Shown here in pieces: positions 1 through 64,000 of a DNA stretch of 64,000 nucleotides (positions are counted from its first letter, which is position 1; every line of letters starts with the position of its first letter). The stretch covers positions 1,178,001 through 1,242,000 of the forward strand of contig NZ_CP083757.1 in assembly GCF_020149935.1 (NCBI RefSeq), written 5' to 3'. A program made the translations under genes and the position numbers. Origin of the DNA: Marinilongibacter aquaticus. GTDB taxonomy: Bacteria > Bacteroidota > Bacteroidia > Cytophagales > Spirosomataceae. The notes below the pieces were generated by a model. The model was not told the DNA's origin. It was given only the letters and a program-made list of their open reading frames with translations, and ran no database searches.

Positions 1-297
1 GTTCTCTCGTTTAAAGGGCAAGTTTTCATCCTGAATTCTTTTCCAAAATTGCTCCACGGCTTCGCCCGAAGCTTCATTAAAATAGATTAGAGCGTTGCTT
101 ATATCATGATTAAGACTAGCTACAGACGCATATTTTCCTGATTTAATTTCACTTCTCTCTTTTAGATCTGTTTTATACCTTTCGATAAAGCTTTTATAAT
201 AATCCTCCGGCCATTCATGATTTGGAAAGGCTTCAAGAGCCCAAATGGCAACATTCATTAATTCTTGATAATGCGATAATTTTTCTATGTATTTCAT
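1..297 (-). CDS. Candidate immunity protein for the orphan GIY-YIG-like toxin (3'-truncated by window edge)
   Basis: An open frame starts at ATG 297 and runs off the left edge without a stop, giving 99 residues beginning MKYIEKLSHYQELMNVAIW. It is acidic and Trp/Tyr-rich, with no signal peptide or membrane segment. It starts 5 bp after the stop of the toxin-like piece upstream on the same strand, the usual place for the immunity gene of a polymorphic toxin. I do not recognise its family; the immunity role is inferred from position only. Confidence 0.55.
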   Translation of the reverse strand, partial: MKYIEKLSHYQELMNVAIWALEAFPNHEWPEDYYKSFIERYKTDLKERSEIKSGKYASVASLNHDISNALIYFNEASGEAVEQFWKRIQDENLPFKREN

Positions 298-301
298 GTT
301 T

Positions 302-823
302 CTAAAAGAATTTACTTCCCCAATTAATACATTTTGATAGTTCACGGTTTGTTATACCTATACCATTTCTAGCATTTCCTGAAACCCCCATTTGTCTATA
401 AGCCTCAATTTGAAGCTGCTCACTTCCTCTTATAGCCCAATATGCAGGGTCATTCAATCGGCTCGCAAAACCCAAAGGAACTACAGATTGAGCCGCTGTG
501 GAAAGCTGTGCAGCACCATACCCCTGAGCATTCATATGATGCCCGTAATCCCGATTTTTCACAATTGTGGCTGGATCACCAAACCCACTAGTTCTGCCCA
601 CATAAATTTTTCCATCCTTGCTCGTATTGGTGTAGGTAACGTAATAAAACGCTCCCGGATCAAAGTTCCGTTTTAGATAATCAACAGCTTCCGGCCCATA
701 TAAGAGAATCCCGCCTACTGCCGCACCAACAGCATGCACTGCCCATTTTTGAGGAACCACATCCGTCGGTTCTGGTACAGTTAAATCTGCCGTTATTTCG
801 GCTAAAATTAGTGCCCCTGCCTG
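302..823 (-). pseudogene. Orphan Rhs C-terminal toxin module with GIY-YIG-like nuclease motif
   Basis: The frame is open from a TAG at 824-826 down to the stop at 302; the only start-like codon is a GTG at 760, so it has no convincing start of its own. It begins with a hydrophobic linker (AGALILAEITADL) like the pre-toxin part of Rhs tips. It then carries YYVTYTNTSKDGKIYVGRTSG, which fits the two strands of a GIY-YIG nuclease (YYV...YVGRT), followed by R and paired H residues (NRDYGHHMN). Read as a displaced toxin tip kept behind the current one, able to be recombined onto an Rhs core. The family call is by eye. A candidate immunity gene follows at 1-297. Confidence 0.55.
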
Positions 824-862
824 CTATGCTTTACTTTCTTAGGAAAGGAATAGGGTAATCTT

Positions 863-1204
863 CTATTGGCTTGCTTCCCAGCAACTAATACAAAGAACCA
901 CTCCTAAATCTCCTAGTTCTTTCATTATTTTTGGCTCAAATTCCATATTACACTGGCCTTCATATTCATAATAGTTCCAAACGGAAATATCATCAGAAAC
1001 AATCCCTATTTCAGATAATTGGTCTTTATTTTCATTTATTATTCCTACAAAATCATACAAAGCAGCGACACTATTTTTTTCATTTTCGTCAATTATGCGA
1101 TCCCAGATGTTGGGATTTTTATGATTAGACTCTCCTAGGAATTGTGTTAACAGTTCTTTGGTTTTATAATTACAATCAATTTGTAGTCTGCAAAAACTTC
1201 CCAT
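863..1204 (-). CDS. Candidate immunity protein of the Rhs toxin (113 aa)
   Basis: Starts at ATG 1204, two bases after the stop of the Rhs/toxin frame that ends at 1207, so the two are tightly coupled. The product is 113 residues, acidic and soluble, with an alternating pattern near the end (EPKIMKELGDLGVVLCISCW) slightly reminiscent of DUF4279-type immunity proteins. That resemblance is weak. Role inferred from gene order: toxin tip then immunity gene. Base composition is AT-rich like the toxin tip and unlike the GC-richer Rhs core segment at 1,800-2,240. Confidence 0.55.
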   Translation of the reverse strand: MGSFCRLQIDCNYKTKELLTQFLGESNHKNPNIWDRIIDENEKNSVAALYDFVGIINENKDQLSEIGIVSDDISVWNYYEYEGQCNMEFEPKIMKELGDLGVVLCISCWEASQ

Positions 1205-1206
1205 AT

Positions 1207-2272
1207 TTATTCGCTTTTAAAAAAATCTAATGAATTCAATTTTGTATTAAATGATTTACCCATGTAAGGGCTATTTTTTGTACCTGTTAAAATTATTTTT
1301 CCGTTGACAATTTTAATGTCAGGGTTGTTGCCAACAATATTTTTATAGCTTCCCGATGATTTTAGGATGTCTGGTTTAATAGTACTATGAAAAACATCTC
1401 TATCTACTGCAATTCGTCCAAAATATAATAGCTTACTTGATCTGGAGCCAGCAATTACAACATTGGAAAAAGAAGCTTTTTTTCCCCTCAAAAGGCCAAC
1501 TAAGGAAATCGATAGTCTTATCCTGTCTTCAAGAGAACCATTTGAATATATCTCTTTGACATTTTCGGGAGCATCTTTAATTCCATTCCACCACTCCGAA
1601 AGACTTTCAGGATCATTTTCGTTTGCCGGGCGGATAGGCACTAAGGCATCGGCTAAATCTTTAATTCCGGATGAAATTCCATCAAAGATTTGCTGTGAAG
1701 CACTCTTCTGATCTGTATTACTATACACTCCATAATACTGATTCGACGTACTGCTGTTTCTGCCGCTCAGGGTCTGGTAGCCGTTGGAGTACTGGAAATC
1801 CGTCCTTGCGGTATCCAGCCCGAAGGGATCGACAAAGGAAAGCGGATTGTTTATCACGTAGGCATAGCCCGAAACGCCATTGTTCTTGTCGGCCAGGGCA
1901 TCGATGCCCCAGAAACGCCCCAGTCGCCAGATCATCGTGTATGCCTTGTACCCTGAGCAGGTTGTCGGACAGCGTTGAAGGAGCGAGGCCCGATGAAGTG
2001 ATGTACGAGTACACCTCGATCCCCAAAGGCGTATACTCGGCCGGTAGGCAGCCCGTGTACCCATTGCCCGGGCCGTACAGGCCATGTGGCGTATGTCTAT
2101 CAAGATATCCGGCTTCAGGTTCTGGATAAGCGTTTTTGCGGGATTTGCCGAAGCATCGTTGTGGTATTCGTTGCAGACCATGGCGACCCTCTGCCTGCAG
2201 TCGACAAGTTGGGCAGAGGAAAGTGCGGGAAGCACGAGCATTGAGATATAAATTACGGTAAAAAAATTTCAT
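1207..2272 (-). pseudogene. Degenerate Rhs/YD-repeat protein, C-terminal end with toxin tip
   Basis: The 3' half keeps the Rhs core signature (RLGRFWGIDALADK, then GYAYVINNPLSFVDPFGLD near 1,810-1,900), followed by an AT-rich variable tip ending in FHSTIKPDILK...NPDIKIVNGKIILTG, which I read as the toxin domain (family not identified). The 5' end is broken. ATG 2272 with a 7-T run gives nonsense, but removing one T yields a clean signal peptide (MKFFTVIYISMLVLPALSSA). A second frame change is needed near 1,950, where one frame reads APSTLSDNLLRVQG and the next continues RLGRFWG. It is far shorter than normal Rhs proteins (over 1,000 aa). Likely a deleted, frameshifted remnant serving as a reservoir of the toxin tip. 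Confidence 0.7.
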
Positions 2273-2700
2273 GGTGCCGTTACTGTTTGTCCATACTTAA
2301 GAATACGGAATGGCCTGTCTAAAACCAATGACTTTTTTACTTGCACGTGAAAGATAATTCATGCCGGCTCACAGTCATATGGTTTGCCCTCCAAGCCGTT
2401 CTTGAGCCGGGTGGAGGCCTATTTTCTTGAAATGGCACTTTTCCTATTAATAACGACAAGTCGCTTATATGGTACTGATTAAGCTAAGGGGAGATAAAGG
2501 GACAAGAAAGGAACTGCTGGACTTTGTAGAAGTTCATTACCCATCTTATTTTACCATTCTGGAGAAGTATTTGGTTAAGTTGACCTAATAAGCAGGAATA
2601 CAGCAAATTAGTCTGGCCTGTTGCTTTTACAAGAGAGTTAATCCCAAAGTCAGTGGGTGATACTTTATGGGTTTGGAAAAAATTCCTTACCAGAAAAACT
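2273..2700. other. 428-bp stretch with little coding content; one 39-codon ORF
   Basis: Between the Rhs remnant and the zinc-ribbon gene the only frame of note is a plus-strand ATG at 2469 to TAA at 2588, 39 codons beginning MVLIKLRGDKGTRKELLDFV. I do not recognise it and cannot show that it is expressed. No attC-like site of the type found downstream of 5,440 is visible here. Confidence 0.3.
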
Positions 2701-3069
2701 TTAATTTAAGTTTTTCGCTACCTTCCTTCTCACCACCAGAATCTCATCTGTAGAAAACTGCATCCACCCAAAATCATAGACATAGTGCATAATTTTGCCT
2801 TGGGTATTCCTATAAAAATGGGTGAGATAATTAAACCTAAACTTCTTCTTTTCCAAAACCTCTCGCTCCACCTTTTTCTGAACCGTGTTTTTTCCCATAA
2901 TCTCTAAAAGAATAGAACGATTTCGATGTAAAAAGCGGTCAATTGATTTAGCCTCATCAAAGGTGGCCCGCCTTAAGTTTACATGGTAATAGTTTTTACA
3001 AGCCACCGAGCAGAAGAGCTTATCGGAACGGCCATGTAAATTACGCTTACAAATTTTACATTTTTTCAT
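2701..3069 (-). CDS. Small zinc-ribbon protein divergent from the cassette recombinase
   Basis: The product has 122 residues. It opens with a four-cysteine ribbon (CKICKRNL...KLFCSVACKNYYH, residues about 4-28) followed by a basic helical region and a C-terminal half rich in aromatic residues (FYRNTQGKIMHYVYDFGWMQF). It is read away from the tyrosine recombinase at 3239, with about 170 bp between them that probably carry both promoters. I recall similar small zinc-ribbon proteins beside integrases in Bacteroidota, but cannot check this. A DNA-binding or recombination-accessory role is inference only. Confidence 0.65.
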   Translation of the reverse strand: MKKCKICKRNLHGRSDKLFCSVACKNYYHVNLRRATFDEAKSIDRFLHRNRSILLEIMGKNTVQKKVEREVLEKKKFRFNYLTHFYRNTQGKIMHYVYDFGWMQFSTDEILVVRRKVAKNLN

Positions 3070-3238
3070 TTTTGGTGGATTTAATGTTTTTCAGGAATGA
3101 TTTAGTCAGTTTAATATTAACACTTTAAGTTCATATTTTCAATTATCCGTTTTTAACGGTTAAGAAACAGTTATAAACGTTTGTTAGCGGATAAACTGCT
3201 CAGAAAACCTTATTTTTCTGTAAACAAACCATGTGGAA

Positions 3239-4375
3239 ATGGCAAAGCCCACCATTATAATCTATCAGGCAGAAGAGAACAGCTCCAGAATAAAGGTGCA
3301 AATACCCTATGTGATGAAAACTGAGCGTGAAAAGTTCAAGACCTTTCATTCCGCATTTTATCATCCGAATCAAAAGCTTTGGAGCATCATCAATACAGCC
3401 GAAAACTGGGAAAGGCTCCAAAAGGAATTTGAGCATAAAATTGAGATTAAAAAACTGGCAAAATTTAGGCCCTTACCTCAAAAAACAACAAACGAAAAGA
3501 TTCAAGCTGAATTGGCCAAAGCAGAACAAAAATTGATTTTGAAAGCTTTTAGCCCAAATACCATAAAAGCTTACATGAACGAGATAAAAACCTTTTTCTC
3601 CTTTTTCGAAACCCGAAATTTTTCTGAGATAAACAAAGCGGAAATAGAAAGTTTTATCTACCACCTGATTAGCAAATACGGTATCTCAGAAACCAAGCAA
3701 AATATGTGTATCAACGCCATAAAAGCATATTACGAGCATGTTTTAGGTCAACCAAGGGAATATTATGATATCCAGCGACCGAAAAGATCGCTAAACCTGC
3801 CCAATATTTTAAGCAAAAGCGAAGTGGCAAAGCTGCTTCAAACTCCCAAAAACATCAAACATAAAGCCATACTTTTTTTGATATACAGCAGCGGATTACG
3901 CATAAGCGAAGCCATTAACTTACGCGTGAAAGATATCCATTCAGCAGACGGCTATATTTTTATAAAGGCCGCAAAGGGCAAAAAGGATAGAAGGACCGTG
4001 CTTTCTCCCATACTCCTAAAGCTTTTGCGTGAATATTACAGAGCCCATAAGCCGTCTTATTGGCTGTTTGAAGGCCAAGAAGGCGGCCAATATTCTGCTA
4101 AAAGTATTCAAAATACCTTTCGAAAAGCGGTAACAGAAGCCAATGTAAACCCTTGGGCTACAGTACATACTTTGCGTCATAGCTTTGCCACGCATCTACT
4201 GCAAGAAGGCACAAACCTGCGGTATATTCAAAGTCTACTTGGCCACAGCAGCTCCAAGACCACAGAAGTTTATACACATGTGTTGGCTATCAATAATAAA
4301 AATATCAAGAGCCCATTAGATTTTCTGGGCGATTTCGGTATTTCTGGTGAAGGTGAGCCAAAGTCCGGCCCGTAG
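3239..4375 (+). CDS. Tyrosine recombinase of the cassette array (IntI/XerC-like)
   Basis: The product has 378 residues from ATG 3239; a GTG at 3233 is an alternative. Order: an N-terminal domain of about 80 residues (AFYHPNQKLWSI), a SAM-like core-binding domain (LKAFSPNTIKAYMNEIKTFF), then the catalytic domain with Arg in SSGLRISEAINLR, Lys in AAKGKKDRR, HTLRHSFATHLL, LGHSSSKTTEVYTH and the final Tyr. The tail THVLAINNKNIKSPLDFL resembles the end of IntI integrases (YTHVL...SPLD). I do not see the extra segment that distinguishes IntI between the Lys region and the HxxR box. It is followed 49 bp later by the first cassette junction and is co-oriented with all cassettes, unlike most integrons. 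Probably cuts the folded attC-like sites annotated downstream. Confidence 0.85.
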   Translation: MAKPTIIIYQAEENSSRIKVQIPYVMKTEREKFKTFHSAFYHPNQKLWSIINTAENWERLQKEFEHKIEIKKLAKFRPLPQKTTNEKIQAELAKAEQKLILKAFSPNTIKAYMNEIKTFFSFFETRNFSEINKAEIESFIYHLISKYGISETKQNMCINAIKAYYEHVLGQPREYYDIQRPKRSLNLPNILSKSEVAKLLQTPKNIKHKAILFLIYSSGLRISEAINLRVKDIHSADGYIFIKAAKGKKDRRTVLSPILLKLLREYYRAHKPSYWLFEGQEGGQYSAKSIQNTFRKAVTEANVNPWATVHTLRHSFATHLLQEGTNLRYIQSLLGHSSSKTTEVYTHVLAINNKNIKSPLDFLGDFGISGEGEPKSGP

Positions 4376-4404
4376 ACAATAGAGATATGCGAATGTTTTG
4401 TAAT

Positions 4405-4432
4405 TTGTGGGGGATATACAAATGTTAGCTGC
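4405..4432 (+). other. attI-like primary insertion site and first cassette junction
   Basis: The segment GGATATACAAAT followed by GTTAGCTGC (GTT at 4424-4426) matches the right half of every attC-like site downstream, whose shared form is ATATACnA-ACC-GTT. The bases after the G, TTAGCTGC, are exactly complementary to GCAGCTAA at the end of the first cassette (5443-5450). No left half (AACAATGTATATAAG) precedes it, as expected for an attI rather than an attC. It lies just beyond the 3' end of the recombinase gene. Confidence 0.65.
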
Positions 4433-4448
4433 AACCTGAAAAAACAGA

Positions 4449-5450
4449 ATGAATAAATACATTAAATACGGGATTCTTATTTTAGTTGGTTCGATTCTAA
4501 CATTTCTTTTTTGGAAATTTCCTGCACCTGATGATAGAATATTAAATATTCAGAACTACTTAATTACCGTGGGTGGAATTATGTCGGCATTCATTATTGC
4601 TTACTTGTCTGGTAAATTATTCAATTTAAAAACTGATAGAAATAATAGACAACTTCAAATCGACAAATTAGGCGAAAGGCTTACTGCGTTTAGGCAGTTA
4701 ATGTACTTCATAATGAATAGCCACGATTTTTGGAACAGATATTCTGATATTGCCAAATTCAAGAAAGAATATCCAAATTTTGATTATTATCGACTTCGCG
4801 GAGACGGAGAAGACGAACTTCGTCAAAAATTTTGGCTTGACGAAAAAAATATTTCCCAAAATACAATATCCTTGTATACAGCAATGGAAGCTATTTATGA
4901 CACCAAAGATAAAACACTAATTCCTTGGGCGTACGACAGAACTACTCATTGTAGATATACAATAGATGACCTTTCAAATTATCACGAACCCTCAAACCAA
5001 TTATGGTACTACCTTGATGGTAGGTATGCAAAACACGGCAAAGGACTTTTCAATGATGAAGGTCTATCAATTTTATTCCAAGAAAATTATAAGGCATTAA
5101 TTTCAATTGCTGACATAAAGCATAAGGGAAAAGATTTTCACAGACTTATTATTGCGGATTTAGGAACAGAGTTCTACGAATATGTTATACCCAAAATGGC
5201 GGAATTAATAAATCAAAACACTGGAATTCCAAAAGGACTCTTAAAAACCTTTTATAGTTTACTTTCCATAATGTTATTTGGAGTAATTCTACCCTTGATT
5301 TTACAATCAATGCTTGTGTCAAAATGCTTGAACTCGACATTAACATTAATTTTTGTGAACTTAACGACTATATCTCTTTTATATTTTTTATTTGAGTTTT
5401 ACGACTTACTGAAAGATGAATTAGAAACGAATAGAAAAGGCAGCAGCTAA
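4449..5450 (+). CDS. Cassette 1: membrane protein of unknown function (333 aa)
   Basis: Two membrane segments lie near the N-terminus (residues about 7-24 and 37-55) and two near the C-terminus (about 267-290 and 295-317). Between them is a soluble, charged region rich in aromatic residues. This 2+2 arrangement suggests an inner-membrane protein with a large central, probably cytoplasmic, domain. I recognise no family. The start lies 24 bp into the cassette and the stop overlaps the R'' of its own attC site, so the cassette is almost entirely this gene. Membrane-anchored cassette products are often phage-defence or stress proteins, but nothing here proves that. Confidence 0.8.
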   Translation: MNKYIKYGILILVGSILTFLFWKFPAPDDRILNIQNYLITVGGIMSAFIIAYLSGKLFNLKTDRNNRQLQIDKLGERLTAFRQLMYFIMNSHDFWNRYSDIAKFKKEYPNFDYYRLRGDGEDELRQKFWLDEKNISQNTISLYTAMEAIYDTKDKTLIPWAYDRTTHCRYTIDDLSNYHEPSNQLWYYLDGRYAKHGKGLFNDEGLSILFQENYKALISIADIKHKGKDFHRLIIADLGTEFYEYVIPKMAELINQNTGIPKGLLKTFYSLLSIMLFGVILPLILQSMLVSKCLNSTLTLIFVNLTTISLLYFLFEFYDLLKDELETNRKGSS

Positions 5451-5582
5451 CAATGTATATAAAAAATAGGCGAAATAGTAATAAAAACAAAGGTTTTGGC
5501 TCGTATCAAACTTTGCGATTAACTGAAAGTTTCGTGCTTCGAAATCGCCTACTTTTCATATACTAACCGTTGTCGGTAATGC
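5443..5582 (+). repeat. attC-like site 1
   Basis: Left half GCAGCTAAC-AAT-GTATATAAAAAATAGGCG; right half CGCCTACTTTTCATATAC-TAACC-GTT (junction 5569). The arms GTATATAAAAAATAGGCG and GTATATGAAAAGTAGGCG (reverse complement of the right half) pair, with a conserved A/C mismatch after GTATAT. The left spacer is 3 nt and the right one longer, giving the unequal unpaired spacer typical of attC. An apical region of about 70 nt is variable. Confidence 0.75.
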
Positions 5583-5619
5583 TACCAAAATAACCAATGC
5601 ACTTTACAGAAAATAAAAA

Positions 5620-6351
5620 ATGAATGAAAATGATATTAAAAGAATTTCACGACTGTCTGCAATTCTAACACAGTTACAAACGAAACGCCTTTTGACAGCC
5701 ACAGAATTGGCAGACAAATTTGCAGTCAGTGTACGTACTATTTACAGAGATATCAGAGCTTTGGAACAAGCTGGTGTACCTATCCTAACGCAAGAAGGGA
5801 AAGGCTACACTTTAATGGAAGGGTATAAAATACCACCTGTAATGTTTTCGGAAAGTGAAGCCAATGCCTTGATTACAGTAGAACAATTAGTGCATAAAAA
5901 CAGAGATAGCTCACTTACTAAGGAATACACGGAAGCCATCAATAAGATAAAAGCTGTTCTACGATATTCCACAAAAGAAAAAGTAGAATTGCTGTCAAAA
6001 CGAGTTGCAGTTAGTCCTGCCATGTCGGGTGCAAATACGAGTAACTCGTTAATGCTAGTTCAAAATGCTTTAACAAACTTCCAAGTGCTTAACATCACCT
6101 ATCAAGGCGAAAATTCAAATGAAAAAAAGGAGAGACTGATAGAGCCTTTTGCGTTGTATTACAGTTTGCAAGAAAATTGGACCCTTATTGCTCATTGTAG
6201 GTTAAGAGAGGATTACAGAATGTTCCGGTTGGACAGAATACTAAAAATCCATCAAACGGAAGCAACATTCAATCCTCATACGATTACATTACAGGAGTAT
6301 CTGGCAGAAAAACAAAAAAAGTTCAAAACCCCTGACACACAGCTGTCATAA
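5620..6351 (+). CDS. Cassette 2: HTH/WYL-domain transcriptional regulator
   Basis: The product has 243 residues. An N-terminal DeoR/HTH_11-type winged helix covers about residues 8-65 (TATELADKFAVSVRTIYRDI; GVPILTQEGKGYTL). A WYL effector domain follows in the C-terminal half (ERLIEPFALYYSLQENWTL; YRMFRLDRI). WYL regulators sense small ligands or nucleic-acid-related signals and often control neighbouring genes. Here the neighbour, 41 bp downstream in the same cassette, is a VOC-family protein, so a regulator/enzyme pair travelling together is likely. The start lies 51 bp inside the cassette. Confidence 0.85.
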   Translation: MNENDIKRISRLSAILTQLQTKRLLTATELADKFAVSVRTIYRDIRALEQAGVPILTQEGKGYTLMEGYKIPPVMFSESEANALITVEQLVHKNRDSSLTKEYTEAINKIKAVLRYSTKEKVELLSKRVAVSPAMSGANTSNSLMLVQNALTNFQVLNITYQGENSNEKKERLIEPFALYYSLQENWTLIAHCRLREDYRMFRLDRILKIHQTEATFNPHTITLQEYLAEKQKKFKTPDTQLS

Positions 6352-6392
6352 CCTGAAATTACCTTTACTGCCTAACTTAAAATCTTAAACAA

Positions 6393-6803
6393 ATGAGTTT
6401 AGTATCCATTCGCATTATTACAGCCAATATAAACGGCTTGATAAAATTTTATGAGCAAGTAACAGGTATGCCGATAGTTCAATACACTCCTGATTTTGCA
6501 GAACTACAAACAAAAACAGCAACTTTAGCGATAGGGAGCACACGAACATTACAGTTTTTTGGGGGCGAAAGTGTGGCACAGGCTTCACAAAACCGTAGTG
6601 CTATTATCGAATTTTTGGTAGATGACGTAGAAAAAGATTACGAAAGGTTAGCTGATTTTCTGCAACCATACATCGTTCAGAAACCAACAACGATGCCCTG
6701 GGGAAACAAATCACTTTTATTCCGTGACCCTGACGGTAATTTAGTCAACTTCTTTACACCAACAACTCCAGAAACAATTAAAAAATTTGAAGGCAAAAAA
6801 TAA
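6393..6803 (+). CDS. Cassette 2: VOC (glyoxalase/bleomycin-resistance) superfamily protein
   Basis: The product has 136 residues with the paired beta-alpha-beta-beta-beta layout of the VOC fold. It begins SLVSIRIITANINGLIKFYEQVTG and ends LLFRDPDGNLVNFFTP, the typical last metal-binding strand (E/N position here NLVNFF). The usual final Glu ligand is replaced, so it may bind a drug or other ligand rather than catalyse a glyoxalase reaction. Cotranscribed with the WYL regulator upstream. Its stop codon is immediately followed by the R'' bases of attC site 2. Confidence 0.85.
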   Translation: MSLVSIRIITANINGLIKFYEQVTGMPIVQYTPDFAELQTKTATLAIGSTRTLQFFGGESVAQASQNRSAIIEFLVDDVEKDYERLADFLQPYIVQKPTTMPWGNKSLLFRDPDGNLVNFFTPTTPETIKKFEGKK

Positions 6804-6947
6804 GCACTAACCGCCAACAATGTATATAAGCCATAGCGGATTTTGTGCTTCGTCTATGGCTTTTTTGTATATTTATGGTTTGTGCTAAATCGAAAAATTA
6901 GTTTGTAATCCGCTACGGCTCATATACGATACCGTTGTGTGTAATGC
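6804..6947 (+). repeat. attC-like site 2
   Basis: Left half GCACTAACCGCCAAC-AAT, then GTATATAAGCCATAGCGG; right half CCGCTACGGCTCATATAC, then GATACC-GTTGTGTG (junction 6934). The arms pair over about 21 bases with two mismatches, one of them the conserved A/C after GTATAT. The apical region contains TTTGTGCTTCG and a T-run. Confidence 0.75.
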
Positions 6948-6948
6948 G

Positions 6949-7863
6949 ATGAAAAACTTGGAAAACATAAATAAAATTGTTGGAATTAATTCAAAAGCAT
7001 CTGAATTATCAAAATTAGCTGAACAAATGAATTTCGTTCCAGAAAGTATTCGCGTAATGATTGAAAGACAAAACCAAATAATGGCGAATATTCCAAAAAT
7101 TGAAGTTCCCGATTATAATTTCCCGAAACTTAATATACCGAATTTTGACCATTTAAAATTGAGCTTTCCTGAAATTAATATTCCAAAGTTTGACTTTGCA
7201 AACTCGGAATTACTTGAAACACTCAAGAAGTTCTCAAAAATTGGAGAACGAATTAAAAATAATCCCGAATTACAATTTGCATTTATTAGCGACCTTGAAA
7301 TCTTAAACTTAAAATCCGCAGAAGAATTCAAAAAGTCATTAACTAGTGATTTGACAGACGAGGACATTCAACAAAAAGAAGAACTTTTAAATGAAAATCT
7401 AATTCCATATTTAGAAGAACTTGGTCTTGAAAGTTTATGGCTTGGAGCTAATCAAGTTTTAGAATCAAAATCAAATCCTGACAAATTAAGACATTGTTTA
7501 ATCTCACTTCGAACAATTCTAGAGTATCTGATTGATGAAAAACTTGCACCAATGGATATGCTGAAAAACTCGTCAATGTTTGAGAAAGAGTTTAGAAAAT
7601 ATCATTTAGGGAAAAAAAGAATTGAGTTCATCAAAATAAAGAGAGAACAAAAAATTGAGTACTTCACATCAAAAATTAAATTTGGAATGCTAGAAGAGTT
7701 TACCAAAAATGAAATTCAATACGTGTGTGACTGTTATTCTGTTCTTTGCAATGTTCATCAACCGAATGTCGGAATTACAAAAAACCAAGTTAGAAGTTTA
7801 AAAGTTAAAACAGGAATAACGATTTGGTTATTAGCGTATTTAAATAAAATAATTGAAAATTAA
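6949..7863 (+). CDS. Cassette 3: unknown protein with PxxNIPxFD repeats and helical C-terminal domain
   Basis: The product has 304 residues from ATG 6949, only 14 bases after the cassette junction; an in-frame GTG at 6937 lies inside the attC core. Residues about 45-90 hold a short repeat with a Pro-hydrophobic rhythm (VPDYNFPKLNIPNFDH; LSFPEINIPKFDF). The rest is mostly helical and charged. The segment LWLGANQVLES...NPDKLRHCLISLRTILEYL resembles the GA..L.S.NPD..R...SLR pattern I associate with HEPN-like or pPIWI-associated nuclease domains; this is recollection, not a search result. The possible link to phage defence is tentative. It is the only gene of its cassette. Confidence 0.8.
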   Translation: MKNLENINKIVGINSKASELSKLAEQMNFVPESIRVMIERQNQIMANIPKIEVPDYNFPKLNIPNFDHLKLSFPEINIPKFDFANSELLETLKKFSKIGERIKNNPELQFAFISDLEILNLKSAEEFKKSLTSDLTDEDIQQKEELLNENLIPYLEELGLESLWLGANQVLESKSNPDKLRHCLISLRTILEYLIDEKLAPMDMLKNSSMFEKEFRKYHLGKKRIEFIKIKREQKIEYFTSKIKFGMLEEFTKNEIQYVCDCYSVLCNVHQPNVGITKNQVRSLKVKTGITIWLLAYLNKIIEN

Positions 7864-7864
7864 A

Positions 7865-8010
7865 GCACTACACACAACAATGTATAACCGCAATTACGGC
7901 GGATTCGACTACGTCCGAATCCACTCGGAATTGCTAAGGTCTGTGCCAAACAGAAAATTAACGCATATTAACCCGTAACTGACGGTTATACGAGACCGTT
8001 GTAAGCAATT
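7865..8010 (+). repeat. attC-like site 3
   Basis: Left half GCACTACACACAAC-AAT, then GTATAACCGCAATTACGG; right half CCGTAACTGACGGTTATAC, then GAGACC-GTTGTAAG (junction 7998). The arms pair with an extra unpaired base in place of the A/C mismatch seen in the other sites. The apex contains a small inner inverted repeat GGATTCGactacgtCCGAATCC. Confidence 0.75.
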
Positions 8011-8022
8011 AAAACAAACGTC

Positions 8023-8832
8023 CTGCTAAAAGAATATTCCATATCGGACATTATAATATCCAATCCAAAAGAAAAGTTTTTCTACGTTGGAACCTTTGAA
8101 GGAACGGAAGACCCAAACGTAGAATGGCCACACAGACACGACTTTTATTCACTCGTTTGGTTTACAAAAAGTACAGGAATTAATGTTATAGACTTTGAGG
8201 AATATGAAATCAAACACAACAGGCTTTTCCAAATGCGACCCAAACAGGTTCATAATTGGTCCTATTCAAAAAACTCGAATGGTTATATTATCGTTTTTGA
8301 CAAACATCTTTTAGAGCAAACAACTGATTTTGTTAACAAAGCATTTTTTGATTTATCCGACAGAAATACAAAATTTCTAAAACCACTATTTGAAAATCTT
8401 ATCGAAGAGTTCAATAAAAATGACCAATTGAGCGAAAAAACAATCGTTCAAGGAATTTCATATATGTTACTTCAACTAAAAAGGTTATCAAATGAAAATC
8501 CTAAAAACAAGGGAATTAAACCAAAAACTATTTTAGAGTTTTCAAAATTAGTATCAGATAATATTTGCGAAAATGTTTCTGTAAACGAATATGCGTTAAA
8601 ATTGAATTTGACCATTGATAAACTCAATGAAATCTGTAAGGAAAATTATGGACAAAGCCCTAAAACAATAATCTTGGAAAAGAAAATAACGGAAGCCAAA
8701 CGATTGCTTTATTTCACGGATTTATCAGTAAAGGAAATCGCATTTCGATTAGGATTTGAGGATAGTTCGTATTTTTCAAGAATATTCAAACAAAAAACAA
8801 ACCTTTCACCCACCAAATTTAAAAGTGCTTGA
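8023..8832 (+). CDS. Cassette 4: AraC-family regulator with non-ATG start
   Basis: The C-terminal half is a standard AraC double helix-turn-helix (VNEYALKLNLTIDKLNEICK; VKEIAFRLGFEDSSYFSRIF; LSPTKF). The first ATG, at 8233, would remove the N-terminal sensor domain, but the frame stays open upstream to a TAA at 8002. The upstream translation is coherent cupin-type sequence (FFYVGTFEGTEDPNVEWPHRHDFYSLVW), with the PHRHDFY box typical of AraC sensor domains. The true start must therefore be non-ATG: CTG at 8023 or ATT at 8008, both within 30 bp of the cassette junction. The coordinates use the CTG. It pairs with the downstream CMD-like gene. Confidence 0.7.
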   Translation: MLKEYSISDIIISNPKEKFFYVGTFEGTEDPNVEWPHRHDFYSLVWFTKSTGINVIDFEEYEIKHNRLFQMRPKQVHNWSYSKNSNGYIIVFDKHLLEQTTDFVNKAFFDLSDRNTKFLKPLFENLIEEFNKNDQLSEKTIVQGISYMLLQLKRLSNENPKNKGIKPKTILEFSKLVSDNICENVSVNEYALKLNLTIDKLNEICKENYGQSPKTIILEKKITEAKRLLYFTDLSVKEIAFRLGFEDSSYFSRIFKQKTNLSPTKFKSA

Positions 8833-8893
8833 AAATCTGGAAAAAGTCCTGTAAACGAACTTCCTGTAACCCTTATTTTTGCCTAAAAACAGA

Positions 8894-9367
8894 ATGAAAT
8901 ATTTATCAATTGTAATATTTACTTTATTCATTGCCGTAAGTGGATATGGGCAAACAAAAAATCAAGCAAAAATGGACAGTACAAAATCAGAAAGATTTGA
9001 ACGAGGTTGGAAAAAATTAAAAGAAATTGACGGAGAGGCTGGAGAAAAAGTAATTGAAAGCTTAAAAGATGTTTCGCCAGATTTGGCAAAATACACAATC
9101 GAATATCCTTTTGGAGATGTTTACAGCCGAGAAACCACTTTGGACAACCAAACAAAGGAAATTGCAGTAGTTGCGGCTTTAGCTGCAATGGGAAATGCAG
9201 AACCGCAATTAAAAGTACATATCAACGCTGCTTTGAATGTAGGAGTGACCGAAGAAGAACTTTCCGAAATTATGATTTTAATGTCAGTTTATGCAGGATT
9301 TCCTTCTGCTCTGAACGGAACTTTAGCATTGAAAGAAGTCATAGAAGAAAGAAAAGCGGATAAATAA
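8894..9367 (+). CDS. Cassette 4: exported carboxymuconolactone decarboxylase (CMD/AhpD)-like protein
   Basis: The product has 157 residues from ATG 8894; a TTG at 8879 would add five residues before the signal peptide. The signal peptide is MKYLSIVIFTLFIAVSGYGQ. The CMD-type helical domain follows (LDNQTKEIAVVAALAAMGNA; HINAALNVGVTEEELSEI). No CxxC pair of AhpD peroxidases is present, so the protein is of the gamma-carboxymuconolactone decarboxylase-like type of uncertain activity. AraC regulator plus CMD-like protein is a common pairing. Its stop overlaps the start of attC site 4. Confidence 0.85.
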   Translation: MKYLSIVIFTLFIAVSGYGQTKNQAKMDSTKSERFERGWKKLKEIDGEAGEKVIESLKDVSPDLAKYTIEYPFGDVYSRETTLDNQTKEIAVVAALAAMGNAEPQLKVHINAALNVGVTEEELSEIMILMSVYAGFPSALNGTLALKEVIEERKADK

Positions 9368-9508
9368 CTGCTGACAACATTGTATATAAGCCATAAGGGT
9401 GACAAGGGTTTGCAAAGGTTTTCCCTCTTACCAAGTTTTAGCCCCAGTTGATAGGAAACAGCTTCGAAATCCCTTACGGTTCATATACGAAACGTTGTAA
9501 GCCATTTA
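9366..9508 (+). repeat. attC-like site 4
   Basis: Left half AACTGCTGACAAC-ATT, then GTATATAAGCCATAAGGG; right half CCCTTACGGTTCATATAC, then GAAAC-GTTGTAAG (junction 9494). The arms pair over about 18 bases with the conserved A/C mismatch and two further substitutions. The apex is about 80 nt. Confidence 0.75.
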
Positions 9509-9521
9509 AAAAGAGACCTAC

Positions 9522-11069
9522 ATGCAACAAAATATTTCGTCAGATAAACCAGTAATCCTAAAAGAAGAAGATAGATTTCAACGCTATGACTTCTCTGGGA
9601 GAATTGCACAGAGAATAATAAATTCAGAAAGCAATGATTCGGTTGTAATTGGAATTTATGGTGCATGGGGAGAAGGAAAAACCTCTGTGATTAATTTTAT
9701 TGAAGAGGAACTAAAAACCAATGATACAATAATTCCAATTCGCTTTAATCCATGGAGATTTACAGAAGAAGCTACACTTTTAGTTTCGTTCTTTAATACC
9801 TTAGCATCTAAAGTAAAAGAATCATTTCCTGAAAAAGAGATTGAGAAAACAAATTTCTTTTCTAAAAAGGTTTCTAATTATAAAAAGAAATGGCAGGATA
9901 GTAAAGAGCCTCTGAAATCAGATAAAGAGACAATCGGTGAATTAATTGGAAAATACGGAAAAATAGTATCAATATTTGGAGCTGGAGAGGCTGCTGAATC
10001 AATTGGTAAAGCTCTTTCAAATGTTGACATTGAGACTTTGAAAAAAAGGTTTGAAAAGTTACTTGTTGATAGTAAGAAAAAACTTGTTGTGTTTATTGAT
10101 GATATTGACAGACTTGATAAGCAGGAGATACATTCAATATTTAGACTTGTTAAATTAACCGCAGATTTTTCAAATACATTTTATATTCTTTCATTCGACC
10201 AAGAAATGGTTGCTTCTGCAATTGGAGAGCGATTTGGAGAGGGAGACAAACAAGCAGGATTCAATTTTTTAGAAAAAATCATTCAAGTTCCTCTAAAGAT
10301 TCCTGTCGCCCAACCCGATGCTCTTAAACAATACTGTTTTCAATTGGTTGATAAAGCAATTAATGAAAATCAAGTTGAGTTAAGTGAAAGTGATGTTCAA
10401 CGTTTTGTCTCAGAATTTGTAGAGAACGTATTAATAAGGTTAAAAACTCCAAGATTAGCTGTTCGCTATGGTAATACTCTTTCATTTTCATTTCCGTTAT
10501 TGTATGGTGAAGTAAACCTAGTCGATTTAATGTTAATTGAAGCATTAAAAATATTCTATCCTTCACATTATGAATTTGTAAAAGATAATTCGCATTATTT
10601 TCTATCCTCTTATAGTTCCCATTCCTATTATGGTGGACATGGAGATATTGAAACAAAGAAAAAAGAAATTACAGAGTTTTTAGATGAACTTGGGAAAGGT
10701 TTATCGAGAAGGGAAAAAGAATCGGTTAAATCTTTATTATCTGAACTCTTTCCAAGATTGGATGAAGTTTTTAGGAACACATTTCATCATAATGGTCATG
10801 AGGAATGGTATAAAAACAAAAGAATTGTATCTCCTGAATATTTTAAGAGATACTTCTCATATACTGTTCTAAAAGGTGAAATGTCAGACGTTTCATTTGA
10901 CTCTTTTATAGCTTCGATAGATACTGCAAATGAGGAGCAGATTATTCAAAACTACAAACACTTAATAGAGTCAAGTTCTATTGACAATTTCTTGCATAAA
11001 TTGCGTAGCAGAAAAGAAGACTTTAAGTGGGAAACTTCACAAAAGTTAGCTTTAGGCATTGCGCTCTAA
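9522..11069 (+). CDS. Cassette 5: KAP-family P-loop NTPase, N-terminal part (515 aa) ending at an in-frame TAA
   Basis: Walker A GAWGEGKT lies at residues 47-54. A KAP-type insertion follows with a hydrophobic SIFGAGEAAESIGKAL segment, then Walker B LVVFIDDIDRLD near residue 190 and sensor region FYILSFDQEMVASAI. KAP NTPases include Kidins220 and the phage-exclusion protein PifA; bacterial members are often membrane-associated and mobile. The frame stops at TAA 11067-11069 and continues in the same frame two codons later (see 11076), so the original product was probably a single protein of about 744 aa. A phage-defence role is inference from family and mobile context. Confidence 0.85.
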   Translation: MQQNISSDKPVILKEEDRFQRYDFSGRIAQRIINSESNDSVVIGIYGAWGEGKTSVINFIEEELKTNDTIIPIRFNPWRFTEEATLLVSFFNTLASKVKESFPEKEIEKTNFFSKKVSNYKKKWQDSKEPLKSDKETIGELIGKYGKIVSIFGAGEAAESIGKALSNVDIETLKKRFEKLLVDSKKKLVVFIDDIDRLDKQEIHSIFRLVKLTADFSNTFYILSFDQEMVASAIGERFGEGDKQAGFNFLEKIIQVPLKIPVAQPDALKQYCFQLVDKAINENQVELSESDVQRFVSEFVENVLIRLKTPRLAVRYGNTLSFSFPLLYGEVNLVDLMLIEALKIFYPSHYEFVKDNSHYFLSSYSSHSYYGGHGDIETKKKEITEFLDELGKGLSRREKESVKSLLSELFPRLDEVFRNTFHHNGHEEWYKNKRIVSPEYFKRYFSYTVLKGEMSDVSFDSFIASIDTANEEQIIQNYKHLIESSSIDNFLHKLRSRKEDFKWETSQKLALGIAL

Positions 11070-11075
11070 GGAGAT

Positions 11076-11756
11076 ATGTTTAAAGAAAATCATAATGTTT
11101 TTAGCTTCGGTTTTCAAAGTCCTAAATCACAAGCCGCTATTTTTATTTATCAGCTACTAAAAAAGCATGACAATATTCAAGACCGTGTAGAACTTGCTGA
11201 AATATTAATGAAAAGAGCTACTCCATTTAGTTTTGCATATGAAATAAATAATTGGTTGAGAACTGGAAAAACGGATGAAGAAAAAATCTTTTCAGTAGAA
11301 CAATACCAACACTTGGCAAAATGTTTAATTGATAGAGCATTGCATGAATCAGGCGATACTCCAATATTTGAAAAATTCCCAGATAATAATCAATACTTAC
11401 TTTCTGTTTGGAAAGAAATAAATCCTGAAGAATTTGAGAGCTATATTAAAGGGATTTTAGATACAATGCCAAAAAAAGTTGTTGACCTATTAAGAGCCTT
11501 TACCCCTGTAATGACCAGCAGTAATCATCCAGCTCCTTATAAATCAAATTTCACAAAAGACCAATTCAATTTCTTTACTGGTTTATTTGACAAGGAATAT
11601 ATTTATGAAAAAGTAAATGAAGAATTTAGTGAGGACATTAAAAAAGAAGATGTAAAATTCCCTGATATGGAAAATACACAAACAGATTTGAATATCATGA
11701 GACAGTTTAAGCATTGGTATTTAAAAGAAAAAGAAACCATTGAAACAACTGAATAA
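11076..11756 (+). CDS. Cassette 5: C-terminal part of the KAP NTPase (same frame, after stop)
   Basis: The product has 226 residues starting MFKENHNVFSFGFQSPKSQA at ATG 11076. This is exactly in frame with the upstream NTPase, separated from it only by TAA GGA GAT. Helical, no motif of its own; the sequence across the break reads as one continuous domain. Either a nonsense mutation split the gene, or GGAGAT acts as a ribosome-binding site for coupled translation of two subunits. No separate family is recognised. The stop is followed directly by the R'' bases of attC site 5. Confidence 0.75.
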   Translation: MFKENHNVFSFGFQSPKSQAAIFIYQLLKKHDNIQDRVELAEILMKRATPFSFAYEINNWLRTGKTDEEKIFSVEQYQHLAKCLIDRALHESGDTPIFEKFPDNNQYLLSVWKEINPEEFESYIKGILDTMPKKVVDLLRAFTPVMTSSNHPAPYKSNFTKDQFNFFTGLFDKEYIYEKVNEEFSEDIKKEDVKFPDMENTQTDLNIMRQFKHWYLKEKETIETTE

Positions 11757-11901
11757 AAACGGCTTACAACATTTTGTATAAGTAGTGGCAGGGATGTGTT
11801 AAATATCAAGGTTTGTATCCCGCTCAAACTGCATAGCGGTTTGACAGGAAACTACCACGCAATCTGCCACTACTCATACAATTTACCGTTAGCGGTCAGG
11901 C
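11757..11901 (+). repeat. attC-like site 5
   Basis: Left half AAACGGCTTACAAC-ATT, then TTGTATAAGTAGTGGCAG; right half CTGCCACTACTCATACAA, then TTTACC-GTTAGCGG (junction 11888). The arms pair over 18 bases with a single mismatch, the conserved A/C. It opens the sixth cassette, whose start GTTAGCGGTCAGGC has no matching end because an IS follows. Confidence 0.75.
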
Positions 11902-11927
11902 TATGACGACACAACTGACAGAAAAAC

Positions 11928-11994
11928 ATGAATAATAAAATTGTAACCCTTGACCCTTTCCCAAAAACAAGACAGCTGAATAGTAGAGAATCCA
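11928..11994 (+). pseudogene. Start of the sixth cassette gene, cut by the IS3 element
   Basis: ATG 11928 opens a frame beginning MNNKIVTLDPFPKT that passes into the terminal repeat of the IS within about eight codons. Only the first residues can be original. What the cassette encoded is lost from this window, and no attC site 6 is visible after the IS. Confidence 0.4.
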
Positions 11995-11997
11995 AGC

Positions 11998-12801
11998 TTA
12001 TTTATTCTTTAAGATGTATTCCCTTGGGGGCATGCCCCCAAGGGAACTGTGTGGCCTGAATTCGTTATAATCTTTTTTCCAGGCTTCCAGTTTTTCCCTT
12101 GCGTCCTGTAAAGGTAAGAACCAATTGGTATTTAAACATTCATTCCTCAATGACCCGTTAAAACTTTCAATAAAGGGATTGTCGCTTGGTTTTCCAGGTC
12201 TTGAGAAGTCCAGCCCCACCTTGTTCTCATACGCCCATTTATCCAAAGCCTTGCTGACAAACTCACTGCCGTTGTCCACTTTAATTCTTTTAGGATAAGT
12301 CTTCTCCTGTCTGCAAATAGCTTCCATCTGGATCACAACATCTTCTCCTTTGATAGATTGGTCGGCATGAATTACAAGACATTTACGACTATAATTATCA
12401 ACTACAGTTAAGGCCCGGAATCTGCGGCCGTCAAAGAGCTGATCCGCCACAAAATCCATGCTCCAGCATTCGTGTAAACTTGAGGCATTCCCTTCCAATG
12501 GTTGTCGCATACGGGCAGATTTCAAGCGTTTTGAAGGCCTCCGTCTCAGATTCAGGCCTTCCCCGCAATAGATACGGTAAACACGCTTCTTGTTATCCTT
12601 CCAGCCTTCTCTACGCAATAATATCGCGACCCGGTCTATGCCATAGCGAACCCTTGTATGAGCGATCTCACGTATCCGCATTCTCAAAGCCCGATCATCT
12701 CTGCCAACAGCTTTATAGTAAAACATGCTCCGGTGATGTAACACCAAGCAACATGCACGGTTGATCGAAATCGGGTATTCCGATCTGATTTCATCAACCA
12801 A
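11998..12801 (-). CDS. IS3 transposase OrfB (DDE integrase domain)
   Basis: The rve-type DDE catalytic core is complete: Asp in CWSMDFVADQLFDG, Asp in IKVDNGSEF, Glu in NPFIESFNGSLRNECLN. An HTH_21-like region precedes it (RYGIDRVAILLRREGW). It has no good start of its own (TTG 12801). The frame is open upstream to the A8 slippery run at 12829-12836, so it is most likely made as an OrfAB fusion by -1 frameshifting. Appears intact. Confidence 0.88.
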   Translation of the reverse strand: MVDEIRSEYPISINRACCLVLHHRSMFYYKAVGRDDRALRMRIREIAHTRVRYGIDRVAILLRREGWKDNKKRVYRIYCGEGLNLRRRPSKRLKSARMRQPLEGNASSLHECWSMDFVADQLFDGRRFRALTVVDNYSRKCLVIHADQSIKGEDVVIQMEAICRQEKTYPKRIKVDNGSEFVSKALDKWAYENKVGLDFSRPGKPSDNPFIESFNGSLRNECLNTNWFLPLQDAREKLEAWKKDYNEFRPHSSLGGMPPREYILKNK

Positions 12802-12821
12802 CTCCCGTTTTTGAGCCGGTC

Positions 12822-13088
12822 TCAGAGCTTTTTTTTCAGCACATCCTGCAGAATTTGTTTATCCAGGCTCAAATCGGCAACCAGCTTCTTTAATTGGCTG
12901 TTCTCCTCTTCCAGCTGCCCGAGCCGGCGGAGTTCTGAAACCCCTACCTGCCCGTACTTTTTCTTCCAATTGTAAAAGGTTGCCTCACTGATGCCCATCT
13001 TCCGGCATACCTCCGAAACAGAGACCCCGGTCTCCGCCTGTTTCAGTGCAAATACTATCTGCCCCTCCGTGAATTTTGATCGTTTCAT
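12822..13088 (-). CDS. IS3 transposase OrfA
   Basis: The product has 88 residues from ATG 13088 (MKRSKFTEGQIVFALKQAE). HTH_Tnp_1 domain: GVSVSEVCRKMGISEATFYN, then a leucine-rich coiled coil (RLGQLEEENSQLKKLVADLS) used for dimerisation. It ends VLKKKL at an A8 run (12829-12836), the expected -1 slip site that joins it to OrfB. Confidence 0.85.
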   Translation of the reverse strand: MKRSKFTEGQIVFALKQAETGVSVSEVCRKMGISEATFYNWKKKYGQVGVSELRRLGQLEEENSQLKKLVADLSLDKQILQDVLKKKL

Positions 13089-13195
13089 AAAGCAAATCGT
13101 TCTTTTAAATGTAAAACTAATTTGCCCGAATTCCTCTACTTTCAATCTGACCGATTTAGTGGAGAGACGTCAAGAGAGACGTCACACCGCACATT

Positions 13196-13651
13196 TTAGC
13201 ACATTTGGTTTTTGTCAACACTCAAACCCAACCTCAAAAACCAAAAGAGCTTGAATTTTTTCCCTCGCTTGACAAGAATTTCAAATAATAAATCTTGGAA
13301 AAAATTAAATTGAAACCAATTAGATTGAGACAACCCATATGTTTGGAGTTGATAATATTCAATCTGGCTGAGAAAATTTAAAGGAGCCTTTGGGTAAAGA
13401 CCACGGTTTTTGAACCCATGGATAAAGCCCAATCTTTCTTCGGGGGCATATTTTTTAAAACCCCAAAACGGCTCTTGTGATTCAGGGCCAATTCGGGACA
13501 ATATTCGATTCCTATGAAAATTTTCCTTAACCCAAGTTGCATAAAGGTTACCATATGAACTAAACGCAGCTCTCCAGTATGATATTTCTCCAGTAATATT
13601 AATCACCCGCTTGTATTCGGTACACCGGAACGGGCGATTGGGTGCAATCAC
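13196..13651 (-). pseudogene. Fragment of an unidentified gene between IS3 and the GC-rich island
   Basis: An open frame of 151 codons, AT-rich up to about 13,610 and GC-rich beyond, so its first 10-14 codons (MIAPNRPFRCTEY) belong to the neighbouring island. The body is rich in Phe, Leu and Lys and has no motif I recognise. It appears to be the 3' end of a gene whose 5' end was replaced by the island. It is opposite in direction to the cassettes, so probably not cassette cargo. Confidence 0.4.
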
Positions 13652-13759
13652 GTACCATAAAGCAGCTCAGGACCGCATGCGGCAAACAACCACCCTTTCG
13701 ATCAATGGCCGCCAGCTAACGCCCGGGCCACGGTGCCGGCAACGGCGGCCAAAAGGGGC

Positions 13760-14461
13760 CTACCCTTTCCGCAGTACATCCAGCAGCCCCGCCACCCCTG
13801 CCTCTATCCCGGGGGCCAGCCCCGGGGAACAGTTCACTGCAAGATACTCCGTGAACGCCGCACGGGTCGGCCCCATCTCCCACTCCATGACGCTCAGGGA
13901 GAGCATCGGCCAGGCCTTGAGCTCCCTCATGAAACCGTAAAGGGGCATGTAGGGGCACCCGTAGTGGATCGCGTTGGCCAGCAGCTCGCGGTAGACCCCC
14001 TTGCCCAGGGCAAGCCCCATGTCGCCCACCACCTCGTGGGCGATGCAGTGCCCGCAGCCCTCCTTTAGGGCCCTCGCAAGGGCCGGCATGCCCTTGTCCT
14101 GAAAAAAGGTGTACAGATAGTCCACAAACCCCTCTTCGGTACTGTCGCAAAGGTCCCTGCTGTAATAGGCGTACTCCCTTTTGAACAGCTCCAGCGAAAA
14201 ATCATCCGGGTGCAGCCCGACCACGAAATCAATCACCTCCTCCTCTTTGGCCCTTATCTCTTCCAAGGACGGCCCGCGGCCCACGCCCGCCACCGAAACG
14301 GAATAGCGGGGCTTGGAGAACAGGTCGAAATAGTAGCTCTTGAAGAAAACGGTCTTCCGGCCGTGGGTCACCTGCACATAGAGCGGATGGGTCCAGTGCC
14401 CGTGGAGATCAACCTTTTTCAGGCGATCGTTAAGGTATGTCTTATAACTTATTTTGCTCAT
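13760..14461 (-). CDS. Island protein of unknown function with arm-like N-terminus (233 aa)
   Basis: Starts at ATG 14461 preceded by GGG. The N-terminal 45 residues (HPLYVQVTHGRKTVFFKSYYF) resemble the three-stranded arm DNA-binding domain found at the front of Bacteroidota phage-type integrases. The remainder is helical with no catalytic motif I can name. It reads divergently from the recombinase operon across a 200-bp gap. A directionality or DNA-binding accessory role is possible but unproven. Confidence 0.65.
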   Translation of the reverse strand: MSKISYKTYLNDRLKKVDLHGHWTHPLYVQVTHGRKTVFFKSYYFDLFSKPRYSVSVAGVGRGPSLEEIRAKEEEVIDFVVGLHPDDFSLELFKREYAYYSRDLCDSTEEGFVDYLYTFFQDKGMPALARALKEGCGHCIAHEVVGDMGLALGKGVYRELLANAIHYGCPYMPLYGFMRELKAWPMLSLSVMEWEMGPTRAAFTEYLAVNCSPGLAPGIEAGVAGLLDVLRKG

Positions 14462-14572
14462 CCCATATTCCTTTCACTGTCCAAAGACCGTATCCTTCCC
14501 ATCAAATCCACCGCACCGGACTGCCGTCCTTCCGGTCAATGGCCCGCAAAATATATAAAAAAATTTGATATT

Positions 14573-14601
14573 TTGGATTTTATCAAAACAAATCGCTAAA
14601 T
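14573..14601. promoter_or_regulatory. Divergent control region of the island with an inverted repeat nearby
   Basis: The 200-bp gap between the divergent island genes is the only AT-rich part of the island. TTTGATA and TATCAAA (within 14,558-14,587) form an inverted repeat with a spacer of about 11 bases, a possible operator. TAAATTAG near 14,597 could be the -7 box of the recombinase promoter. Visual evidence only. Confidence 0.3.
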
Positions 14602-14664
14602 TAGTGGTACGAGTTTCCCTCTGCACGGAGCGGATGGTGTGAATGATAAAGTGGAGCGTGTATT

Positions 14665-14856
14665 ATGGAAAAACCAAAACCCGCACGGGCGGCAAACCCG
14701 CCGCACGAGAAAGGGCCGGGGGCATCGCCGGGGCAAACCGTGGCCGTCCTGGAATTCCTGCACCTGCTGGCCGGAATCCTGATCGACCAGCACTTGAAGG
14801 AACACGTCGGGAAATCCCCCGAAATCGAGTATACTGTTCAATGTAAAACGGAATGA
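14665..14856 (+). CDS. Small protein upstream of the serine recombinase (63 aa)
   Basis: ATG 14665, 63 codons, GC-rich codon use matching the recombinase, and a stop 4 bp before the recombinase ATG. The product has a basic, Pro/Ala-rich N-terminus and a hydrophobic helix (VAVLEFLHLLAGILIDQHL). Likely translationally coupled to the recombinase. Function unknown. Confidence 0.6.
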   Translation: MEKPKPARAANPPHEKGPGASPGQTVAVLEFLHLLAGILIDQHLKEHVGKSPEIEYTVQCKTE

Positions 14857-14860
14857 GCGT

Positions 14861-16471
14861 ATGAAAGTAGCGGATCTGTACATTCGGGTAAGCACCGACG
14901 AACAAGCCGACAAGGGCTATTCGCAACGCAGCCAGGAGGAGCTGCTCCGCAAGTACTGCGGCATCAACAACATTTCCATCCGGCGGGTCATGTTCGAGGA
15001 CCATTCGGCCAAGACCTTCGCCCGCCCCGAGTGGAAAGCCTACCTGGCCGATTTAAGAAAGCACCGGGGCAGGGCCGGCCTTGTCCTGTTCCTGAAATGG
15101 GACCGGTTCAGCCGCAATGCCGGCGACGCCTACCAGATGATCAACACCCTTCGGAAACTGGGGGTGGAGCCACAGGCCATCGAGCAGCCCCTGGACCTGT
15201 CCATCCCCGAAAACAAAATGATGCTGGCCTTCTACCTGGCCGCACCGGAAGTGGAAAACGACCGGAGGGCACTGAACGTCATCCATGGCATGCGGAGGGC
15301 AAGGAAAGAGGGGCGTTACATGGGGCTGGCCCCGGTGGGCTACATCAACAGGACCGACGCGGCGGGGAAAAAGAGCATCGTGCCCCACGAGCCCCAGGCA
15401 GGAATCCTCAAGTGGGCCTTCAGGGAACTGGCCAAGGGCCTGCACAATACCGAGCAGGTATTCAGGAGGGCCAAGGAAAAGGGATTCAGGGGCTCCAAGG
15501 GGCTTTTCTGGTTCGCCATACGGAACCCCGTGTACTGCGGGAAGATATTCATCCCCGAGTACAGGGACGAGGAAAGCCGTTTCGTCAAAGGGCTCCACGA
15601 AAGCCTGGTCCCGGAAGACCTGTTCTACAAAGTGCAGGACGTGCTGGACGGGAGGAAAAGAAACGGGTACCGCCTGAAAATGGTCTCCAAATCCTCCCTG
15701 CCCCTGCGGGGGTTCCTGGTCTGCCCCTCCTGCGGCAAAATGCTGACCGGAAGTGCCTCCAAGGGCCAGTTCAAATACTACACCTACTACCACTGCTCCG
15801 GCGGCTGCAGGTTCAGGCACAGGGCCGACGCAATAAATGACCTGCTGGTACGCGAGCTCAAAAAGTACGTCCCCCGCCCCGAGATCGCCGGACTGTTCAA
15901 GACCGTCCTGCGGCGGACCTGGAAGGAACGCACGTCCCACCTCCGTAAGGACCGCGAAAAGCTCGCGAAAGAGATCGGGGAACTCGAAGGCAGGCTGGCC
16001 TATATCCGTGACCTACTGGTTTCAAGGCAGATCGAGCCCGAGGATTACAGGGACATGAAATCCGAATACGGCCAAAAGAAAGACCGCCTGAATGCCGAAC
16101 TGGCGGGCCTGTCCAATCGGGATGCAACTATTGAGCCACTGCTCAACAAAGCCATCGATTCGCTGTTGAAGCTCGACACGATTTACGAAAAAGCCGAAAT
16201 GGAGAAAAAACGGGAGATAATAAGTTCGATCTTCCCCGAAAAAATCCATTTTGAAAACGGGACTCTTCGAACTGTCAGAGCCAACGAAGCCATAAAGTGC
16301 ATCTACCTGATAAACAGCCAGTTACAGGCAAAACAAACAAGACAAGCCAGAAAAAATTCTGACTTGTCTTGTCAAGTCGGGGTGGCAAGATTCGAACTTG
16401 CGACCTTCTGCTCCCAAAGCAGACGCGATGACCTGGCTACGCTACACCCCGAATATCCTTTGTGTGTCTGA
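14861..16471 (+). CDS. Large serine recombinase reading through the tRNA-Pro gene
   Basis: The product has 536 residues. N-terminal resolvase domain with catalytic Ser11 in YIRVSTDEQ and the Arg-containing FLKWDRFSRNAGDAYQM. A recombinase domain follows (GYINRTDAAGKKSIVPH; NPVYCGKIF), then a zinc ribbon (CPSCGKML...CSGGC, about residues 289-318) and a coiled-coil tail (EKLAKEIGELEGRL). After about residue 490 the frame runs through the tRNA terminator hairpin and the antisense strand of tRNA-Pro (VARFELATF...) to a stop at 16471, so the last 45 or so residues are not native. The element probably lost its own stop on integration. It should still be catalytically intact. Confidence 0.85.
   Translation: MKVADLYIRVSTDEQADKGYSQRSQEELLRKYCGINNISIRRVMFEDHSAKTFARPEWKAYLADLRKHRGRAGLVLFLKWDRFSRNAGDAYQMINTLRKLGVEPQAIEQPLDLSIPENKMMLAFYLAAPEVENDRRALNVIHGMRRARKEGRYMGLAPVGYINRTDAAGKKSIVPHEPQAGILKWAFRELAKGLHNTEQVFRRAKEKGFRGSKGLFWFAIRNPVYCGKIFIPEYRDEESRFVKGLHESLVPEDLFYKVQDVLDGRKRNGYRLKMVSKSSLPLRGFLVCPSCGKMLTGSASKGQFKYYTYYHCSGGCRFRHRADAINDLLVRELKKYVPRPEIAGLFKTVLRRTWKERTSHLRKDREKLAKEIGELEGRLAYIRDLLVSRQIEPEDYRDMKSEYGQKKDRLNAELAGLSNRDATIEPLLNKAIDSLLKLDTIYEKAEMEKKREIISSIFPEKIHFENGTLRTVRANEAIKCIYLINSQLQAKQTRQARKNSDLSCQVGVARFELATFCSQSRRDDLATLHPEYPLCV
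16337..16372 (-). terminator. Terminator of the tRNA-Ser/tRNA-Pro unit
   Basis: ACAAGACAAG (16337-16346) pairs with CTTGTCTTGT (16363-16372), extended by CAGAA/TTCTG with one mismatch, around an A4 loop on the plus strand. Read on the minus strand, the hairpin is followed by TTGTTTTG. It lies directly after tRNA-Pro. Confidence 0.7.
16377..16451 (-). tRNA. tRNA-Pro (anticodon TGG)
   Basis: On the minus strand the acceptor CGGGGTG pairs with CACCCCG, discriminator A. The anticodon arm is TCTGC-TTTGGGA-GCAGA with anticodon TGG. The T arm is GCAAG-TTCGAAT-CTTGC. CCA is not encoded. 75 nt. Second gene of a two-tRNA unit. Confidence 0.93.
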
Positions 16472-16500
16472 GTGGCTTTCTCACTCCCAAACACCTCTTG

Positions 16501-16587
16501 CGGAGGGAGCGGGATTCGAACCCGCGGTACCGTTGCCGGTACGTCAGTTTAGCAAACTGGTGGTTTCAGCCACTCACCCATCCCTCC
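16501..16587 (-). tRNA. tRNA-Ser (anticodon GCT)
   Basis: On the minus strand the acceptor GGAGGGA pairs with TCCCTCC, discriminator G. Anticodon arm CAGTTTGCTAAACTG with anticodon GCT. The long variable arm (GTACCGGCAACGGTAC) is typical of class II tRNA-Ser; T arm GCGGG-TTCGAAT-CCCGC. 87 nt, no encoded CCA. Confidence 0.93.
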
Positions 16588-16605
16588 TCTCGTCGAAACG
16601 GAGTG

Positions 16606-16638
16606 CAAATATAGCACGATTAATTTCTAAATGTCAAA
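16606..16638 (-). promoter_or_regulatory. Bacteroidota-type promoter of the tRNA unit
   Basis: On the minus strand TTTG (16635-16638) and TATATTTG (16606-16613) are separated by 21 nt, matching the TTTG-N17-23-TAnnTTTG consensus of the Bacteroidota primary sigma factor. It sits about 19 bp before the tRNA-Ser 5' end. The rest of the gap up to the next gene at 16906 shows a second TAAATTTG box at 16842-16849 on the plus strand. Confidence 0.6.
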
Positions 16639-16905
16639 CCCTTTTTCGAAAAAATATATTCTTTTTTCGGCTTCAATCGGTGAAAGGGCTGAGAATGAAG
16701 ACTTTATTCTATAAAATATATCCTATTAAATGTGAAACTGACACAATTTTGCTCACACCTATCAAAAAAGTACAATAACCAAGCCAAAATGGCTTTCATT
16801 CTCTTGAAATAATATAATTTTAATATTCCATGTTAAGTCATTAAATTTGCAGTCGTTTATCGTGGCATATTATTGCCGCTAAGTTTAAACTCTAAAACCA
16901 AATCG

Positions 16906-18168
16906 ATGATACAGGATATCTTTGATAAAGTGACGAGCAATTTGGGCCCCATTGGCTCGCACGCACATTACTCTCACCACTACTACTCTTTTCCGAAACT
17001 TTCTGGCTCTTTGGGTCCGTATATGGAGTTCAAGGGCAAGAAGATGCTGAACTGGTCATTGAACAACTATCTTGGCTTAGCCACACATCCCGAAGTGTTG
17101 GAAACGGATGCCCAAGCTGCCGCAGAATACGGCCTGGCCTATCCGATGGGAGCGAGAATGATGACGGGAAACACAGATCTTCATGAGGAGTTCGAGCGTC
17201 AACTTGCCGAATTTGTGGGCAAAGAAGACGCCTTTTTGCTAAACTACGGATACCAAGGCGTGATGTCTGCGGTAGAAGCCCTCGTCGATTTCAAAGACGT
17301 GGTGGTGTACGATGCAGAAAGCCATGCGTGTTTGATCGATGGCGTTCGCTTGCACAGGGCCAAGGGCGGCAAGACCTATACGTTCAAGCACAACGACATG
17401 GCCAGCCTCGAAAAAAACCTAATCAGAGCAACCAAAATTGCTGAGGAGCAAGGTGGCGGCATCTTGGTGGTAACCGAGGGCGTATTCGGCATGTCTGGTG
17501 CAGTAGGTGCCCTCGACAAAATTGCCGAACTGAAAAAGAAATACAAATTCCGTCTATTGGTAGACGACGCCCACGGCTTCGGCACAATGGGCGAAACCGG
17601 TTCGGGTGTACCCGAGCACTTTGGCGTGCAAGATGCGGTGGATATCCACTTCTCTACTTTCGCCAAGTCGATGGCCATGATCGGGGCTTTTGTAGCGGCC
17701 GACAAGGAGATCATCATGTACTTGAAATACAACATGCGTTCGCAAACTTACGCCAAGGCTTTGCCTATGCCTTTTGTAGTAGGTGGCATGAAACGTTTGG
17801 AATTGATTAGAAAGCACCCTGAATTCAAAGCAAACCTTTGGAAGGTGGTGAAAGCCCTTCAAGACGGATTCCGTAGCCGCGGCTTTGACATCGGCCAAAC
17901 CGAAAGCTGTGTGACGCCTGTTTTCCTTCATGGCGAATACGAACTTCCCACTGTGACAAACTTGATCAAAGACATGCGTGAGAACATGAATGTCTTCTGC
18001 TCAATCATTGTGTATCCGGTTGTGCCAAAGGGGGTAATCTTATTACGTATAATCCCTACCGCATCACATACTTTGGAAGATGTAAACTACACAATGGACT
18101 GTTTTGAGAAGGTGCAAAGAAAACTTCAGGCTGGAGAATACGCCCCAAAAGCAGACGTTGTGGCTTAA
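16906..18168 (+). CDS. Alpha-oxoamine synthase: serine palmitoyltransferase-like (or cysteate acyltransferase)
   Basis: The product has 420 residues from ATG 16906 (MIQDIFDK); a TTG at 16873 is less likely. PLP-dependent fold type I enzyme of the AONS/KBL/SPT group. It has the Asp-Asp-Ala-His box (DDAHGFGTMGE, D220/H223), the PLP lysine K254 in FSTFAKSMAMIGAF, and YDAESHACLIDG for ring stacking. Such enzymes condense an amino acid with an acyl-CoA; in Bacteroidota they start sphingolipid (serine) or sulfonolipid/capnine (cysteate) synthesis. The sequence alone does not separate the two substrates. It is a single-gene unit ending in a strong terminator. Confidence 0.85.
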   Translation: MIQDIFDKVTSNLGPIGSHAHYSHHYYSFPKLSGSLGPYMEFKGKKMLNWSLNNYLGLATHPEVLETDAQAAAEYGLAYPMGARMMTGNTDLHEEFERQLAEFVGKEDAFLLNYGYQGVMSAVEALVDFKDVVVYDAESHACLIDGVRLHRAKGGKTYTFKHNDMASLEKNLIRATKIAEEQGGGILVVTEGVFGMSGAVGALDKIAELKKKYKFRLLVDDAHGFGTMGETGSGVPEHFGVQDAVDIHFSTFAKSMAMIGAFVAADKEIIMYLKYNMRSQTYAKALPMPFVVGGMKRLELIRKHPEFKANLWKVVKALQDGFRSRGFDIGQTESCVTPVFLHGEYELPTVTNLIKDMRENMNVFCSIIVYPVVPKGVILLRIIPTASHTLEDVNYTMDCFEKVQRKLQAGEYAPKADVVA

Positions 18169-18201
18169 AAATTGAAGATTTAATTTTCGTAAATTATCTA
18201 A

Positions 18202-18238
18202 AAACGCCCTTAATCTATCGGTTGAGGGCGTTTTTTTT
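18202..18238 (+). terminator. Rho-independent terminator after the acyltransferase gene
   Basis: AAACGCCCTTAA and TTGAGGGCGTTT form a stem around a short loop, followed by eight T. It lies 34 bp past the stop at 18168. Confidence 0.88.
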
Positions 18239-18331
18239 GCCAATTTTTAGACGAAATGGCCGATTTTTTCAATTAATCATATATCTTGCACTAGTAATTC
18301 AAAAATTTTCAAACTTAAAAACCCTTTGGAT

Positions 18332-18508
18332 ATGGAGAAGTATCAAGAATTAATTGGTCTCGTAGAATCACTAAAAGACGATTTCGAAAAATTCTATGAC
18401 AAGAACAACAAAGCGGCAGGCACACGTGTCAGAAAAGGCATGCAAGATCTGGCCAACTTTGCTAAAGACACTAGAAAAGAGGTTCAGGACATTAAGAATG
18501 CTGAATAA
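18332..18508 (+). CDS. Histone H1-like (Hc1-family) small protein
   Basis: The product has 58 residues from ATG 18332 (MEKYQELIGLVESLKDDFEK). It is highly charged and helical with a basic central part (NNKAAGTRVRKGMQDL). It matches the short histone H1-like proteins common in Bacteroidota, thought to bind DNA. Monocistronic, with its own terminator. Confidence 0.8.
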   Translation: MEKYQELIGLVESLKDDFEKFYDKNNKAAGTRVRKGMQDLANFAKDTRKEVQDIKNAE

Positions 18509-18550
18509 TTCTTGAGTAACTGATATATTACTATTACTATTGTAAGACAG

Positions 18551-18579
18551 GCTGCTGAGAAAATCTCAGCAGTTTTTTT
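18551..18579. terminator. Bidirectional terminator between the H1-like and MaoC genes
   Basis: GCTGCTGAG and CTCAGCAG form a stem around an A-rich loop, followed by a T7 run on the plus strand. It serves the H1-like gene and overlaps the stop of the convergent MaoC gene. Confidence 0.8.
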
Positions 18580-19003
18580 ATTCGTACAAAGCCGTATTTT
18601 TCAGGGTACCTATACCCCGTATATGAATTTTCCCCGTTTCGGGATCATAGACCTCGGTGGCAATTTCGGCAATGTGTTTTCCTGTTTTTACATTCATCAC
18701 CTTGAAAATCACCTCATATTCCTTGTCTACGAACATAGGACGCAAGTATTCCGTTTCCTGCTTAAGATAGATAGAACCTGGCCCGCCCGGCTCGTGCATG
18801 CCCAAAAACTTGGTAAAAACACTGCTGCTCAAATGACCGTGTATGATCGGTTTCCCGAAACGTGTGGTGGCGGCATATTCAGGATCGGTATGTATGGGAT
18901 TGTGGTCGCCAGTAAGATCGGCAAAGGTATTCACTTGATCTTGAGTAAAGCTAAACGTAAATTTGTATTCCGAACCAACGGGTATTTTATTATTGGATTC
19001 CAT
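18578..19003 (-). CDS. MaoC-like (R)-specific enoyl-CoA hydratase
   Basis: The product has 141 residues, a single hot-dog domain. The hydratase-2 motif FADLTGDHNPIHTD (about residues 27-40) supplies the catalytic Asp and His; GKPIIHGHLSSSVF is the following helix. Such enzymes hydrate trans-2-enoyl-CoA in fatty acid metabolism. Monocistronic, convergent with the H1-like gene and divergent from the SUI1-like gene. Confidence 0.88.
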   Translation of the reverse strand: MESNNKIPVGSEYKFTFSFTQDQVNTFADLTGDHNPIHTDPEYAATTRFGKPIIHGHLSSSVFTKFLGMHEPGGPGSIYLKQETEYLRPMFVDKEYEVIFKVMNVKTGKHIAEIATEVYDPETGKIHIRGIGTLKNTALYE

Positions 19004-19089
19004 TGTAAAATGTTTGTAGATGTGAGGGCGTAAAAATACACTTTTCGCCCAGAAGTGGCAAAGGGTCTAAAAAATTAGAACGATTTAAA

Positions 19090-19428
19090 ATGAGCAACAA
19101 AAACAAAAAAAGACAGGGGGTAGTGTATTCTACAAATCCGGATTTTGAATATTCTGAAGGCGAAAACGAAGAAGAAACCCCAGCCAATGGCCAGCAAAAT
19201 CTAAAAATTTGGCTCGACAGGAAAGGCGGTAACAAAGTAGTGACCCGCGTAGCGGGTTTCCAGGGCAACGCCTTCGATTTGGCCGTACTGAAAAAGAAAC
19301 TGCAACAGGCCTGTGGAAGTGGCGGTTCGGCCAAGGATGGCGAAATATTGATTCAAGGCGATCACCGTGATAAAGTATTGGCCGCATTATTGGCCGAAGG
19401 CTACTCAGCCAAAAAAGCTGGAGGTTGA
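19090..19428 (+). CDS. SUI1/YciH-type translation initiation factor-like protein
   Basis: The product has 112 residues. A charged N-terminal tail is followed by the SUI1 fold (IWLDRKGGNKVVTRVAGF; LKKKLQQACGSGGSAKDGEI; GDHRDKVLAALLAEGY). This corresponds to the eIF1-like YciH family that influences start-site selection. Monocistronic, closed by a bidirectional terminator. Confidence 0.88.
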   Translation: MSNKNKKRQGVVYSTNPDFEYSEGENEEETPANGQQNLKIWLDRKGGNKVVTRVAGFQGNAFDLAVLKKKLQQACGSGGSAKDGEILIQGDHRDKVLAALLAEGYSAKKAGG

Positions 19429-19440
19429 TGGATGTAAAAT

Positions 19441-19470
19441 TTGAGGGCTGAGAAGTAGCCCTCAAATTTT
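19441..19470. terminator. Bidirectional terminator between SUI1-like and POT genes
   Basis: TTTGAGGGCT and AGCCCTCAAA form a 10-bp stem around GAGAAGT, followed by TTTT. It lies between converging stops at 19428 and 19482. Confidence 0.8.
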
Positions 19471-19481
19471 CGGAAACGATA

Positions 19482-20936
19482 TTATTTCACACCGCCCATC
19501 CAATTTTTTATGGGCTTGTAACACACAATAAGCAGCAGACCAAAGCCAACCCCAATAAGGAAAACCTGATGGAATAAATCGGGCATTTGCTCTACATTCT
19601 CTTCGTTGAAGTTCCCCGCGAAAAGTCCAGCAATAAGGTTCCCGAGCGAAGCCCCCACAAACCACAAGCCCATCAATTGACTGTAATATTTTTTAGGTGC
19701 CAATTTGGTATACGCACTCAAACCAACGGGACTGGCAAAAAGCTCGCCAAGAGTATGCAGCAAATAAGTGGCGGCAAGCCAGCCCATTCCGGCCAAACTG
19801 CCGTCCAACACACGTTTGGCCGCCAAATACATCACAAAAAAGCCCAAGCCCATTTGAATAAGGCCCAGCCCAAATTTTACTGGTAAAGTAGGATTCAGAT
19901 TCTTCTTATTCAAGATGATCCAAAGGGCTCCAACCGGAGCAGAAAAAAGCAGAATGAAAAAGGAGTTCGCATTTTGCATCCACGATGCGGGCAATTCCCA
20001 GCCAAAAAAGTGACGATCGGTATGACGATCGGCAAAAATCGTCAATGTGGTACTGGCCTGTTCAAAACCCGACCAAAAAATGGAAATCCCCACAAAAAGA
20101 ATGAACAACACCCCCACCCGCTTTCTTTCGATGAGCGAGAGCGATTTGTCGAAAAATCCGATATAGGCAAAATATCCGATCGTAATACCAGATATGATGT
20201 ATTTCATAATATTGGCCAATCCCACACTATCGAGCACACCGAAAATCAACAAAAATGCGGTAAGAAGCAGAAGCCCGATAACCACATACACATAAGTGAG
20301 CGGCGATTTCTCAGCCGGTGCATTGCCAATATCTGCAATGTATTTCTTATTGAAACGGAAATTGATGACGCCAAAAAGCATGGCAAAAGCGGCAGCCCCA
20401 AAACCATAATGCCAGCCTACCTTTTCGCCCAAATACCCCACAATGAACATGCCCAAAAAGGCCCCAAGGTTTATTCCTAAATAAAATATGGAAAAAGCGG
20501 CATCACGCCTTGCTCCGCCCTCTGGGTAAAGCTCGCCCACTACCGAACTGATATTGGCTTTCAAAAGCCCTGTACCGATGGCCACCAAAGACAGGCCAGC
20601 AAAAAATATTTCTTTCGAACCCGGAATCGCGAGCACCAAGTGCCCCAACATAATGGTGATGGCTCCGTACCAAATAGACTTTTTCTGTCCCAAAATATTG
20701 TCGGCAATCCAGCCACCGGGTAAAGTCAGCAAGTATACCGAAGCCATGTACAGCCCCATTATCGCCCCTCCCTGATCTTCGGGCAAGCCTAGAGCACCTT
20801 CGCTCACTCCTTTTGTAAGGTATAAGAACAAAATGGCCCGCATACCGTAATAGCTGAACCGTTCCCACATTTCCGTAAAAAAGAGAACGAACAAACCCGC
20901 CGGGTGTCCGAAGATTGTCTTGCTGTTTTGGTTCAT
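19482..20936 (-). CDS. POT/PTR2-family proton-coupled oligopeptide transporter
   Basis: The product has 484 residues with 12-14 membrane helices. It opens with the PTR2 signature (EMWERFSYYGMRAILFLYLT, containing ExxERFxYYG) and carries GTGLLKANISSVVGELYP, the second POT box. It imports di- and tripeptides with protons across the inner membrane. Start at ATG 20936, just after a short AT-rich leader. Single gene. Confidence 0.92.
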   Translation of the reverse strand: MNQNSKTIFGHPAGLFVLFFTEMWERFSYYGMRAILFLYLTKGVSEGALGLPEDQGGAIMGLYMASVYLLTLPGGWIADNILGQKKSIWYGAITIMLGHLVLAIPGSKEIFFAGLSLVAIGTGLLKANISSVVGELYPEGGARRDAAFSIFYLGINLGAFLGMFIVGYLGEKVGWHYGFGAAAFAMLFGVINFRFNKKYIADIGNAPAEKSPLTYVYVVIGLLLLTAFLLIFGVLDSVGLANIMKYIISGITIGYFAYIGFFDKSLSLIERKRVGVLFILFVGISIFWSGFEQASTTLTIFADRHTDRHFFGWELPASWMQNANSFFILLFSAPVGALWIILNKKNLNPTLPVKFGLGLIQMGLGFFVMYLAAKRVLDGSLAGMGWLAATYLLHTLGELFASPVGLSAYTKLAPKKYYSQLMGLWFVGASLGNLIAGLFAGNFNEENVEQMPDLFHQVFLIGVGFGLLLIVCYKPIKNWMGGVK

Positions 20937-21052
20937 TTATTTGTTGACTTTTATTTGTTGAAATCCGTCAAAAATAAGAAAAATTATCTTGATGGCACAT
21001 TTTGGCCAAATTCCATTCTCCCTATCTGGAAATCACATGAAAGCACTCAAAT

Positions 21053-21088
21053 AACTAACAAATTAGTTTTACAACTATTGAAATAGTT
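21053..21088 (+). promoter_or_regulatory. Tandem palindromes upstream of blaI-like gene: probable BlaI operator
   Basis: Two adjacent inverted repeats: AACTAA-CAAA-TTAGTT (21053-21068) and AACTATT-GA-AATAGTT (21073-21088). They share the AACTA half-site and are spaced by two helical turns (20 bp). They end 31 bp before the regulator ATG. BlaI/MecI repressors bind such dyads in their own promoters, so autoregulation is likely. Confidence 0.6.
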
Positions 21089-21119
21089 TTATATTTATAA
21101 ATCAGAAAATTTTTTGACT

Positions 21120-21497
21120 ATGGAAATGAGAGAATTGACCAAAGCTGAAGAGGAAATCATGCAGGTGCTTTGGGGGCTTGAAAAGGCCTTTGTGAAGAAT
21201 GTAATTGCCGAGCTGCCGGACCCAAAGCCGGCCTACAATACGGTATCGACCATTATACGTATTTTGGAGCAGAAGGGCTTTGTCGACCATGAAGCCTACG
21301 GCAAAAGTTATGCTTACTTTCCCCTAATTTCGAAAGATCAATACCGAAAATTTGCGTCTAGCAAACTCATGAGTGGCTATTTTGAAGGAAGTGTTGGCCA
21401 GCTTGTTTCTTTTTTCGTTGAACAGGAAAAAATCGACCTCAACGAAGCAGACGAAATCTTGCAGATGTTGGAAAATCTAAAAAACAAGGACCAATAA
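21120..21497 (+). CDS. BlaI/MecI-family transcriptional repressor
   Basis: The product has 125 residues from ATG 21120 (MEMRELTKAEEEIMQVLWGL); TTG 21114 is less likely. Winged helix with KPAYNTVSTIIRILEQKGFV as recognition region and a C-terminal dimerisation part (GSVGQLVSFFVEQEKIDL). In this family the membrane M56 protease encoded next door triggers cleavage of the repressor. Preceded by tandem operator-like palindromes. Confidence 0.9.
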   Translation: MEMRELTKAEEEIMQVLWGLEKAFVKNVIAELPDPKPAYNTVSTIIRILEQKGFVDHEAYGKSYAYFPLISKDQYRKFASSKLMSGYFEGSVGQLVSFFVEQEKIDLNEADEILQMLENLKNKDQ

Positions 21498-21509
21498 ACC
21501 CGAGAGAAT

Positions 21510-22970
21510 ATGAACTGGCTAAGCATTTTGCTCCAAGTCAACCTCTACCTGACTTTGGGCGTGGCATTCTACTTTTTCTTCTTGCGAAAGGAAACCTTCC
21601 ATCAACAGAATCGCATCTATTTGCTCCTGTTTTCGATTGTGGCCTTCCTTATCCCTTTCGTCGAATTGGGCATTGTCCACGACTGGTTTGTCACCTCAAA
21701 AGTTTCGGATGTGGTCGCAGTAATCCCTTTGGAAGAGTTCACTGTAAGCCCATTGACCGAAGAGCCCGAATGGAGCTGGAACATCTTGGCCATCAACATT
21801 TATTTCATTGGTTTTGGTTTTGGCCTTTTAAAATTTAGCCTCAACCTGTTCAAACTGCAACAGTTGTTTTCAATCCAACATCTCGAAGGCCAAGCCTTTT
21901 CCGTTTTCGGCAAAGTGGTGGTGGACAAAAAACTGAACGGATACGAAGCCATCCGCCAGCATGAGGAAGTGCACAGCAAAGAATTCCACTCTATCGATGT
22001 ATTCTGGTTCGAATTAATCGCGGTAATCTGTTGGTTCAATCCCATAGTGTATTTCTTGAGAAAGGAAATCAAATTGATTCACGAATACATTGCCGACGAT
22101 ACAGTTGCAGCAAAAATGGGATCACCCTACCAGTACGCTCAAATTCTGGTAAGTTCGCATTTCAATACAGATACAAGTCTTTTGGTCAACAACTTTTTCA
22201 ATCAATCTATTTTGAAGTCGCGAATTGCCAAACTGAGCCAAACCAAATCGAAACCCACCGCCAAGAGTAAATACCTCATCGTGGTTCCTTTGCTAGTCGC
22301 GATGTTGGTTGTGGCCAATGCCTGTCGTGAAAACATCGTACCCGAGGCAAGCAATCCCGACCCCCTGAGCCTGAAAGAGGACAATAAAACATTCGACGAT
22401 CAAATTTTCACAGTCGTAGAAGAATCTCCGCAATTCCCTGGAGGGTTAAAAGCCATGTACAAATACATTGCAGATGAAATCAAATACCCCAGCAGGGCAC
22501 AAAAAGCCAATATTTCTGGTAGAGTATTTCTGAAATTTGTCGTCGATAAAGATGGCTACGTTACAAACCCAACCGTGCTAAAAGGCATTGGTTTCGGCTG
22601 CGACGAAGAGGCCATTCGCGTGGTGAAAAACTTTCCTCGCTGGCAGCCCGGCTCGCAAAACGGGCAACACGTAAATGTGTATTTCACCATGCCCATCACC
22701 TTTGAACTGGATGGGGTAAAGTACGAAGCCAAGACCGACAAAGCAACAACCTTGGTGCTACCCGATGAGAAAATTGCCTTTCGGCAAACCATAAATCCGA
22801 AGGATAAACCGCTCGTTGTGCTTAATGAAGTAGTGGTTGTGGGTTATCAATTCAATAAGCTCAAACCAGAAGAAATAGCCAGCATCAACGTATTGAAAGG
22901 AGCGAAAGCCATTGAAAAATACGGCGAACAAGGCACCAAAGGTGTACTGGAAATTACCACAAAAAAATAG
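21510..22970 (+). CDS. BlaR1-like M56 metallopeptidase fused to TonB C-terminal and plug-like segment
   Basis: The product has 486 residues. N-terminal membrane helices (about 4-24, 36-56, 92-112), zinc site HEEVH at 151-155 with the downstream LIHEYIADD, then further helices to about residue 272 (YLIVVPLLVAMLVVANACR). Outside the membrane lies a TonB-type C-terminal domain (ISGRVFLKFVVDKDGYVTNP; ITFEL). The tail (LNEVVVVGYQ...IASINVLKGAKAIEKYG...GVLEITTK) resembles the start of TonB-dependent receptor plugs. Starts 13 bp after BlaI. Probably a sensor protease relaying an envelope signal to BlaI; the signal is unknown, and beta-lactamase is absent nearby. Confidence 0.88.
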   Translation: MNWLSILLQVNLYLTLGVAFYFFFLRKETFHQQNRIYLLLFSIVAFLIPFVELGIVHDWFVTSKVSDVVAVIPLEEFTVSPLTEEPEWSWNILAINIYFIGFGFGLLKFSLNLFKLQQLFSIQHLEGQAFSVFGKVVVDKKLNGYEAIRQHEEVHSKEFHSIDVFWFELIAVICWFNPIVYFLRKEIKLIHEYIADDTVAAKMGSPYQYAQILVSSHFNTDTSLLVNNFFNQSILKSRIAKLSQTKSKPTAKSKYLIVVPLLVAMLVVANACRENIVPEASNPDPLSLKEDNKTFDDQIFTVVEESPQFPGGLKAMYKYIADEIKYPSRAQKANISGRVFLKFVVDKDGYVTNPTVLKGIGFGCDEEAIRVVKNFPRWQPGSQNGQHVNVYFTMPITFELDGVKYEAKTDKATTLVLPDEKIAFRQTINPKDKPLVVLNEVVVVGYQFNKLKPEEIASINVLKGAKAIEKYGEQGTKGVLEITTKK

Positions 22971-23023
22971 CTTTGCTCTTTCGTTGCCAATTTTATACTA
23001 GATTTGAAAATAAAATTAAAGCA

Positions 23024-23602
23024 ATGAAAAGCCCTTTCGCAGCCCTGTTCCTTTTGATGACACTCTCCAGCACTTTTGCCCAAGACCACTATCAAAGCAT
23101 TCCCGATTATTCCAACACTGCATACAGCAATGAAAATATACTGGCCCGTATGCTCGACGGACTAGGCTTTCGCTATTATTGGGGCACTTATGAGCTGCGT
23201 GCCGAAGACCTTGCGTTCAAACCTTCTGATGAAGCCAGAACAAGTTACGAAACCTTGCAACATATTGATGGGCTGACTTTCGTCATACTCAAAACGATCA
23301 AGGGAGAACCCATAAAACCCGGCCAAAACAATTCTGAATTGGAGTATACGGCTCTTCGTCAAAAAACCTTGCAACAAATTGAAGATGCGGCCGAATATTT
23401 GAAAAACAATACGCTCGACCCCGGAAAACATAAAATTCGCTTTCAAAATGGAGAGTCGGAATACAGTCTCCCTCTTTGGAACCTTATAAACGGCCCGATC
23501 GAAGATGCCACTTGGCATGTGGGGCAAATTGTGAGTTTTCGGAGAAGTTCGGAAAATCCGCTTCCAAAAGGTGTAGACGTATTGGAAGGAGTGAAAAAAT
23601 AA
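23024..23602 (+). CDS. Exported DinB-superfamily protein
   Basis: The product has 192 residues from ATG 23024; upstream in-frame codons back to 22973 precede the signal peptide and are unlikely to be used. Signal peptide MKSPFAALFLLMTLSSTFAQ. The DinB four-helix bundle follows, with metal-ligand candidates in ETLQHIDGLTF and GPIEDATWHVGQIVSFRR. DinB-like proteins can be thiol-dependent metalloenzymes; the substrate here is unknown. It is followed 5 bp later by an M23 peptidase gene. Confidence 0.8.
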   Translation: MKSPFAALFLLMTLSSTFAQDHYQSIPDYSNTAYSNENILARMLDGLGFRYYWGTYELRAEDLAFKPSDEARTSYETLQHIDGLTFVILKTIKGEPIKPGQNNSELEYTALRQKTLQQIEDAAEYLKNNTLDPGKHKIRFQNGESEYSLPLWNLINGPIEDATWHVGQIVSFRRSSENPLPKGVDVLEGVKK

Positions 23603-23607
23603 AAGAG

Positions 23608-24270
23608 ATGCCAGAATTTGCACAGATCACTGCATTCGATTTAAGTACAAGTCAGCTTGTTTGGCTTGATTTCACTGCCAAAAATGAAGAACTCCAGAGC
23701 ATTGACCCGGACAGCACATCCGCCTTCAGTTCCTATATTTTTGAGAAAATCAAAAGCCAAGGCGGACAAGTAGGAATAGGCGGCTGGCTCGAAAACCGTA
23801 CCATTTACCGCTCGCGTGAGCAATTCAATACAGGTAAGAGCAGAAACATTCATTTGGGAGTGGATATTTGGCTGCCCGCCGAAAGCCCTCTTTTCGCTCC
23901 TGAAACCTGCGAAATTTACGGTTTGGCCAACAATACGGGCTTTGGCAACTACGGCCCTACAATCATCTTGAAAGCTCAGCACAAAGAACTTTTCTATCTT
24001 TTTGGGCATCTCAGCCTAGACTCACTTGAAGGCAAAACGGAAGGTCAAAAAATTGAAGCGGGGCAATCCGTGGGTAAAATTGGCAATTATCCCATAAACG
24101 GAGACTGGCCGCCTCACCTCCACTTCCAGGTCATGCAAAATCTACTCGGACAAAAAAGCGACTTCCCTGGCGTGTGTGCCGAAAACGAATTGGCCTTTTT
24201 CCAGAAATATTGCCTCAACCCCTACCCTTTCTTGGGTTTACAAGAAAAAGACTGGGCACATAAACCCTAA
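23608..24270 (+). CDS. M23-family (LytM-like) metallopeptidase domain protein
   Basis: The product has 220 residues from ATG 23608, 5 bp after the DinB stop. The LytM zinc site is visible as NIHLGVDIWLPAESPLFAP (H...D) and PPHLHFQV (HxH). GNYGPTIILKAQ and FGHLSLDSLEG are the usual central strands. No signal peptide is evident, so it may act in the cytoplasm or be an odd member of the family. Likely cotranscribed with the DinB-like gene. Confidence 0.82.
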   Translation: MPEFAQITAFDLSTSQLVWLDFTAKNEELQSIDPDSTSAFSSYIFEKIKSQGGQVGIGGWLENRTIYRSREQFNTGKSRNIHLGVDIWLPAESPLFAPETCEIYGLANNTGFGNYGPTIILKAQHKELFYLFGHLSLDSLEGKTEGQKIEAGQSVGKIGNYPINGDWPPHLHFQVMQNLLGQKSDFPGVCAENELAFFQKYCLNPYPFLGLQEKDWAHKP

Positions 24271-24282
24271 ACAGCGGAAAAT

Positions 24283-25623
24283 TTATCCCTTATAAAAAAC
24301 CCACTTCGAAAGCTCCTTCCAAGTAATTTTCTTTCCGTATAAAAGTATACCCACACGATAAATACGGGCCGCCAACCAAGTGGTAAAGATGAATCCCCCG
24401 ATCAATAAAGAAATCGAAAGTACAATTTGCCAAACTGGCACGCCAAAAGGTATACGCACCATCATCAAGACAGGCGAAGAAAACGGAATCATCGAACCCC
24501 AAAAAGCCAATGGCCCATTGGGATCACGCATGGCAAACTGAGCAATTATAAAGGATGCAATCAGTGGAATGGTAATGGGCAACACAAACTGTTGCGTGTC
24601 AGTTTCTCCGTCAACTGCGGAGCCCACCGCCCCGAAAAGCGAGCTGTACAACAGGTACCCACCCACAAAATAGAATACAAAAGAAATCAGGATTGTACTC
24701 ACCGGCAATGTCGACAAAGCTCCGAAAATTTCGGGCATTGCTCCATTGCTGAAACCCATCTGCTGTTCCTGAGCCATTTGGGCCGCCACTTCCGGAGGCA
24801 AATTGGCCGCCTGTACTTTGGCCATTTCGGCCCCTGCCATTTTACTTCCAATCACTTGTCCGCCGATACTAAAAATCGCCAAGCCAAACGTAACCCACAA
24901 TAAAAATTGCGTAAGGCCCACCAATGCCACTCCAACAATCTTACCGATCATCAGCTCGAAAGGTTTTACCGATGAGATAATCACCTCCACAATGCGGCTG
25001 TTTTTTTCCTCCATCACGCCCCGCATCACCTGAGCCCCGTAAATAAACACGAGCATATAAATCAAAAAAGCCGAAAACATACCGATGGCCGTCGAAGCCG
25101 AAGAACTGCTCTTCCTTTCCTGGCCCTCTTTCAAACTGATGGTCTCGGAATCGACATTGAGTTTGGCCTCTTCCAAAACCGAACGCGTAATGCCCGCCTC
25201 GGTCAGTTTGATACTTTCAATCTCCCGTTCAATGCCATTTTCTATCTTATTCTTCAGCTCCAAAGGCACTCCATTTTCGGCGAAAATCTGCACGCCTTTC
25301 GAATTGTTAAAAATGTCTTTTGGAATAAACACCAAGGCATCGCTGCCGCTTTTTTTGAAATCGGCCTTGGCCTCTTCTAAGCTGGAGCTCACAAAATTAA
25401 ACTTGTAGATATCGTCGTTGGGAATTTTGTTCACAAACAAGCCACTTTCATCGATCACCTCGATGTGCTTTTCATCGATACCGCTCATCGCTGCCCAGAA
25501 AATCCCACCCCACATGGCCACCATCAAAATAGGCACAACCAATGTCATGATGATGAAACTCCGCTTTTTTACCCGCGTGAAGTATTCTCTTTTAATGATC
25601 AAAAAAATATTTTTCATGCTCAA
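24283..25623 (-). CDS. ABC-2 type exporter permease (NatB-like)
   Basis: The product has 446 residues. N-terminal helix (SFIIMTLVVPILMVAMWGGIF), a large extracytoplasmic domain (about 45-180), then five to six helices (AIGMFSAFLIYMLVFIYGAQ onward) with MRGVMEEKNSRIVEVIISS, a conserved NatB box. It overlaps the upstream ATPase gene by 4 bp, forming a two-gene NatAB-like exporter. Substrate unknown; some homologues export sodium. Confidence 0.9.
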   Translation of the reverse strand: MSMKNIFLIIKREYFTRVKKRSFIIMTLVVPILMVAMWGGIFWAAMSGIDEKHIEVIDESGLFVNKIPNDDIYKFNFVSSSLEEAKADFKKSGSDALVFIPKDIFNNSKGVQIFAENGVPLELKNKIENGIEREIESIKLTEAGITRSVLEEAKLNVDSETISLKEGQERKSSSSASTAIGMFSAFLIYMLVFIYGAQVMRGVMEEKNSRIVEVIISSVKPFELMIGKIVGVALVGLTQFLLWVTFGLAIFSIGGQVIGSKMAGAEMAKVQAANLPPEVAAQMAQEQQMGFSNGAMPEIFGALSTLPVSTILISFVFYFVGGYLLYSSLFGAVGSAVDGETDTQQFVLPITIPLIASFIIAQFAMRDPNGPLAFWGSMIPFSSPVLMMVRIPFGVPVWQIVLSISLLIGGFIFTTWLAARIYRVGILLYGKKITWKELSKWVFYKG

Positions 25624-26534
25624 TTTGCGTTTACGGCTTGAATAAAAATGTCGTTCATACTGGGTATTTGCTCGTTGAAAGCCCGCACCTCTACCTGGTC
25701 GATAAGAGCTTGCAACATGGCTTTATTGTTTTGCCCGTCGATGAGTTTCACGCGACTTTCTACAAGCTCACCTTCCAATTTTATCGTGTCCACAATCTCA
25801 TATACTTCTGGTCTTTCGGTCAACTGTCCCAAATGCTGAACCAGGAAACTGTTGGTTTTGAACTGCTCCTTCAACTCTTTTTTCGAACCATCCAACACCT
25901 TTTTCGATTTGTCGATCAAGGCCACGTGATCACACAGTTCCTCTACCGATTCCATTCGGTGTGTAGAGAAAATAATAGAACTGCCCAATCTTCTCAATTC
26001 AAGAATCTCGTCTTTGATAATATTCGCATTTATCGGGTCGAAACCACTGAAAGGTTCATCCAGAATAATGAGTTTCGGTTGGTGCAAGACAGTGGCCACA
26101 AACTGTATTTTTTGCTGCATACCTTTCGAAAGATCCTCTACAGGTTTTTCCCACCAACTTTTGATATCGAATTTTATGAACCAATCTTTTAACTTATCCA
26201 TGGCTTCGCTTTTCGAAAGTCCTTTAAGCTGGGCCAGATAAAGCAGGTGATCGCCCACTTTCATTTTTTTGTACAGCCCCCTTTCTTCGGGTAGATAACC
26301 AATATCATTCCTGTGTGACTCCCGCAAAGGTTCGCCGTCAAAAAAGACCTTTCCCGAATCGGGTGCAGTGATTTGGTTAATGATACGGATCAATGAAGTT
26401 TTTCCCGCTCCATTGGGGCCGAGCAAACCGAAGATCAAACCCTTGGGTACGGTAATGCTCACATCATCCAAAGCGAGGTGATTGGAATAGTTTTTTACAA
26501 TATTCTGGATGTCTAAAATTGCGTTCACGGGCAT
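25620..26534 (-). CDS. ABC transporter ATP-binding protein (NatA-like)
   Basis: The product has 304 residues from ATG 26534 (MPVNAILDIQNIVKNYSN); a longer frame to 26645 adds a non-conserved leader. Walker A GLLGPNGAGKTSLIR, Q-loop NDIGYLPEERGLYK, signature DLSKGMQQKIQF, Walker B KLIILDEPFSGFDP, H-loop IIFSTHRM. The C-terminal domain (about 210-300) is typical of NatA. It couples to the permease that overlaps its end. Confidence 0.92.
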   Translation of the reverse strand: MPVNAILDIQNIVKNYSNHLALDDVSITVPKGLIFGLLGPNGAGKTSLIRIINQITAPDSGKVFFDGEPLRESHRNDIGYLPEERGLYKKMKVGDHLLYLAQLKGLSKSEAMDKLKDWFIKFDIKSWWEKPVEDLSKGMQQKIQFVATVLHQPKLIILDEPFSGFDPINANIIKDEILELRRLGSSIIFSTHRMESVEELCDHVALIDKSKKVLDGSKKELKEQFKTNSFLVQHLGQLTERPEVYEIVDTIKLEGELVESRVKLIDGQNNKAMLQALIDQVEVRAFNEQIPSMNDIFIQAVNAN

Positions 26535-26707
26535 TTGAGATTGTTGTTCAAAATTAATGAAGTTAATGGATTGCACCTTGCTTTTGGGACAAAAGGGCGA
26601 AAGACTATTTGACAGGCTTTGAAAAAAATACATGCGTACTTCCAACCTTTATCGGCCCTTGGCGGTCTTTCTAAATATCACAACTCTAACAATTAACAGA
26701 TTAAGAA

Positions 26708-27037
26708 ATGCCTGAAACAATACATCTAGTCGGAAAGAAATACGTGAGCCCAAAGCAGATTGTGCTTTTACGAGCTGATGCAAATTACACGGAAGTGGTG
26801 CTCGCCAGCGGTGAACAGATCATCGTCTCAAAAACCTTAAAGGAAATGGAAAAGAGTTTCAACTTTCCGAATTTTTTCCGCACGCACAAATCATACATGG
26901 TCAATCTTGAACACATTGACAGCGTACAGCGAAATGGTATCCGAAACCGGATTACCTTAAAGAATAACATCAATGCTGATGTGAGCAGAAGGCGTAAAGA
27001 AGCCTTTTTCAATGCCCTGCGTCAGCATGCATCGTAA
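26708..27037 (+). CDS. Stand-alone LytTR DNA-binding regulator
   Basis: The product has 109 residues consisting of little more than a LytTR domain: YVSPKQIVLLRADANYTEVV, KTLKEMEKSF, FFRTHKSYMVNLEHIDSVQR, VSRRRKEAFFNALR. No receiver domain. It lies divergent to the ABC exporter with 170 bp between starts, so it may regulate the exporter, but the sequence does not show this. Terminator follows. Confidence 0.88.
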   Translation: MPETIHLVGKKYVSPKQIVLLRADANYTEVVLASGEQIIVSKTLKEMEKSFNFPNFFRTHKSYMVNLEHIDSVQRNGIRNRITLKNNINADVSRRRKEAFFNALRQHAS

Positions 27038-27070
27038 TCCTTAAATAAACTGTATGCCTTAACCTTAAAA

Positions 27071-27098
27071 AGGGAGCTCCGAAGAAGCTCCCTTTATT
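27071..27098. terminator. Terminator between LytTR and citrate synthase genes
   Basis: AGGGAGCT and AGCTCCCT form a stem around CCGAAGA, followed by TTATTT. It lies between the converging stops at 27037 and 27126. Confidence 0.75.
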
Positions 27099-27125
27099 TA
27101 TGCTACAAAACGTTTCCGCTTGTGA

Positions 27126-28409
27126 TTATCTGTTTTCGATGTCAACAAAAGGGCGTACCGTTTCGCCAGTATAAATCTGACGCGGTCTGCCGATTGCTTG
27201 CCCATCGTTTCGCAACTCAAGCCATTGGGCGATCCAACCCGGAAGACGTCCGATTGCAAACATTACAGTAAACATATTTACTGGAATACCCAATGCTCTG
27301 TAAATGATTCCTGAATAGAAGTCGACGTTTGGATAAAGCTTTCTTTCTACGAAATAATCGTCGCTCAAAGCCGCTTCTTCCAAACCGCGTGCGATGTCCA
27401 ATACAGGGTCTTCGATTCCCAAAGCCGCCAGCACTTCGTCTGCAGCCTTTTTGATGATACGGGCACGTGGGTCAAAGTTTTTGTACACACGGTGTCCGAA
27501 GCCCATCAAACGGAAAGGATCGTTCTTGTCTTTGGCTTTGTTCAAATACTTCTCAACTCCACCACCATCGGCACGAATGGCCTCTAGCATTTCGATTACC
27601 GCTTGGTTTGCACCACCGTGCAAAGGTCCCCAAAGGGCCGAAATACCTGCGGAAATAGAAGAGTAGATATTGGCTTGCGAAGAACCCACCAAACGTACAG
27701 TCGATGTCGAGCAGTTTTGTTCGTGATCGGCGTGCAAGATCAACAATTTGTTCAGTGCATTCGAAACAACAGGATCCACTTCATATTTCTCTACCGGCAA
27801 GGCAAACATCATATGAAGGAAATTGGAGCAATAATCCAGATTATTGTTTGGATAATTGATAGGGTGACCCTGCGATTTTTTATAACACCAAGTAGCCAAA
27901 GTCGGCAATTTGGCCATCAGACGTACAATGTGCAAATCGATGTTGTCCATATCGCTTTTGCTGTACGATTCTGGATAAAAGCCGCTCATGGCACTCACCA
28001 AAGACGACATCACACCCATGGGGTGAGCGTTCACGGGAAAACCGTCAAAGATTTTCCGCATGTCTTCGTTTACCATTGTATGGCGACGGATCTTCCCTAC
28101 AAACTCGTCGTATTGCGATTGCGTAGGCAATTCTCCATAAATCAACAAATAGGCCACACCCAGAAAATCGGCTTTATCGGCCAAATCTTCAATCGAATAT
28201 CCCCTGTAACGCAGCAAGCCTTTTTCACCATCCAAATAAGTAATTGCGGAAGTGGTGGAACCCGTATTCTTGAAACCGGGATCGATCGTGATGTATCCGG
28301 TTTGAGCTCTTAACTTTGATATATCGATGGCTTTCTCCTGTTCAGACCCCTCAATGATCGGGTACTCATATTCTTTACCATCCAAGGTTAGCTTTGCTAT
28401 TTCGGCCAT
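27126..28409 (-). CDS. gltA: Citrate synthase
   Basis: The product has 427 residues, full length. Type II (hexameric) citrate synthase: an N-terminal beta domain (AKLTLDGKEYEYPIIEG), substrate His in LHADHEQNCSTSTVRLVGSS, second His in LWGPLHGGANQAVIEML, MGFGHRVYKNFDPRARI with catalytic His/Arg, and the Asp in YPNVDFYSGIIY. It condenses acetyl-CoA with oxaloacetate at the entry of the TCA cycle. Monocistronic. Confidence 0.97.
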   Translation of the reverse strand: MAEIAKLTLDGKEYEYPIIEGSEQEKAIDISKLRAQTGYITIDPGFKNTGSTTSAITYLDGEKGLLRYRGYSIEDLADKADFLGVAYLLIYGELPTQSQYDEFVGKIRRHTMVNEDMRKIFDGFPVNAHPMGVMSSLVSAMSGFYPESYSKSDMDNIDLHIVRLMAKLPTLATWCYKKSQGHPINYPNNNLDYCSNFLHMMFALPVEKYEVDPVVSNALNKLLILHADHEQNCSTSTVRLVGSSQANIYSSISAGISALWGPLHGGANQAVIEMLEAIRADGGGVEKYLNKAKDKNDPFRLMGFGHRVYKNFDPRARIIKKAADEVLAALGIEDPVLDIARGLEEAALSDDYFVERKLYPNVDFYSGIIYRALGIPVNMFTVMFAIGRLPGWIAQWLELRNDGQAIGRPRQIYTGETVRPFVDIENR

Positions 28410-28645
28410 GGTTTATTTTTTAATACGTGATTTTATTTCAATGTGTCGGCTGCGAATTTAGTAAAAATAGTACAATTTTATAAACCTGAAATAGATTTAT
28501 TAGGGGCTTACAATAAGCTTTTAAAATTTTCAAAAGTCGATATTCCGCTTCCCTTCCTTATATCCCGAAGTTCATCTTCATTGCTTCAAATTTTCCTATT
28601 TTCAATGTAGCAACTTTTATTACGCAAGAAGCTTCAAGTTCAGAT

Positions 28646-30118
28646 TTATTTATTGAATAAATCCTGATATGCCTTCTCATATTTGTCGCCCGCAGGCCAA
28701 GATGGAGCCACCGGTTTATCGGCTATCAAGCGGGCTACATAGGCATACACTTGGGCAAATTTTGTACAGTAAGCGAAATCCAAACTCTCGGGATTATCAG
28801 CTTCGCGGTGGTAGTACTTCATAATTTCTTCGCTGAAACTGCGAAAGCCTTCCGAAAGCGTAGGTGCAGGAATGCCCTTTGCCGCAAAACTTACATTATC
28901 TGAGCGGTCGAACAAACCCAATTCTGGCACAGGATCATCTACAAAATCGAGCCCCATTTGTTTAGTCGCCTTGGCCACTTCGGCTTCGATTCCCGTTCGT
29001 TTTATTCCAATTCCAGTGATTAAAGAGGTGTCGTCGTACCCTGCTCCATCGATGTTCAAATTGAACACGCATTGGTTCAAAGGCACCAAGGGGTGCTCCG
29101 CATAATATGCACTGCCTTTCAAACCCACCTCCTCGCCTGTGAAGGCCAAAAACAAAATGGATCGACTGGCCGGTTTCTGGGCCAAACACTTGGCTGCTTC
29201 TATCAAACCTGCCACACCGATAGCATTGTCGCGAGCACCGTTGAAAATGGTATCCTCGGTAGCCGTTTCGGACTGATGATGCCCGATGTGATCGAAATGA
29301 GCCGAAAGAATTACATACTCATTTTTTAGTTTCGCATCTGCACCGGGCAATATCCCACAGACATTGGCACTCTGAAATCTCACTTTTTTCAATCCCGCAC
29401 AATCGATATCCATACGTTCGCCAATGCGTTTGGCCGTGGCACTGTTTATCAAAAAGCGATTGAAAGGCTGGCTGCTCTTTCCCGCAAGATCGATCCGGTC
29501 TTTGCCCAAATTATCAACCAAAGTTTGCCAAGGCAGAGGAGCCACAAAAATTTCGATCAAAGCGAAAGCCCCATGAGCCTTGGCCAAAGCTTCTTTTTGT
29601 CGAGAAGCCGCCAACATAGCTCCAAAAGTCTTTGTTTCCGGATGTCCGATTTGAGCCACGATCACTTTTCCGGCTACATCCAGATCTTTAAAATCATCGT
29701 AACTACCGTCTTCCGAAGCCCAAGCGTAAGGCAAACGCACCACCTGCAAATTGCTTCCTTTGAAGCCTTTGCCGTTCATCATCAAGAAATCTTCGGTAAT
29801 CTTCAAATTCTCCGATCCGCTTTTCATGCGGCCATGTTTTGGCTGGCTGGTCCGCTCGAAGGGCACTTCTTGCAAAAAGCTGCCGTTAATCGGCTGCACA
29901 CCGTAGCTTCGCCATTCTTCGGCAATGTATCGGGCCGCAGCCTCATTTCCGGGTTCTCCGGTATTGCGTCCCAAAAGCTCATCTGAAGCCAAAAAACGGA
30001 TATGTTTGCTCACCTCATTTTCCGAAATGGAAGCCTCCGGTAATTTTTTGAATTTCTGAGCCACAGACTCGTTGGCCCATGGCAAGGCCAAGAGCAAAAG
30101 GACAAATATCTTCTTCAT
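28646..30118 (-). CDS. Secreted M28-family metallopeptidase
   Basis: The product has 490 residues with signal peptide MKKIFVLLLLALPWANESVA. A PA-type insert lies at about residues 130-230. Zinc ligands: His/Asp in ILSAHFDHIGHH, Asp in NGARDNAIGVAG, the Glu pair in FTGEEVGLKGS, Asp in FNLNIDGAG, and a C-terminal His in KYYHREADNPESLD. Periplasmic or secreted aminopeptidase-like enzyme. Followed on the same strand, from 30135 upward, by the DUF3820/proB group. Confidence 0.9.
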   Translation of the reverse strand: MKKIFVLLLLALPWANESVAQKFKKLPEASISENEVSKHIRFLASDELLGRNTGEPGNEAAARYIAEEWRSYGVQPINGSFLQEVPFERTSQPKHGRMKSGSENLKITEDFLMMNGKGFKGSNLQVVRLPYAWASEDGSYDDFKDLDVAGKVIVAQIGHPETKTFGAMLAASRQKEALAKAHGAFALIEIFVAPLPWQTLVDNLGKDRIDLAGKSSQPFNRFLINSATAKRIGERMDIDCAGLKKVRFQSANVCGILPGADAKLKNEYVILSAHFDHIGHHQSETATEDTIFNGARDNAIGVAGLIEAAKCLAQKPASRSILFLAFTGEEVGLKGSAYYAEHPLVPLNQCVFNLNIDGAGYDDTSLITGIGIKRTGIEAEVAKATKQMGLDFVDDPVPELGLFDRSDNVSFAAKGIPAPTLSEGFRSFSEEIMKYYHREADNPESLDFAYCTKFAQVYAYVARLIADKPVAPSWPAGDKYEKAYQDLFNK

Positions 30119-30134
30119 ATACAGTTTGTTAATC

Positions 30135-30380
30135 CTATTTCAGGTAAATCCGCTTTAAATTAAAGAGAATTTCTTGAAGTCCATTGTTTTTGATCTCGTA
30201 GACGGTGGCCAAACGCTCGCCAAGTTTCCCGGGCGGGAAACCGCCCTTGCGTAAAAACCACTCGAGATAACTGATTGGCAAATCGGCCAAAAGAGTGCCC
30301 TTGTATTTCCCGAAGGGCATTTTCTGTGTCACAATTTCCCGCAGTATTTCTTTCTTCAATTCTGGACTTTCATTCATCAT
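30135..30380 (-). CDS. DUF3820-family small protein
   Basis: The product has 81 residues with the family core MPFGKYKGTLLADLPISYLE and WFLRKGGFPPGKLGERLATV. Function unknown; some relatives are linked to nucleases of the exodeoxyribonuclease X type. The start overlaps the proB stop by 4 bp, so it is translated from the same mRNA as proB. Confidence 0.82.
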   Translation of the reverse strand: MMNESPELKKEILREIVTQKMPFGKYKGTLLADLPISYLEWFLRKGGFPPGKLGERLATVYEIKNNGLQEILFNLKRIYLK

Positions 30381-31408
30381 AAAACAGCAATATCGTTTGC
30401 GTGGGCAACTATCAAATTTTGTTTTTGCATCTGGATATCCTTGGAAGAAACACGCGAACGGCCAATGGCAATTACCTTGCCCTGAGCATTGAGCAATTCC
30501 AACACCTCACCTTTATCGAAAGTACCCGAAACCTTACGAATTCCCACAGCCAACAAGCTTTTTCTTTCCAAAATCGCTTGAGCAGCCCCTTCGTCCAAAT
30601 GCAAACTGGCGGTGGTCAAGCCTCCACTGGCCAGCCATTTTTTGCTGGCAGTAAGGTTCTCGTATTTGGCTTTAAAATGCGTGCCCGAAGCATGATTATA
30701 GGCCGAAAGTATTCCACCTTGCCCCTTTTTTATGCCAAACACATGCACATCAATGCCCATTTGCGTAGCCAATTTTGCGAAAGTCAGTTTCGAAGCCATA
30801 CCGCCCAAACCCAAACCCGATTTCTGGGTATCTACATACTCCATTATCTTTTCGTCGATATGCTCGACAAAAGGCACGAGTTTCTTTTCTTTATCCAGCA
30901 AACCGCCCGATTCCGTGGCAATCATCAACCTTTCTGCACCGAAACCCGCCGCGATCAAAGTAGCCAGTTCGTCGTTGTCCGAAAACTTCAGTTCACGATC
31001 CGAAATCACGTCGTTCTCATTGGCGATGGGCACAATTCCATTTTCCCACAACGCTTGGTACGTGCTTTTCAATTGCAGAAAAAGATTGCGTTTGGCGAAA
31101 TGTCTTCTTTCGCATAAACTTTGGGCCACACGAATGCCGTATTGGGCAAAAGCCTGACTGAATTGCACGATCAACAAGGGGTTGCCCACGGCGGCGGCGG
31201 CCTTGCGTTTGGCAATGCTGCCGTCGTAATCTTCGATGAAATTCTTGCCGGCCCCCACAGCTCCCGAAGACACCAAAACCAAGTGGTGTTTCTGGTGCAA
31301 TTCGGCCATTTCCTTCGCTATTCGGGCTATGACCTCGCCATCGGGTTCACCATTGGGATTCGTAATGGCGGATGTCCCAAACTTTATGACTAACAATGAT
31401 TTTTTCAT
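30377..31408 (-). CDS. proB: Glutamate 5-kinase with PUA domain
   Basis: The product has 343 residues. An amino-acid kinase domain opens LLVIKFGTSAITNPNGEPDG, with VLVSSGAVGAGKNFI, PIANENDVISDRELKFSDND (glutamate site) and KSGLGLGGMASKLTFAKLA. A C-terminal PUA domain runs from about residue 260 (LHLDEGAAQAILERKSLLAV). First step of proline synthesis. proA is not adjacent. Overlaps the genes on both sides by 4 bp, so it is in an operon with 31405 and 30135. Confidence 0.93.
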   Translation of the reverse strand: MKKSLLVIKFGTSAITNPNGEPDGEVIARIAKEMAELHQKHHLVLVSSGAVGAGKNFIEDYDGSIAKRKAAAAVGNPLLIVQFSQAFAQYGIRVAQSLCERRHFAKRNLFLQLKSTYQALWENGIVPIANENDVISDRELKFSDNDELATLIAAGFGAERLMIATESGGLLDKEKKLVPFVEHIDEKIMEYVDTQKSGLGLGGMASKLTFAKLATQMGIDVHVFGIKKGQGGILSAYNHASGTHFKAKYENLTASKKWLASGGLTTASLHLDEGAAQAILERKSLLAVGIRKVSGTFDKGEVLELLNAQGKVIAIGRSRVSSKDIQMQKQNLIVAHANDIAVL

Positions 31409-31962
31409 TCAGAAAAGGATTTGGGCAGATTCAATTTCTGTGCCTCAATTTTCGTGTCAAATGTATGCAAGAGTTGCAGTACCTTGTCTACTCTTTCGCT
31501 AAAATCAATATGAAAATCTGGATGTAAAGCCCCAATCATCTTGAGAATGGAAAGCACTTTCTTCACCAAATAGGTTCGCAACACATCGCCTTTTCTACTG
31601 AAAATGTTCACATGACGAATTTGCTTTTCGAGCGTTTGCTCGATATAAGTGAGATGCAAATCCACTTCGCCGTATTTGTCTTTCGTCACCCGCCGATACC
31701 AAACCGCTTCTGCACTCATTTTGCGAATGGATTTCAAAAAGAAGGCCGTTCCGGGATAGGCCTTGGCGGTCATTTCGGATATCCAATCCCTTAATTCGTT
31801 TTTTCTTTGAGCGAGATCTTGTTCATCTTCCAAAAGCTGAAACTGCATCTGTTCTCTTAGCAACTTATTCTGGGCTATCAAACGCAGTAAATGTCGATCT
31901 TTTTCCTTTTGCGGCAGATTTAGGATTTCAATTTCCAGTTCTTTTGAAATGTTTTTGGGCAT
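31405..31962 (-). CDS. Conserved-looking helical protein of unknown function (185 aa)
   Basis: Almost entirely helical and highly charged; opens ISKELEIEILNLPQKEKDRH and contains AKAYPGTAFFLKSIRKMSAE. No signal peptide or membrane segment and no family that I recognise. It starts one base before the end of nuoH-side spacing (nuoH stops at 31964) and overlaps proB by 4 bp, so it is probably cotranscribed with nuoH and proB. Confidence 0.75.
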   Translation of the reverse strand: MPKNISKELEIEILNLPQKEKDRHLLRLIAQNKLLREQMQFQLLEDEQDLAQRKNELRDWISEMTAKAYPGTAFFLKSIRKMSAEAVWYRRVTKDKYGEVDLHLTYIEQTLEKQIRHVNIFSRKGDVLRTYLVKKVLSILKMIGALHPDFHIDFSERVDKVLQLLHTFDTKIEAQKLNLPKSFSE

Positions 31963-31963
31963 A

Positions 31964-33052
31964 TCAGTAAACCATCAAAATTCGCCAAAAAGTGGAAATC
32001 AACAAGAGGATCAACAATATCGGGGTAAGCACTTTCCAACACAGATACATGAGCTGATCCATGCGGAAACGCGGGAGAGTCCAACGTACCCACATCATTA
32101 TAAACATGGCCAAATAGGCTTTTCCAAACAACCAAAACGCTCCCCATAGATACGAAGGCCAAGTGCCCGGCACACCGGTTGTCCAAAGTCCCAATTTCAA
32201 ACTGCCGATATTGGGCAAGGGCGAACTCCAACTGCCCAAGAAGAGCACCGCTCCCATGATCGAAACCAAAAGCATGATGCCGTATTCGGCCAAGAAAATA
32301 AAGGCCCAACGAAAACCGCTATACTCGGTATGATACCCGGCAATCAACTCCGATTCTGCCTCGGGCAAATCGAATGGAGCACGGTTGCACTCGGCCAAGG
32401 TGCTGATAAAGAAAATGACATATACGATTAGCAAGAACGGGTTCCTGAAAATATTCCAAGTCAGTATGCCGCCCACACCGCTGACATCAATGCCCAAAGC
32501 TTTGATACCAAAAAGATAATTGGTTTCACTGGCAAAAAGACTCTGTTGAAAGCTGATTTCTTGCATATCCAGTGTTTGTGAAATCACCACAACACAGAGC
32601 ACACTCAAACCAAGAGGCACCTCGTAAGAAACAATCTGAGCTACGGAACGCATGGCCCCCAATAAAGAATATTTGTTAAATGAAGCCCAGCCGGCCATCA
32701 AAATGCCCAGAATGTCTAAACTCACGATGGCGAGTATAAAGTACACGCCCGTGGGTGCAGCAGACCCTTGCAAAGTGGAAGCCACTGGCAAAACGGCAAA
32801 GCCTGCAAAAATGGACATGAATATCAATTTAGGAGCGAACCTGAAAAGCTTTTTGTCCGCTTGATCGGGCACGATATCTTCCTTTTGGAACAGCTTCATC
32901 AAATCGGCAATCAATTGCAAAAGCCCCCATTTGCCCACTTCCATCGGGCCAAGACGATCTTGCATAAAGGCCGAAATCTTCCTTTCTAAATACACACTGA
33001 TAATGACGTTCGCTCCAATTAAGGCCAGAAATACGATTAAAGGTGTAAGCAT
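31964..33052 (-). CDS. nuoH: NADH-quinone oxidoreductase subunit H
   Basis: The product has 362 residues with eight or so membrane helices. Diagnostic loops: KISAFMQDRLGPMEVGKWGL, LQLIADLMKLFQKED, AECNRAPFDLPEAESELIAG and RWTLPRFRMDQLMYLCWKVL. It forms the quinone pocket of complex I. No other nuo gene is in the window, so complex I genes must be elsewhere and this copy is detached from them. Confidence 0.94.
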   Translation of the reverse strand: MLTPLIVFLALIGANVIISVYLERKISAFMQDRLGPMEVGKWGLLQLIADLMKLFQKEDIVPDQADKKLFRFAPKLIFMSIFAGFAVLPVASTLQGSAAPTGVYFILAIVSLDILGILMAGWASFNKYSLLGAMRSVAQIVSYEVPLGLSVLCVVVISQTLDMQEISFQQSLFASETNYLFGIKALGIDVSGVGGILTWNIFRNPFLLIVYVIFFISTLAECNRAPFDLPEAESELIAGYHTEYSGFRWAFIFLAEYGIMLLVSIMGAVLFLGSWSSPLPNIGSLKLGLWTTGVPGTWPSYLWGAFWLFGKAYLAMFIMMWVRWTLPRFRMDQLMYLCWKVLTPILLILLLISTFWRILMVY

Positions 33053-33103
33053 TGTGCTGCGGTTTGAGCGGCAGGAAAACCCAACGCTCAGTTTCGAAAA
33101 AAA

Positions 33104-34537
33104 TTAAAACTCTACATTGCCCGGTGTTCTGGGGAAAGCGATCACATCACGGATATTGCCCATGCCCGTCACAAACTGCACAAGACGCTCAAAACCAAGG
33201 CCAAACCCGGCATGTGGAGCAGAACCGTATTTGCGGGTTTCCAAATACCACCACACGCTTTCTTCAGCAATGCCCACCTCGGCAATTCGGGTTTTCAATT
33301 TCTCCAGATTGTCTTCACGCTGCGAACCGCCGATTATCTCGCCGATGCCCGGGAAAAGTACATCCATCGCAGCCACGGTTTTGTCGTCGTCGTTCTGCTT
33401 CATGTAAAAAGCCTTGATCGCCTTCGGGTAATCTGTAATGATCACGGGTTTTTGAAAATGTTTTTCCACCAAATAGCGTTCATGTTCCGATTGCAAATCG
33501 ACGCCCCATTCGACAGGAAACTTGAATTTCTTTTTCTTGTGCGGTTTCGAATTCAAAAGAATGTCGATGGCTTCGGTATAACTTATACGTGCAAAATCGT
33601 TGTCGACCACAAATTTCAATTTTTCGAGCAAACCCTGCTCACTGCGTTCATTTTGAGGTTTGGCCTTGTTTTCATTGTCGAAACGCTGATCCAAGAAAGC
33701 CAAGTCGTCGGCACAATGCTTTACCGCTTCGCCAATCACGTATTTCACGAATTGCTCGGCCAAATCCATGTTCTCTTTCAATTCGAAAAAGGCCATCTCG
33801 GGCTCAATCATCCAAAATTCGGCCAAATGACGCGTAGTATTGGAGTTTTCGGCACGGAAGGTCGGACCAAAAGTATATATTTTGGACAAAGCCAAAGCTC
33901 CCAATTCGCCTTCCAATTGGCCTGAAACCGTCAAAGAAGTTTCCTTTCCGAAAAAATCTTCTTTGAAATTCACCGAACCGTCTTCGTTTTTGGGCAGTGC
34001 GTTCAGGTCAAAGTTGGTAACCCTGAACATCTCTCCTGCCCCTTCGGCATCGGAAGCCGTGATGATGGGCGTATGCAAATAGAAAAAACCTTGTTCATGA
34101 AAAAACTGATGCACGGCATGAGACAAGAAATGACGCACACGGAAAACCGCTCCGAAAGTACTGGTACGAAAACGCAAATGAGCCTTTTCACGCAGAAATT
34201 CCAAGCTGTGCTTTTTCGGTTGAATGGGGAAAGTTTCGTCGGCCAAGCCATAGATTTCTATCGAATCGGCCAAGACTTCTACCGACTGGCCCGAACCCGA
34301 CGATTCGACCAATTTGCCTTTCACCGCAATACAGGCCCCGCTGGTGATTTTCTTGATCTGCTCGGCATCCACTTTATCCGCATCTATCACCGCTTGAATA
34401 TTGTGAATTGTGGAACCGTCGTTCAAATGAACAAAAGCCAAAGTGGCCTGTCCGCGTTTGGTCCGCACCCATCCTTTCACTACCACCTCTTGGTTTTCGG
34501 GCTTCAGCCGAAGTATCTCTTTTATTTGCATGTGCAT
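33104..34537 (-). CDS. asnS: Asparaginyl-tRNA synthetase
   Basis: The product has about 477 residues. ATG 34537 and ATG 34531 are both plausible, and an ATG further up at 34558 is less so. N-terminal OB fold ([20 protein letters not shown]). Class II motifs: motif 2 [20 protein letters not shown] and motif 3 [20 protein letters not shown]. Charges tRNA-Asn. Located upstream of nuoH on the same strand, 51 bp apart. Confidence 0.95.
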
Positions 34538-34636
34538 TGAAAATCTTTCCGCTGTCAAAAGTAAGGATTTCGGTTTCGAAAGTGAAGAAATTAATAAATA
34601 TGATCTGTTGAAGTAGAGTGAACGAAGAGGATTACT

Positions 34637-34644
34637 TAATTTTG
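34637..34644 (+). promoter_or_regulatory. Probable -7 box of the GDPD gene
   Basis: TAATTTTG fits TAnnTTTG and lies 26 bp before the ATG at 34670. The best upstream TTG (34608-34610) is spaced a little wider than usual. Confidence 0.35.
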
Positions 34645-34669
34645 GTTTCGATCAAAACCCAAAAGCTGA

Positions 34670-35572
34670 ATGAAAAGCCCTTTACACCTGTTTATTGCTC
34701 TTTCGCTTCTTAGTATCAATTGCACGCTTATGGCACAAAATCCCACCTTTGAAATTGAAGGCCACCGCGGCTGCCGCGGCCTGTTGCCCGAAAACACTTT
34801 GCCTGCCTTTTACAAAGCACTCGATTTGGGAGCTTATACCTTAGAGTTGGATGTGGTCATCAGCAAAGACCGTAAGGTGGTGGTTTCGCACGATACTTAT
34901 TTCAACCCCGATATCAGCACCGATCCAGACGGCATTTACATCTCGAAAGAAACCCGAAACAACCTTTATCTGCTCGATTACAAAGAGATCAAAAAATACG
35001 ATGTCGGCCGGAGAGGAAACAAGGGTTTTCCGGAACAGGAAGCCATGAAAGTGCACAAACCTTTGCTGACGGAAGTGTTGGACAAGGTGGCTAAATATGC
35101 CAAAAAGAAGGATATTCCCCGCGTAAAATGGAATATCGAAATCAAGAGTTCGCCCAATGAAGTGGGCAAAAGTCAGCCCCCCGTTGAAGAGTTTTCGGAC
35201 TTGGTCGAAAAAATAATTTCCGCCAAATTAGACCCCAAGGATGTTGTAATTCAGAGCTTCGATTTCAATGTATTGACACATTGGCACAAACAAATAGAAG
35301 CGGGGAATTATCCGCCCGTAACCTTGGCAGTACTTTTGGGCGGCGAAGCCAACAACGACATCGCTCATGTGACCAAAAAGCTTGGTTTTAAACCCGATAT
35401 CTGGAGTGCCCACTACTCTACTATGGATGCTCAAAAAGTAAAAGACTTGCATTCTGCGGGCATGCGGGTCATCCCCTGGACGGTCAACAAACTGGAAGAT
35501 ATGCAACGCATGAAAGCCATAGCTTGCGACGGTCTCATCACCGATTATCCCGACAGAGCCCGCCAATTGTAA
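34670..35572 (+). CDS. Periplasmic glycerophosphodiester phosphodiesterase (GDPD)
   Basis: The product has 300 residues with signal peptide MKSPLHLFIALSLLSINCTL. GDPD barrel: EGHRGCRGLLPENTLPAF (catalytic His/Arg/Glu), LELDVVISKDRKVVVSHD (metal Glu/Asp and second His), VKWNIEIKSSPNE, and a terminal VNKLEDMQRMKAIACDGLITDYPD. Hydrolyses glycerophosphodiesters from phospholipid turnover. Confidence 0.93.
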   Translation: MKSPLHLFIALSLLSINCTLMAQNPTFEIEGHRGCRGLLPENTLPAFYKALDLGAYTLELDVVISKDRKVVVSHDTYFNPDISTDPDGIYISKETRNNLYLLDYKEIKKYDVGRRGNKGFPEQEAMKVHKPLLTEVLDKVAKYAKKKDIPRVKWNIEIKSSPNEVGKSQPPVEEFSDLVEKIISAKLDPKDVVIQSFDFNVLTHWHKQIEAGNYPPVTLAVLLGGEANNDIAHVTKKLGFKPDIWSAHYSTMDAQKVKDLHSAGMRVIPWTVNKLEDMQRMKAIACDGLITDYPDRARQL

Positions 35573-35615
35573 GTGAAATTCTTGCGAAATGTTTTAATTT
35601 GGGCTCGGAATAAAT

Positions 35616-37154
35616 GTGACCCTTTTGAGCATACTGAATGACATTCTAAGCTTTTTCATCAAAAGAAGAGTAGAGCGAATTGACGAGTTCAAGATCAATC
35701 CACATGATACTCAGCTACTTGAGTTCAAGTCATTGATATACAAAGCTCGAAAAACCGACTACGGAAAACGTTTTGGTTTTGGCGATATCGAGAGCGTGAG
35801 CGACTTTCAGGCACAGGTGCCCATTGTCAATTACGAAAGCCTTTATCCCGAGATCGAACGCGTCTTAAAAGGTGAACCGAACGTACTTTGGCCTTCGCCC
35901 ATTCGGCATTTTTCTAAGTCATCGGGCACCACAAACGCCAAGAGCAAATACATTCCAGTATCCGAAGAATCTTTGGAAAGTTGCCACTACAAAGGCGGCA
36001 AAGATATGCTCACTTTGTACTTGGCAGAGAATCCAGAATCGGGTATTTTCGACGGAAAAGGCCTATCCATTGGTGGTTCTTTACAAACAAACCCTTTCAA
36101 CGACAAAACTTTGGTGGGCGATATTTCTGCACTCATTATGCAGAATCTGCCTTCTTGGGCCGAATATTTACGCACTCCGCCATTGGAAGTGGCCCTTCTC
36201 GAAAATTGGGATGAGAAAATGGTCAAAATGATCGAAATCTGTTCCCAAGAAAAGCTAACGAGCATTCTGGGCGTGCCCACATGGACGGTTGTGCTGCTGG
36301 AACAAATCTTGAAAGAAACGGGAAAAAGCAACCTCTTGGAAATCTGGCCAGAATTCGAATTGTTTGTGCACGGAGCCGTGAATTTCCAACCTTACCGCGA
36401 ACTTTTCCAAAAAACATTTTTCCCTTCAGAACAAGTCAATTACCTCGAAATTTACAATGCCTCAGAAGGCTATTTTGGTGTGCAAGACGACCTCAGTCGT
36501 GTTGGTGAAATGTTGCTCATGCTCGATTACGGCGTCTACTATGAGTTCATTCCAATGGAAGAATTGCACAAAGAGCACCCCAAAGCCCTGACTTTAGACG
36601 AAGTGGAACTGCATAAAAACTATGCCTTGGTGATTTCGACCAATGCGGGACTTTGGCGATACAAAATCGGGGACACCGTAAAATTCACCTCGAAATACCC
36701 CTACCGCATTAAAATTTCGGGACGTACAAAACATTTCATCAATGCTTTTGGCGAAGAGTTGATCATCGAAAATGCGGAAACGGCCATCACGCTAGCCTGT
36801 GAAGCCACCGGAGCCGTGGTGAAGGATTTTACGGCGGGGCCGATTTACATGAACGACAGCAGAAAAGGAGGGCACGAATGGATTATTGAATGCTCGACAA
36901 AACCTTCAACTGCAGACGATTTTATGCGTATGCTCGACGAAACATTGCGTAAAATAAACTCAGACTACGACGCCAAACGAAAAGGAGATTTGGCTCTTCA
37001 AATGCCTAAAGTGCATTTCGTACAAGAGGGCACTTTCTATCACTGGATGGATAAACGCGGAAAACTGGGCGGGCAAAACAAAGTACCGCGATTGAGCAAC
37101 AACCGAGAATTTCTCGATGATTTGCTGCAATTTATGTCCCAATTTAGCCAGTAA
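35616..37154 (+). CDS. GH3-family (auxin-responsive promoter-like) acyl-adenylate/amido synthetase
   Basis: The product has 512 residues, with a GTG start at 35616. ANL-superfamily features: HFSKSSGTTNAKSKYIPVSE (P-loop-like), EIYNASEGYFGVQD (adenine region), LWRYKIGDTVKF (conserved Asp) and ISGRTKHFINAFGEEL (hinge). Plant GH3 proteins conjugate amino acids to hormones; the bacterial substrate is unknown. Convergent with the permease that follows, 3 bp between stops. Confidence 0.87.
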   Translation: MTLLSILNDILSFFIKRRVERIDEFKINPHDTQLLEFKSLIYKARKTDYGKRFGFGDIESVSDFQAQVPIVNYESLYPEIERVLKGEPNVLWPSPIRHFSKSSGTTNAKSKYIPVSEESLESCHYKGGKDMLTLYLAENPESGIFDGKGLSIGGSLQTNPFNDKTLVGDISALIMQNLPSWAEYLRTPPLEVALLENWDEKMVKMIEICSQEKLTSILGVPTWTVVLLEQILKETGKSNLLEIWPEFELFVHGAVNFQPYRELFQKTFFPSEQVNYLEIYNASEGYFGVQDDLSRVGEMLLMLDYGVYYEFIPMEELHKEHPKALTLDEVELHKNYALVISTNAGLWRYKIGDTVKFTSKYPYRIKISGRTKHFINAFGEELIIENAETAITLACEATGAVVKDFTAGPIYMNDSRKGGHEWIIECSTKPSTADDFMRMLDETLRKINSDYDAKRKGDLALQMPKVHFVQEGTFYHWMDKRGKLGGQNKVPRLSNNREFLDDLLQFMSQFSQ

Positions 37155-37157
37155 AGG

Positions 37158-38210
37158 CTAATCTTCCGACTCGCCGAGAAGGTAACCCCAAGGTTTCAAT
37201 TTACTTGTGGAATCGAACAAGACTTTGATAATGGCCGTAAGCGGCAGAGCCAAAACCAAACCAGACATGCCCCAAAGACTACTGAAAAGCAAAAGAGAAA
37301 CAATGGCGGCAAAACTGTTTATGCTCACTTTCGAACCCACAACGTAGGGCGTAATGAAATTCCCTTCCAAAAATTGAATAGCCGCAAAACTGGCCGCCAC
37401 GCCAACAGCATACCATATTGAATCTTTCATGATCAGTGCCATAAGTATGGGCAAAAGAGAACCAATGGCAATTCCGATATAAGGAATAAGCACCAAAACA
37501 GCCGCAAAGAAACCGAAAAACACGCCGTGTGGAATACCCAAGAGCAAAAGGGCAATCGTATTCAAAGTACCGATGATCAAGATCACGAGCATCAAACCCG
37601 ACATGTAACTTTGCAATACGCTCTTAATCTTGCTGACCACCAGATCGATTCGGTGTTGACTCAATTTGCTGAACAATTTATAAAGGAATTCCAGAAAGAA
37701 ATCGCGATAAAGAAGCATCAGGAAAGTGTAAAGCGGAATCAAGGTCAAATTGGCCAAAAAGCCCGTTGTACTCGAAACCGTGCCCGAAATAAGCGAGCCG
37801 CTGCTTTTCAAAGCATCTGAGAGGTATTTGCGGATTTCGCCCAAAAGTTCGCTTTCTTTAATGTGCATTTGGCTGGTGGCAAAATCTTGCACCGATTTCA
37901 GCCAATCTCCACTTTTAGTTGCGATCATGGGCCAAACCTCATCCAAAGAACGGATTTGTCCTACGACCAAAGCAATCACAGCCGCAACGACGGCAATGGC
38001 CAAAACAATGGTTACCACGATGGCCAAAACACGGGGCAAACGAATTCGCTCTAAAAATGAACACAAGGGCAGAAGTAATACGGAGAAAATCCCCGCAAAA
38101 ATAAGTGGCACTAGAATTTCCTGCAGCTGGTTCATGATGTAAATCACGATCACCAGCGAGATCAGACTAGCCGCAAGTTTTATGGATGAATTATCTACTT
38201 TTTTAACCAT
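37158..38210 (-). CDS. AI-2E transporter-family membrane protein
   Basis: The product has 350 residues with about eight helices. Family motifs: a central amphipathic region (LVVSKIKSVLQSYMSGLMLV), GIPHGVFFGFFAAVLVLIPY (the PYxG-type box) and FLEGNFITPYVVGSKVSINSF. Relatives export small molecules, including Na+/Li+ antiport; the autoinducer role is not general. Single gene. Confidence 0.9.
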   Translation of the reverse strand: MVKKVDNSSIKLAASLISLVIVIYIMNQLQEILVPLIFAGIFSVLLLPLCSFLERIRLPRVLAIVVTIVLAIAVVAAVIALVVGQIRSLDEVWPMIATKSGDWLKSVQDFATSQMHIKESELLGEIRKYLSDALKSSGSLISGTVSSTTGFLANLTLIPLYTFLMLLYRDFFLEFLYKLFSKLSQHRIDLVVSKIKSVLQSYMSGLMLVILIIGTLNTIALLLLGIPHGVFFGFFAAVLVLIPYIGIAIGSLLPILMALIMKDSIWYAVGVAASFAAIQFLEGNFITPYVVGSKVSINSFAAIVSLLLFSSLWGMSGLVLALPLTAIIKVLFDSTSKLKPWGYLLGESED

Positions 38211-38294
38211 TTCGGTCTGTTTTCGCCAAAATAATAATAATCTTTAGGCTTATCGTTTTTTCTCACTTATTTTTAAGAAGACGAACCCTAAGGT

Positions 38295-39131
38295 ATGTTC
38301 AAACTCAAATTTGCCAGCCTGATTTACGCCCTCAAAATCGCCACCTGCAATTGTCAATACGACAAAACGCTAGGATTTAATCACCCAAAAACTCACCATA
38401 AAATACAAAAAGTGGGAAAACTGGACGCCAAGATAGACGAGAGTTCGGGGCTGAGCAAAGCTCTTCAAGGTGGCTATTGGACCCACAACGACAGCGGCGG
38501 CGAAGCCCGTATTTTCCGTATAAACCACAGCGGCAAAATATTGGAAGAATTGGATATTCCTGCAGCCAAAAACAAAGATTGGGAAGACATCACCACCAAT
38601 TCATCTGGAGATGTTTACATAGGCGATTTCGGCAACAACGGCAATGCTCGAAAGCACCTGAAAGTGTATAAATATACTGCAAAAGGCACAGAAGAAATCC
38701 CTTTTCGGTACGCCGACCAAAAGGAATATCCGCCCGAAGCACGTAATTTCGATTGCGAAGCCTTTTTCTGGTTCAAAGGTCAATTGCATTTATTCACGAA
38801 AAGCAGAGTGAAAGAAAGTTTGCTATGCAAACATTATGTGTTGCAAGACAAAGGCCAAATGCAGAGCATATCGCCCAGTGACTCCATTGTACTCAAACAG
38901 CAAGTCACAGCCGCCGATGTAAGTCCAGACGGTACGAGGTTTGCACTACTCACTTACGGCAAATTGCTTGTCTTTGGCATCGAGAACGAAACGATCAACT
39001 TCGACAAACCTCTATTTTGTATAAAAACCAAAAGAAAGCAAACCGAATCTTTGGCCTTTGAAAGTGACAATAGCCTTCTTTTCGGAAACGAGCAAAGAGA
39101 CTTGTACAGGCTGGTCTTGAGGGAGAAATAA
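38295..39131 (+). CDS. Exported-type beta-propeller protein of unknown function
   Basis: The product has 278 residues. Contains LDAKIDESSGLSKALQGGYW, HNDSGGEARIFRINHSGKIL and KNKDWEDITTNSSGDVYIGD, the pattern of SdiA-regulated/phytase-like six-bladed propellers (SSGL...W.HNDSG...DWEDI). The N-terminal 20 residues include a Cys (ATCNC) and could be a weak lipoprotein signal. Substrate unknown. Confidence 0.75.
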   Translation: MFKLKFASLIYALKIATCNCQYDKTLGFNHPKTHHKIQKVGKLDAKIDESSGLSKALQGGYWTHNDSGGEARIFRINHSGKILEELDIPAAKNKDWEDITTNSSGDVYIGDFGNNGNARKHLKVYKYTAKGTEEIPFRYADQKEYPPEARNFDCEAFFWFKGQLHLFTKSRVKESLLCKHYVLQDKGQMQSISPSDSIVLKQQVTAADVSPDGTRFALLTYGKLLVFGIENETINFDKPLFCIKTKRKQTESLAFESDNSLLFGNEQRDLYRLVLREK

Positions 39132-39162
39132 GCGATTTAACATATACTTAATATTGCAAACT

Positions 39163-39170
39163 TATCTTTG
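39163..39170 (+). promoter_or_regulatory. -7 box of the two-component operon
   Basis: TATCTTTG matches TAnnTTTG and lies 21 bp before the ATG at 39192. No clear -33 TTTG is seen. Confidence 0.4.
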
Positions 39171-39191
39171 CAGCCGAAATAAAAAAACTGT

Positions 39192-39875
39192 ATGGCCGGA
39201 AAAATACTATTGGTCGACGACGATGAAGACATCATCGAGATGTTGCGATACAACTTGGAAAAAGAAGGCTACAAGATCAAATCGGCCCCCAATGGGTTGG
39301 AAGGTTTAGAGCAAGCGAGCGAATTTGGGCCAGACTTGATCCTGATGGACATCATGATGCCCATAATGGATGGCATAGAAGCGGGCCGACAAATCAAAGC
39401 TCACGAAAGCCTGAAAAACATACACATCATTTACCTTACGGCCCGGGCCGAGGAATTCTCGGAAATCGCTGCTTTTGAGGCAGGAGCCGACGATTATCTC
39501 ACTAAACCTATAAAACCAAGGGCTTTAGTGAGCAGAATCAACGCGTTTTTCAGGAAAGAAAGCCGCAAGAATACAGACGAGGCCATCCTTTCAATTGGCG
39601 GATTGGAGATCAACCGAAACAATTACTCGGTAACCAAAGCCGACGGATCGGAAGTGGTTTTGCCTAAAAAAGAATTCGAACTTTTGTATCACTTGGCCAA
39701 GAAGCCCAACAAGGTGCAATCGAGAAGCGAGTTGCTGCAAAAAATCTGGGGAGCCGATGTGTATGTAGTAGAAAGAACAGTGGATGTGCACATTCGTAAA
39801 GTGCGTGAAAAATTGGGTGAAGACACCATCAAAACGCTCAAAGGCTTGGGCTACATGTTCAATAACAAGGATTAA
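39192..39875 (+). CDS. OmpR/PhoB-type response regulator
   Basis: The product has 227 residues. Receiver domain with acidic pocket DDDED, phospho-acceptor D53 in LILMDIMMPIMDG, Thr in IIYLTARAEE and Lys in DYLTKPIKPR. C-terminal winged helix (LPKKEFELLYHLAKKPNKVQ; VYVVERTVDVHIRKVREKLG). Followed by its kinase after 56 bp. The PhoB/PhoR-like arrangement suggests phosphate or envelope control, but the signal is not shown here. Confidence 0.95.
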   Translation: MAGKILLVDDDEDIIEMLRYNLEKEGYKIKSAPNGLEGLEQASEFGPDLILMDIMMPIMDGIEAGRQIKAHESLKNIHIIYLTARAEEFSEIAAFEAGADDYLTKPIKPRALVSRINAFFRKESRKNTDEAILSIGGLEINRNNYSVTKADGSEVVLPKKEFELLYHLAKKPNKVQSRSELLQKIWGADVYVVERTVDVHIRKVREKLGEDTIKTLKGLGYMFNNKD

Positions 39876-39931
39876 TTGGTCTTTTTGAAAGGCGAATTAA
39901 AATCTCCAATTTTGAGAAAACATTTTTTGGC

Positions 39932-40966
39932 ATGAACCTCTCGCCCCGTTGGATCGCCTTTTTCTTGGCTTTGTTTATTACCATTCTCACGGTGACCTTC
40001 CTGAGTTTCATGCCGAAGGCTACGGCAGAAATGCTGCTGGTAACAGGGGCCAGCTGTTTCGTGAGCACCTTTCTTACGGCCTATTACACGGTAGATGTAC
40101 TGGTTTTTCAAGAAGTAAACCAAATTTACAAAAAAGTAAAAAAGCTCAAAATCAAAGACTTCAATATCAAAAGGAAGTCGCTTTTCAACAGTGAAAACCC
40201 GCTCAAACTGCTCAATCTTGAGATTTCGGATTATGTGAGCGAAAAGCAAAAGGAAATCGAAGAATTGAAACGCATGGAAGCTTTTCGTCGTGAATTCCTT
40301 GCCGATGTCTCACACGAACTCAAAACACCCATTTTTGCCGCTCAGGGTTTTGTACACACTTTGCTGGATGGAGCCAAAGACGACCCCGAAGTGCTCACGC
40401 GTTTCCTGAAAAAGGCCGCGAAAAGTTTGGATGGCCTCGATGCACTGGTACGCGATTTGGTGGTGCTTTCGCAAGTGGAAACCGGAGAATTGAAAATGCA
40501 ATTCGAAGTGGTGGACCTTGTGCACATCACCGAAGATATTTTTGATCAATTGGAAGACAAAGCCGATTCTCGTGGCACCAAATTGCAAATTCGCCCAACC
40601 AAATTGAAACACTGTTTGGTGGTGGCCGATCCGCAACGCATTTACCAAGTATTGACCAACTTTGTGGACAATGCTATAAAATACGGGAAAGAAAAAGGCC
40701 GGGTGAATGTGATTTTTGAAGAACAGAAAAAAAGCTACGCCATCACCATTGAAGACGATGGCCCTGGAATAGCCAAAGAGCATCTAAATCGCATCTTCGA
40801 ACGCTTCTACCGCATCGATAAAAGCAGAAGTCGAGAAACGGGTGGAACTGGACTAGGTTTGGCAATTGTTAAGCACATATTGAACGCTCACAATAGTGCC
40901 ATAACGGTTTCGAGTAAACCGGGAAAAGGTACGCGTTTCACCTTTCACTTGACAAAAGCCGATTAG
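39932..40966 (+). CDS. Sensor histidine kinase (PhoR-like)
   Basis: The product has 344 residues. Two membrane helices (about 8-27 and 33-53) with almost no periplasmic loop, so the sensed signal is likely in the membrane or cytoplasm. Dimerisation domain with H128 in FLADVSHELKTPIFAAQGFV. ATPase boxes: N (LTNFVDNAIKYGKE), G1 (IEDDGPGIAKEHL), F (FERFYRIDK) and G2 (GGTGLGLAIVKHI). Partner of the regulator upstream. Confidence 0.94.
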   Translation: MNLSPRWIAFFLALFITILTVTFLSFMPKATAEMLLVTGASCFVSTFLTAYYTVDVLVFQEVNQIYKKVKKLKIKDFNIKRKSLFNSENPLKLLNLEISDYVSEKQKEIEELKRMEAFRREFLADVSHELKTPIFAAQGFVHTLLDGAKDDPEVLTRFLKKAAKSLDGLDALVRDLVVLSQVETGELKMQFEVVDLVHITEDIFDQLEDKADSRGTKLQIRPTKLKHCLVVADPQRIYQVLTNFVDNAIKYGKEKGRVNVIFEEQKKSYAITIEDDGPGIAKEHLNRIFERFYRIDKSRSRETGGTGLGLAIVKHILNAHNSAITVSSKPGKGTRFTFHLTKAD

Positions 40967-40967
40967 T

Positions 40968-41726
40968 TTGACAAACGACTTAAGTAAATTTAAAAAACCA
41001 CCCAAGAACTTAGAATTCAGGGATTTGGTACTGTTTGAAGATGACAATTATGTAGTCATCAACAAACCCCCTTTTGTTTCTTCATTGCCCGAAAGAACGG
41101 CCGACAAGGCCATCTCTATTCAAAAATTGGCCAAAGAAGCCTACGACGACATTCAGCTATGCCACAGGCTCGACAAGGAAACTTCGGGCATTTTGCTTTT
41201 GGCCAAAAACAGTGAAGCCTACCGAAATGCGGCAATGCAATTTGAAAACAGGGAAATCAAAAAAGAATACCACGCCGTGGTCAATGGTGTGCATCAGCTC
41301 GAAGGCGTGTCGGTTTTCCTTCCCATTGCCACTTTAAAAGACGGCACCGCCGTGCGTATCGATAAAATGAGAGGCAAACTTGCCGAAACCGTTTTCGTTA
41401 CCGCCAAGGCCTACCATGCCCATACTTTGGTACGTTGTTATCCCATTACGGGCCGAATGCACCAAATCAGAGTGCATTTGCAATGTATCGAAGCCCCAAT
41501 CGTTTGCGATCCGACCTACGGCGGCGAGTCCATTTATTTGTCGCAGTTGAAAAGAAAATTCAATTTGAAAAAGAACACGGAAGAACTTCCGTTGATAAAA
41601 AGGGTGGCTTTGCATGCCCACAAACTTGAATTTCAGAACCTTGATGGAAACAATGTGTGTTTCGAAGCTCCTTATCCTAAAGATTTTGAAGTGTTGGTGA
41701 AGCAATTGGATAAATTTGCCGATTAG
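40968..41726 (+). CDS. RluD-family pseudouridine synthase
   Basis: The product has 252 residues from a TTG start at 40968, one base after the kinase stop; no ATG precedes the conserved core, so TTG is the only reasonable start. Catalytic motif CHRLDKETSGILLLAKNSEA (Asp in RLDKxTSG). RCYPITGRMHQIRVHLQCIE is the second family box. No S4 domain, so it belongs with the short RluA/RluC-like members. Modifies uridines in rRNA or tRNA; target not determinable. Confidence 0.9.
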   Translation: MTNDLSKFKKPPKNLEFRDLVLFEDDNYVVINKPPFVSSLPERTADKAISIQKLAKEAYDDIQLCHRLDKETSGILLLAKNSEAYRNAAMQFENREIKKEYHAVVNGVHQLEGVSVFLPIATLKDGTAVRIDKMRGKLAETVFVTAKAYHAHTLVRCYPITGRMHQIRVHLQCIEAPIVCDPTYGGESIYLSQLKRKFNLKKNTEELPLIKRVALHAHKLEFQNLDGNNVCFEAPYPKDFEVLVKQLDKFAD

Positions 41727-41825
41727 GCGAAAGCGAAGACAATTTGCCGCCCAAGTTTGATTATTCAAGAATTAGAAAGATTTTTGTAAATATATGACAC
41801 GTTTAATTTGATTGAGGCAAGCCAT

Positions 41826-42593
41826 ATGGTTTATCAAACAAAACAAGAAGGGCAGTATACATACGTAGAAGAAGGCACTGGCAAACCGATGTTGATTTTA
41901 CACGGGCTTTTCGGTGCACTGAGTAATTTCAACGACGTTATCGACGGTTTCAAAGGACAATACAGAGTGATTATCCCCATGATGCCGATATACGATATGC
42001 CCATGCGACAGGCCAGTCTCGAAGGCCTTCTGAAGTTTATCGAAGGTTTTGTAGAGACCAAAAATCTCAGCGAACTTACTTTGTTGGGCAATTCATTGGG
42101 CGGGCACGTGGCCCTACTCTATTCTTTGGCTCACCCCGAAGATGTGGAAACGCTCATCCTTACAGGAAGCTCGGGCCTTTTCGAAAACACCATGGGCGGT
42201 TCTTTCCCGAAAAGAGGAGATTATGCGTACATCAAAGAACGTGTGGAATACACCTTTTACGATCCGGCTACGGCCACAAAAGATTTGGTGGACGAATGCT
42301 TTGAAATCACAAGCAGCATTCCCAAGTGCATGAATATCGTACAGATTGCCAAATCGGCACAAAGGAACAACATGGCGAGTGAAATCACGGCCATTCAGGC
42401 TCCCACGTGCCTCATTTGGGGATTGAACGATACCATTACGCCCCCACATGTGGGACACGAATTCAATCGTTTGATTCCGAATTCCGAACTTTATTTCATC
42501 GATAAATGCTGCCATGCTCCGATGATGGAACAACCGGAGGCTTTCAATTCCATTCTCGACAAATACCTGAAAACCGTGCATACAGAAAACTAA
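41826..42593 (+). CDS. Alpha/beta hydrolase
   Basis: The product has 255 residues from ATG 41826; TTG 41808 is an alternative six codons earlier. Oxyanion region LILHGLFGALSNF, nucleophile elbow LLGNSLGGHVALL (Ser), acid in WGLNDTITPP (Asp) and His in DKCCHAPMMEQPEAF: a full Ser/Asp/His triad. Substrate unknown. Its TAA overlaps the ATG of the CBS gene (TAATG). Confidence 0.9.
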   Translation: MVYQTKQEGQYTYVEEGTGKPMLILHGLFGALSNFNDVIDGFKGQYRVIIPMMPIYDMPMRQASLEGLLKFIEGFVETKNLSELTLLGNSLGGHVALLYSLAHPEDVETLILTGSSGLFENTMGGSFPKRGDYAYIKERVEYTFYDPATATKDLVDECFEITSSIPKCMNIVQIAKSAQRNNMASEITAIQAPTCLIWGLNDTITPPHVGHEFNRLIPNSELYFIDKCCHAPMMEQPEAFNSILDKYLKTVHTEN

Positions 42594-43243
42594 TGTTGAT
42601 CTCTGAATATATCGACCACAACATTCCTCTGCTGAAGAGTTCGGACAGTGTAGCCACTGCTCTGAATTACATGGAAGAATTGAAGCTCGAGCAATTGGCT
42701 TTGGTCGATGGCACGCACATTGTGCTGTTCAATGAACAACATTTATTGGAATACGATGAAGACCTGCTTTTGGATAAAATCCCTGCAAAGCATGTCGACC
42801 TGTACATAGAAGATTCGGCCCATCCGTTGGCTGCGGCGGCTTTGATGACACAATACGATTTGGAAATCTTGCCCGTTGTCGATGCCGACAACCAGTTTCT
42901 CGGTATTGTGCCAGGCCACACGCTTTTCCGGAAATTGATAGGTGTCCAACTCGAAGGGCATGGAAGTATTCTTCGGATGCAGATCAAATACAACGATTTC
43001 AGCCTTTCCGAAATCAGTCGGATCGTGGAGTCAGAAGGTTTTCGAATCGAAGGACTTTTCGTGGAAGATCTGAATGAACACGAATACGTTTTTATTTTGA
43101 AATTGAACAAAGCCGAGGCTTCAATGGCGATAAGCAGCCTGAAACGCTTTGGCTATAAAGTAGAACAAATCACAGGGCTTGACTCTGACCACAACCTGGA
43201 CAAAGACCGGTTTGGCATGCTCATGAAATACCTTGAAATATAG
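42593..43243 (+). CDS. CBS-domain protein
   Basis: The product has 216 residues from ATG 42593, overlapping the previous stop by one base. Two CBS repeats in the first 125 residues (NIPLLKSSDSVATALNYMEE; LMTQYDLEILPVVDADNQFL). The C-terminal part (IVESEGFRIEGLFVEDLNEH) looks ACT-like. Probably a nucleotide-sensing regulatory protein. Followed 3 bp later by NAD kinase, so the two may work together. Confidence 0.85.
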   Translation: MLISEYIDHNIPLLKSSDSVATALNYMEELKLEQLALVDGTHIVLFNEQHLLEYDEDLLLDKIPAKHVDLYIEDSAHPLAAAALMTQYDLEILPVVDADNQFLGIVPGHTLFRKLIGVQLEGHGSILRMQIKYNDFSLSEISRIVESEGFRIEGLFVEDLNEHEYVFILKLNKAEASMAISSLKRFGYKVEQITGLDSDHNLDKDRFGMLMKYLEI

Positions 43244-43246
43244 TCT

Positions 43247-44149
43247 ATGCACATCAGTTTACATGGTCGCGAATTTAAGCCAGTCGACAAACCATTGGTT
43301 CAGGCTGTCTTCGACGAACTTCATGCTCAAAAAGTATCCTTCGAAATCACCAATACTTTTTTGCCTTTTCTAAAAGCCGCAGAAGTAAATACCTATGGGG
43401 CCGAAATCATTTACGAAAAAGAAGATTTCATAAAGTCGGAAATGGTATTGAGCCTTGGAGGAGACGGTACTTTTCTCGAGACCGTAGGCTATGTGGGCTC
43501 CACTGAAAAACCGATTTTGGGCATCAATTTTGGTCGGTTGGGCTTTCTTACTTCCATTCAGCCTGCCGAGATTAAAGGAGCCATTTCAAAGATATTGAAC
43601 AAGCAGTATAAACTCGACGAAAGAACCATGCTGCACGCAGAATCTGAAATCGAGCTGTTTGCTCCCGAAAAGAATTTCGCCTTGAACGAAATCGCCATTT
43701 CCAAGACGGACACCTCGTCCATGATCATAATTCATGCCTACATCAACGGCGAATTCTTGAATTCTTACTGGGCAGATGGCCTCATGGTTTCCACCGCTAC
43801 CGGCTCTACAGGCTATTCGCTGAGCTGCGGCGGCCCTTTGGTTATGCCCCACTCCGACAATTTCATCATCACGCCCATTTGTCCGCACAACCTCTTCGTT
43901 CGGCCAATGGTGGTATCGAACGAAAGTGAAATTTCTTTGAAAGTAGAAAGCCGAAGCAACAATTATTTGGTATCCATGGATTCTCGGGCCAAGGTAATAG
44001 GCGATGTGGAATCGCTCATTCGGGTGAGCAAAGAAAATTTCAAAGCCAAGCTGGTCACCTTAGACGGAATGGATTTCCTCGACACCCTGCGTGCCAAATT
44101 GGGATGGGGCAAAGATGTCCGTAATCGCCTGATGAATACGGAACATTAA
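43247..44149 (+). CDS. nadK: NAD kinase
   Basis: The product has 300 residues. GGDG motif at 71-74 (LSLGGDGTFLETV), NEIAISK for ATP contacts, and DGLMVSTATGSTGYSLSCGG, the glycine-rich NAD kinase signature. Phosphorylates NAD to NADP. In a tight operon with the hydrolase and CBS genes. Confidence 0.95.
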   Translation: MHISLHGREFKPVDKPLVQAVFDELHAQKVSFEITNTFLPFLKAAEVNTYGAEIIYEKEDFIKSEMVLSLGGDGTFLETVGYVGSTEKPILGINFGRLGFLTSIQPAEIKGAISKILNKQYKLDERTMLHAESEIELFAPEKNFALNEIAISKTDTSSMIIIHAYINGEFLNSYWADGLMVSTATGSTGYSLSCGGPLVMPHSDNFIITPICPHNLFVRPMVVSNESEISLKVESRSNNYLVSMDSRAKVIGDVESLIRVSKENFKAKLVTLDGMDFLDTLRAKLGWGKDVRNRLMNTEH

Positions 44150-44216
44150 TTCCACCAAAGACAGTCAGCAATAATTCAATGAAACACAACGTTTTCTAGA
44201 TAATTTTCACTCAGGC

Positions 44217-45266
44217 ATGACGACAAAAGCTGTATTCCTTTTTACATCAATTGCTTTTCTGATGATCCATATTCCCACGCAAAAGAGTATGGCACAAGGG
44301 CTTTTTTCGCCCAAAAATCGTATCAATCGGTACACAAGTGTAGGCTTGGGAGTGGGCAGTTCGCATTATTATGGAGACCTGAGTTCGCCCAGTCCGCAAT
44401 TGTTTTATTACGGATTGTACACCAATGTGCGTTTCAATGTAAACGCCAATTATACCAAGCACTTCAATCCGAATACCGCTGTCCGTTTACAACTGGCCTG
44501 GGTTCGTCTTTATGGAGACGATTTCAACTATGCCCAGCGGAATATGAGCAAATTGTATACCAATTACATTCGGAATTTCAATTTCGTCAATGACGTGAAA
44601 GAAATGACCATAAGTGGGATTTTCAACTTAATACCCACCTACGATAAGGGTTCGAAAGGCCGATTGAACTTCACGCCGTATGTGACGATTGGTGCCGGCT
44701 TGATTGCCCATTCTCCAAAAACTTGGTACCGCGATGGAAACGGAGTGAAAAAAGTAGCCCTGAAAAATGCTGCAACAAACGGAAATGTGCTTCCTGGTGC
44801 CGGAACAAAATCGTACTCACTGGTTACGGCCGTGCTACCGATGGGTTTTGGGGTGCGTTGGAAAGTAAACAATAAAATAGATGTTTCGCTCGAAGGGAAT
44901 ATCCGCATATCGGGCACAAAATATTTGGACGACGTTTACCGCGACCCTTATCCCGACGAAACCCTATTGGCCAGCTATGTAGGCAGCGAAAATGCAAGCT
45001 TATCCAAAAGGTACGATGAGCTTGTGCATGCCAAAACCGGTAAAGACCGCCAAGCCACTTTGCAAGAAATTTATTTGAACTATGTCAGTCCAATTACTGG
45101 AGGAACAGCGACAACAGCCGCCGGTCAGATTGCAGAAACGCTTAGCTTTTACGACACTCGCCACGCAGACAGGGGCGGTTACCGATTCAATGACATATAC
45201 GCCACCACTCAAATTACAGTGAGTTATATCATAAGTGATATCATCAAATGCCCAGTGAATCAATAA
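44217..45266 (+). CDS. DUF6089-type outer-membrane beta-barrel protein (first copy)
   Basis: The product has 349 residues with a signal peptide (VFLFTSIAFLMIHIPTQKSMA). The family start GLGVGSSHYYGDLSSPS is followed by alternating strands (AVRLQLAWVRLYGDD; VTAVLPMGFGVRWKVNNKID) and a C-terminal barrel strand. Likely in the outer membrane. Followed 2 bp later by a shorter paralogue, and upstream of uppS-bamA, which suggests an envelope role. Confidence 0.85.
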   Translation: MTTKAVFLFTSIAFLMIHIPTQKSMAQGLFSPKNRINRYTSVGLGVGSSHYYGDLSSPSPQLFYYGLYTNVRFNVNANYTKHFNPNTAVRLQLAWVRLYGDDFNYAQRNMSKLYTNYIRNFNFVNDVKEMTISGIFNLIPTYDKGSKGRLNFTPYVTIGAGLIAHSPKTWYRDGNGVKKVALKNAATNGNVLPGAGTKSYSLVTAVLPMGFGVRWKVNNKIDVSLEGNIRISGTKYLDDVYRDPYPDETLLASYVGSENASLSKRYDELVHAKTGKDRQATLQEIYLNYVSPITGGTATTAAGQIAETLSFYDTRHADRGGYRFNDIYATTQITVSYIISDIIKCPVNQ

Positions 45267-45268
45267 GA

Positions 45269-46057
45269 ATGTACATTTTAAAACAAGTGTTTAAACACAA
45301 AACAAAGGCGTTTTTCATTTTGAGCTTGGTTCAAATGGCAGCAGTTTCGCAGGCTCAAACCTTTGAACTTGGTGGAGGAATCGGAGTGACACAATATAAA
45401 GGCGACCTCAATCCGAACTTTAACCCCTTGCTTTCTAGGCCAGCTGGGCATTTCCTTGGGCGATACAATTTTTCAAATGGCTTCTCTCTTAAGACAACAG
45501 GCCTTTTCGGTATGCTGGAAGGCAATGACAACCTAAGTCGAAACCCCTTGAATAAAGAAAGGCAATTCAAATTCAAAGCCTTGATTTATGAACTCAACCT
45601 CTGCGTAGAATACAATTTCTTTGATTTTCGACGCTACGGTACCTACCGCAATTCGGCCATTACACCTACTGTCTTCGCTGGAGTTGGCACCTATGGATTG
45701 GCAAAAAGAAAGTATTTCAACCATGGGGCCACCGATGGAGTTAATTATAATTCAAAGCTTTCCAACAGTGTAATTGTATACGGTATTGGTTTGAAAAGAA
45801 AACTGAGCCAAAACTGGAACCTCAGTGCCGAATTAGGAGCTCGTTTTCAGTATCAAAAAAAATATTGGGATGATATTGATGGAATAGGTTTCCCTACTGC
45901 TTTGGGCTCATCTCCACCGGGCTATCAAAATTCCCAGTATTTGCCCAACCATTTGACAAGCCCGAATACGAAAAGTGTACCCGACATGTACTTCTATACG
46001 GGAGTTACTATTTCGTATGTATTTTATGGTGTACGGTGTCCTAATCCAAGGCGATAA
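45269..46057 (+). CDS. DUF6089-type outer-membrane beta-barrel protein (second copy)
   Basis: The product has 262 residues from ATG 45269, two bases after the first copy's stop. Signal peptide ends near AAVSQAQ. FELGGGIGVTQYKGDLNPNF mirrors the first copy's GVGSSHYYGDL; further strands include YELNLCVEYNFFDFRRYGTY and AITPTVFAGVGTYGL. A tandem duplication of the same family. Confidence 0.85.
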   Translation: MYILKQVFKHKTKAFFILSLVQMAAVSQAQTFELGGGIGVTQYKGDLNPNFNPLLSRPAGHFLGRYNFSNGFSLKTTGLFGMLEGNDNLSRNPLNKERQFKFKALIYELNLCVEYNFFDFRRYGTYRNSAITPTVFAGVGTYGLAKRKYFNHGATDGVNYNSKLSNSVIVYGIGLKRKLSQNWNLSAELGARFQYQKKYWDDIDGIGFPTALGSSPPGYQNSQYLPNHLTSPNTKSVPDMYFYTGVTISYVFYGVRCPNPRR

Positions 46058-46060
46058 ACT

Positions 46061-46095
46061 CTTGTTTTATTTGCATGGCAATTTCACTACATTTG
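46061..46095 (+). promoter_or_regulatory. Bacteroidota-type promoter of the uppS-bamA-ompH operon
   Basis: CTTG (46061-46064) and TACATTTG (46088-46095), 23 bp apart, match the TTTG/TAnnTTTG scheme. The -7 box lies about 46 bp before the GTG start of uppS. Confidence 0.45.
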
Positions 46096-46141
46096 CAGTC
46101 CGAAAAATAAAATTAGCAAAACACGCCACGATTATCATCTT

Positions 46142-46894
46142 GTGAGTTTAGAAAACATTGATAAAGACCAGCTTCCAAAGCACGTTGCCGTAATTATGGA
46201 CGGCAATGGCAGATGGGCCAAAAAACGTGGTGCAATGCGTATTTTTGGGCACCATCATGGCATTAAAGCTGTGCGAGAAACTGTAGAGGCCTGTGGCGAA
46301 CTACAAATACCCTACCTTACCCTGTATACCTTTTCTACCGAGAATTGGAACAGACCGAAAATCGAGGTAGAAGGCATTATGCAACTGCTCATTGGCACCA
46401 TTGCCAAGGAAGTGCCCGACCTGCACAAAAACAACGTGAGGTTGAAGGCCATCGGCGATTTGGACAGCCTTCCGGAAAACGCCAGAAATGCATTGGAAAA
46501 GGGTTTCGAATTGACCAAAAACAATACGGGCCTTACCCTTTCTTTGGCCTTGAGCTACAGTGGAAAGTGGGACATCATTCAAGCCGTACGCAAGCTTGCC
46601 GATAAAGTTAAAAAAAGTGAAATTTCGCCAGAAGATATAAACGAAGCAATTTTTGCACGTTATTTGGCCACAGAAGAAACGCCCGACGTAGACTTGATGA
46701 TACGAACAGGCGGAGATCACCGTATTAGTAATTACCTGCTTTGGCAGTCAGCTTATTCAGAGCTCTTGTTTTTGGATGATGTACTTTGGCCTGAATTCAG
46801 GAAAGCACATTTTTTCAAAGCGATTGCTCTTTATCAACAAAGAGAAAGGAGATTCGGAAAAACCGGAGATCAAATTAAAAATGAAACCAAGTAG
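46142..46894 (+). CDS. uppS: Undecaprenyl diphosphate synthase (isoprenyl transferase)
   Basis: The product has 250 residues, GTG start at 46142. Catalytic Asp20 in VAVIMDGNGRWAKKRG, LYTFSTENWNRPKIEVEGIM, and the C-terminal DLMIRTGGDHRISNYLLWQS and ERRFGK boxes. Note GGDHRIS where most members have GGExRIS. It makes the C55 lipid carrier for peptidoglycan and O-antigen. First gene of the uppS-bamA-ompH-ompH cluster, a usual Bacteroidota order. Confidence 0.94.
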   Translation: MSLENIDKDQLPKHVAVIMDGNGRWAKKRGAMRIFGHHHGIKAVRETVEACGELQIPYLTLYTFSTENWNRPKIEVEGIMQLLIGTIAKEVPDLHKNNVRLKAIGDLDSLPENARNALEKGFELTKNNTGLTLSLALSYSGKWDIIQAVRKLADKVKKSEISPEDINEAIFARYLATEETPDVDLMIRTGGDHRISNYLLWQSAYSELLFLDDVLWPEFRKAHFFKAIALYQQRERRFGKTGDQIKNETK

Positions 46895-46899
46895 CATTT

Positions 46900-49530
46900 A
46901 TGCTAAAACGATATTTACCCGTATTTACGGTTCTGTTTTTTATTTTTTCTAGCAGCTCATCCTGGGGCCAATTTCGTATTGGTGTAGGTGCAGCCAGCAA
47001 CGCCAATACAGATCCAAAGGAGCTTGTAAACTACGGCGAGCCCAAGAAATACCTCATCGGCGGCATTGAAGTAACAGGTGTCAAATTCCTCGACCCCAAT
47101 ACCCTAATTTCTGTATCCGGACTTTCGGTGAACAGCCAGATCGAAATTCCGGGTGAAGCCATCAGCTCGGCCATTCGCCGTCTTATGGCCCAAGGGATTA
47201 TCGAAGAAGTGGCCATCAACGTTACGAAAATCGAGGGAAACAAAGTCTTTTTGGAAATCAACCTGAAAGAAAGGCCCCGCCTGAATAAAATCACCTTGGA
47301 AGGTATACGAAAAGGGGAAATCGAAACGGTTGACGACAAAATCAAAGAAAACCGAGGAAAGGTAATTACTGAAGCTTTGGTCAAGAATATTCAATTGACG
47401 ATCAAAAAGCATTATATCGACAAGGGTTTTCTAAATACGACTGTGCAAGTCAAACAAATTGACGACACCATTCGCGTGAACAATGCCACTTTGGTTTTCA
47501 ATATCAAGAAAAACGACAAGGTGAAAATTGACGACATTCACCTGACGGGCATCGAAGAACTGCCCGAATGGAAAGTGTTAGCCAAATTGAAGAAAACAAA
47601 GGTTCGTGCCCCATTGCGTATTTTCACCCCCTCGAAATTTGTGCCCAAGCAATTCAAAGAAGACAAGAAAGCTTTGGTCGATTGGTTGCACAAAAAGGGT
47701 TATCGCAATGCCCAAATTGTGGAAGACTCGGTGGTGCACAACGGCAACGACAATGTAGAGATTTACCTTTCGATGAACGAAGGGCATAGATTCTATTATA
47801 GAGACATTACCTGGTCGGGCAATTACTTGCACGCCTCGGATACGCTGGCCATGATTCTCGGCATCAAGAAAGGAGACCTGTACAATCCAGAAGAGCTGGA
47901 GAAGAAAATAAACGGCATTCCGCAAAACGACGTGAGTTCATTCTACATGGACGACGGCTATCTTTATTTCAGCTGTACTCCTGTTGAAGTAGCGGTAGAA
48001 GGCGATTCCATTGATATTGAAATGCGGATTTTCGAGGGTAAACAAGCCATGATCAACCGCATTATCCTGAACGGTAATACCAAAACGTCGGATCATGTGG
48101 TTTACCGTGAAATTCTGACCAAACCCGGACAGAAGTTCAGTAAAACCGACTTGATTGAAACCACTCAAATGCTTTCGAAGTTGGGTTATTTCGATCCGCA
48201 AAAAATTGAACCTGCACCGAAACCGCAAGCAGACGGTACGGTGGATATCGAATACAATGTGGAAGAAAAGTCGAATGACCAGATAGAGCTTTCTGGCGGA
48301 TGGGGCGGCCCGCAAGGCCTTGTCGGCACCTTCGGGATAGTATTCAACAACTTCGCAATCAAAGACGTACTGCATTTGAAAAAATACAGGCCTTTGCCCA
48401 AAGGAGATGGTCAACGTTTTTCGATCCGTATTCAAGCGAATGGTGGTTTTCAAAACTACTCTGTTTCCTTCACTGAGCCTTGGCTCGGTGGCAAGAAACC
48501 CAACTCGTTCTCGGTGAGCTTCTTCCACTCTGTGCAAGATTACGGCAAATTGCAGAAGCGTATAGAAAAACTGTACGGCAACAGCGGATACAACCCTTAT
48601 TATGGATACGGATTAGGCAGCAGTGCTCTTTACAGCGGTTATTTCAAAAATACAGGGGGATCGATCACCTATGGTAAAAGGCTAAACTGGCCTGATCGTA
48701 ACTTCAGCTTCAGCAGCTCTTTGTCGTACCAATTTTACGATGTGAAAAACAGTTATCTATTGGCCAATTTCCGAAACGGACAAGCTCATGATATTTCGCT
48801 ATCTGCCAATATTTCAAGATATAGTTTAGACAATCCACAATTTACAAGAAGCGGTTCTTCTATTGTATTGAACGCTTCATTCAATCCACCCTACTCATTG
48901 TTTGGCCAGAACAAGAGCAACTCGAATACGCAATGGATAGAAGGCCACAAGTGGATGTTCGATGCCGATTGGTACACACCAGTTGTGGGTAAATTGGTTC
49001 TTCATGCCAAAGCAAATATGGGTTTCTTGGGCCGTTATTCACAAAATGTGGGCTACAGCCCCTTTGGACGATTCGTACTTGGAGGTGCCGGTATGGGGCT
49101 TCAAAACAACGTGAACATTGGTGTAGAACTCATCGGTTTGAGGGGCTACAACGAGGGAATCGTGCATGAAAAAACCTATGCGGAGCAAACGGCAGAAGTA
49201 ACCGGACAGACCAGTTCAAATTCGCAAGTGAGCAGACAAGGCGGTATCATTTACAATAAATACACTGCCGAGTTGCGTTATCCTGTATCGTTGAACCCAT
49301 CGGCCACCATTTATGCCCTGTCTTTCTTGGAAGCAGGTAATAGCTGGGGCAGTTACAAAGATTTCAACCCATTTAAACTGCGTAGATCCGCAGGTATTGG
49401 TGTACGTGTCTTTATGGCTGCATTTGGTTTGTTGGGCTTTGATTACGGATACGGATTTGATCCAATACCGGGTGTGCAGGGCAAAGGCCTGAAACGTTTC
49501 ACATTCAGTATCGGTCAACAAATTCGTTAG
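46900..49530 (+). CDS. bamA: Outer-membrane assembly factor BamA
   Basis: The product has 876 residues. Signal peptide (LPVFTVLFFIFSSSSSWGQ), then five POTRA-like repeats (about 45-450; for example YLIGGIEVTGVKFLDPNTLI and INRIILNGNTKTSDHVVYRE). The C-terminal Omp85 barrel contains EPWLGGKKPNSFSVSFFHS. It inserts beta-barrel proteins into the outer membrane, with OmpH/Skp-like chaperones encoded next. Confidence 0.94.
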   Translation: MLKRYLPVFTVLFFIFSSSSSWGQFRIGVGAASNANTDPKELVNYGEPKKYLIGGIEVTGVKFLDPNTLISVSGLSVNSQIEIPGEAISSAIRRLMAQGIIEEVAINVTKIEGNKVFLEINLKERPRLNKITLEGIRKGEIETVDDKIKENRGKVITEALVKNIQLTIKKHYIDKGFLNTTVQVKQIDDTIRVNNATLVFNIKKNDKVKIDDIHLTGIEELPEWKVLAKLKKTKVRAPLRIFTPSKFVPKQFKEDKKALVDWLHKKGYRNAQIVEDSVVHNGNDNVEIYLSMNEGHRFYYRDITWSGNYLHASDTLAMILGIKKGDLYNPEELEKKINGIPQNDVSSFYMDDGYLYFSCTPVEVAVEGDSIDIEMRIFEGKQAMINRIILNGNTKTSDHVVYREILTKPGQKFSKTDLIETTQMLSKLGYFDPQKIEPAPKPQADGTVDIEYNVEEKSNDQIELSGGWGGPQGLVGTFGIVFNNFAIKDVLHLKKYRPLPKGDGQRFSIRIQANGGFQNYSVSFTEPWLGGKKPNSFSVSFFHSVQDYGKLQKRIEKLYGNSGYNPYYGYGLGSSALYSGYFKNTGGSITYGKRLNWPDRNFSFSSSLSYQFYDVKNSYLLANFRNGQAHDISLSANISRYSLDNPQFTRSGSSIVLNASFNPPYSLFGQNKSNSNTQWIEGHKWMFDADWYTPVVGKLVLHAKANMGFLGRYSQNVGYSPFGRFVLGGAGMGLQNNVNIGVELIGLRGYNEGIVHEKTYAEQTAEVTGQTSSNSQVSRQGGIIYNKYTAELRYPVSLNPSATIYALSFLEAGNSWGSYKDFNPFKLRRSAGIGVRVFMAAFGLLGFDYGYGFDPIPGVQGKGLKRFTFSIGQQIR

Positions 49531-49628
49531 TCTTAATAAATGTGAACGAACCAACCCTTTTCTGCTGAATACGGTCAAATGGTAAAATCCAAGACCCAGT
49601 GAATAAAATGGTTGAGGCGAAAAATGCA

Positions 49629-50159
49629 ATGAAGATGAAAAAGTCATTATTTTTCCTATTTTTGTCGCTCCTTTCGGTCAATGGGATTGCCCAAAAGTTT
49701 GGCTACATAGACTCTGATTATATTCTGAGCAAAATGCCAGAATACAAAGAGGCGGTAGAAAGCATGAATACCTATTCGGAAGAATGGGTGAAAGACATTC
49801 AGACCAAATACAGAGAAGTGGAAGGCCTTAAATTGAAATATCAAGAAGAGGAAATTCTGCTGACTGATGCCATGCGAAAGGAACGCGAGGGTGAAATCGC
49901 TCGAAAAGAAGAAGAAGTGAAAAACTTGAACAATCAGGTTTTCGGTTTGAATGGCCAACTTTTCTTGAAAAAGAAAGAGATCATGAAGCCCATAATGGAC
50001 ATGATCTATGTGGCTTGCGAAAAAGTAGCCCGACAAAAGAAACTCATGTTTATCTTCGACAAAGCTTCGGATTTGACCATGATTTATACCGATCCGCGTC
50101 ACGATTACACGGATTATGTGCTCGAGGCAATGGGTATTGCGGAAGAGAATAAAAAGTAA
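49629..50159 (+). CDS. OmpH/Skp-like periplasmic chaperone (first copy)
   Basis: The product has 176 residues from ATG 49629; ATG 49635 is equally possible. Signal peptide MKKSLFFLFLSLLSVNGIA. The mature start FGYIDSDYILSKMPEYKEAV is the OmpH signature, followed by a long coiled coil (GEIARKEEEVKNLNNQVFGL). Chaperone for outer-membrane proteins on their way to BamA. Confidence 0.92.
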   Translation: MKMKKSLFFLFLSLLSVNGIAQKFGYIDSDYILSKMPEYKEAVESMNTYSEEWVKDIQTKYREVEGLKLKYQEEEILLTDAMRKEREGEIARKEEEVKNLNNQVFGLNGQLFLKKKEIMKPIMDMIYVACEKVARQKKLMFIFDKASDLTMIYTDPRHDYTDYVLEAMGIAEENKK

Positions 50160-50191
50160 AACAGTAAAACAAATTAAACTAGATAGAAACG

Positions 50192-50749
50192 ATGAAAATT
50201 AAAGTACTTGCAGCCCTTTTTGCTCTGGCAATGCTGACTGGTTTCGGTGTTCAGGCCCAAGTGAAAATCGGTTACACGAATATTGACTATATCTTGACAA
50301 ATATTCCCGATTCAAAAGAGGTGCAATCAAAATTGGCTACCGAACAAGCTCAGTACAAGAAATTGTTGGATGAAAAAATCGGCGATTTCCAGAAAAATTA
50401 CGAAGACTATCAAAAAAATGCAGCTACAATGACTCCCGTAATCCGTCAGGATAAGGAGAAAAGCTTGCAAACTGCTCAAGAAGCCATCCAAGAATTCCAA
50501 CAGAATTCAGAAGCGGCATTGCAAAGAAAACAACAAGAGCTTTTGGCTCCTGTAATGGATAAAATCCAAGGTGCAATCGATGCCGTGGCAAAAGCAAACG
50601 GATACACTTACGTATTGAACTCTGATGCAGGATACGGCACAACTCCAGTAGTATTGGTTGCTCCAGATGGCGATAATATTACGGATTTGGTATTCAAGCA
50701 ATTGGGCGTAGAGCCTCCAAAAGCCGACGCTGGAAGCTCTCAAAACTAA
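50192..50749 (+). CDS. OmpH/Skp-like periplasmic chaperone (second copy)
   Basis: The product has 185 residues. Signal peptide ends GVQAQ. IGYTNIDYILTNIPDSKEVQ matches the OmpH opening, followed by a Gln-rich coiled coil and a C-terminal strand region (YVLNSDAGYGTTPVVLVAPD). Paralogue of the preceding gene, 32 bp away. Closes the operon with a terminator. Confidence 0.93.
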   Translation: MKIKVLAALFALAMLTGFGVQAQVKIGYTNIDYILTNIPDSKEVQSKLATEQAQYKKLLDEKIGDFQKNYEDYQKNAATMTPVIRQDKEKSLQTAQEAIQEFQQNSEAALQRKQQELLAPVMDKIQGAIDAVAKANGYTYVLNSDAGYGTTPVVLVAPDGDNITDLVFKQLGVEPPKADAGSSQN

Positions 50750-50767
50750 GATTTTAATTTGATGGAG

Positions 50768-50805
50768 AGCCTCTTTGACCTGTTCAAAGAGGCTTTTTCT
50801 TTTTA
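50768..50805 (+). terminator. Terminator of the uppS-bamA-ompH operon
   Basis: AGCCTCTTTG and CAAAGAGGCT form a 10-bp stem around ACCTGTT, followed by TTTTCTTTTT. Confidence 0.9.
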
Positions 50806-50815
50806 ATCTGATTGC

Positions 50816-52003
50816 ATGAATTACCTCATTGTCGATTTGAACATTACCTTGGATGGTCACAAGCTCGGCTTTGTGCAAGAAATGCTGCATTACCTTTCAC
50901 AAAAACAGTATGCTGACCACCAGTTCCACTTCCTTGTCAATGTTGATTTGGAGAAAGAGGAAAATTCAGCCGTTCGCGTGCATGCAATCGATAAATCGTA
51001 CCAGGCCAAATTTGACCGCCACAAAGGCTTGAAAAAATATCAGGAGCAGTGGAAATACATTCACCTGAAAGCCAGTCAACAATCGATCGATCGTGTAATT
51101 CTCATGGAGTTCGACCTTTATCAGGCGGCCATTGGAATGGACAAAAATTGTCATTTCGGCATTTCGGGTATTTGGTTTAGACCTTATCCCCGCCAACAGC
51201 CCATCGGGCTTTCTTTATTCGGCAAACTGAAATTCCCGTTAAAAAGGCAGCAAAAAAAGCTCTTGCTTCGCACGGCTTTACGCAACAAAAGACTCGACAG
51301 CATTTTCATACTCAACGATCAGGCTACCGTAGACAAACTGAATGCCCGACACGGCAACAGGTTTGCTTACCTTCCCGATCCCGTGTTTGAGTACAACTGC
51401 CCGTCACTTTCCAATATTCGACAACAATACGGAATTGATGCCGCCCGAAAAATACTTTTGGTTTTCGGCTATATCGACGACAGAAAAAACATTCCGAATA
51501 TCTTGAAAGCCGTGGAAAAGCTTTCGAGAGAAGAACAAAGCAATTTATGCCTGCTGATGGTGGGCAAGGTAGCCCCAAACTACCAAGAGCTTGTTTCACA
51601 GGCCATCGACAAACATAAATCGAATGCCCAACTTTTGCAAATAGACAGTTTTGTAGAGAACTGTGAAATGGAGGCTTTGTTTCAACAAAGCGACCTTGTG
51701 CTTCGCATGAACGTCAATTATTTTGCCAGCAGTGGAATTATTGGGATGGCGGCCAAATACAACAAGCCCTCACTGGTTTCGGATTACGGCATTGTAGCCG
51801 AATTGACCGAAAAGTATGCATTGGGCAAGATTGCCGATCCGCTGCACATCGGGCAAATCAAATCGGCTTTGTCTGATTTCCTAAATCATCCTGAAAAATG
51901 GACGGTAGACGGGCAAAACTATTTCCGCGAGCACAACACCCAAGCCTTCGTCGAAACGCTTCTATTTATAGGGGGTAGCAATCTCCAAAAATCACCCCGA
52001 TAA
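50816..52003 (+). CDS. Glycosyltransferase, GT4-like
   Basis: The product has 395 residues. The N-terminal half is divergent (MNYLIVDLNITLDGHKLGFV). The C-terminal half has the GT-B fold of family 4: KILLVFGYIDDRKNIPNILK, LCLLMVGKVAPNYQELV, and MEALFQQSDLVLRMN followed by SSGIIGMAAKYNKPSLVSD, where the usual Glu of EGFG-type loops is replaced by a Ser/Gly motif. No signal peptide. Sugar and acceptor unknown. Confidence 0.78.
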   Translation: MNYLIVDLNITLDGHKLGFVQEMLHYLSQKQYADHQFHFLVNVDLEKEENSAVRVHAIDKSYQAKFDRHKGLKKYQEQWKYIHLKASQQSIDRVILMEFDLYQAAIGMDKNCHFGISGIWFRPYPRQQPIGLSLFGKLKFPLKRQQKKLLLRTALRNKRLDSIFILNDQATVDKLNARHGNRFAYLPDPVFEYNCPSLSNIRQQYGIDAARKILLVFGYIDDRKNIPNILKAVEKLSREEQSNLCLLMVGKVAPNYQELVSQAIDKHKSNAQLLQIDSFVENCEMEALFQQSDLVLRMNVNYFASSGIIGMAAKYNKPSLVSDYGIVAELTEKYALGKIADPLHIGQIKSALSDFLNHPEKWTVDGQNYFREHNTQAFVETLLFIGGSNLQKSPR

Positions 52004-53306
52004 CAATTCATTAACATTTCCTCCTAAAATGGATACTGGCACCAGAAAGACTGGCCTCTAAATCAATAACACCAAAACTCCTTACAATAAATACATTACA
52101 ACTCTATTCAAAACCAAAAGGTAGAAGTTCCTTTGATAGTTATTATTAAAAGCCTTTGCTTAATACGTAAGAAAATAGCGTAGAACTGCTTCAATATTGC
52201 CCAATTCAACACTAATATCTTATATCTACTGTACTTTTTCCCTCTATAATTTGTATCTCCAAATATATTTTATTTACTTTATTATGTACATTAGTCAATT
52301 AACCTATTGTAAGTAAACCTATCCTATTATGTCTTGGCTCTTAAATTCTCACCAATTAGTTTACAAATTCGTTAATCAGCATATCTCCGATAAGAAGTGT
52401 TCCATTGCAAAAGATGTACTAATTGAGATTTTTTTTAGGGGGGATAAAATGCTCGGAATCTTTACTAAGAATAAAAAAATCATCAACGATTACCTTGAGT
52501 ATTGATTAATAATAGAAACCACAAATCCATTCATTTTAAAACCTTTTCCAATTTTAACTATAGGAAATTTAAAACAAAAAATAATTTTGAAAAGTTTGCT
52601 CATGAAATTCTTTATTGTTTCCCGACCACCTCCATAATTACGAACTATTGAGGAATATTCACGACTAGTTGATTAGCCTCCTTCCGTATTCAAGTAATAT
52701 CATATGAAGAAGACCTCGTGATATCACTTAAATAGTAAAAGAGAAATTGAATCTTTTGTTTCCTAAACTGGCAAATTTACCATCTCAAACCTGAGTCATT
52801 TTGGAAACGTCAAATCTTCTTCCTAAGGCAATAACAGCAAATACTTTGCAAGTATAAAAGTAGAATTGAATCGTCATCAATATATGCCGAAGCTAACTAA
52901 CAAGCATCCTTAGTATCGACAGATGTGCGATTATCCATTACTTGCATATAACCGCTTTTATAAATCTCTTCAAAACATAACCGAATAGTACCAATGGTAT
53001 ATTTGAGAGCAAAATACTTTCAAAAGACAACTAGAATAACCGGGCTATTCATCCTCTAATAACTTCGTGACACAACCCTATTTGTGGAAGTTTATGTACT
53101 AATGGAAGTACTCAAAAGGAAAGGTAGTTACTTACAAAAGGAAGAGTAAAAAGTGTGCTTTTGAATGGTAGAACAAAAAATAAAGAAACCATAATATGAC
53201 AACAGCAATAAGAGCTCCTTAATAAACGATTATTTTTTTCAAAACCGCAGCAGCTATAAAAGCCGCAAGCGAGATTCAATTTTTATTTAAAATCAAATAT
53301 TAAATC
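52004..53306. other. 1.3-kb AT-rich stretch with almost no coding content
   Basis: No frame of 60 codons or more is open on either strand. One 58-codon frame is noted separately at 52329. The sequence is rich in AT homopolymers and stop codons in all frames; no tRNA fold or repeat of the attC type is visible. TATAAAAGCCGCAAG and AT-rich boxes just before 53307 may hold the promoter of the lipoprotein gene. Could be a decayed insertion. Confidence 0.5.
52329..52505 (+). CDS. Possible 58-aa small protein
   Basis: ATG 52329 to TGA 52505. The product begins MSWLLNSHQLVYKFVNQHIS and is basic and aromatic, with a helical-looking body. It is the longest frame in the barren stretch and I recognise no family. 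Could equally be chance or the remnant of a transposon gene. Confidence 0.25.
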   Translation: MSWLLNSHQLVYKFVNQHISDKKCSIAKDVLIEIFFRGDKMLGIFTKNKKIINDYLEY

Positions 53307-54239
53307 ATGAAAAATATATTGTTTTTTGTTGTGTTCGGGTGTATTATTTTATCATGCAGCCCCAATAATGTAGTAGCCGATCAGGAATTAGCCTCTGATA
53401 ATCAAAGTTTGGTAGATGTTAAAATCACCAACGGTGTATTGGAATTCAGCTCCAAACAACACCTTCTAAATGTGATCAAAGAAATCGAAAAGTCGAATAA
53501 TATGGAAAACTGGTATAATAACTCGGAATTTCGTTCATTGCTACAAAGGCAAAACAAGTTGAGAGAGGCCGATCTAGATCATATAGCCAATACTGGTGAA
53601 TTGGGTAGCCAAGCGGATGTTTTGTTCTTTAGAGAAGACAATGGAGAGTTGATTTTGGAAAAAATAGTAGAGGATCCGCGGTTTGCCGCCGTTCTCAATG
53701 AAAATAGCTTTGTGATTGTCGATAATGTGGTATATCACATTGGGGAAGAAGGAGTTGCTTATATTTCGTTGGCAGAGAATAAGAAAATACTTCCGACCTT
53801 CCTAAAGAACCCATCAATGGAGGGTGCCACTTTCGAGAAAACAAAAGCAGAGTATTTCAAAAACGTTCGTATGGCGTCTGTAACTGATGCAACCGTTGGA
53901 GATCCGTATAATAGCAATCGAAGGATTGTCGCAGAATTTGTAAGGCACTATTCTGTTGTATATATATCTCTAGTTGTCAAAATGCGATGCCAAAAGAAGA
54001 ATTGGATTGGATGGAGCAACACAAATTGCTACTCTATGAATTTTAGTGCCAGCGGCGTATTTAGTGAGGCTGGAGTAAATTTCCCATTTAGTGGTACTCG
54101 CTCGGGTACAAATGTAGAAGAGATCACAATGTTTGTGGATGAAGTCTATAACCTAAGTTTAAATTGGGTATCCACAAGTGGTACAGGAAGCTTTAAATGC
54201 TCATCAAGTGATCCAAGCTCAACTAGTTTTTCATTCTAA
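53307..54239 (+). CDS. Lipoprotein of unknown function (310 aa)
   Basis: Lipoprotein signal peptide with lipobox ILSC (MKNILFFVVFGCIILSCSPN). Mature part: acidic helical first half (LLNVIKEIEKSNNMENWYNN) and a beta-rich, Ser/Thr/Gly-rich second half (FSASGVFSEAGVNFPFSGTR). The layout resembles DUF4848-like lipoproteins of Bacteroidota, without firm assignment. It stands alone between two barren stretches. Confidence 0.75.
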   Translation: MKNILFFVVFGCIILSCSPNNVVADQELASDNQSLVDVKITNGVLEFSSKQHLLNVIKEIEKSNNMENWYNNSEFRSLLQRQNKLREADLDHIANTGELGSQADVLFFREDNGELILEKIVEDPRFAAVLNENSFVIVDNVVYHIGEEGVAYISLAENKKILPTFLKNPSMEGATFEKTKAEYFKNVRMASVTDATVGDPYNSNRRIVAEFVRHYSVVYISLVVKMRCQKKNWIGWSNTNCYSMNFSASGVFSEAGVNFPFSGTRSGTNVEEITMFVDEVYNLSLNWVSTSGTGSFKCSSSDPSSTSFSF

Positions 54240-54647
54240 ATCAGCCCATTAAACAAGATTTAATAATATACTAAAAATGATCGTCAGTAGGAGCGTTTAC
54301 TCCTCCCCACTGACGATCTTCAATAAAGGCAAATTCAAAGCCTTCTTAACCAGTCCACCATTATTCTAGACCTGAAAAAAAATTAAACCAAACTTAGTTT
54401 GACAATTATCCTAGAAATCATGTGAGTAGCAAACCTCAAGGACATTACATCATATTTTTGCATTGTTGTACGACTACAAAATGAAAACTAATACTGAATA
54501 AACTGTGATCATATCAAAAAAATCTACACCATCAATAGGTTGTGGCAACAAAATAAACATCGAGTGACTTAAACCATACTTCCATCCTTTACCAGATCAT
54601 AAGTTATGGGATAAAACATGTCGATAATATCTAAAAAATATTCTGTT
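54240..54647. other. 408-bp non-coding stretch with a long perfect hairpin
   Basis: Apart from the hairpin at 54279-54318, I see no gene, RNA fold or repeat. AT-rich; possible promoter elements for neither flanking gene are clear, since both flanking genes end here (converging stops at 54239 and 54648). Confidence 0.5.
54279..54318. terminator. Strong hairpin between converging genes
   Basis: GATCGTCAGT and ACTGACGATC pair perfectly (54279-54288 and 54309-54318). An inner AGGAG/CTCCT stem surrounds CGTTTA, with a CCCC bulge on one side. No T-run follows, so it is a weak intrinsic terminator at best; its position between converging genes fits a bidirectional stop or mRNA 3'-end protection. 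Confidence 0.45.
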
Positions 54648-55658
54648 TCAATTCATAAAGTCTCTTAGTACCCTATTATTGACTGCATTCACCCAGTAAG
54701 TTTGTCCTTCGCAACTCCAATGCGTATCGCCCAAAGCGTAGGCCTTTTCACCCAATTTCATAAACTCTTGGTAGGCATCGATCACCGGCATTTTTATATC
54801 TGGGGCTCTTTCAATACGCTCGGCCAACCGATTGTATTCGCCCAAATCTTGCCCTAGAATACTGGTCTTGTTGGGGATAATGGCCAAATAAACCTCATCG
54901 AATCCTAGATTTTTGTAATAGCTATACGTGGCATTTACATTGCGTACCAAATTGCTTATTTCTTCATTGTCGATAACCTCGAAAGCCGAACTGATGCCCG
55001 GTTCGCTGGGCAAATAATACAGCAAATGTGCCTGATTTTTACTCAATTTCACATGCTCGTCAACCCGATCGAAAAGTGTGTAGTTCAATGCCGCTTTCCA
55101 CTCTCTTACCTTCATTGTCCAATCGTAACCAAAAAGTATAGATTGGTGCAATTCTTCGTTGTAAGGCAGGGAAAAATCCCAAACTTTTGTCCACAGAGAA
55201 CGCGAATCAGCCTCAGGAATTTGATCTTTGTTTTCTTCGTCTACAAGGCGTAATCCTTTCCAAGGCTCTGCAAAACGTTCTCTAAAGTGCCGCTCTACCG
55301 TTTCGATCACCAAAATGTTATGCTGGCTTTTATCCATCGGAAACGCACTCACCTGATCGACCCGAAAACGCGTGAAATCAGATGCGGCAAATTGGTTACC
55401 CTCAATCCTTCCTTCTTCTGTAAAACTATCGCCGGCCAAATACAAATGCGTATGGGGCGTGGCCTGCACTTTTAGCGTATTGCAATCTTCTTTTAAAGCC
55501 TTAAACTGCTTCAGGTTAGACATTCTGTAAAGGTCGCCGTAGCGGTAATCGTCTTTTACCAAATGGTGTGCAAAGAGGTATTTCGACAAATCGTTTGAGC
55601 AACCCAACAGCCACAAAAAGCTGCACAAAAACAAGGCGATATATTTGACAATTCTCAA
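54648..55658 (-). CDS. AlgJ/AlgX-like SGNH-fold partner of the O-acetyltransferase
   Basis: The product has 336 residues. Lipoprotein-like signal (IALFLCSFLWLLGCSNDL). Contains LAGDSFTEEGRI (Ser block) and YALGDTHWSCEGQTYWVNAV (Asp/His block GDTHW), the catalytic pattern of AlgX/AlgJ-type acetyl transfer enzymes. Its start overlaps the MBOAT stop by 4 bp. Together they probably O-acetylate an extracellular polysaccharide. Confidence 0.78.
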   Translation of the reverse strand: MRIVKYIALFLCSFLWLLGCSNDLSKYLFAHHLVKDDYRYGDLYRMSNLKQFKALKEDCNTLKVQATPHTHLYLAGDSFTEEGRIEGNQFAASDFTRFRVDQVSAFPMDKSQHNILVIETVERHFRERFAEPWKGLRLVDEENKDQIPEADSRSLWTKVWDFSLPYNEELHQSILFGYDWTMKVREWKAALNYTLFDRVDEHVKLSKNQAHLLYYLPSEPGISSAFEVIDNEEISNLVRNVNATYSYYKNLGFDEVYLAIIPNKTSILGQDLGEYNRLAERIERAPDIKMPVIDAYQEFMKLGEKAYALGDTHWSCEGQTYWVNAVNNRVLRDFMN

Positions 55659-57058
55659 AACTGGAAATAAATAAATTGATTAGAAGTAAACACACCCAAG
55701 AAATAGCAAGCCACCAACAAAAGCGAAAACTTGAAATAAAAGGCTCCTGTTTTCTCTGTGTTGATCTGCTTTACAAACATCTCTTTCCACATCAAGAAAG
55801 CAATCAATAACAAACAAAACCAAAGTTCGGCATGCGAAATCGGGCTTTCAAAGCCTGAATAAGCTCCAAAATCGACAAATTTCCCGAAGATTGTCAGAGC
55901 ACTCGAAAGTCCCCTTGCCCGAAAGAAAACCCAGCTGAACATAACCAATAAAAAGGTAATCAAAATCTGTAATTGGTCGGTGGCCTTGTTTTTGGGCAAT
56001 TCCAAAAAGCTCATGTATTTCTTTCGCATCATGGCCAAAATAAGGTAAATACCGTGCAAAGAACCCCAGATGACGAATGTCCAAGCGGCTCCATGCCACA
56101 GTCCACTGACCATAAACACCACGAAATAATTGAAATAATGTCGCCACTCGCCCACGCGGCTTCCGCCTAATGGAATATACAGGTAATCGCGAAACCAACC
56201 CGAAAGCGATATGTGCCACCTTCGCCAGAATTCTGAAATCGATTTGGAAATGTAGGGCACATCAAAGTTTTCCATCAATTTGAAGCCCATGACACGGGCA
56301 CAACCGATGGCGATATCCGAGTAGCCCGAAAAATCGCAATAAATCTGAAAGGCATAGAAAAAAGTGGCCACCAAAAGTGTAGAGGCCGAATGTTCCGCGG
56401 GATTCTCGTATGCAAAATCGACCATCAAAGCCAATCTATCGGCTATAACTACTTTCTTGAACAAACCCCATGCAATGCGGATCAAGCCTTGCTTTATGTT
56501 TTCGAAATTGTACTTGAAATAGCTGTGGAACTGAAACAACAGGTTTTGCGGCCTTTCAATCGGCCCTGCCACAAGCTGCGGATAAAACATCACATACAAC
56601 GAATAAATGATGAAATCCTTTTCGGGTTTCTGGTTCTTTCGGTACACTTCAATCGTATAGCTCATGGCCTGAAAGGTGTGAAAGGAAAGCCCGATAGGAA
56701 AGACCAGTTGATAATAAGGAATTGGATTTTGAAGATGGAACAAACCCAGCACATGTTCAATGTTGGCATTGAGGAAATTGAAATACTTGAAAATCGCCAA
56801 AAAGCCAATATTTGCAACCAAACTGAGCATCAACCACATCTTTCGCTTTTTCCCTTCCGACCTGTCGATCAGAAAGGCTGCGAAATAATCCACGACAATC
56901 GTGATGAGCAAAATGAAGATATACACCGGCTTGAAAGCCATGTAAAAGTAGCAACTCGCCAGAAGCAACAGCCATACTCTTCCACGATGCCGAAGCATGT
57001 AGTACAGAATACTGACAACGATAAAGAAGAATACGAATTGGATAGAATTAAAGAGCAT
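55655..57058 (-). CDS. MBOAT O-acyltransferase (AlgI/DltB-like)
   Basis: The product has 467 residues with about ten membrane helices. MBOAT signatures: FPIGLSFHTFQAMSYTIEVY, FWRRWHISLSGWFRDYLYIP and GLWHGAAWTFVIWGSLHG with the catalytic His. Moves acetyl groups across the inner membrane. Divergent from mnmE with 124 bp between starts. Confidence 0.93.
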   Translation of the reverse strand: MLFNSIQFVFFFIVVSILYYMLRHRGRVWLLLLASCYFYMAFKPVYIFILLITIVVDYFAAFLIDRSEGKKRKMWLMLSLVANIGFLAIFKYFNFLNANIEHVLGLFHLQNPIPYYQLVFPIGLSFHTFQAMSYTIEVYRKNQKPEKDFIIYSLYVMFYPQLVAGPIERPQNLLFQFHSYFKYNFENIKQGLIRIAWGLFKKVVIADRLALMVDFAYENPAEHSASTLLVATFFYAFQIYCDFSGYSDIAIGCARVMGFKLMENFDVPYISKSISEFWRRWHISLSGWFRDYLYIPLGGSRVGEWRHYFNYFVVFMVSGLWHGAAWTFVIWGSLHGIYLILAMMRKKYMSFLELPKNKATDQLQILITFLLVMFSWVFFRARGLSSALTIFGKFVDFGAYSGFESPISHAELWFCLLLIAFLMWKEMFVKQINTEKTGAFYFKFSLLLVACYFLGVFTSNQFIYFQF

Positions 57059-57170
57059 GTGGGCCTCTAATCAAAATTTGCGTTTAAACGAGGCCAAAAA
57101 TAACATTTTTCCGCGGATTCGACATTCGACTTTCAATATTCGAGTATGCGGTACACGCCCCGCTTATCAC

Positions 57171-57178
57171 TATCTTTG
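57171..57178 (+). promoter_or_regulatory. -7 box of mnmE, very close to its start codon
   Basis: TATCTTTG fits TAnnTTTG and lies only 4 bp before ATG 57183. If used, transcription would start at or within a few bases of the ATG and give a leaderless or nearly leaderless mRNA. Confidence 0.35.
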
Positions 57179-57182
57179 CGGC

Positions 57183-58526
57183 ATGTCGATTATACAGCAA
57201 GAGCCCATTTGTGCACTGGCCACGGCCCCGGGCGTGGGAGCCATAGCCGTTATTCGTGTTTCCGGAACCGGAGCCATCGAAATTGTCAATCGTATTTTCA
57301 AAGGGAAAAACCTGACAAAGGTGGCTACTCACACGGTGCATTTCGGGCAAATCATGCAAGGCGATACTACTTTGGATGAAGTCTTGGCAGCCGTATTCCA
57401 TTCGCCGAAATCGTTCACAAAAGAAGATACGGTCGAAATCTCTTGCCACGGCAGCAGCTATGTGATCAATACCCTGCTCAAAACATTGATGGCCGAAGGC
57501 TGTCGATTGGCCAATCCCGGCGAGTTTACACAAAGGGCCTTTCTCAACGGACAATTCGATTTGGTACAAGCCGAAGCGGTTGCCGATTTGATCGAAGCCG
57601 ATTCTGCAGCGGCACATCAAACAGCCATCAACCAATTGCGTGGCGGCTTTTCGCACCTATTGGGCGAACTTCGCGAACAGCTTATCCATTTTGCAAGTTT
57701 GGTCGAGCTCGAACTCGACTTTGGAGAAGAAGATGTGGAATTCGCAGACCGTGAAGACCTTAAAGCACTAATAGCCCAAATTCAAGCCCAGCTCTTTCCA
57801 TTGATCCAATCTTTCGATGCGGGCAATGCAATCAAAGAAGGTATTCCTGTTGCAATAATCGGTCAGCCAAACGTGGGCAAATCCACACTTTTAAATGCCC
57901 TTTTGAAAGAAGAAAGAGCGATTGTCAGTGACATTGCCGGTACCACCCGCGACGCCATAGAGGATACGCTGGTGTTGAAAGGAATGAAATTCCGATTTAT
58001 CGATACCGCAGGCATTCGACAAACCGACGATCACGTGGAAGGCATCGGCATAAAAAAATCGAAAATGGCTCTGGAAAAGGCCCGCCTTGTTGTGTTAATG
58101 TACGAAAACAAAGCCGAACGCGACTATCTAGAAGAATTGCTGAGCCAAACCGACATGAATGGAAAACATTTGTTTTGGGTGAAAAACAAAGCGGATATTT
58201 CGGACAAAGCCATTGCTCCAACAGACATCCTGATTTCCGCCAAAACGGGCTTGGGCATTCAAGATTTGGAAGAAAAATTGGTAAATGTGGCCAGTGAAAA
58301 AAAGCAGGGCGATACCGTGCTGACCAACTTACGCCATTTTGATCTGTTACAGAAAACCAATGCGGCACTCGAAGAAGTTCTCAATGGCCTGAATATGGGC
58401 ATAACGGGCGATTTTCTGGCTCAGGATATTCGCTTGGCTTTGCATCATTTGGGCGAACTCACAGGCACCATCACCACCGACGACCTGCTGAAAAACATCT
58501 TTGGTCGTTTCTGTATCGGAAAGTAA
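57183..58526 (+). CDS. mnmE: tRNA modification GTPase MnmE
   Basis: The product has 447 residues from ATG 57183 (MSIIQQEPICALATAPGVGA); upstream in-frame codons to 57057 are not conserved. N-terminal tetrahydrofolate-binding domain, helical domain, and an inserted G domain with AIIGQPNVGKSTLLNALL (G1), SDIAGTTRD (G2), DTAGI (G3) and KNKAD (G4). C-terminal CIGK with the conserved Cys. With MnmG it modifies U34 of tRNAs. Confidence 0.96.
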   Translation: MSIIQQEPICALATAPGVGAIAVIRVSGTGAIEIVNRIFKGKNLTKVATHTVHFGQIMQGDTTLDEVLAAVFHSPKSFTKEDTVEISCHGSSYVINTLLKTLMAEGCRLANPGEFTQRAFLNGQFDLVQAEAVADLIEADSAAAHQTAINQLRGGFSHLLGELREQLIHFASLVELELDFGEEDVEFADREDLKALIAQIQAQLFPLIQSFDAGNAIKEGIPVAIIGQPNVGKSTLLNALLKEERAIVSDIAGTTRDAIEDTLVLKGMKFRFIDTAGIRQTDDHVEGIGIKKSKMALEKARLVVLMYENKAERDYLEELLSQTDMNGKHLFWVKNKADISDKAIAPTDILISAKTGLGIQDLEEKLVNVASEKKQGDTVLTNLRHFDLLQKTNAALEEVLNGLNMGITGDFLAQDIRLALHHLGELTGTITTDDLLKNIFGRFCIGK

Positions 58527-58532
58527 CCCCAC

Positions 58533-59552
58533 CTACCTACCGGCGAAAATGTAATGCTGGGTACCAGTAAAGTAGTCTTTGAATATCTGGTTTAAAGGTT
58601 GGTTTTCGCGGCTGGCACGCACTCCTAGCGTGGGAAAAATATCGATTAAAGCATGCGATATATCCTGCACTGAATCCGCAGCCATCCGATGTATTTCTTG
58701 AATATGTTCTTCTGTAAAGTCGATCTGCTGATCAATTTTTTCTTGAATATCTGCCGCACAATTGAAAATCTTTTGCTCTACACCTGAAAGCAAAACCTGC
58801 AATTTGTCCAGTTTTTTTGCATCCAAAATCACCTGAGCTTCTTCCAAGAAATGCAAGGCCATGCCCAAATAATTCACCCAAAGCGTGAGATCGGCGAAAG
58901 TAGAAAAAGGTATTTTGTAAATGGCCTGCGGCAAATGAAAAGCATTGTACATAAAACTGTAATGATCATGCACTCTTACAGCCTGTACCTCAAACGAATG
59001 CGTTGCCGTGGCTTTCAGGCCCATCGTGTTCCAATCTTCAATAATCTGCACCCTGTTTTTCGGCAATACAAAAGAGCGAAAAAGAGGTTGCCCATCGGTA
59101 TCCAAAAGCTCTTTGCCCTTTTCCACAATTTTGGCATTCAAAGTGAAATGTGTCAGGTAGGGAGCCCCAGTTCCATATTTCCAAACACCCGAAACAAGAT
59201 AATGCTCCCCTTGCTTTTCGGCCGTGCCAAACAAGCCTCCACTTCCACCAAAACACACCTTTTCGGCATTATTTTGAAAAATTTCTTTGGCCACCGCGGG
59301 CTCAAGATTTCCAATAAAATAATTGGCTCCGGCACACAGCGTGACGGTCCAACCCAAGCTTCCATCTGCTTTCGCCAAAGTCTTTAGCGTATCCAAACCT
59401 TCCGCAAGCGACATCTCCAAACCTCCGTGGCTCTTCGGCACCCAAATATTCCAAAGGTTTTCCTCGGCGATCCAATCCAACACTTCTTCAGGGAATTCCT
59501 GCACCCCGAAACACGCTTTCCTAAGCTTCGGCAAATTCTCTTCTAACTTCAT
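58533..59552 (-). CDS. Acyl-CoA dehydrogenase-like flavoprotein
   Basis: The product has 339 residues. Acyl-CoA dehydrogenase fold: IAEENLWNIWVPKSHGGLEM, TLAKADGSLGWTVTLCAGAN, GVWKYGTGAPYLTHFTLNAK, EDWNTMGLKATATHSFEVQA. It is shorter than true dehydrogenases (about 380 aa) and the catalytic Glu is not evident; the group includes flavin-dependent monooxygenases of the DszC/HpaA type. Overlaps the end of pnuT by 32 bp, so it should fall under the same TPP riboswitch. Confidence 0.85.
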   Translation of the reverse strand: MKLEENLPKLRKACFGVQEFPEEVLDWIAEENLWNIWVPKSHGGLEMSLAEGLDTLKTLAKADGSLGWTVTLCAGANYFIGNLEPAVAKEIFQNNAEKVCFGGSGGLFGTAEKQGEHYLVSGVWKYGTGAPYLTHFTLNAKIVEKGKELLDTDGQPLFRSFVLPKNRVQIIEDWNTMGLKATATHSFEVQAVRVHDHYSFMYNAFHLPQAIYKIPFSTFADLTLWVNYLGMALHFLEEAQVILDAKKLDKLQVLLSGVEQKIFNCAADIQEKIDQQIDFTEEHIQEIHRMAADSVQDISHALIDIFPTLGVRASRENQPLNQIFKDYFTGTQHYIFAGR

Positions 59553-60126
59553 TTTTCACGATTTTTCTCCATTTCAAATACCCAGAGGTGCCCACTGCAA
59601 ACAAGAAAACGGTCAGTCCGGCATAGATGTACAACTCTTTATAGACCAAAAGCGGTATCGAAATGATGTTGCTGATATTGAGGTAAATCCAGTTTTCCAT
59701 CTTGCGTTTGGCCATAAGCCACATGCCCGCCCATGCAAAGGCACTGACCAGGGCATCCCAATAGGGCACATCCGAATTCGTGTGTTGACCCAACCAATAG
59801 GCCATCAGCACAAAGCACCCCAGTACAATACCCATGGCCTGAAAGTGTTCGGTCTTGGTGGAATAGGCAATCGGAGCTTCTTTCTTTTCTTTGCCGAATT
59901 TCCAGTAAATCCAACCGTAGATGCTCATGATGAGGTAGTACAGATGCAGCAGGATGTCGGCGTAAAGCTTGGAGTGGTAAAGCACCCAGATACCGATCAG
60001 AATACCGACGATTCCGAATAAGTAATTGTTGACGTTGTTTTTTCGGGCCAGTAGCACCTGCACCACACCAAAACCCGTACCCAACCATTGCAGCACAGTA
60101 AAATCCATAAAAAAATCCTCTCCCAT
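59521..60126 (-). CDS. pnuT: PnuC-family vitamin transporter, probably thiamine (PnuT)
   Basis: The product has 201 residues with six to seven short membrane helices. Family motifs: YLFGIVGILIGIWVLYHSKL, LYYLIMSIYGWIYWKFGK (WxxW-type Trp motif) and WAGMWLMAKRKMENWIYLNI. PnuC proteins facilitate entry of nicotinamide riboside, thiamine or riboflavin; the TPP riboswitch in its leader points to thiamine, hence PnuT. Followed by the overlapping acyl-CoA-dehydrogenase-like gene. Confidence 0.9.
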   Translation of the reverse strand: MGEDFFMDFTVLQWLGTGFGVVQVLLARKNNVNNYLFGIVGILIGIWVLYHSKLYADILLHLYYLIMSIYGWIYWKFGKEKKEAPIAYSTKTEHFQAMGIVLGCFVLMAYWLGQHTNSDVPYWDALVSAFAWAGMWLMAKRKMENWIYLNISNIISIPLLVYKELYIYAGLTVFLFAVGTSGYLKWRKIVKNEVRREFAEA

Positions 60127-60193
60127 TGTTTTAAAATTTAATCAATGAAATGAGGAAGATGATCCTGAATCGAATCAGGTGAAAAACCTAAAA

Positions 60194-60275
60194 TCCCTAC
60201 GCCGGCATTATCCGGATCAGGTGCAGGACAACAGTCCTCGGGTATCATCTCAGCCTGCCGAAGCAAGCACCCCAT
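60194..60275 (-). promoter_or_regulatory. TPP riboswitch (THI element)
   Basis: On the minus strand GGGGTGCTTGC and GGCTGAGATGATACCC are followed by ACCTGATCCGGATAATGCC and GGCGTAGGGA: the conserved CUGAGA and ACCUGAUCnGGAUAAUnCCnGCGUAGGGA segments of the thiamine pyrophosphate aptamer. It lies 68 bp before the pnuT start. Downstream CCTGA and TCAGG (60163-60178) form a small hairpin near the start that may be the switching helix controlling translation. Confidence 0.96.
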
Positions 60276-60421
60276 TTGATCGCAAAACTAGGCTTATATT
60301 TTTGAAAAGCACAATGCTGCGGTCGCAAATTTGCAAGATACAACTTTGCATAAATCGTATTTTTTGTTGAAAAGACTGTACACGAAAATTATCTTTAGGC
60401 ATCCTTAACCCAAATATTCGC

Positions 60422-61252
60422 ATGAAAAACGCAATCCTTTTCGGCCTCTTCGGCCTTTTAATGCTCGGCTGCAAACCAAAAGAAATTTCCTGGGTAGCCA
60501 TTGGCGATTCCATTACTTATCTGAACGACCACAAAGACGAAACGGGCAACCGACTGACGAAAGGTTATTTGAGCTTGATTGCTGAAAAATATCCGCACAT
60601 CAAATACATCAACCAAGGGCATAACGGCTGGACATCCATCGGAATCGCTGAAAACATCGAAAAGCTCGGCCTGGTCGAAGCCGATGTGTACAGTGTATTT
60701 CTGGGTACAAACGACTGGTGGGCCGGAAAAGCTTTGGGCTCGATGGACGACTACACTCAAAATACAGGTACCGGAACTGTTTACGGAGCCTTTCGCATAA
60801 TTATCGATAAACTTAAAGCCTTGGACAGCGATGCCCAGATTATTTTGATCACCCCTATGCAAAGGGGCGATTTCGTGTACATCAACGATTACAAAAACAA
60901 TGCTTACGGTTCGTACAAGGCCAAAAATGGAGAAACTTTAGGGCGGTTTGCCAATGCTGTAATCGCGATTGGCCAAAAGGAAAATATCGCTGTTGTTGAT
61001 TTGTACCACGAAAGCGGTATTACGCCGGAAAACGCCGTGCATTTCAAGCGTTTGAGAAATCCAGAAACTGGCGAATACAAAAATTACAGCTACCCCGAAT
61101 ACACAGAAATTCCATTTGATCCCGAATCTGACGAATACCCCTACCCTCCCGAAGCCATTGACATGACCTACGACGGCCTGCACCCTTCGGACAAGGGTTG
61201 TGCCATCATCGCACAAATGCTCGCCGAAAAATGGGAGGGCTTGGAAAATTAG
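60422..61252 (+). CDS. SGNH/GDSL hydrolase lipoprotein
   Basis: The product has 276 residues. Lipobox LMLGC (MKNAILFGLFGLLMLGCKPK). Block I VAIGDSITYLND (Ser), Gly in KYINQGHNGWTS, block III SVFLGTNDWWAG (Asn), and catalytic Asp/His in MTYDGLHPSDKGC. Extracytoplasmic esterase, possibly deacetylating carbohydrate. Ends overlapping the convergent GH92 gene by 4 bp. Confidence 0.92.
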   Translation: MKNAILFGLFGLLMLGCKPKEISWVAIGDSITYLNDHKDETGNRLTKGYLSLIAEKYPHIKYINQGHNGWTSIGIAENIEKLGLVEADVYSVFLGTNDWWAGKALGSMDDYTQNTGTGTVYGAFRIIIDKLKALDSDAQIILITPMQRGDFVYINDYKNNAYGSYKAKNGETLGRFANAVIAIGQKENIAVVDLYHESGITPENAVHFKRLRNPETGEYKNYSYPEYTEIPFDPESDEYPYPPEAIDMTYDGLHPSDKGCAIIAQMLAEKWEGLEN

Positions 61253-63534
61253 TTTTGCGACAAAGAATGGGGCCAGTCTTTGGAGGCTGTCCCCCACTCT
61301 TTATTGGGTTCTTTGCTCATCTCGAATTCGATTTCACCGCCCGCAATCAACTCCTCATGCTTCAGGTAGTTTCGGCTCACTTTTTCGCCATTGATCCGCA
61401 TAGAGGCAATGTAATGCCTTCCTTCTGAAACGCCTTTCGCTTTTATTTGTAAAGTTTTCCCGTTGGGAAAATGCATTTTCACTTCGTCGAAACGTGGGCC
61501 AGAAATCACATATTCGGGTACCGATGGCGTAACCGGATAAAAGCCCATGGCGGCGAAAACATACCAAGCCGACATCTGGCCGGCATCGTCGTTGCCACTC
61601 AAACCGCCCACGGTATCGTCGTATTCGTTTTTCATGATTTCGCCAACCAAAGCCTGAGTTTTCCAAGGCTCACCAGAAAAATTGTACAAGAAAGGGATTT
61701 GATGCCCGGGCTCATTTCCGTGCCAATATTGTCCCAAAGCATGAAAACGATCGAGGTTTGCATTGAAGGCCTCTTGGCCTCCCATTGCCTGCATTAAGCC
61801 GGCCATATCCTGTGGCACATACCACGTATATTGATAAGGCGTGCCCTCTGTGATGTAGCTCTGCCGACTCAATTTATCGTATTCTTCTGTAAAGTGACCA
61901 TCTGCATATTTCCCACGCACCGTAGAGTCGGCCGGACTGAAAACATTTCTGTAGTTCAAAGCCCTTTGTCGCAATTTCTCGGCATTAATTTCATCGCCCT
62001 TTTTCTGAGCAATTTGAGCCAAAGCAAAATCGTCGAATGCATATTCCAAGGTACGTGAAACCTGTTCTCTTTTGTGGAACGAATCCATCACCTCGTCTTC
62101 CAAAGGGATATAACCATATTCGATATACGAATCCAAAGCTCTGCGTCCTTTTCCTTGTTTGTATTCTTCTTCCGTCTCTGGCAATTCAAATGCATTTTTG
62201 AGCAAATAGGCGTAGTCCTTGTCCGAGATTTCGATCAAACCTTTCCCATACGCATCGGCCAAAGCAGGCACAGCATGATCGCCAATCATGGCCGAAGTAT
62301 AGCTGTTCCAGCAAGGGAAAATTGGCAACCAACCGCCTTGCTCGGCTTTGAGTAGAATGCTTTTCATCATGTCTGCATCCGATTCGGGTTTGAGTAAGGT
62401 AAAAAGTGGCAAAGAAGCTCGATAGGTATCCCACATCGAAAAATCATCGTAATAATTCCCTTCCATGCGGCCCATTTCTCCGCTCCCTCCGAATTTCGGA
62501 TAAGTGCCCTCCACATCGGTATATAAGCGGGGCTGAAGAAAACTGTGGTACATGGCCGTATAAAACTTCACTTTGTCCTTTTCGCTGCCGCCATTCACCT
62601 CCACCGATCCCAGTAAACGATTCCATTCGCTTTTCAGGTTTTCCACCGCTTCATCGAAACGTAAATCTGCAGTTTCGGCTTCCAAATTCTTTCTCGCGGC
62701 CTCAATTGAAGTAAAGGACGTGCCAATTCGCACCTCAACCACTTCTCCGTTCTCGGCATCAAAACTCAAATAAGCTCCCAAATTAGCTTTGTCCGAAACC
62801 CTGTTTTCATTTTCAAAAACCGACTGTTCTGAAAAAGTCCCGGAAGCAGAAAAAGATCTGGAAAACTGGGCCACGAAATAACCTTTAAATCCAGCCTCCT
62901 CTCCCCAACCTTGGTAAATGCGGTGCACGGGATTGAAACCTACAATTTCATTCTTTTCGGCATTGATTTCGACAAAACCTTGTCCTTCATCGCTGTTGGG
63001 TTGTACGATAAAATGAGCCGCCCCTGTACGGTTGAATTTCACCCGAAGCAGGCCTGTACGCAAGGTGGCCGTCATTTCCACATCAATATCGTGATCGGCC
63101 AAATGCACACTGTATTTTTCGGCAGAAGCCCGCTCTTCATTATGACTAAATCGCGAGGCCCGCTCTTCGGCTCCCCATTTCAGTTCACCCGAAATCGGCA
63201 TAATAGTCATGCTTCCATAATCTTGCACACAAGAACCGCTGAGCCAGTGGCTCCCACGAAAACCTTGGATCAGGCTATCGGTATAATAATATGGGGCTTT
63301 GCACTTGGTTTCGTCGGCATAAGTTTGGGCAGTCCAATTGGTCATTCCGAAAGGATAAGTCACTTCGGGAATTACTTGAGCGTTGTTCTCAGAACCATGC
63401 CCATGAGCTTCTGCACTAAGTGTGGTGGCCGGAGCGGTGCCGATCAGAGGATTGACATATTGCGTATAGTCCTGATTGTTTTTCGCAGAAGAGCAGGCAA
63501 GCAAAAGGCCTGAAACCAAAAGATATTTGTACAT
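61249..63534 (-). CDS. GH92 alpha-mannosidase, lipoprotein
   Basis: The product has 761 residues. Lipobox LLACSS near residue 14. GH92 features: YVNPLIGTAPATTLSAEAHG at the N-terminus, YPFGMTNWTAQTYADETKC, IQGFRGSHWLSGSCVQDYGS, SMWDTYRASLPLFTLL, and GGLSGNDDAGQMSAWYVFAA with the acid/base region. Calcium-dependent exo-mannosidases acting on alpha-mannosides from glycans. No SusCD pair in view. Confidence 0.94.
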   Translation of the reverse strand: MYKYLLVSGLLLACSSAKNNQDYTQYVNPLIGTAPATTLSAEAHGHGSENNAQVIPEVTYPFGMTNWTAQTYADETKCKAPYYYTDSLIQGFRGSHWLSGSCVQDYGSMTIMPISGELKWGAEERASRFSHNEERASAEKYSVHLADHDIDVEMTATLRTGLLRVKFNRTGAAHFIVQPNSDEGQGFVEINAEKNEIVGFNPVHRIYQGWGEEAGFKGYFVAQFSRSFSASGTFSEQSVFENENRVSDKANLGAYLSFDAENGEVVEVRIGTSFTSIEAARKNLEAETADLRFDEAVENLKSEWNRLLGSVEVNGGSEKDKVKFYTAMYHSFLQPRLYTDVEGTYPKFGGSGEMGRMEGNYYDDFSMWDTYRASLPLFTLLKPESDADMMKSILLKAEQGGWLPIFPCWNSYTSAMIGDHAVPALADAYGKGLIEISDKDYAYLLKNAFELPETEEEYKQGKGRRALDSYIEYGYIPLEDEVMDSFHKREQVSRTLEYAFDDFALAQIAQKKGDEINAEKLRQRALNYRNVFSPADSTVRGKYADGHFTEEYDKLSRQSYITEGTPYQYTWYVPQDMAGLMQAMGGQEAFNANLDRFHALGQYWHGNEPGHQIPFLYNFSGEPWKTQALVGEIMKNEYDDTVGGLSGNDDAGQMSAWYVFAAMGFYPVTPSVPEYVISGPRFDEVKMHFPNGKTLQIKAKGVSEGRHYIASMRINGEKVSRNYLKHEELIAGGEIEFEMSKEPNKEWGTASKDWPHSLSQN

Positions 63535-63823
63535 TATAAGGTAAGGGTTTTACGAATTGCGAATGAAAGTAAATAAATTTTCGAGAGACTCCTATCATTT
63601 GCCCAAGCACTTGAAACTTTTGGCTCCTGAAATTCTCGCATTAATTTTCCATTAAATGTCCCCAGTGCTGCTTATGAAAAATTAATGTCTCAAAAACATT
63701 TTACTTTCTCTAACTTTACACGATGCGGTTCGTTTTTTGCACGATGACCCATAAACCGATGGAATATTGGCCGTCTTTTCACATGCAATTCGACACATTT
63801 AATAACCTTAATACACTCAAAAA

Positions 63824-64000
63824 ATGATTAAGAAATCTTTCAGTATTTTACTTTGCCTTCTTGCCATTGGCAGCCTCAGTTTCGCCCAGAAAAAAAACGA
63901 ATTAGTGGTGGGATCCTACAACCTGCGGTACAACAATTCGGGCGATGGAGAAAACGCTTGGCCAAACCGAAAAGAGATGGTGAAGTCGTTGATCCGTTTT
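63824..64000 (+). CDS. Endonuclease/exonuclease/phosphatase-family protein (5' part)
   Basis: ATG 63824 runs off the window after 59 codons. Signal peptide MIKKSFSILLCLLAIGSLSF. The mature start LVVGSYNLRYNNSGDGENAW matches the family opening (xxxxSYNLRY, with the conserved Asn). Such secreted proteins are often DNases or phosphodiesterases. The 289 bp upstream (63535-63823) show no gene. Confidence 0.8.
   Translation, partial: MIKKSFSILLCLLAIGSLSFAQKKNELVVGSYNLRYNNSGDGENAWPNRKEMVKSLIRF

What the first reader, a model, noticed from the sequence alone, without database searches (positions are those of the whole stretch)
3239..11950. Integron-like cassette array in a Bacteroidota genome
Five complete units, each ending in a folded attC-like site of about 145 bp, sit downstream of a tyrosine recombinase. 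All genes are co-oriented, and the cargo is a mix of unrelated accessory functions. In each unit the first 9-14 bases are the reverse complement of the R''-like bases at its own end and not of its neighbour's, which is what circular cassette excision requires. I do not know of a described system with this recombinase type and these sites; whether it is new must be checked.
Basis: partly seen in the sequence, partly recalled or inferred. Interest (0 to 1): 0.95.

Follow-up and report, generated by a model that had tools for sequence, protein, structure and literature searches.

The report
Integron with an I2-less recombinase
A Bacteroidota chromosome carries five gene cassettes in a row behind a recombinase that likely inserts and swaps them although it lacks the protein part held to be essential for that job, and sites of the same kind are found in 187 of 392 genomes sampled from its phylum.

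Summary
Five cassettes (window 4425-11888), each ending in a 126-130 nt foldable site, follow a tyrosine recombinase (3233-4375) that is IntI-like but lacks the I2 insertion. Each cassette starts with the reverse complement of its own site's left end: in two sets of 51 and 103 cassettes 7.6 and 8.1 of 11 bases agree, against 3.7 and 3.4 in shuffles. Paralogous platforms in the same genome are alike up to G|TT and then diverge. In two other genomes a cassette is duplicated from G|TT to G|TT. A covariance model finds such sites in 187 of 392 genomes of the phylum; in the window's class none of 73 site-bearing genomes has a canonical IntI over cut-off. The folded sites carry a near-invariant G.T wobble in each half-site (127 of 129; 87 of 89). 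I read this as a widespread I2-less integron family, not found in ten literature searches (no preprints held). That the recombinase acts, and on the folded bottom strand, is inferred, not tested.

The parts
3233..4375 (+). tyrosine recombinase, 380 aa (or from ATG 3239); IntI-like but without the I2 insertion
   Evidence: Pfam PF00589 138.5 bits; TIGR02249 217.5 bits, under its 265 cut-off, in two stretches, broken at profile 181/239; 15 aa where IntI4 (2a3v) has 58
4413..4426 (+). attI-like site, GATATACAAATG|TT, cut point behind 4424
   Evidence: four own-genome platforms (window included) identical over -20..-1 and a fifth 16/20, then divergence
4425..5569 (+). cassette 1
   Evidence: start GTTAGCTGC pairs with own left end
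4449..5450 (+). 333 aa protein, no family hit
5447..5574 (-). attC-like site 1 (folded strand -)
   Evidence: R1 129.8 bits, R2 132.1 bits
5570..6934 (+). cassette 2
5620..6351 (+). HTH_11/WYL regulator
6393..6803 (+). glyoxalase-like protein
6814..6939 (-). attC-like site 2
6935..7998 (+). cassette 3
6946..7863 (+). predicted pPIWI-associated nuclease
   Evidence: PF18165 43.4 bits
7874..8003 (-). attC-like site 3 (held out of model R1)
   Evidence: R1 E = 1.6e-8
7999..9494 (+). cassette 4
8233..8832 (+). AraC-type regulator (the frame may begin upstream)
8894..9367 (+). carboxymuconolactone decarboxylase-like protein
9374..9499 (-). attC-like site 4
9495..11888 (+). cassette 5
9522..11069 (+). 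KAP P-loop ATPase, PifA-like
   Evidence: PF07693 183 bits; PADLOC PifA 272 bits
11076..11756 (+). 226 aa protein, no family hit
11766..11893 (-). attC-like site 5
11889..11997 (+). start of a sixth cassette, apparently interrupted by the IS3-type element that follows (minus strand)
   Evidence: IS3 family recalled, its exact end not mapped

Best explanation
Window 3233-11888 holds an integron-like platform, made of a tyrosine recombinase gene without the IntI-specific I2 insertion, an attI-like point just behind its stop codon and five cassettes that each end in a foldable attC-like site, and the recombinase likely inserts and excises the cassettes at the G|TT points. Shown: the anatomy, the pairing of each cassette start with its own site's left end, the sharp G|TT edge of paralogous platforms in this genome, G|TT-to-G|TT cassette duplications in two other genomes, the covarying stem, the position of sites downstream of related recombinases, and the lack of an IntI over cut-off in this genome. 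Inferred: the recombinase is the enzyme of the array; [quoted passage not shown] the conserved G.T wobble in each half-site (A.C on the other strand) marks the strand to be used, the task that extrahelical bases and I2 have in classical integrons.
For: Held-out site found at E = 1.6e-8. Own start against own left end 7.63 of 11 versus 3.69 shuffled (sd 0.24, highest of 20,000 4.69; 51 of 69 sites usable); in other genomes 8.14 versus 3.43 (sd 0.16, highest of 10,000 4.03; 103 of 113 neighbouring pairs usable). Type A platforms: window, L046, L048, L049 20/20 alike over -20..-1, L047 16/20, then 4-15 of 20 over +4..+23; type B: two copies 20/20, then 10/20. Duplicated cassettes: L221 784 of 786 bases inside, 23/55 and 16/47 outside; L223 655 of 677 inside, 31/60 and 22/58 outside. 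52 of 52 sites found around 80 named relatives' recombinases are downstream and on one strand; they lie in 16 of the 80 loci. 8 of 13 site-bearing regions with enough contig have an I2-less recombinase at the 5' end of their sites. No IntI over cut-off in this genome nor in any of the 73 site-bearing genomes of the class (counted by hand). Covariation: 772 double-change cells versus 249 shuffled (sd 14). G.T at one inner-stem pair in 127 of 129 sites, and its counterpart in the outer stem in 87 of 89 cassettes.
Against: No recombination was observed. I2 is reported as necessary for cassette capture (PMC7790495, introduction and one discussion section read). In 5 of 13 regions no recombinase was found in the 5' sequence fetched; in one of the 8 positives it lies 8.6 kb off, in another only a 147-aa open frame remains. 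64 of the 80 named recombinase loci show no site, among them Bacteroidota loci with several kb downstream such as L117, L122, L132, L133, L134 and L137; the array-associated recombinases do not form one clade. In the own genome the other platforms found carry broken recombinase remnants. The bottom strand folds better in only 97 of 129 sites (1 equal) and 4 of 5 of the window's, so energy alone marks the strand weakly. One of 12 IntI loci (L239) has four strong sites of this kind about 4-6 kb away, another (L237) one weak site; 40 of the 114 site-bearing genomes of other classes also carry IntI. The array was not seen gaining or losing a cassette between close strains: none was at hand.
Confidence: 0.83

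Rival explanations
1. The arrays are CALIN-like clusters built by canonical I2-bearing IntI acting in trans or in earlier hosts; the neighbouring recombinase is a passenger.
For: 5 of 13 site-bearing regions have no recombinase in the sequence fetched; canonical IntI over cut-off occurs in 107 of 392 genomes of the phylum and in 40 of 114 site-bearing genomes of other classes.
Against: 0 of 73 site-bearing genomes of the window's class have IntI over cut-off; 10 of 12 IntI loci have no such site at E <= 1e-3 in the flanks fetched, up to about 10 kb; sites sit downstream of, and oriented with, I2-less recombinases in 16 named loci; the attI-like edge lies right behind the I2-less gene in the own genome, and the best match to the first cassette's start lies 31-162 bp behind it in 11 of 16 named arrays.
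Confidence: 0.08
2. The sites are recombined as double-stranded DNA by the usual two-strand exchange, so folding is a by-product of their palindromic sequence.
For: The recombinase lacks I2, which is held to allow single-strand substrates (PMC7790495, introduction); its best fold matches are Xer proteins; several attI-like regions carry palindromes (seen by eye).
Against: The stem covaries through compensatory changes while its sequence varies, and one inner pair stays G.T in 127 of 129 sites, which a double-stranded reading does not explain; the cassette edge splits the outer stem as in attC.
Confidence: 0.12
3. The host's XerC/XerD resolvase recombines the sites, as with elements that exploit Xer.
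For: Sites occur in regions without a dedicated recombinase in the sequence fetched.
Against: Adjacency and orientation of a dedicated recombinase, the attI-like edge behind it; dif-like sites were not looked for.
Confidence: 0.05
4. The sites are dispersed intergenic repeats or terminators with no cassette function.
For: Similar sites are scattered over many genomes, some genomes with a single match.
Against: Own-start pairing far beyond shuffles, platform edges at G|TT, duplications from G|TT to G|TT.
Confidence: 0.02

Closest known systems
Integrons with IntI, attI and attC cassette arrays (mobile and chromosomal)
   Same: Adjacent tyrosine recombinase, attI-like point, co-oriented cassettes with G|TT edges, folded sites with R/L stems and a spacer of unequal arms, arrays of up to 17 sites in one stretch here (L221).
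   Different: No I2 insertion (58-67 versus 99-105 residues between two catalytic motifs); sites of about 128 nt whose complementary end reaches 9 bp plus 3-4 bp beyond a fixed mismatch against 7 bp recalled for attC; equal inner-stem arms without an extrahelical base in 102 of 129 sites but a near-invariant G.T wobble in each half-site.
Treponema chromosomal integrons
   Same: Integrase transcribed toward attI in the direction of the cassettes (PMC3607928, passages), like the window's type A.
   Different: Described as integrons with intI (PMC3607928, passages); their I2 was not examined here.
XerA / archaeal Xer-like recombinases
   Same: Best relatives among solved structures by sequence and fold together with IntI4 (4a8e, 5hxy, 2a3v); 4a8e and 5hxy align without the I2 gap.
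   Different: Not known to me to have cassette arrays (recalled); the window protein has an N-terminal extension of about 90 residues without a Pfam hit.
CALIN elements
   Same: Clusters of attC-like sites without IntI.
   Different: An I2-less recombinase and an attI-like edge are present here.

Membership tests
Integron (IntI type) | Tyrosine recombinase next to the array | tested here: met
   related loci
Integron (IntI type) | IntI-specific additional domain (I2, around patch III) | tested here: not met
   held as defining and necessary in PMC9668308 (passages) and PMC7790495 (introduction)
Integron (IntI type) | attI site with a G|TT point next to the integrase gene | tested here: met
   position from own-genome paralogues and from the first cassette's pairing in 11 of 16 named arrays; activity untested
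Integron (IntI type) | attC with R and L stems | tested here: met
Integron (IntI type) | Unpaired central spacer between R and L | tested here: inconclusive
   arms of unequal length, 5-8 against 2-3 nt in 129 sites, but I set the spacer unpaired in the model, and RNAalifold pairs part of it by G.U
Integron (IntI type) | Two or three extrahelical bases in the L stem (PMC2727003, passages) | tested here: not met
   inner-stem arms equal in 102 of 129 sites, one base longer on the 5' side in 16; the commonest extra base occurs in 21 of 129; a 1-nt bulge occurs in the outer stem of 24 of 89 cassettes
Integron (IntI type) | Cassette start complementary to its own site's left end | tested here: met
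Integron (IntI type) | Cassettes move as units with G|TT edges | tested here: met
   duplications in L221 and L223, none in the window's own array; the event itself was not observed
Integron (IntI type) | Recombination of the folded bottom strand | not testable with these tools
   fold energies only lean that way: 97 of 129
CALIN | No integrase near the attC cluster | tested here: not met
   no IntI over cut-off, but an I2-less recombinase at 3233-4375

The most novel reading that the evidence does not exclude
Bacteroidota have their own integrons: gene-cassette capture by an I2-less recombinase that picks the bottom strand of a hairpin by one G.T wobble per half-site. Cassette recombination would then either predate I2 or have arisen twice, and I2 would be a later refinement of one branch and not the innovation that made integrons possible.
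Probability: 0.55. Interest if true: 0.95.

Novelty: new variant of a known kind. Interest (0 to 1): 0.88.

Why it matters
At least some published surveys recognise integrons by IntI with its additional domain (PMC2426708, PMC9668308, passages), so a system without it would be missed. If these arrays work, many Bacteroidota genomes hold integron-like gene reservoirs (sites in 187 of 392 genomes sampled), and the account that I2 made cassette capture possible becomes directly testable with a natural enzyme that lacks it. The G.T wobble offers a concrete second way to mark a strand.

Tried and rejected
Rfam at gathering score gave only two tRNAs in the window. A search of 222 family genomes with the array found matches in 42 (own genome included), mostly to single genes or single sites; no genome was seen to share the array, but only two candidates per genome were scored, so this is weak evidence on fixed order. 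The longest matches are homologues of the cassette 2 gene pair at 68-73% in three genomes (G524, G044, G493). Of the 20 loci returned I checked 18 for sites (not the own one nor the site match L212): one strong hit (L204) and three weak ones (L206, L213, L200), none in those three genomes. A genus search with the large array L221 gave, in 13 of 41 genomes (itself included), matches of about 110-170 bp at sites and no shared cassette at E <= 1e-40, with seven candidates scored per genome. The first alignment misplaced site 3, so it was left out of model R1 and became a test. Strand choice by fold energy was tried and is weak. An SOS link was looked for in PMC8565304 (passages) and gave nothing on integrons of this phylum. 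IntegronFinder's own attC model could not be run, so whether it would call these sites is unknown.

Dropped rows: 18 of 69 sites (no known start in the locus, or no GTT/AAC where expected); 10 of 113 neighbouring pairs; 5 opposite-strand mirror hits of 134 (one search counts all 134); 2 of 15 genomes' regions (L222, L223) from the recombinase count because their contigs are short (L217 and L218 are one region). In one search, 3 of 22 hits are opposite-strand mirrors, leaving 19 sites. The 89 cassettes were chosen for at least 5 of 6 matches at positions 4-9, so only later positions are free of that choice. The hand counts rest on the tables (at most 8 candidates scored per genome; at most 5); the overlap of 40 was recounted from handles copied by hand.
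Full report
What is there. The window is bases 1178001-1242000 of a 4.64 Mb single-contig genome. At 3233-4375 (+) lies a 380-aa tyrosine recombinase; behind it, on the same strand, five units of 1-2 genes each end in a palindromic site. The sites are 126-130 nt long (5447-5574, 6814-6939, 7874-8003, 9374-9499, 11766-11893); each ends in a G|TT point (5569, 6934, 7998, 9494, 11888), and a further G|TT at 4424 opens the first unit. A covariance model R1 from four sites finds the fifth at E = 1.6e-8.

The cassette rule. In an integrated cassette the site is split: its last bases belong to the next cassette's start, so a cassette's first bases should pair with the left end of its own site. In the window the five units score 9, 6, 10, 9, 10 of 11 free positions for own, and 2, 4, 5, 7, 2 for the neighbour. 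Over 51 cassettes of this genome and of named relatives the mean is 7.63, with a shuffled mean of 3.69 (sd 0.24, highest of 20,000 shuffles 4.69; 18 of 69 sites dropped). Over 103 cassettes in other genomes it is 8.14, shuffled 3.43 (sd 0.16, highest of 10,000 4.03; 10 of 113 pairs dropped).

attI. The genome holds four more platforms of the same kind with broken recombinases (L046-L049). Three are 20/20 alike with the window over the 20 bases before G|TT and the fourth, L047, 16/20; after GTT agreement falls to 4-15 of 20 over the next 20 bases. A second arrangement, with the recombinase divergent from the array, is present twice in L045: 20/20 alike before G|TT, 10/20 after, at the places predicted from the cassettes' own ends. 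In 16 arrays of named relatives the best match to the first cassette's predicted start lies 31-162 bp behind the recombinase stop in 11, and 280-1395 bp behind it in 5.

Cassettes as moving units. In L221 (a genome of the same class, genus g53) one cassette occurs twice, with 784 of 786 bases alike from G|TT to G|TT and 23/55 and 16/47 just outside. In L223 a 677-bp cassette occurs twice, with 655 of 677 bases alike, and 31/60 and 22/58 outside; the 31/60 lies within the preceding site, which resembles its counterpart. These edges are the predicted cut points.

How common. R1 gave 22 hits at E <= 1 in this genome, 3 of them mirror images, and hits at E <= 1e-3 in 29 of 61 family genomes, the own one included. 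R2, built from 41 sites, finds sites in 187 of 392 genomes of the phylum at E <= 1e-4, with at most 8 candidates scored per genome; some have a single match. Large arrays exist: 134 hits, 5 of them mirrors, in 16 stretches of up to 20 kb, with 17 sites in L221 and 15 in the 9.6-kb contig L223.

The recombinase. It scores 217.5 bits against the integron-integrase model TIGR02249 (cut-off 265) in two stretches, and the match breaks at profile positions 181/239. Against IntI4 (2a3v) it has 15 residues where IntI4 has 58. Between two catalytic motifs the count is 58-67 residues in I2-less proteins and 99-105 in IntI; of 120 close homologues 118 could be measured and all have 58. No gene in this genome passes the IntI cut-off (genome 95.75% complete). 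In the phylum sample 107 of 392 genomes do, but in the window's class only one, G103, and it has no site at the threshold; by hand count of the tables, 73 genomes of the class (own genome included) have sites and none of these has IntI over cut-off. In the other classes 114 genomes have sites and 40 of them also have IntI. In a tree of 97 recombinases the 29 with I2 form one group (SH-aLRT 99, quick search, root not inferred). The 23 array-associated I2-less ones lie outside it but need 10 changes, so they are not one clade; two of them (L141, L146) are placed next to the IntI group (86). A structure model (mean pLDDT 78, pTM 0.48) has archaeal Xer, XerA and IntI4 as best matches, with low TM-scores (0.39 or less over the query for these), so its domain arrangement is unsure.

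Linkage of recombinase and sites. Around 80 recombinase loci of named records R2 gave 52 hits in 16 loci, all on the same strand and all downstream of the recombinase, though flanks of up to 10 kb were searched on both sides; 64 loci gave none. Of 13 regions of other genomes with enough contig (one, G381, with a single site), 8 have an I2-less recombinase at the 5' end of their sites: five co-oriented (L219, L231, L245, L246 and L247, the last a 147-aa open frame; L245 is 8.6 kb off) and three divergent (L225, L227, L248); 5 have none in the sequence fetched (L219 read). One more recombinase-like frame, in L217, is not at an array's 5' end. Around 12 canonical IntI genes, R2 sites at E <= 1e-3 occur in 2: four strong ones in L239, one weak one in L237.

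The fold and its mark. On alignment A7 (134 rows) 95.4% of cells pair; 772 cells have changes on both sides against 249 shuffled (sd 14), and slid controls fall to 31-49% paired; the alignment was fitted to the structure, which favours it. After dropping 5 mirror hits, one inner-stem pair is G.T in 127 of 129 sites; in A6 it is 132 of 138. The models were trained on sites with this wobble, which leans the search toward it. In the outer stem, made of a cassette's start and its own left end, the counterpart appears in 87 of 89 well-matched cassettes: 63 in register and 24 after a one-base bulge. The two wobbles are the 11th base of the outer and the 12th pair of the inner stem, and so roughly two-fold symmetric about the core (inference from their positions). 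On the opposite strand they read A.C. I infer that they mark the strand. In canonical attC extrahelical bases do this, though deleting them lowers strand choice more than recombination itself (PMC2727003, passages), and I2 docks them (PMC7790495, introduction).

Literature. Ten searches of the held open-access library (no preprints) showed no I2-less integron in the listings. [quoted passage not shown] PMC2426708 (passages) picked intI by its additional domain or patch; PMC9668308 (passages) calls that domain defining and necessary; PMC7790495 (abstract, introduction and one discussion section) says that I2 is necessary for capture and not found in any other protein. PMC8138268 (passages) notes that the insertion is not fully conserved in its integron-like group yet calls it essential for integron function. 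PMC8618304, PMC3607928 and PMC8565304 were seen in passages. Co-oriented integrases are known from Treponema (PMC3607928).

Verdict. The finding is real and its reading as an integron-like system is well supported. It fails one defining test of IntI integrons (I2) and one of attC sites (extrahelical bases), so I call it a new variant: an I2-less integron family. What the enzyme does, and on which strand, awaits an assay.

Noticed in passing
window 1-2272: RHS-core-like coding sequence with short downstream frames on the minus strand, as in Rhs-type loci (family recalled, not searched).
   Followed up: no
window 11998-13145: Two neighbouring minus-strand frames that look like an IS3-type transposase; they seem to cut the sixth cassette.
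   Followed up: no
window 14861-16587: A 536-aa serine-recombinase-like protein (by eye) whose end overlaps the first of two tRNA genes, 16377-16451 and 16501-16587: possibly an integrated element's end.
   Followed up: no
window 6946-7863 and 9522-11069: The KAP ATPase of cassette 5 matches the PADLOC PifA model at 272 bits and cassette 3 carries a pPIWI-associated nuclease domain: possible phage-defence cargo.
   Followed up: partly
L045:2556-3284 and 10528-11255: Two incomplete copies of a divergently oriented I2-less recombinase platform, each opening onto a different cassette.
   Followed up: partly
L045-L049: The other platforms found in this genome carry broken recombinase copies while the window's is intact.
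   Followed up: partly
L114, L118, L123, L126: Perfect or nearly perfect palindromes of about 18-30 bases lie 5-8 bases before the G|TT of the attI-like region in several relatives (by eye).
   Followed up: no
L239:3039-5707: Four sites of this kind lie about 4-6 kb upstream of a canonical I2-bearing IntI, in an orientation that does not fit a usual array of that IntI.
   Followed up: no
A7, alignment column 28: 21 of 129 sites carry one extra base in the 5' arm of the inner stem a few pairs from the wobble, perhaps a minority extrahelical base.
   Followed up: no
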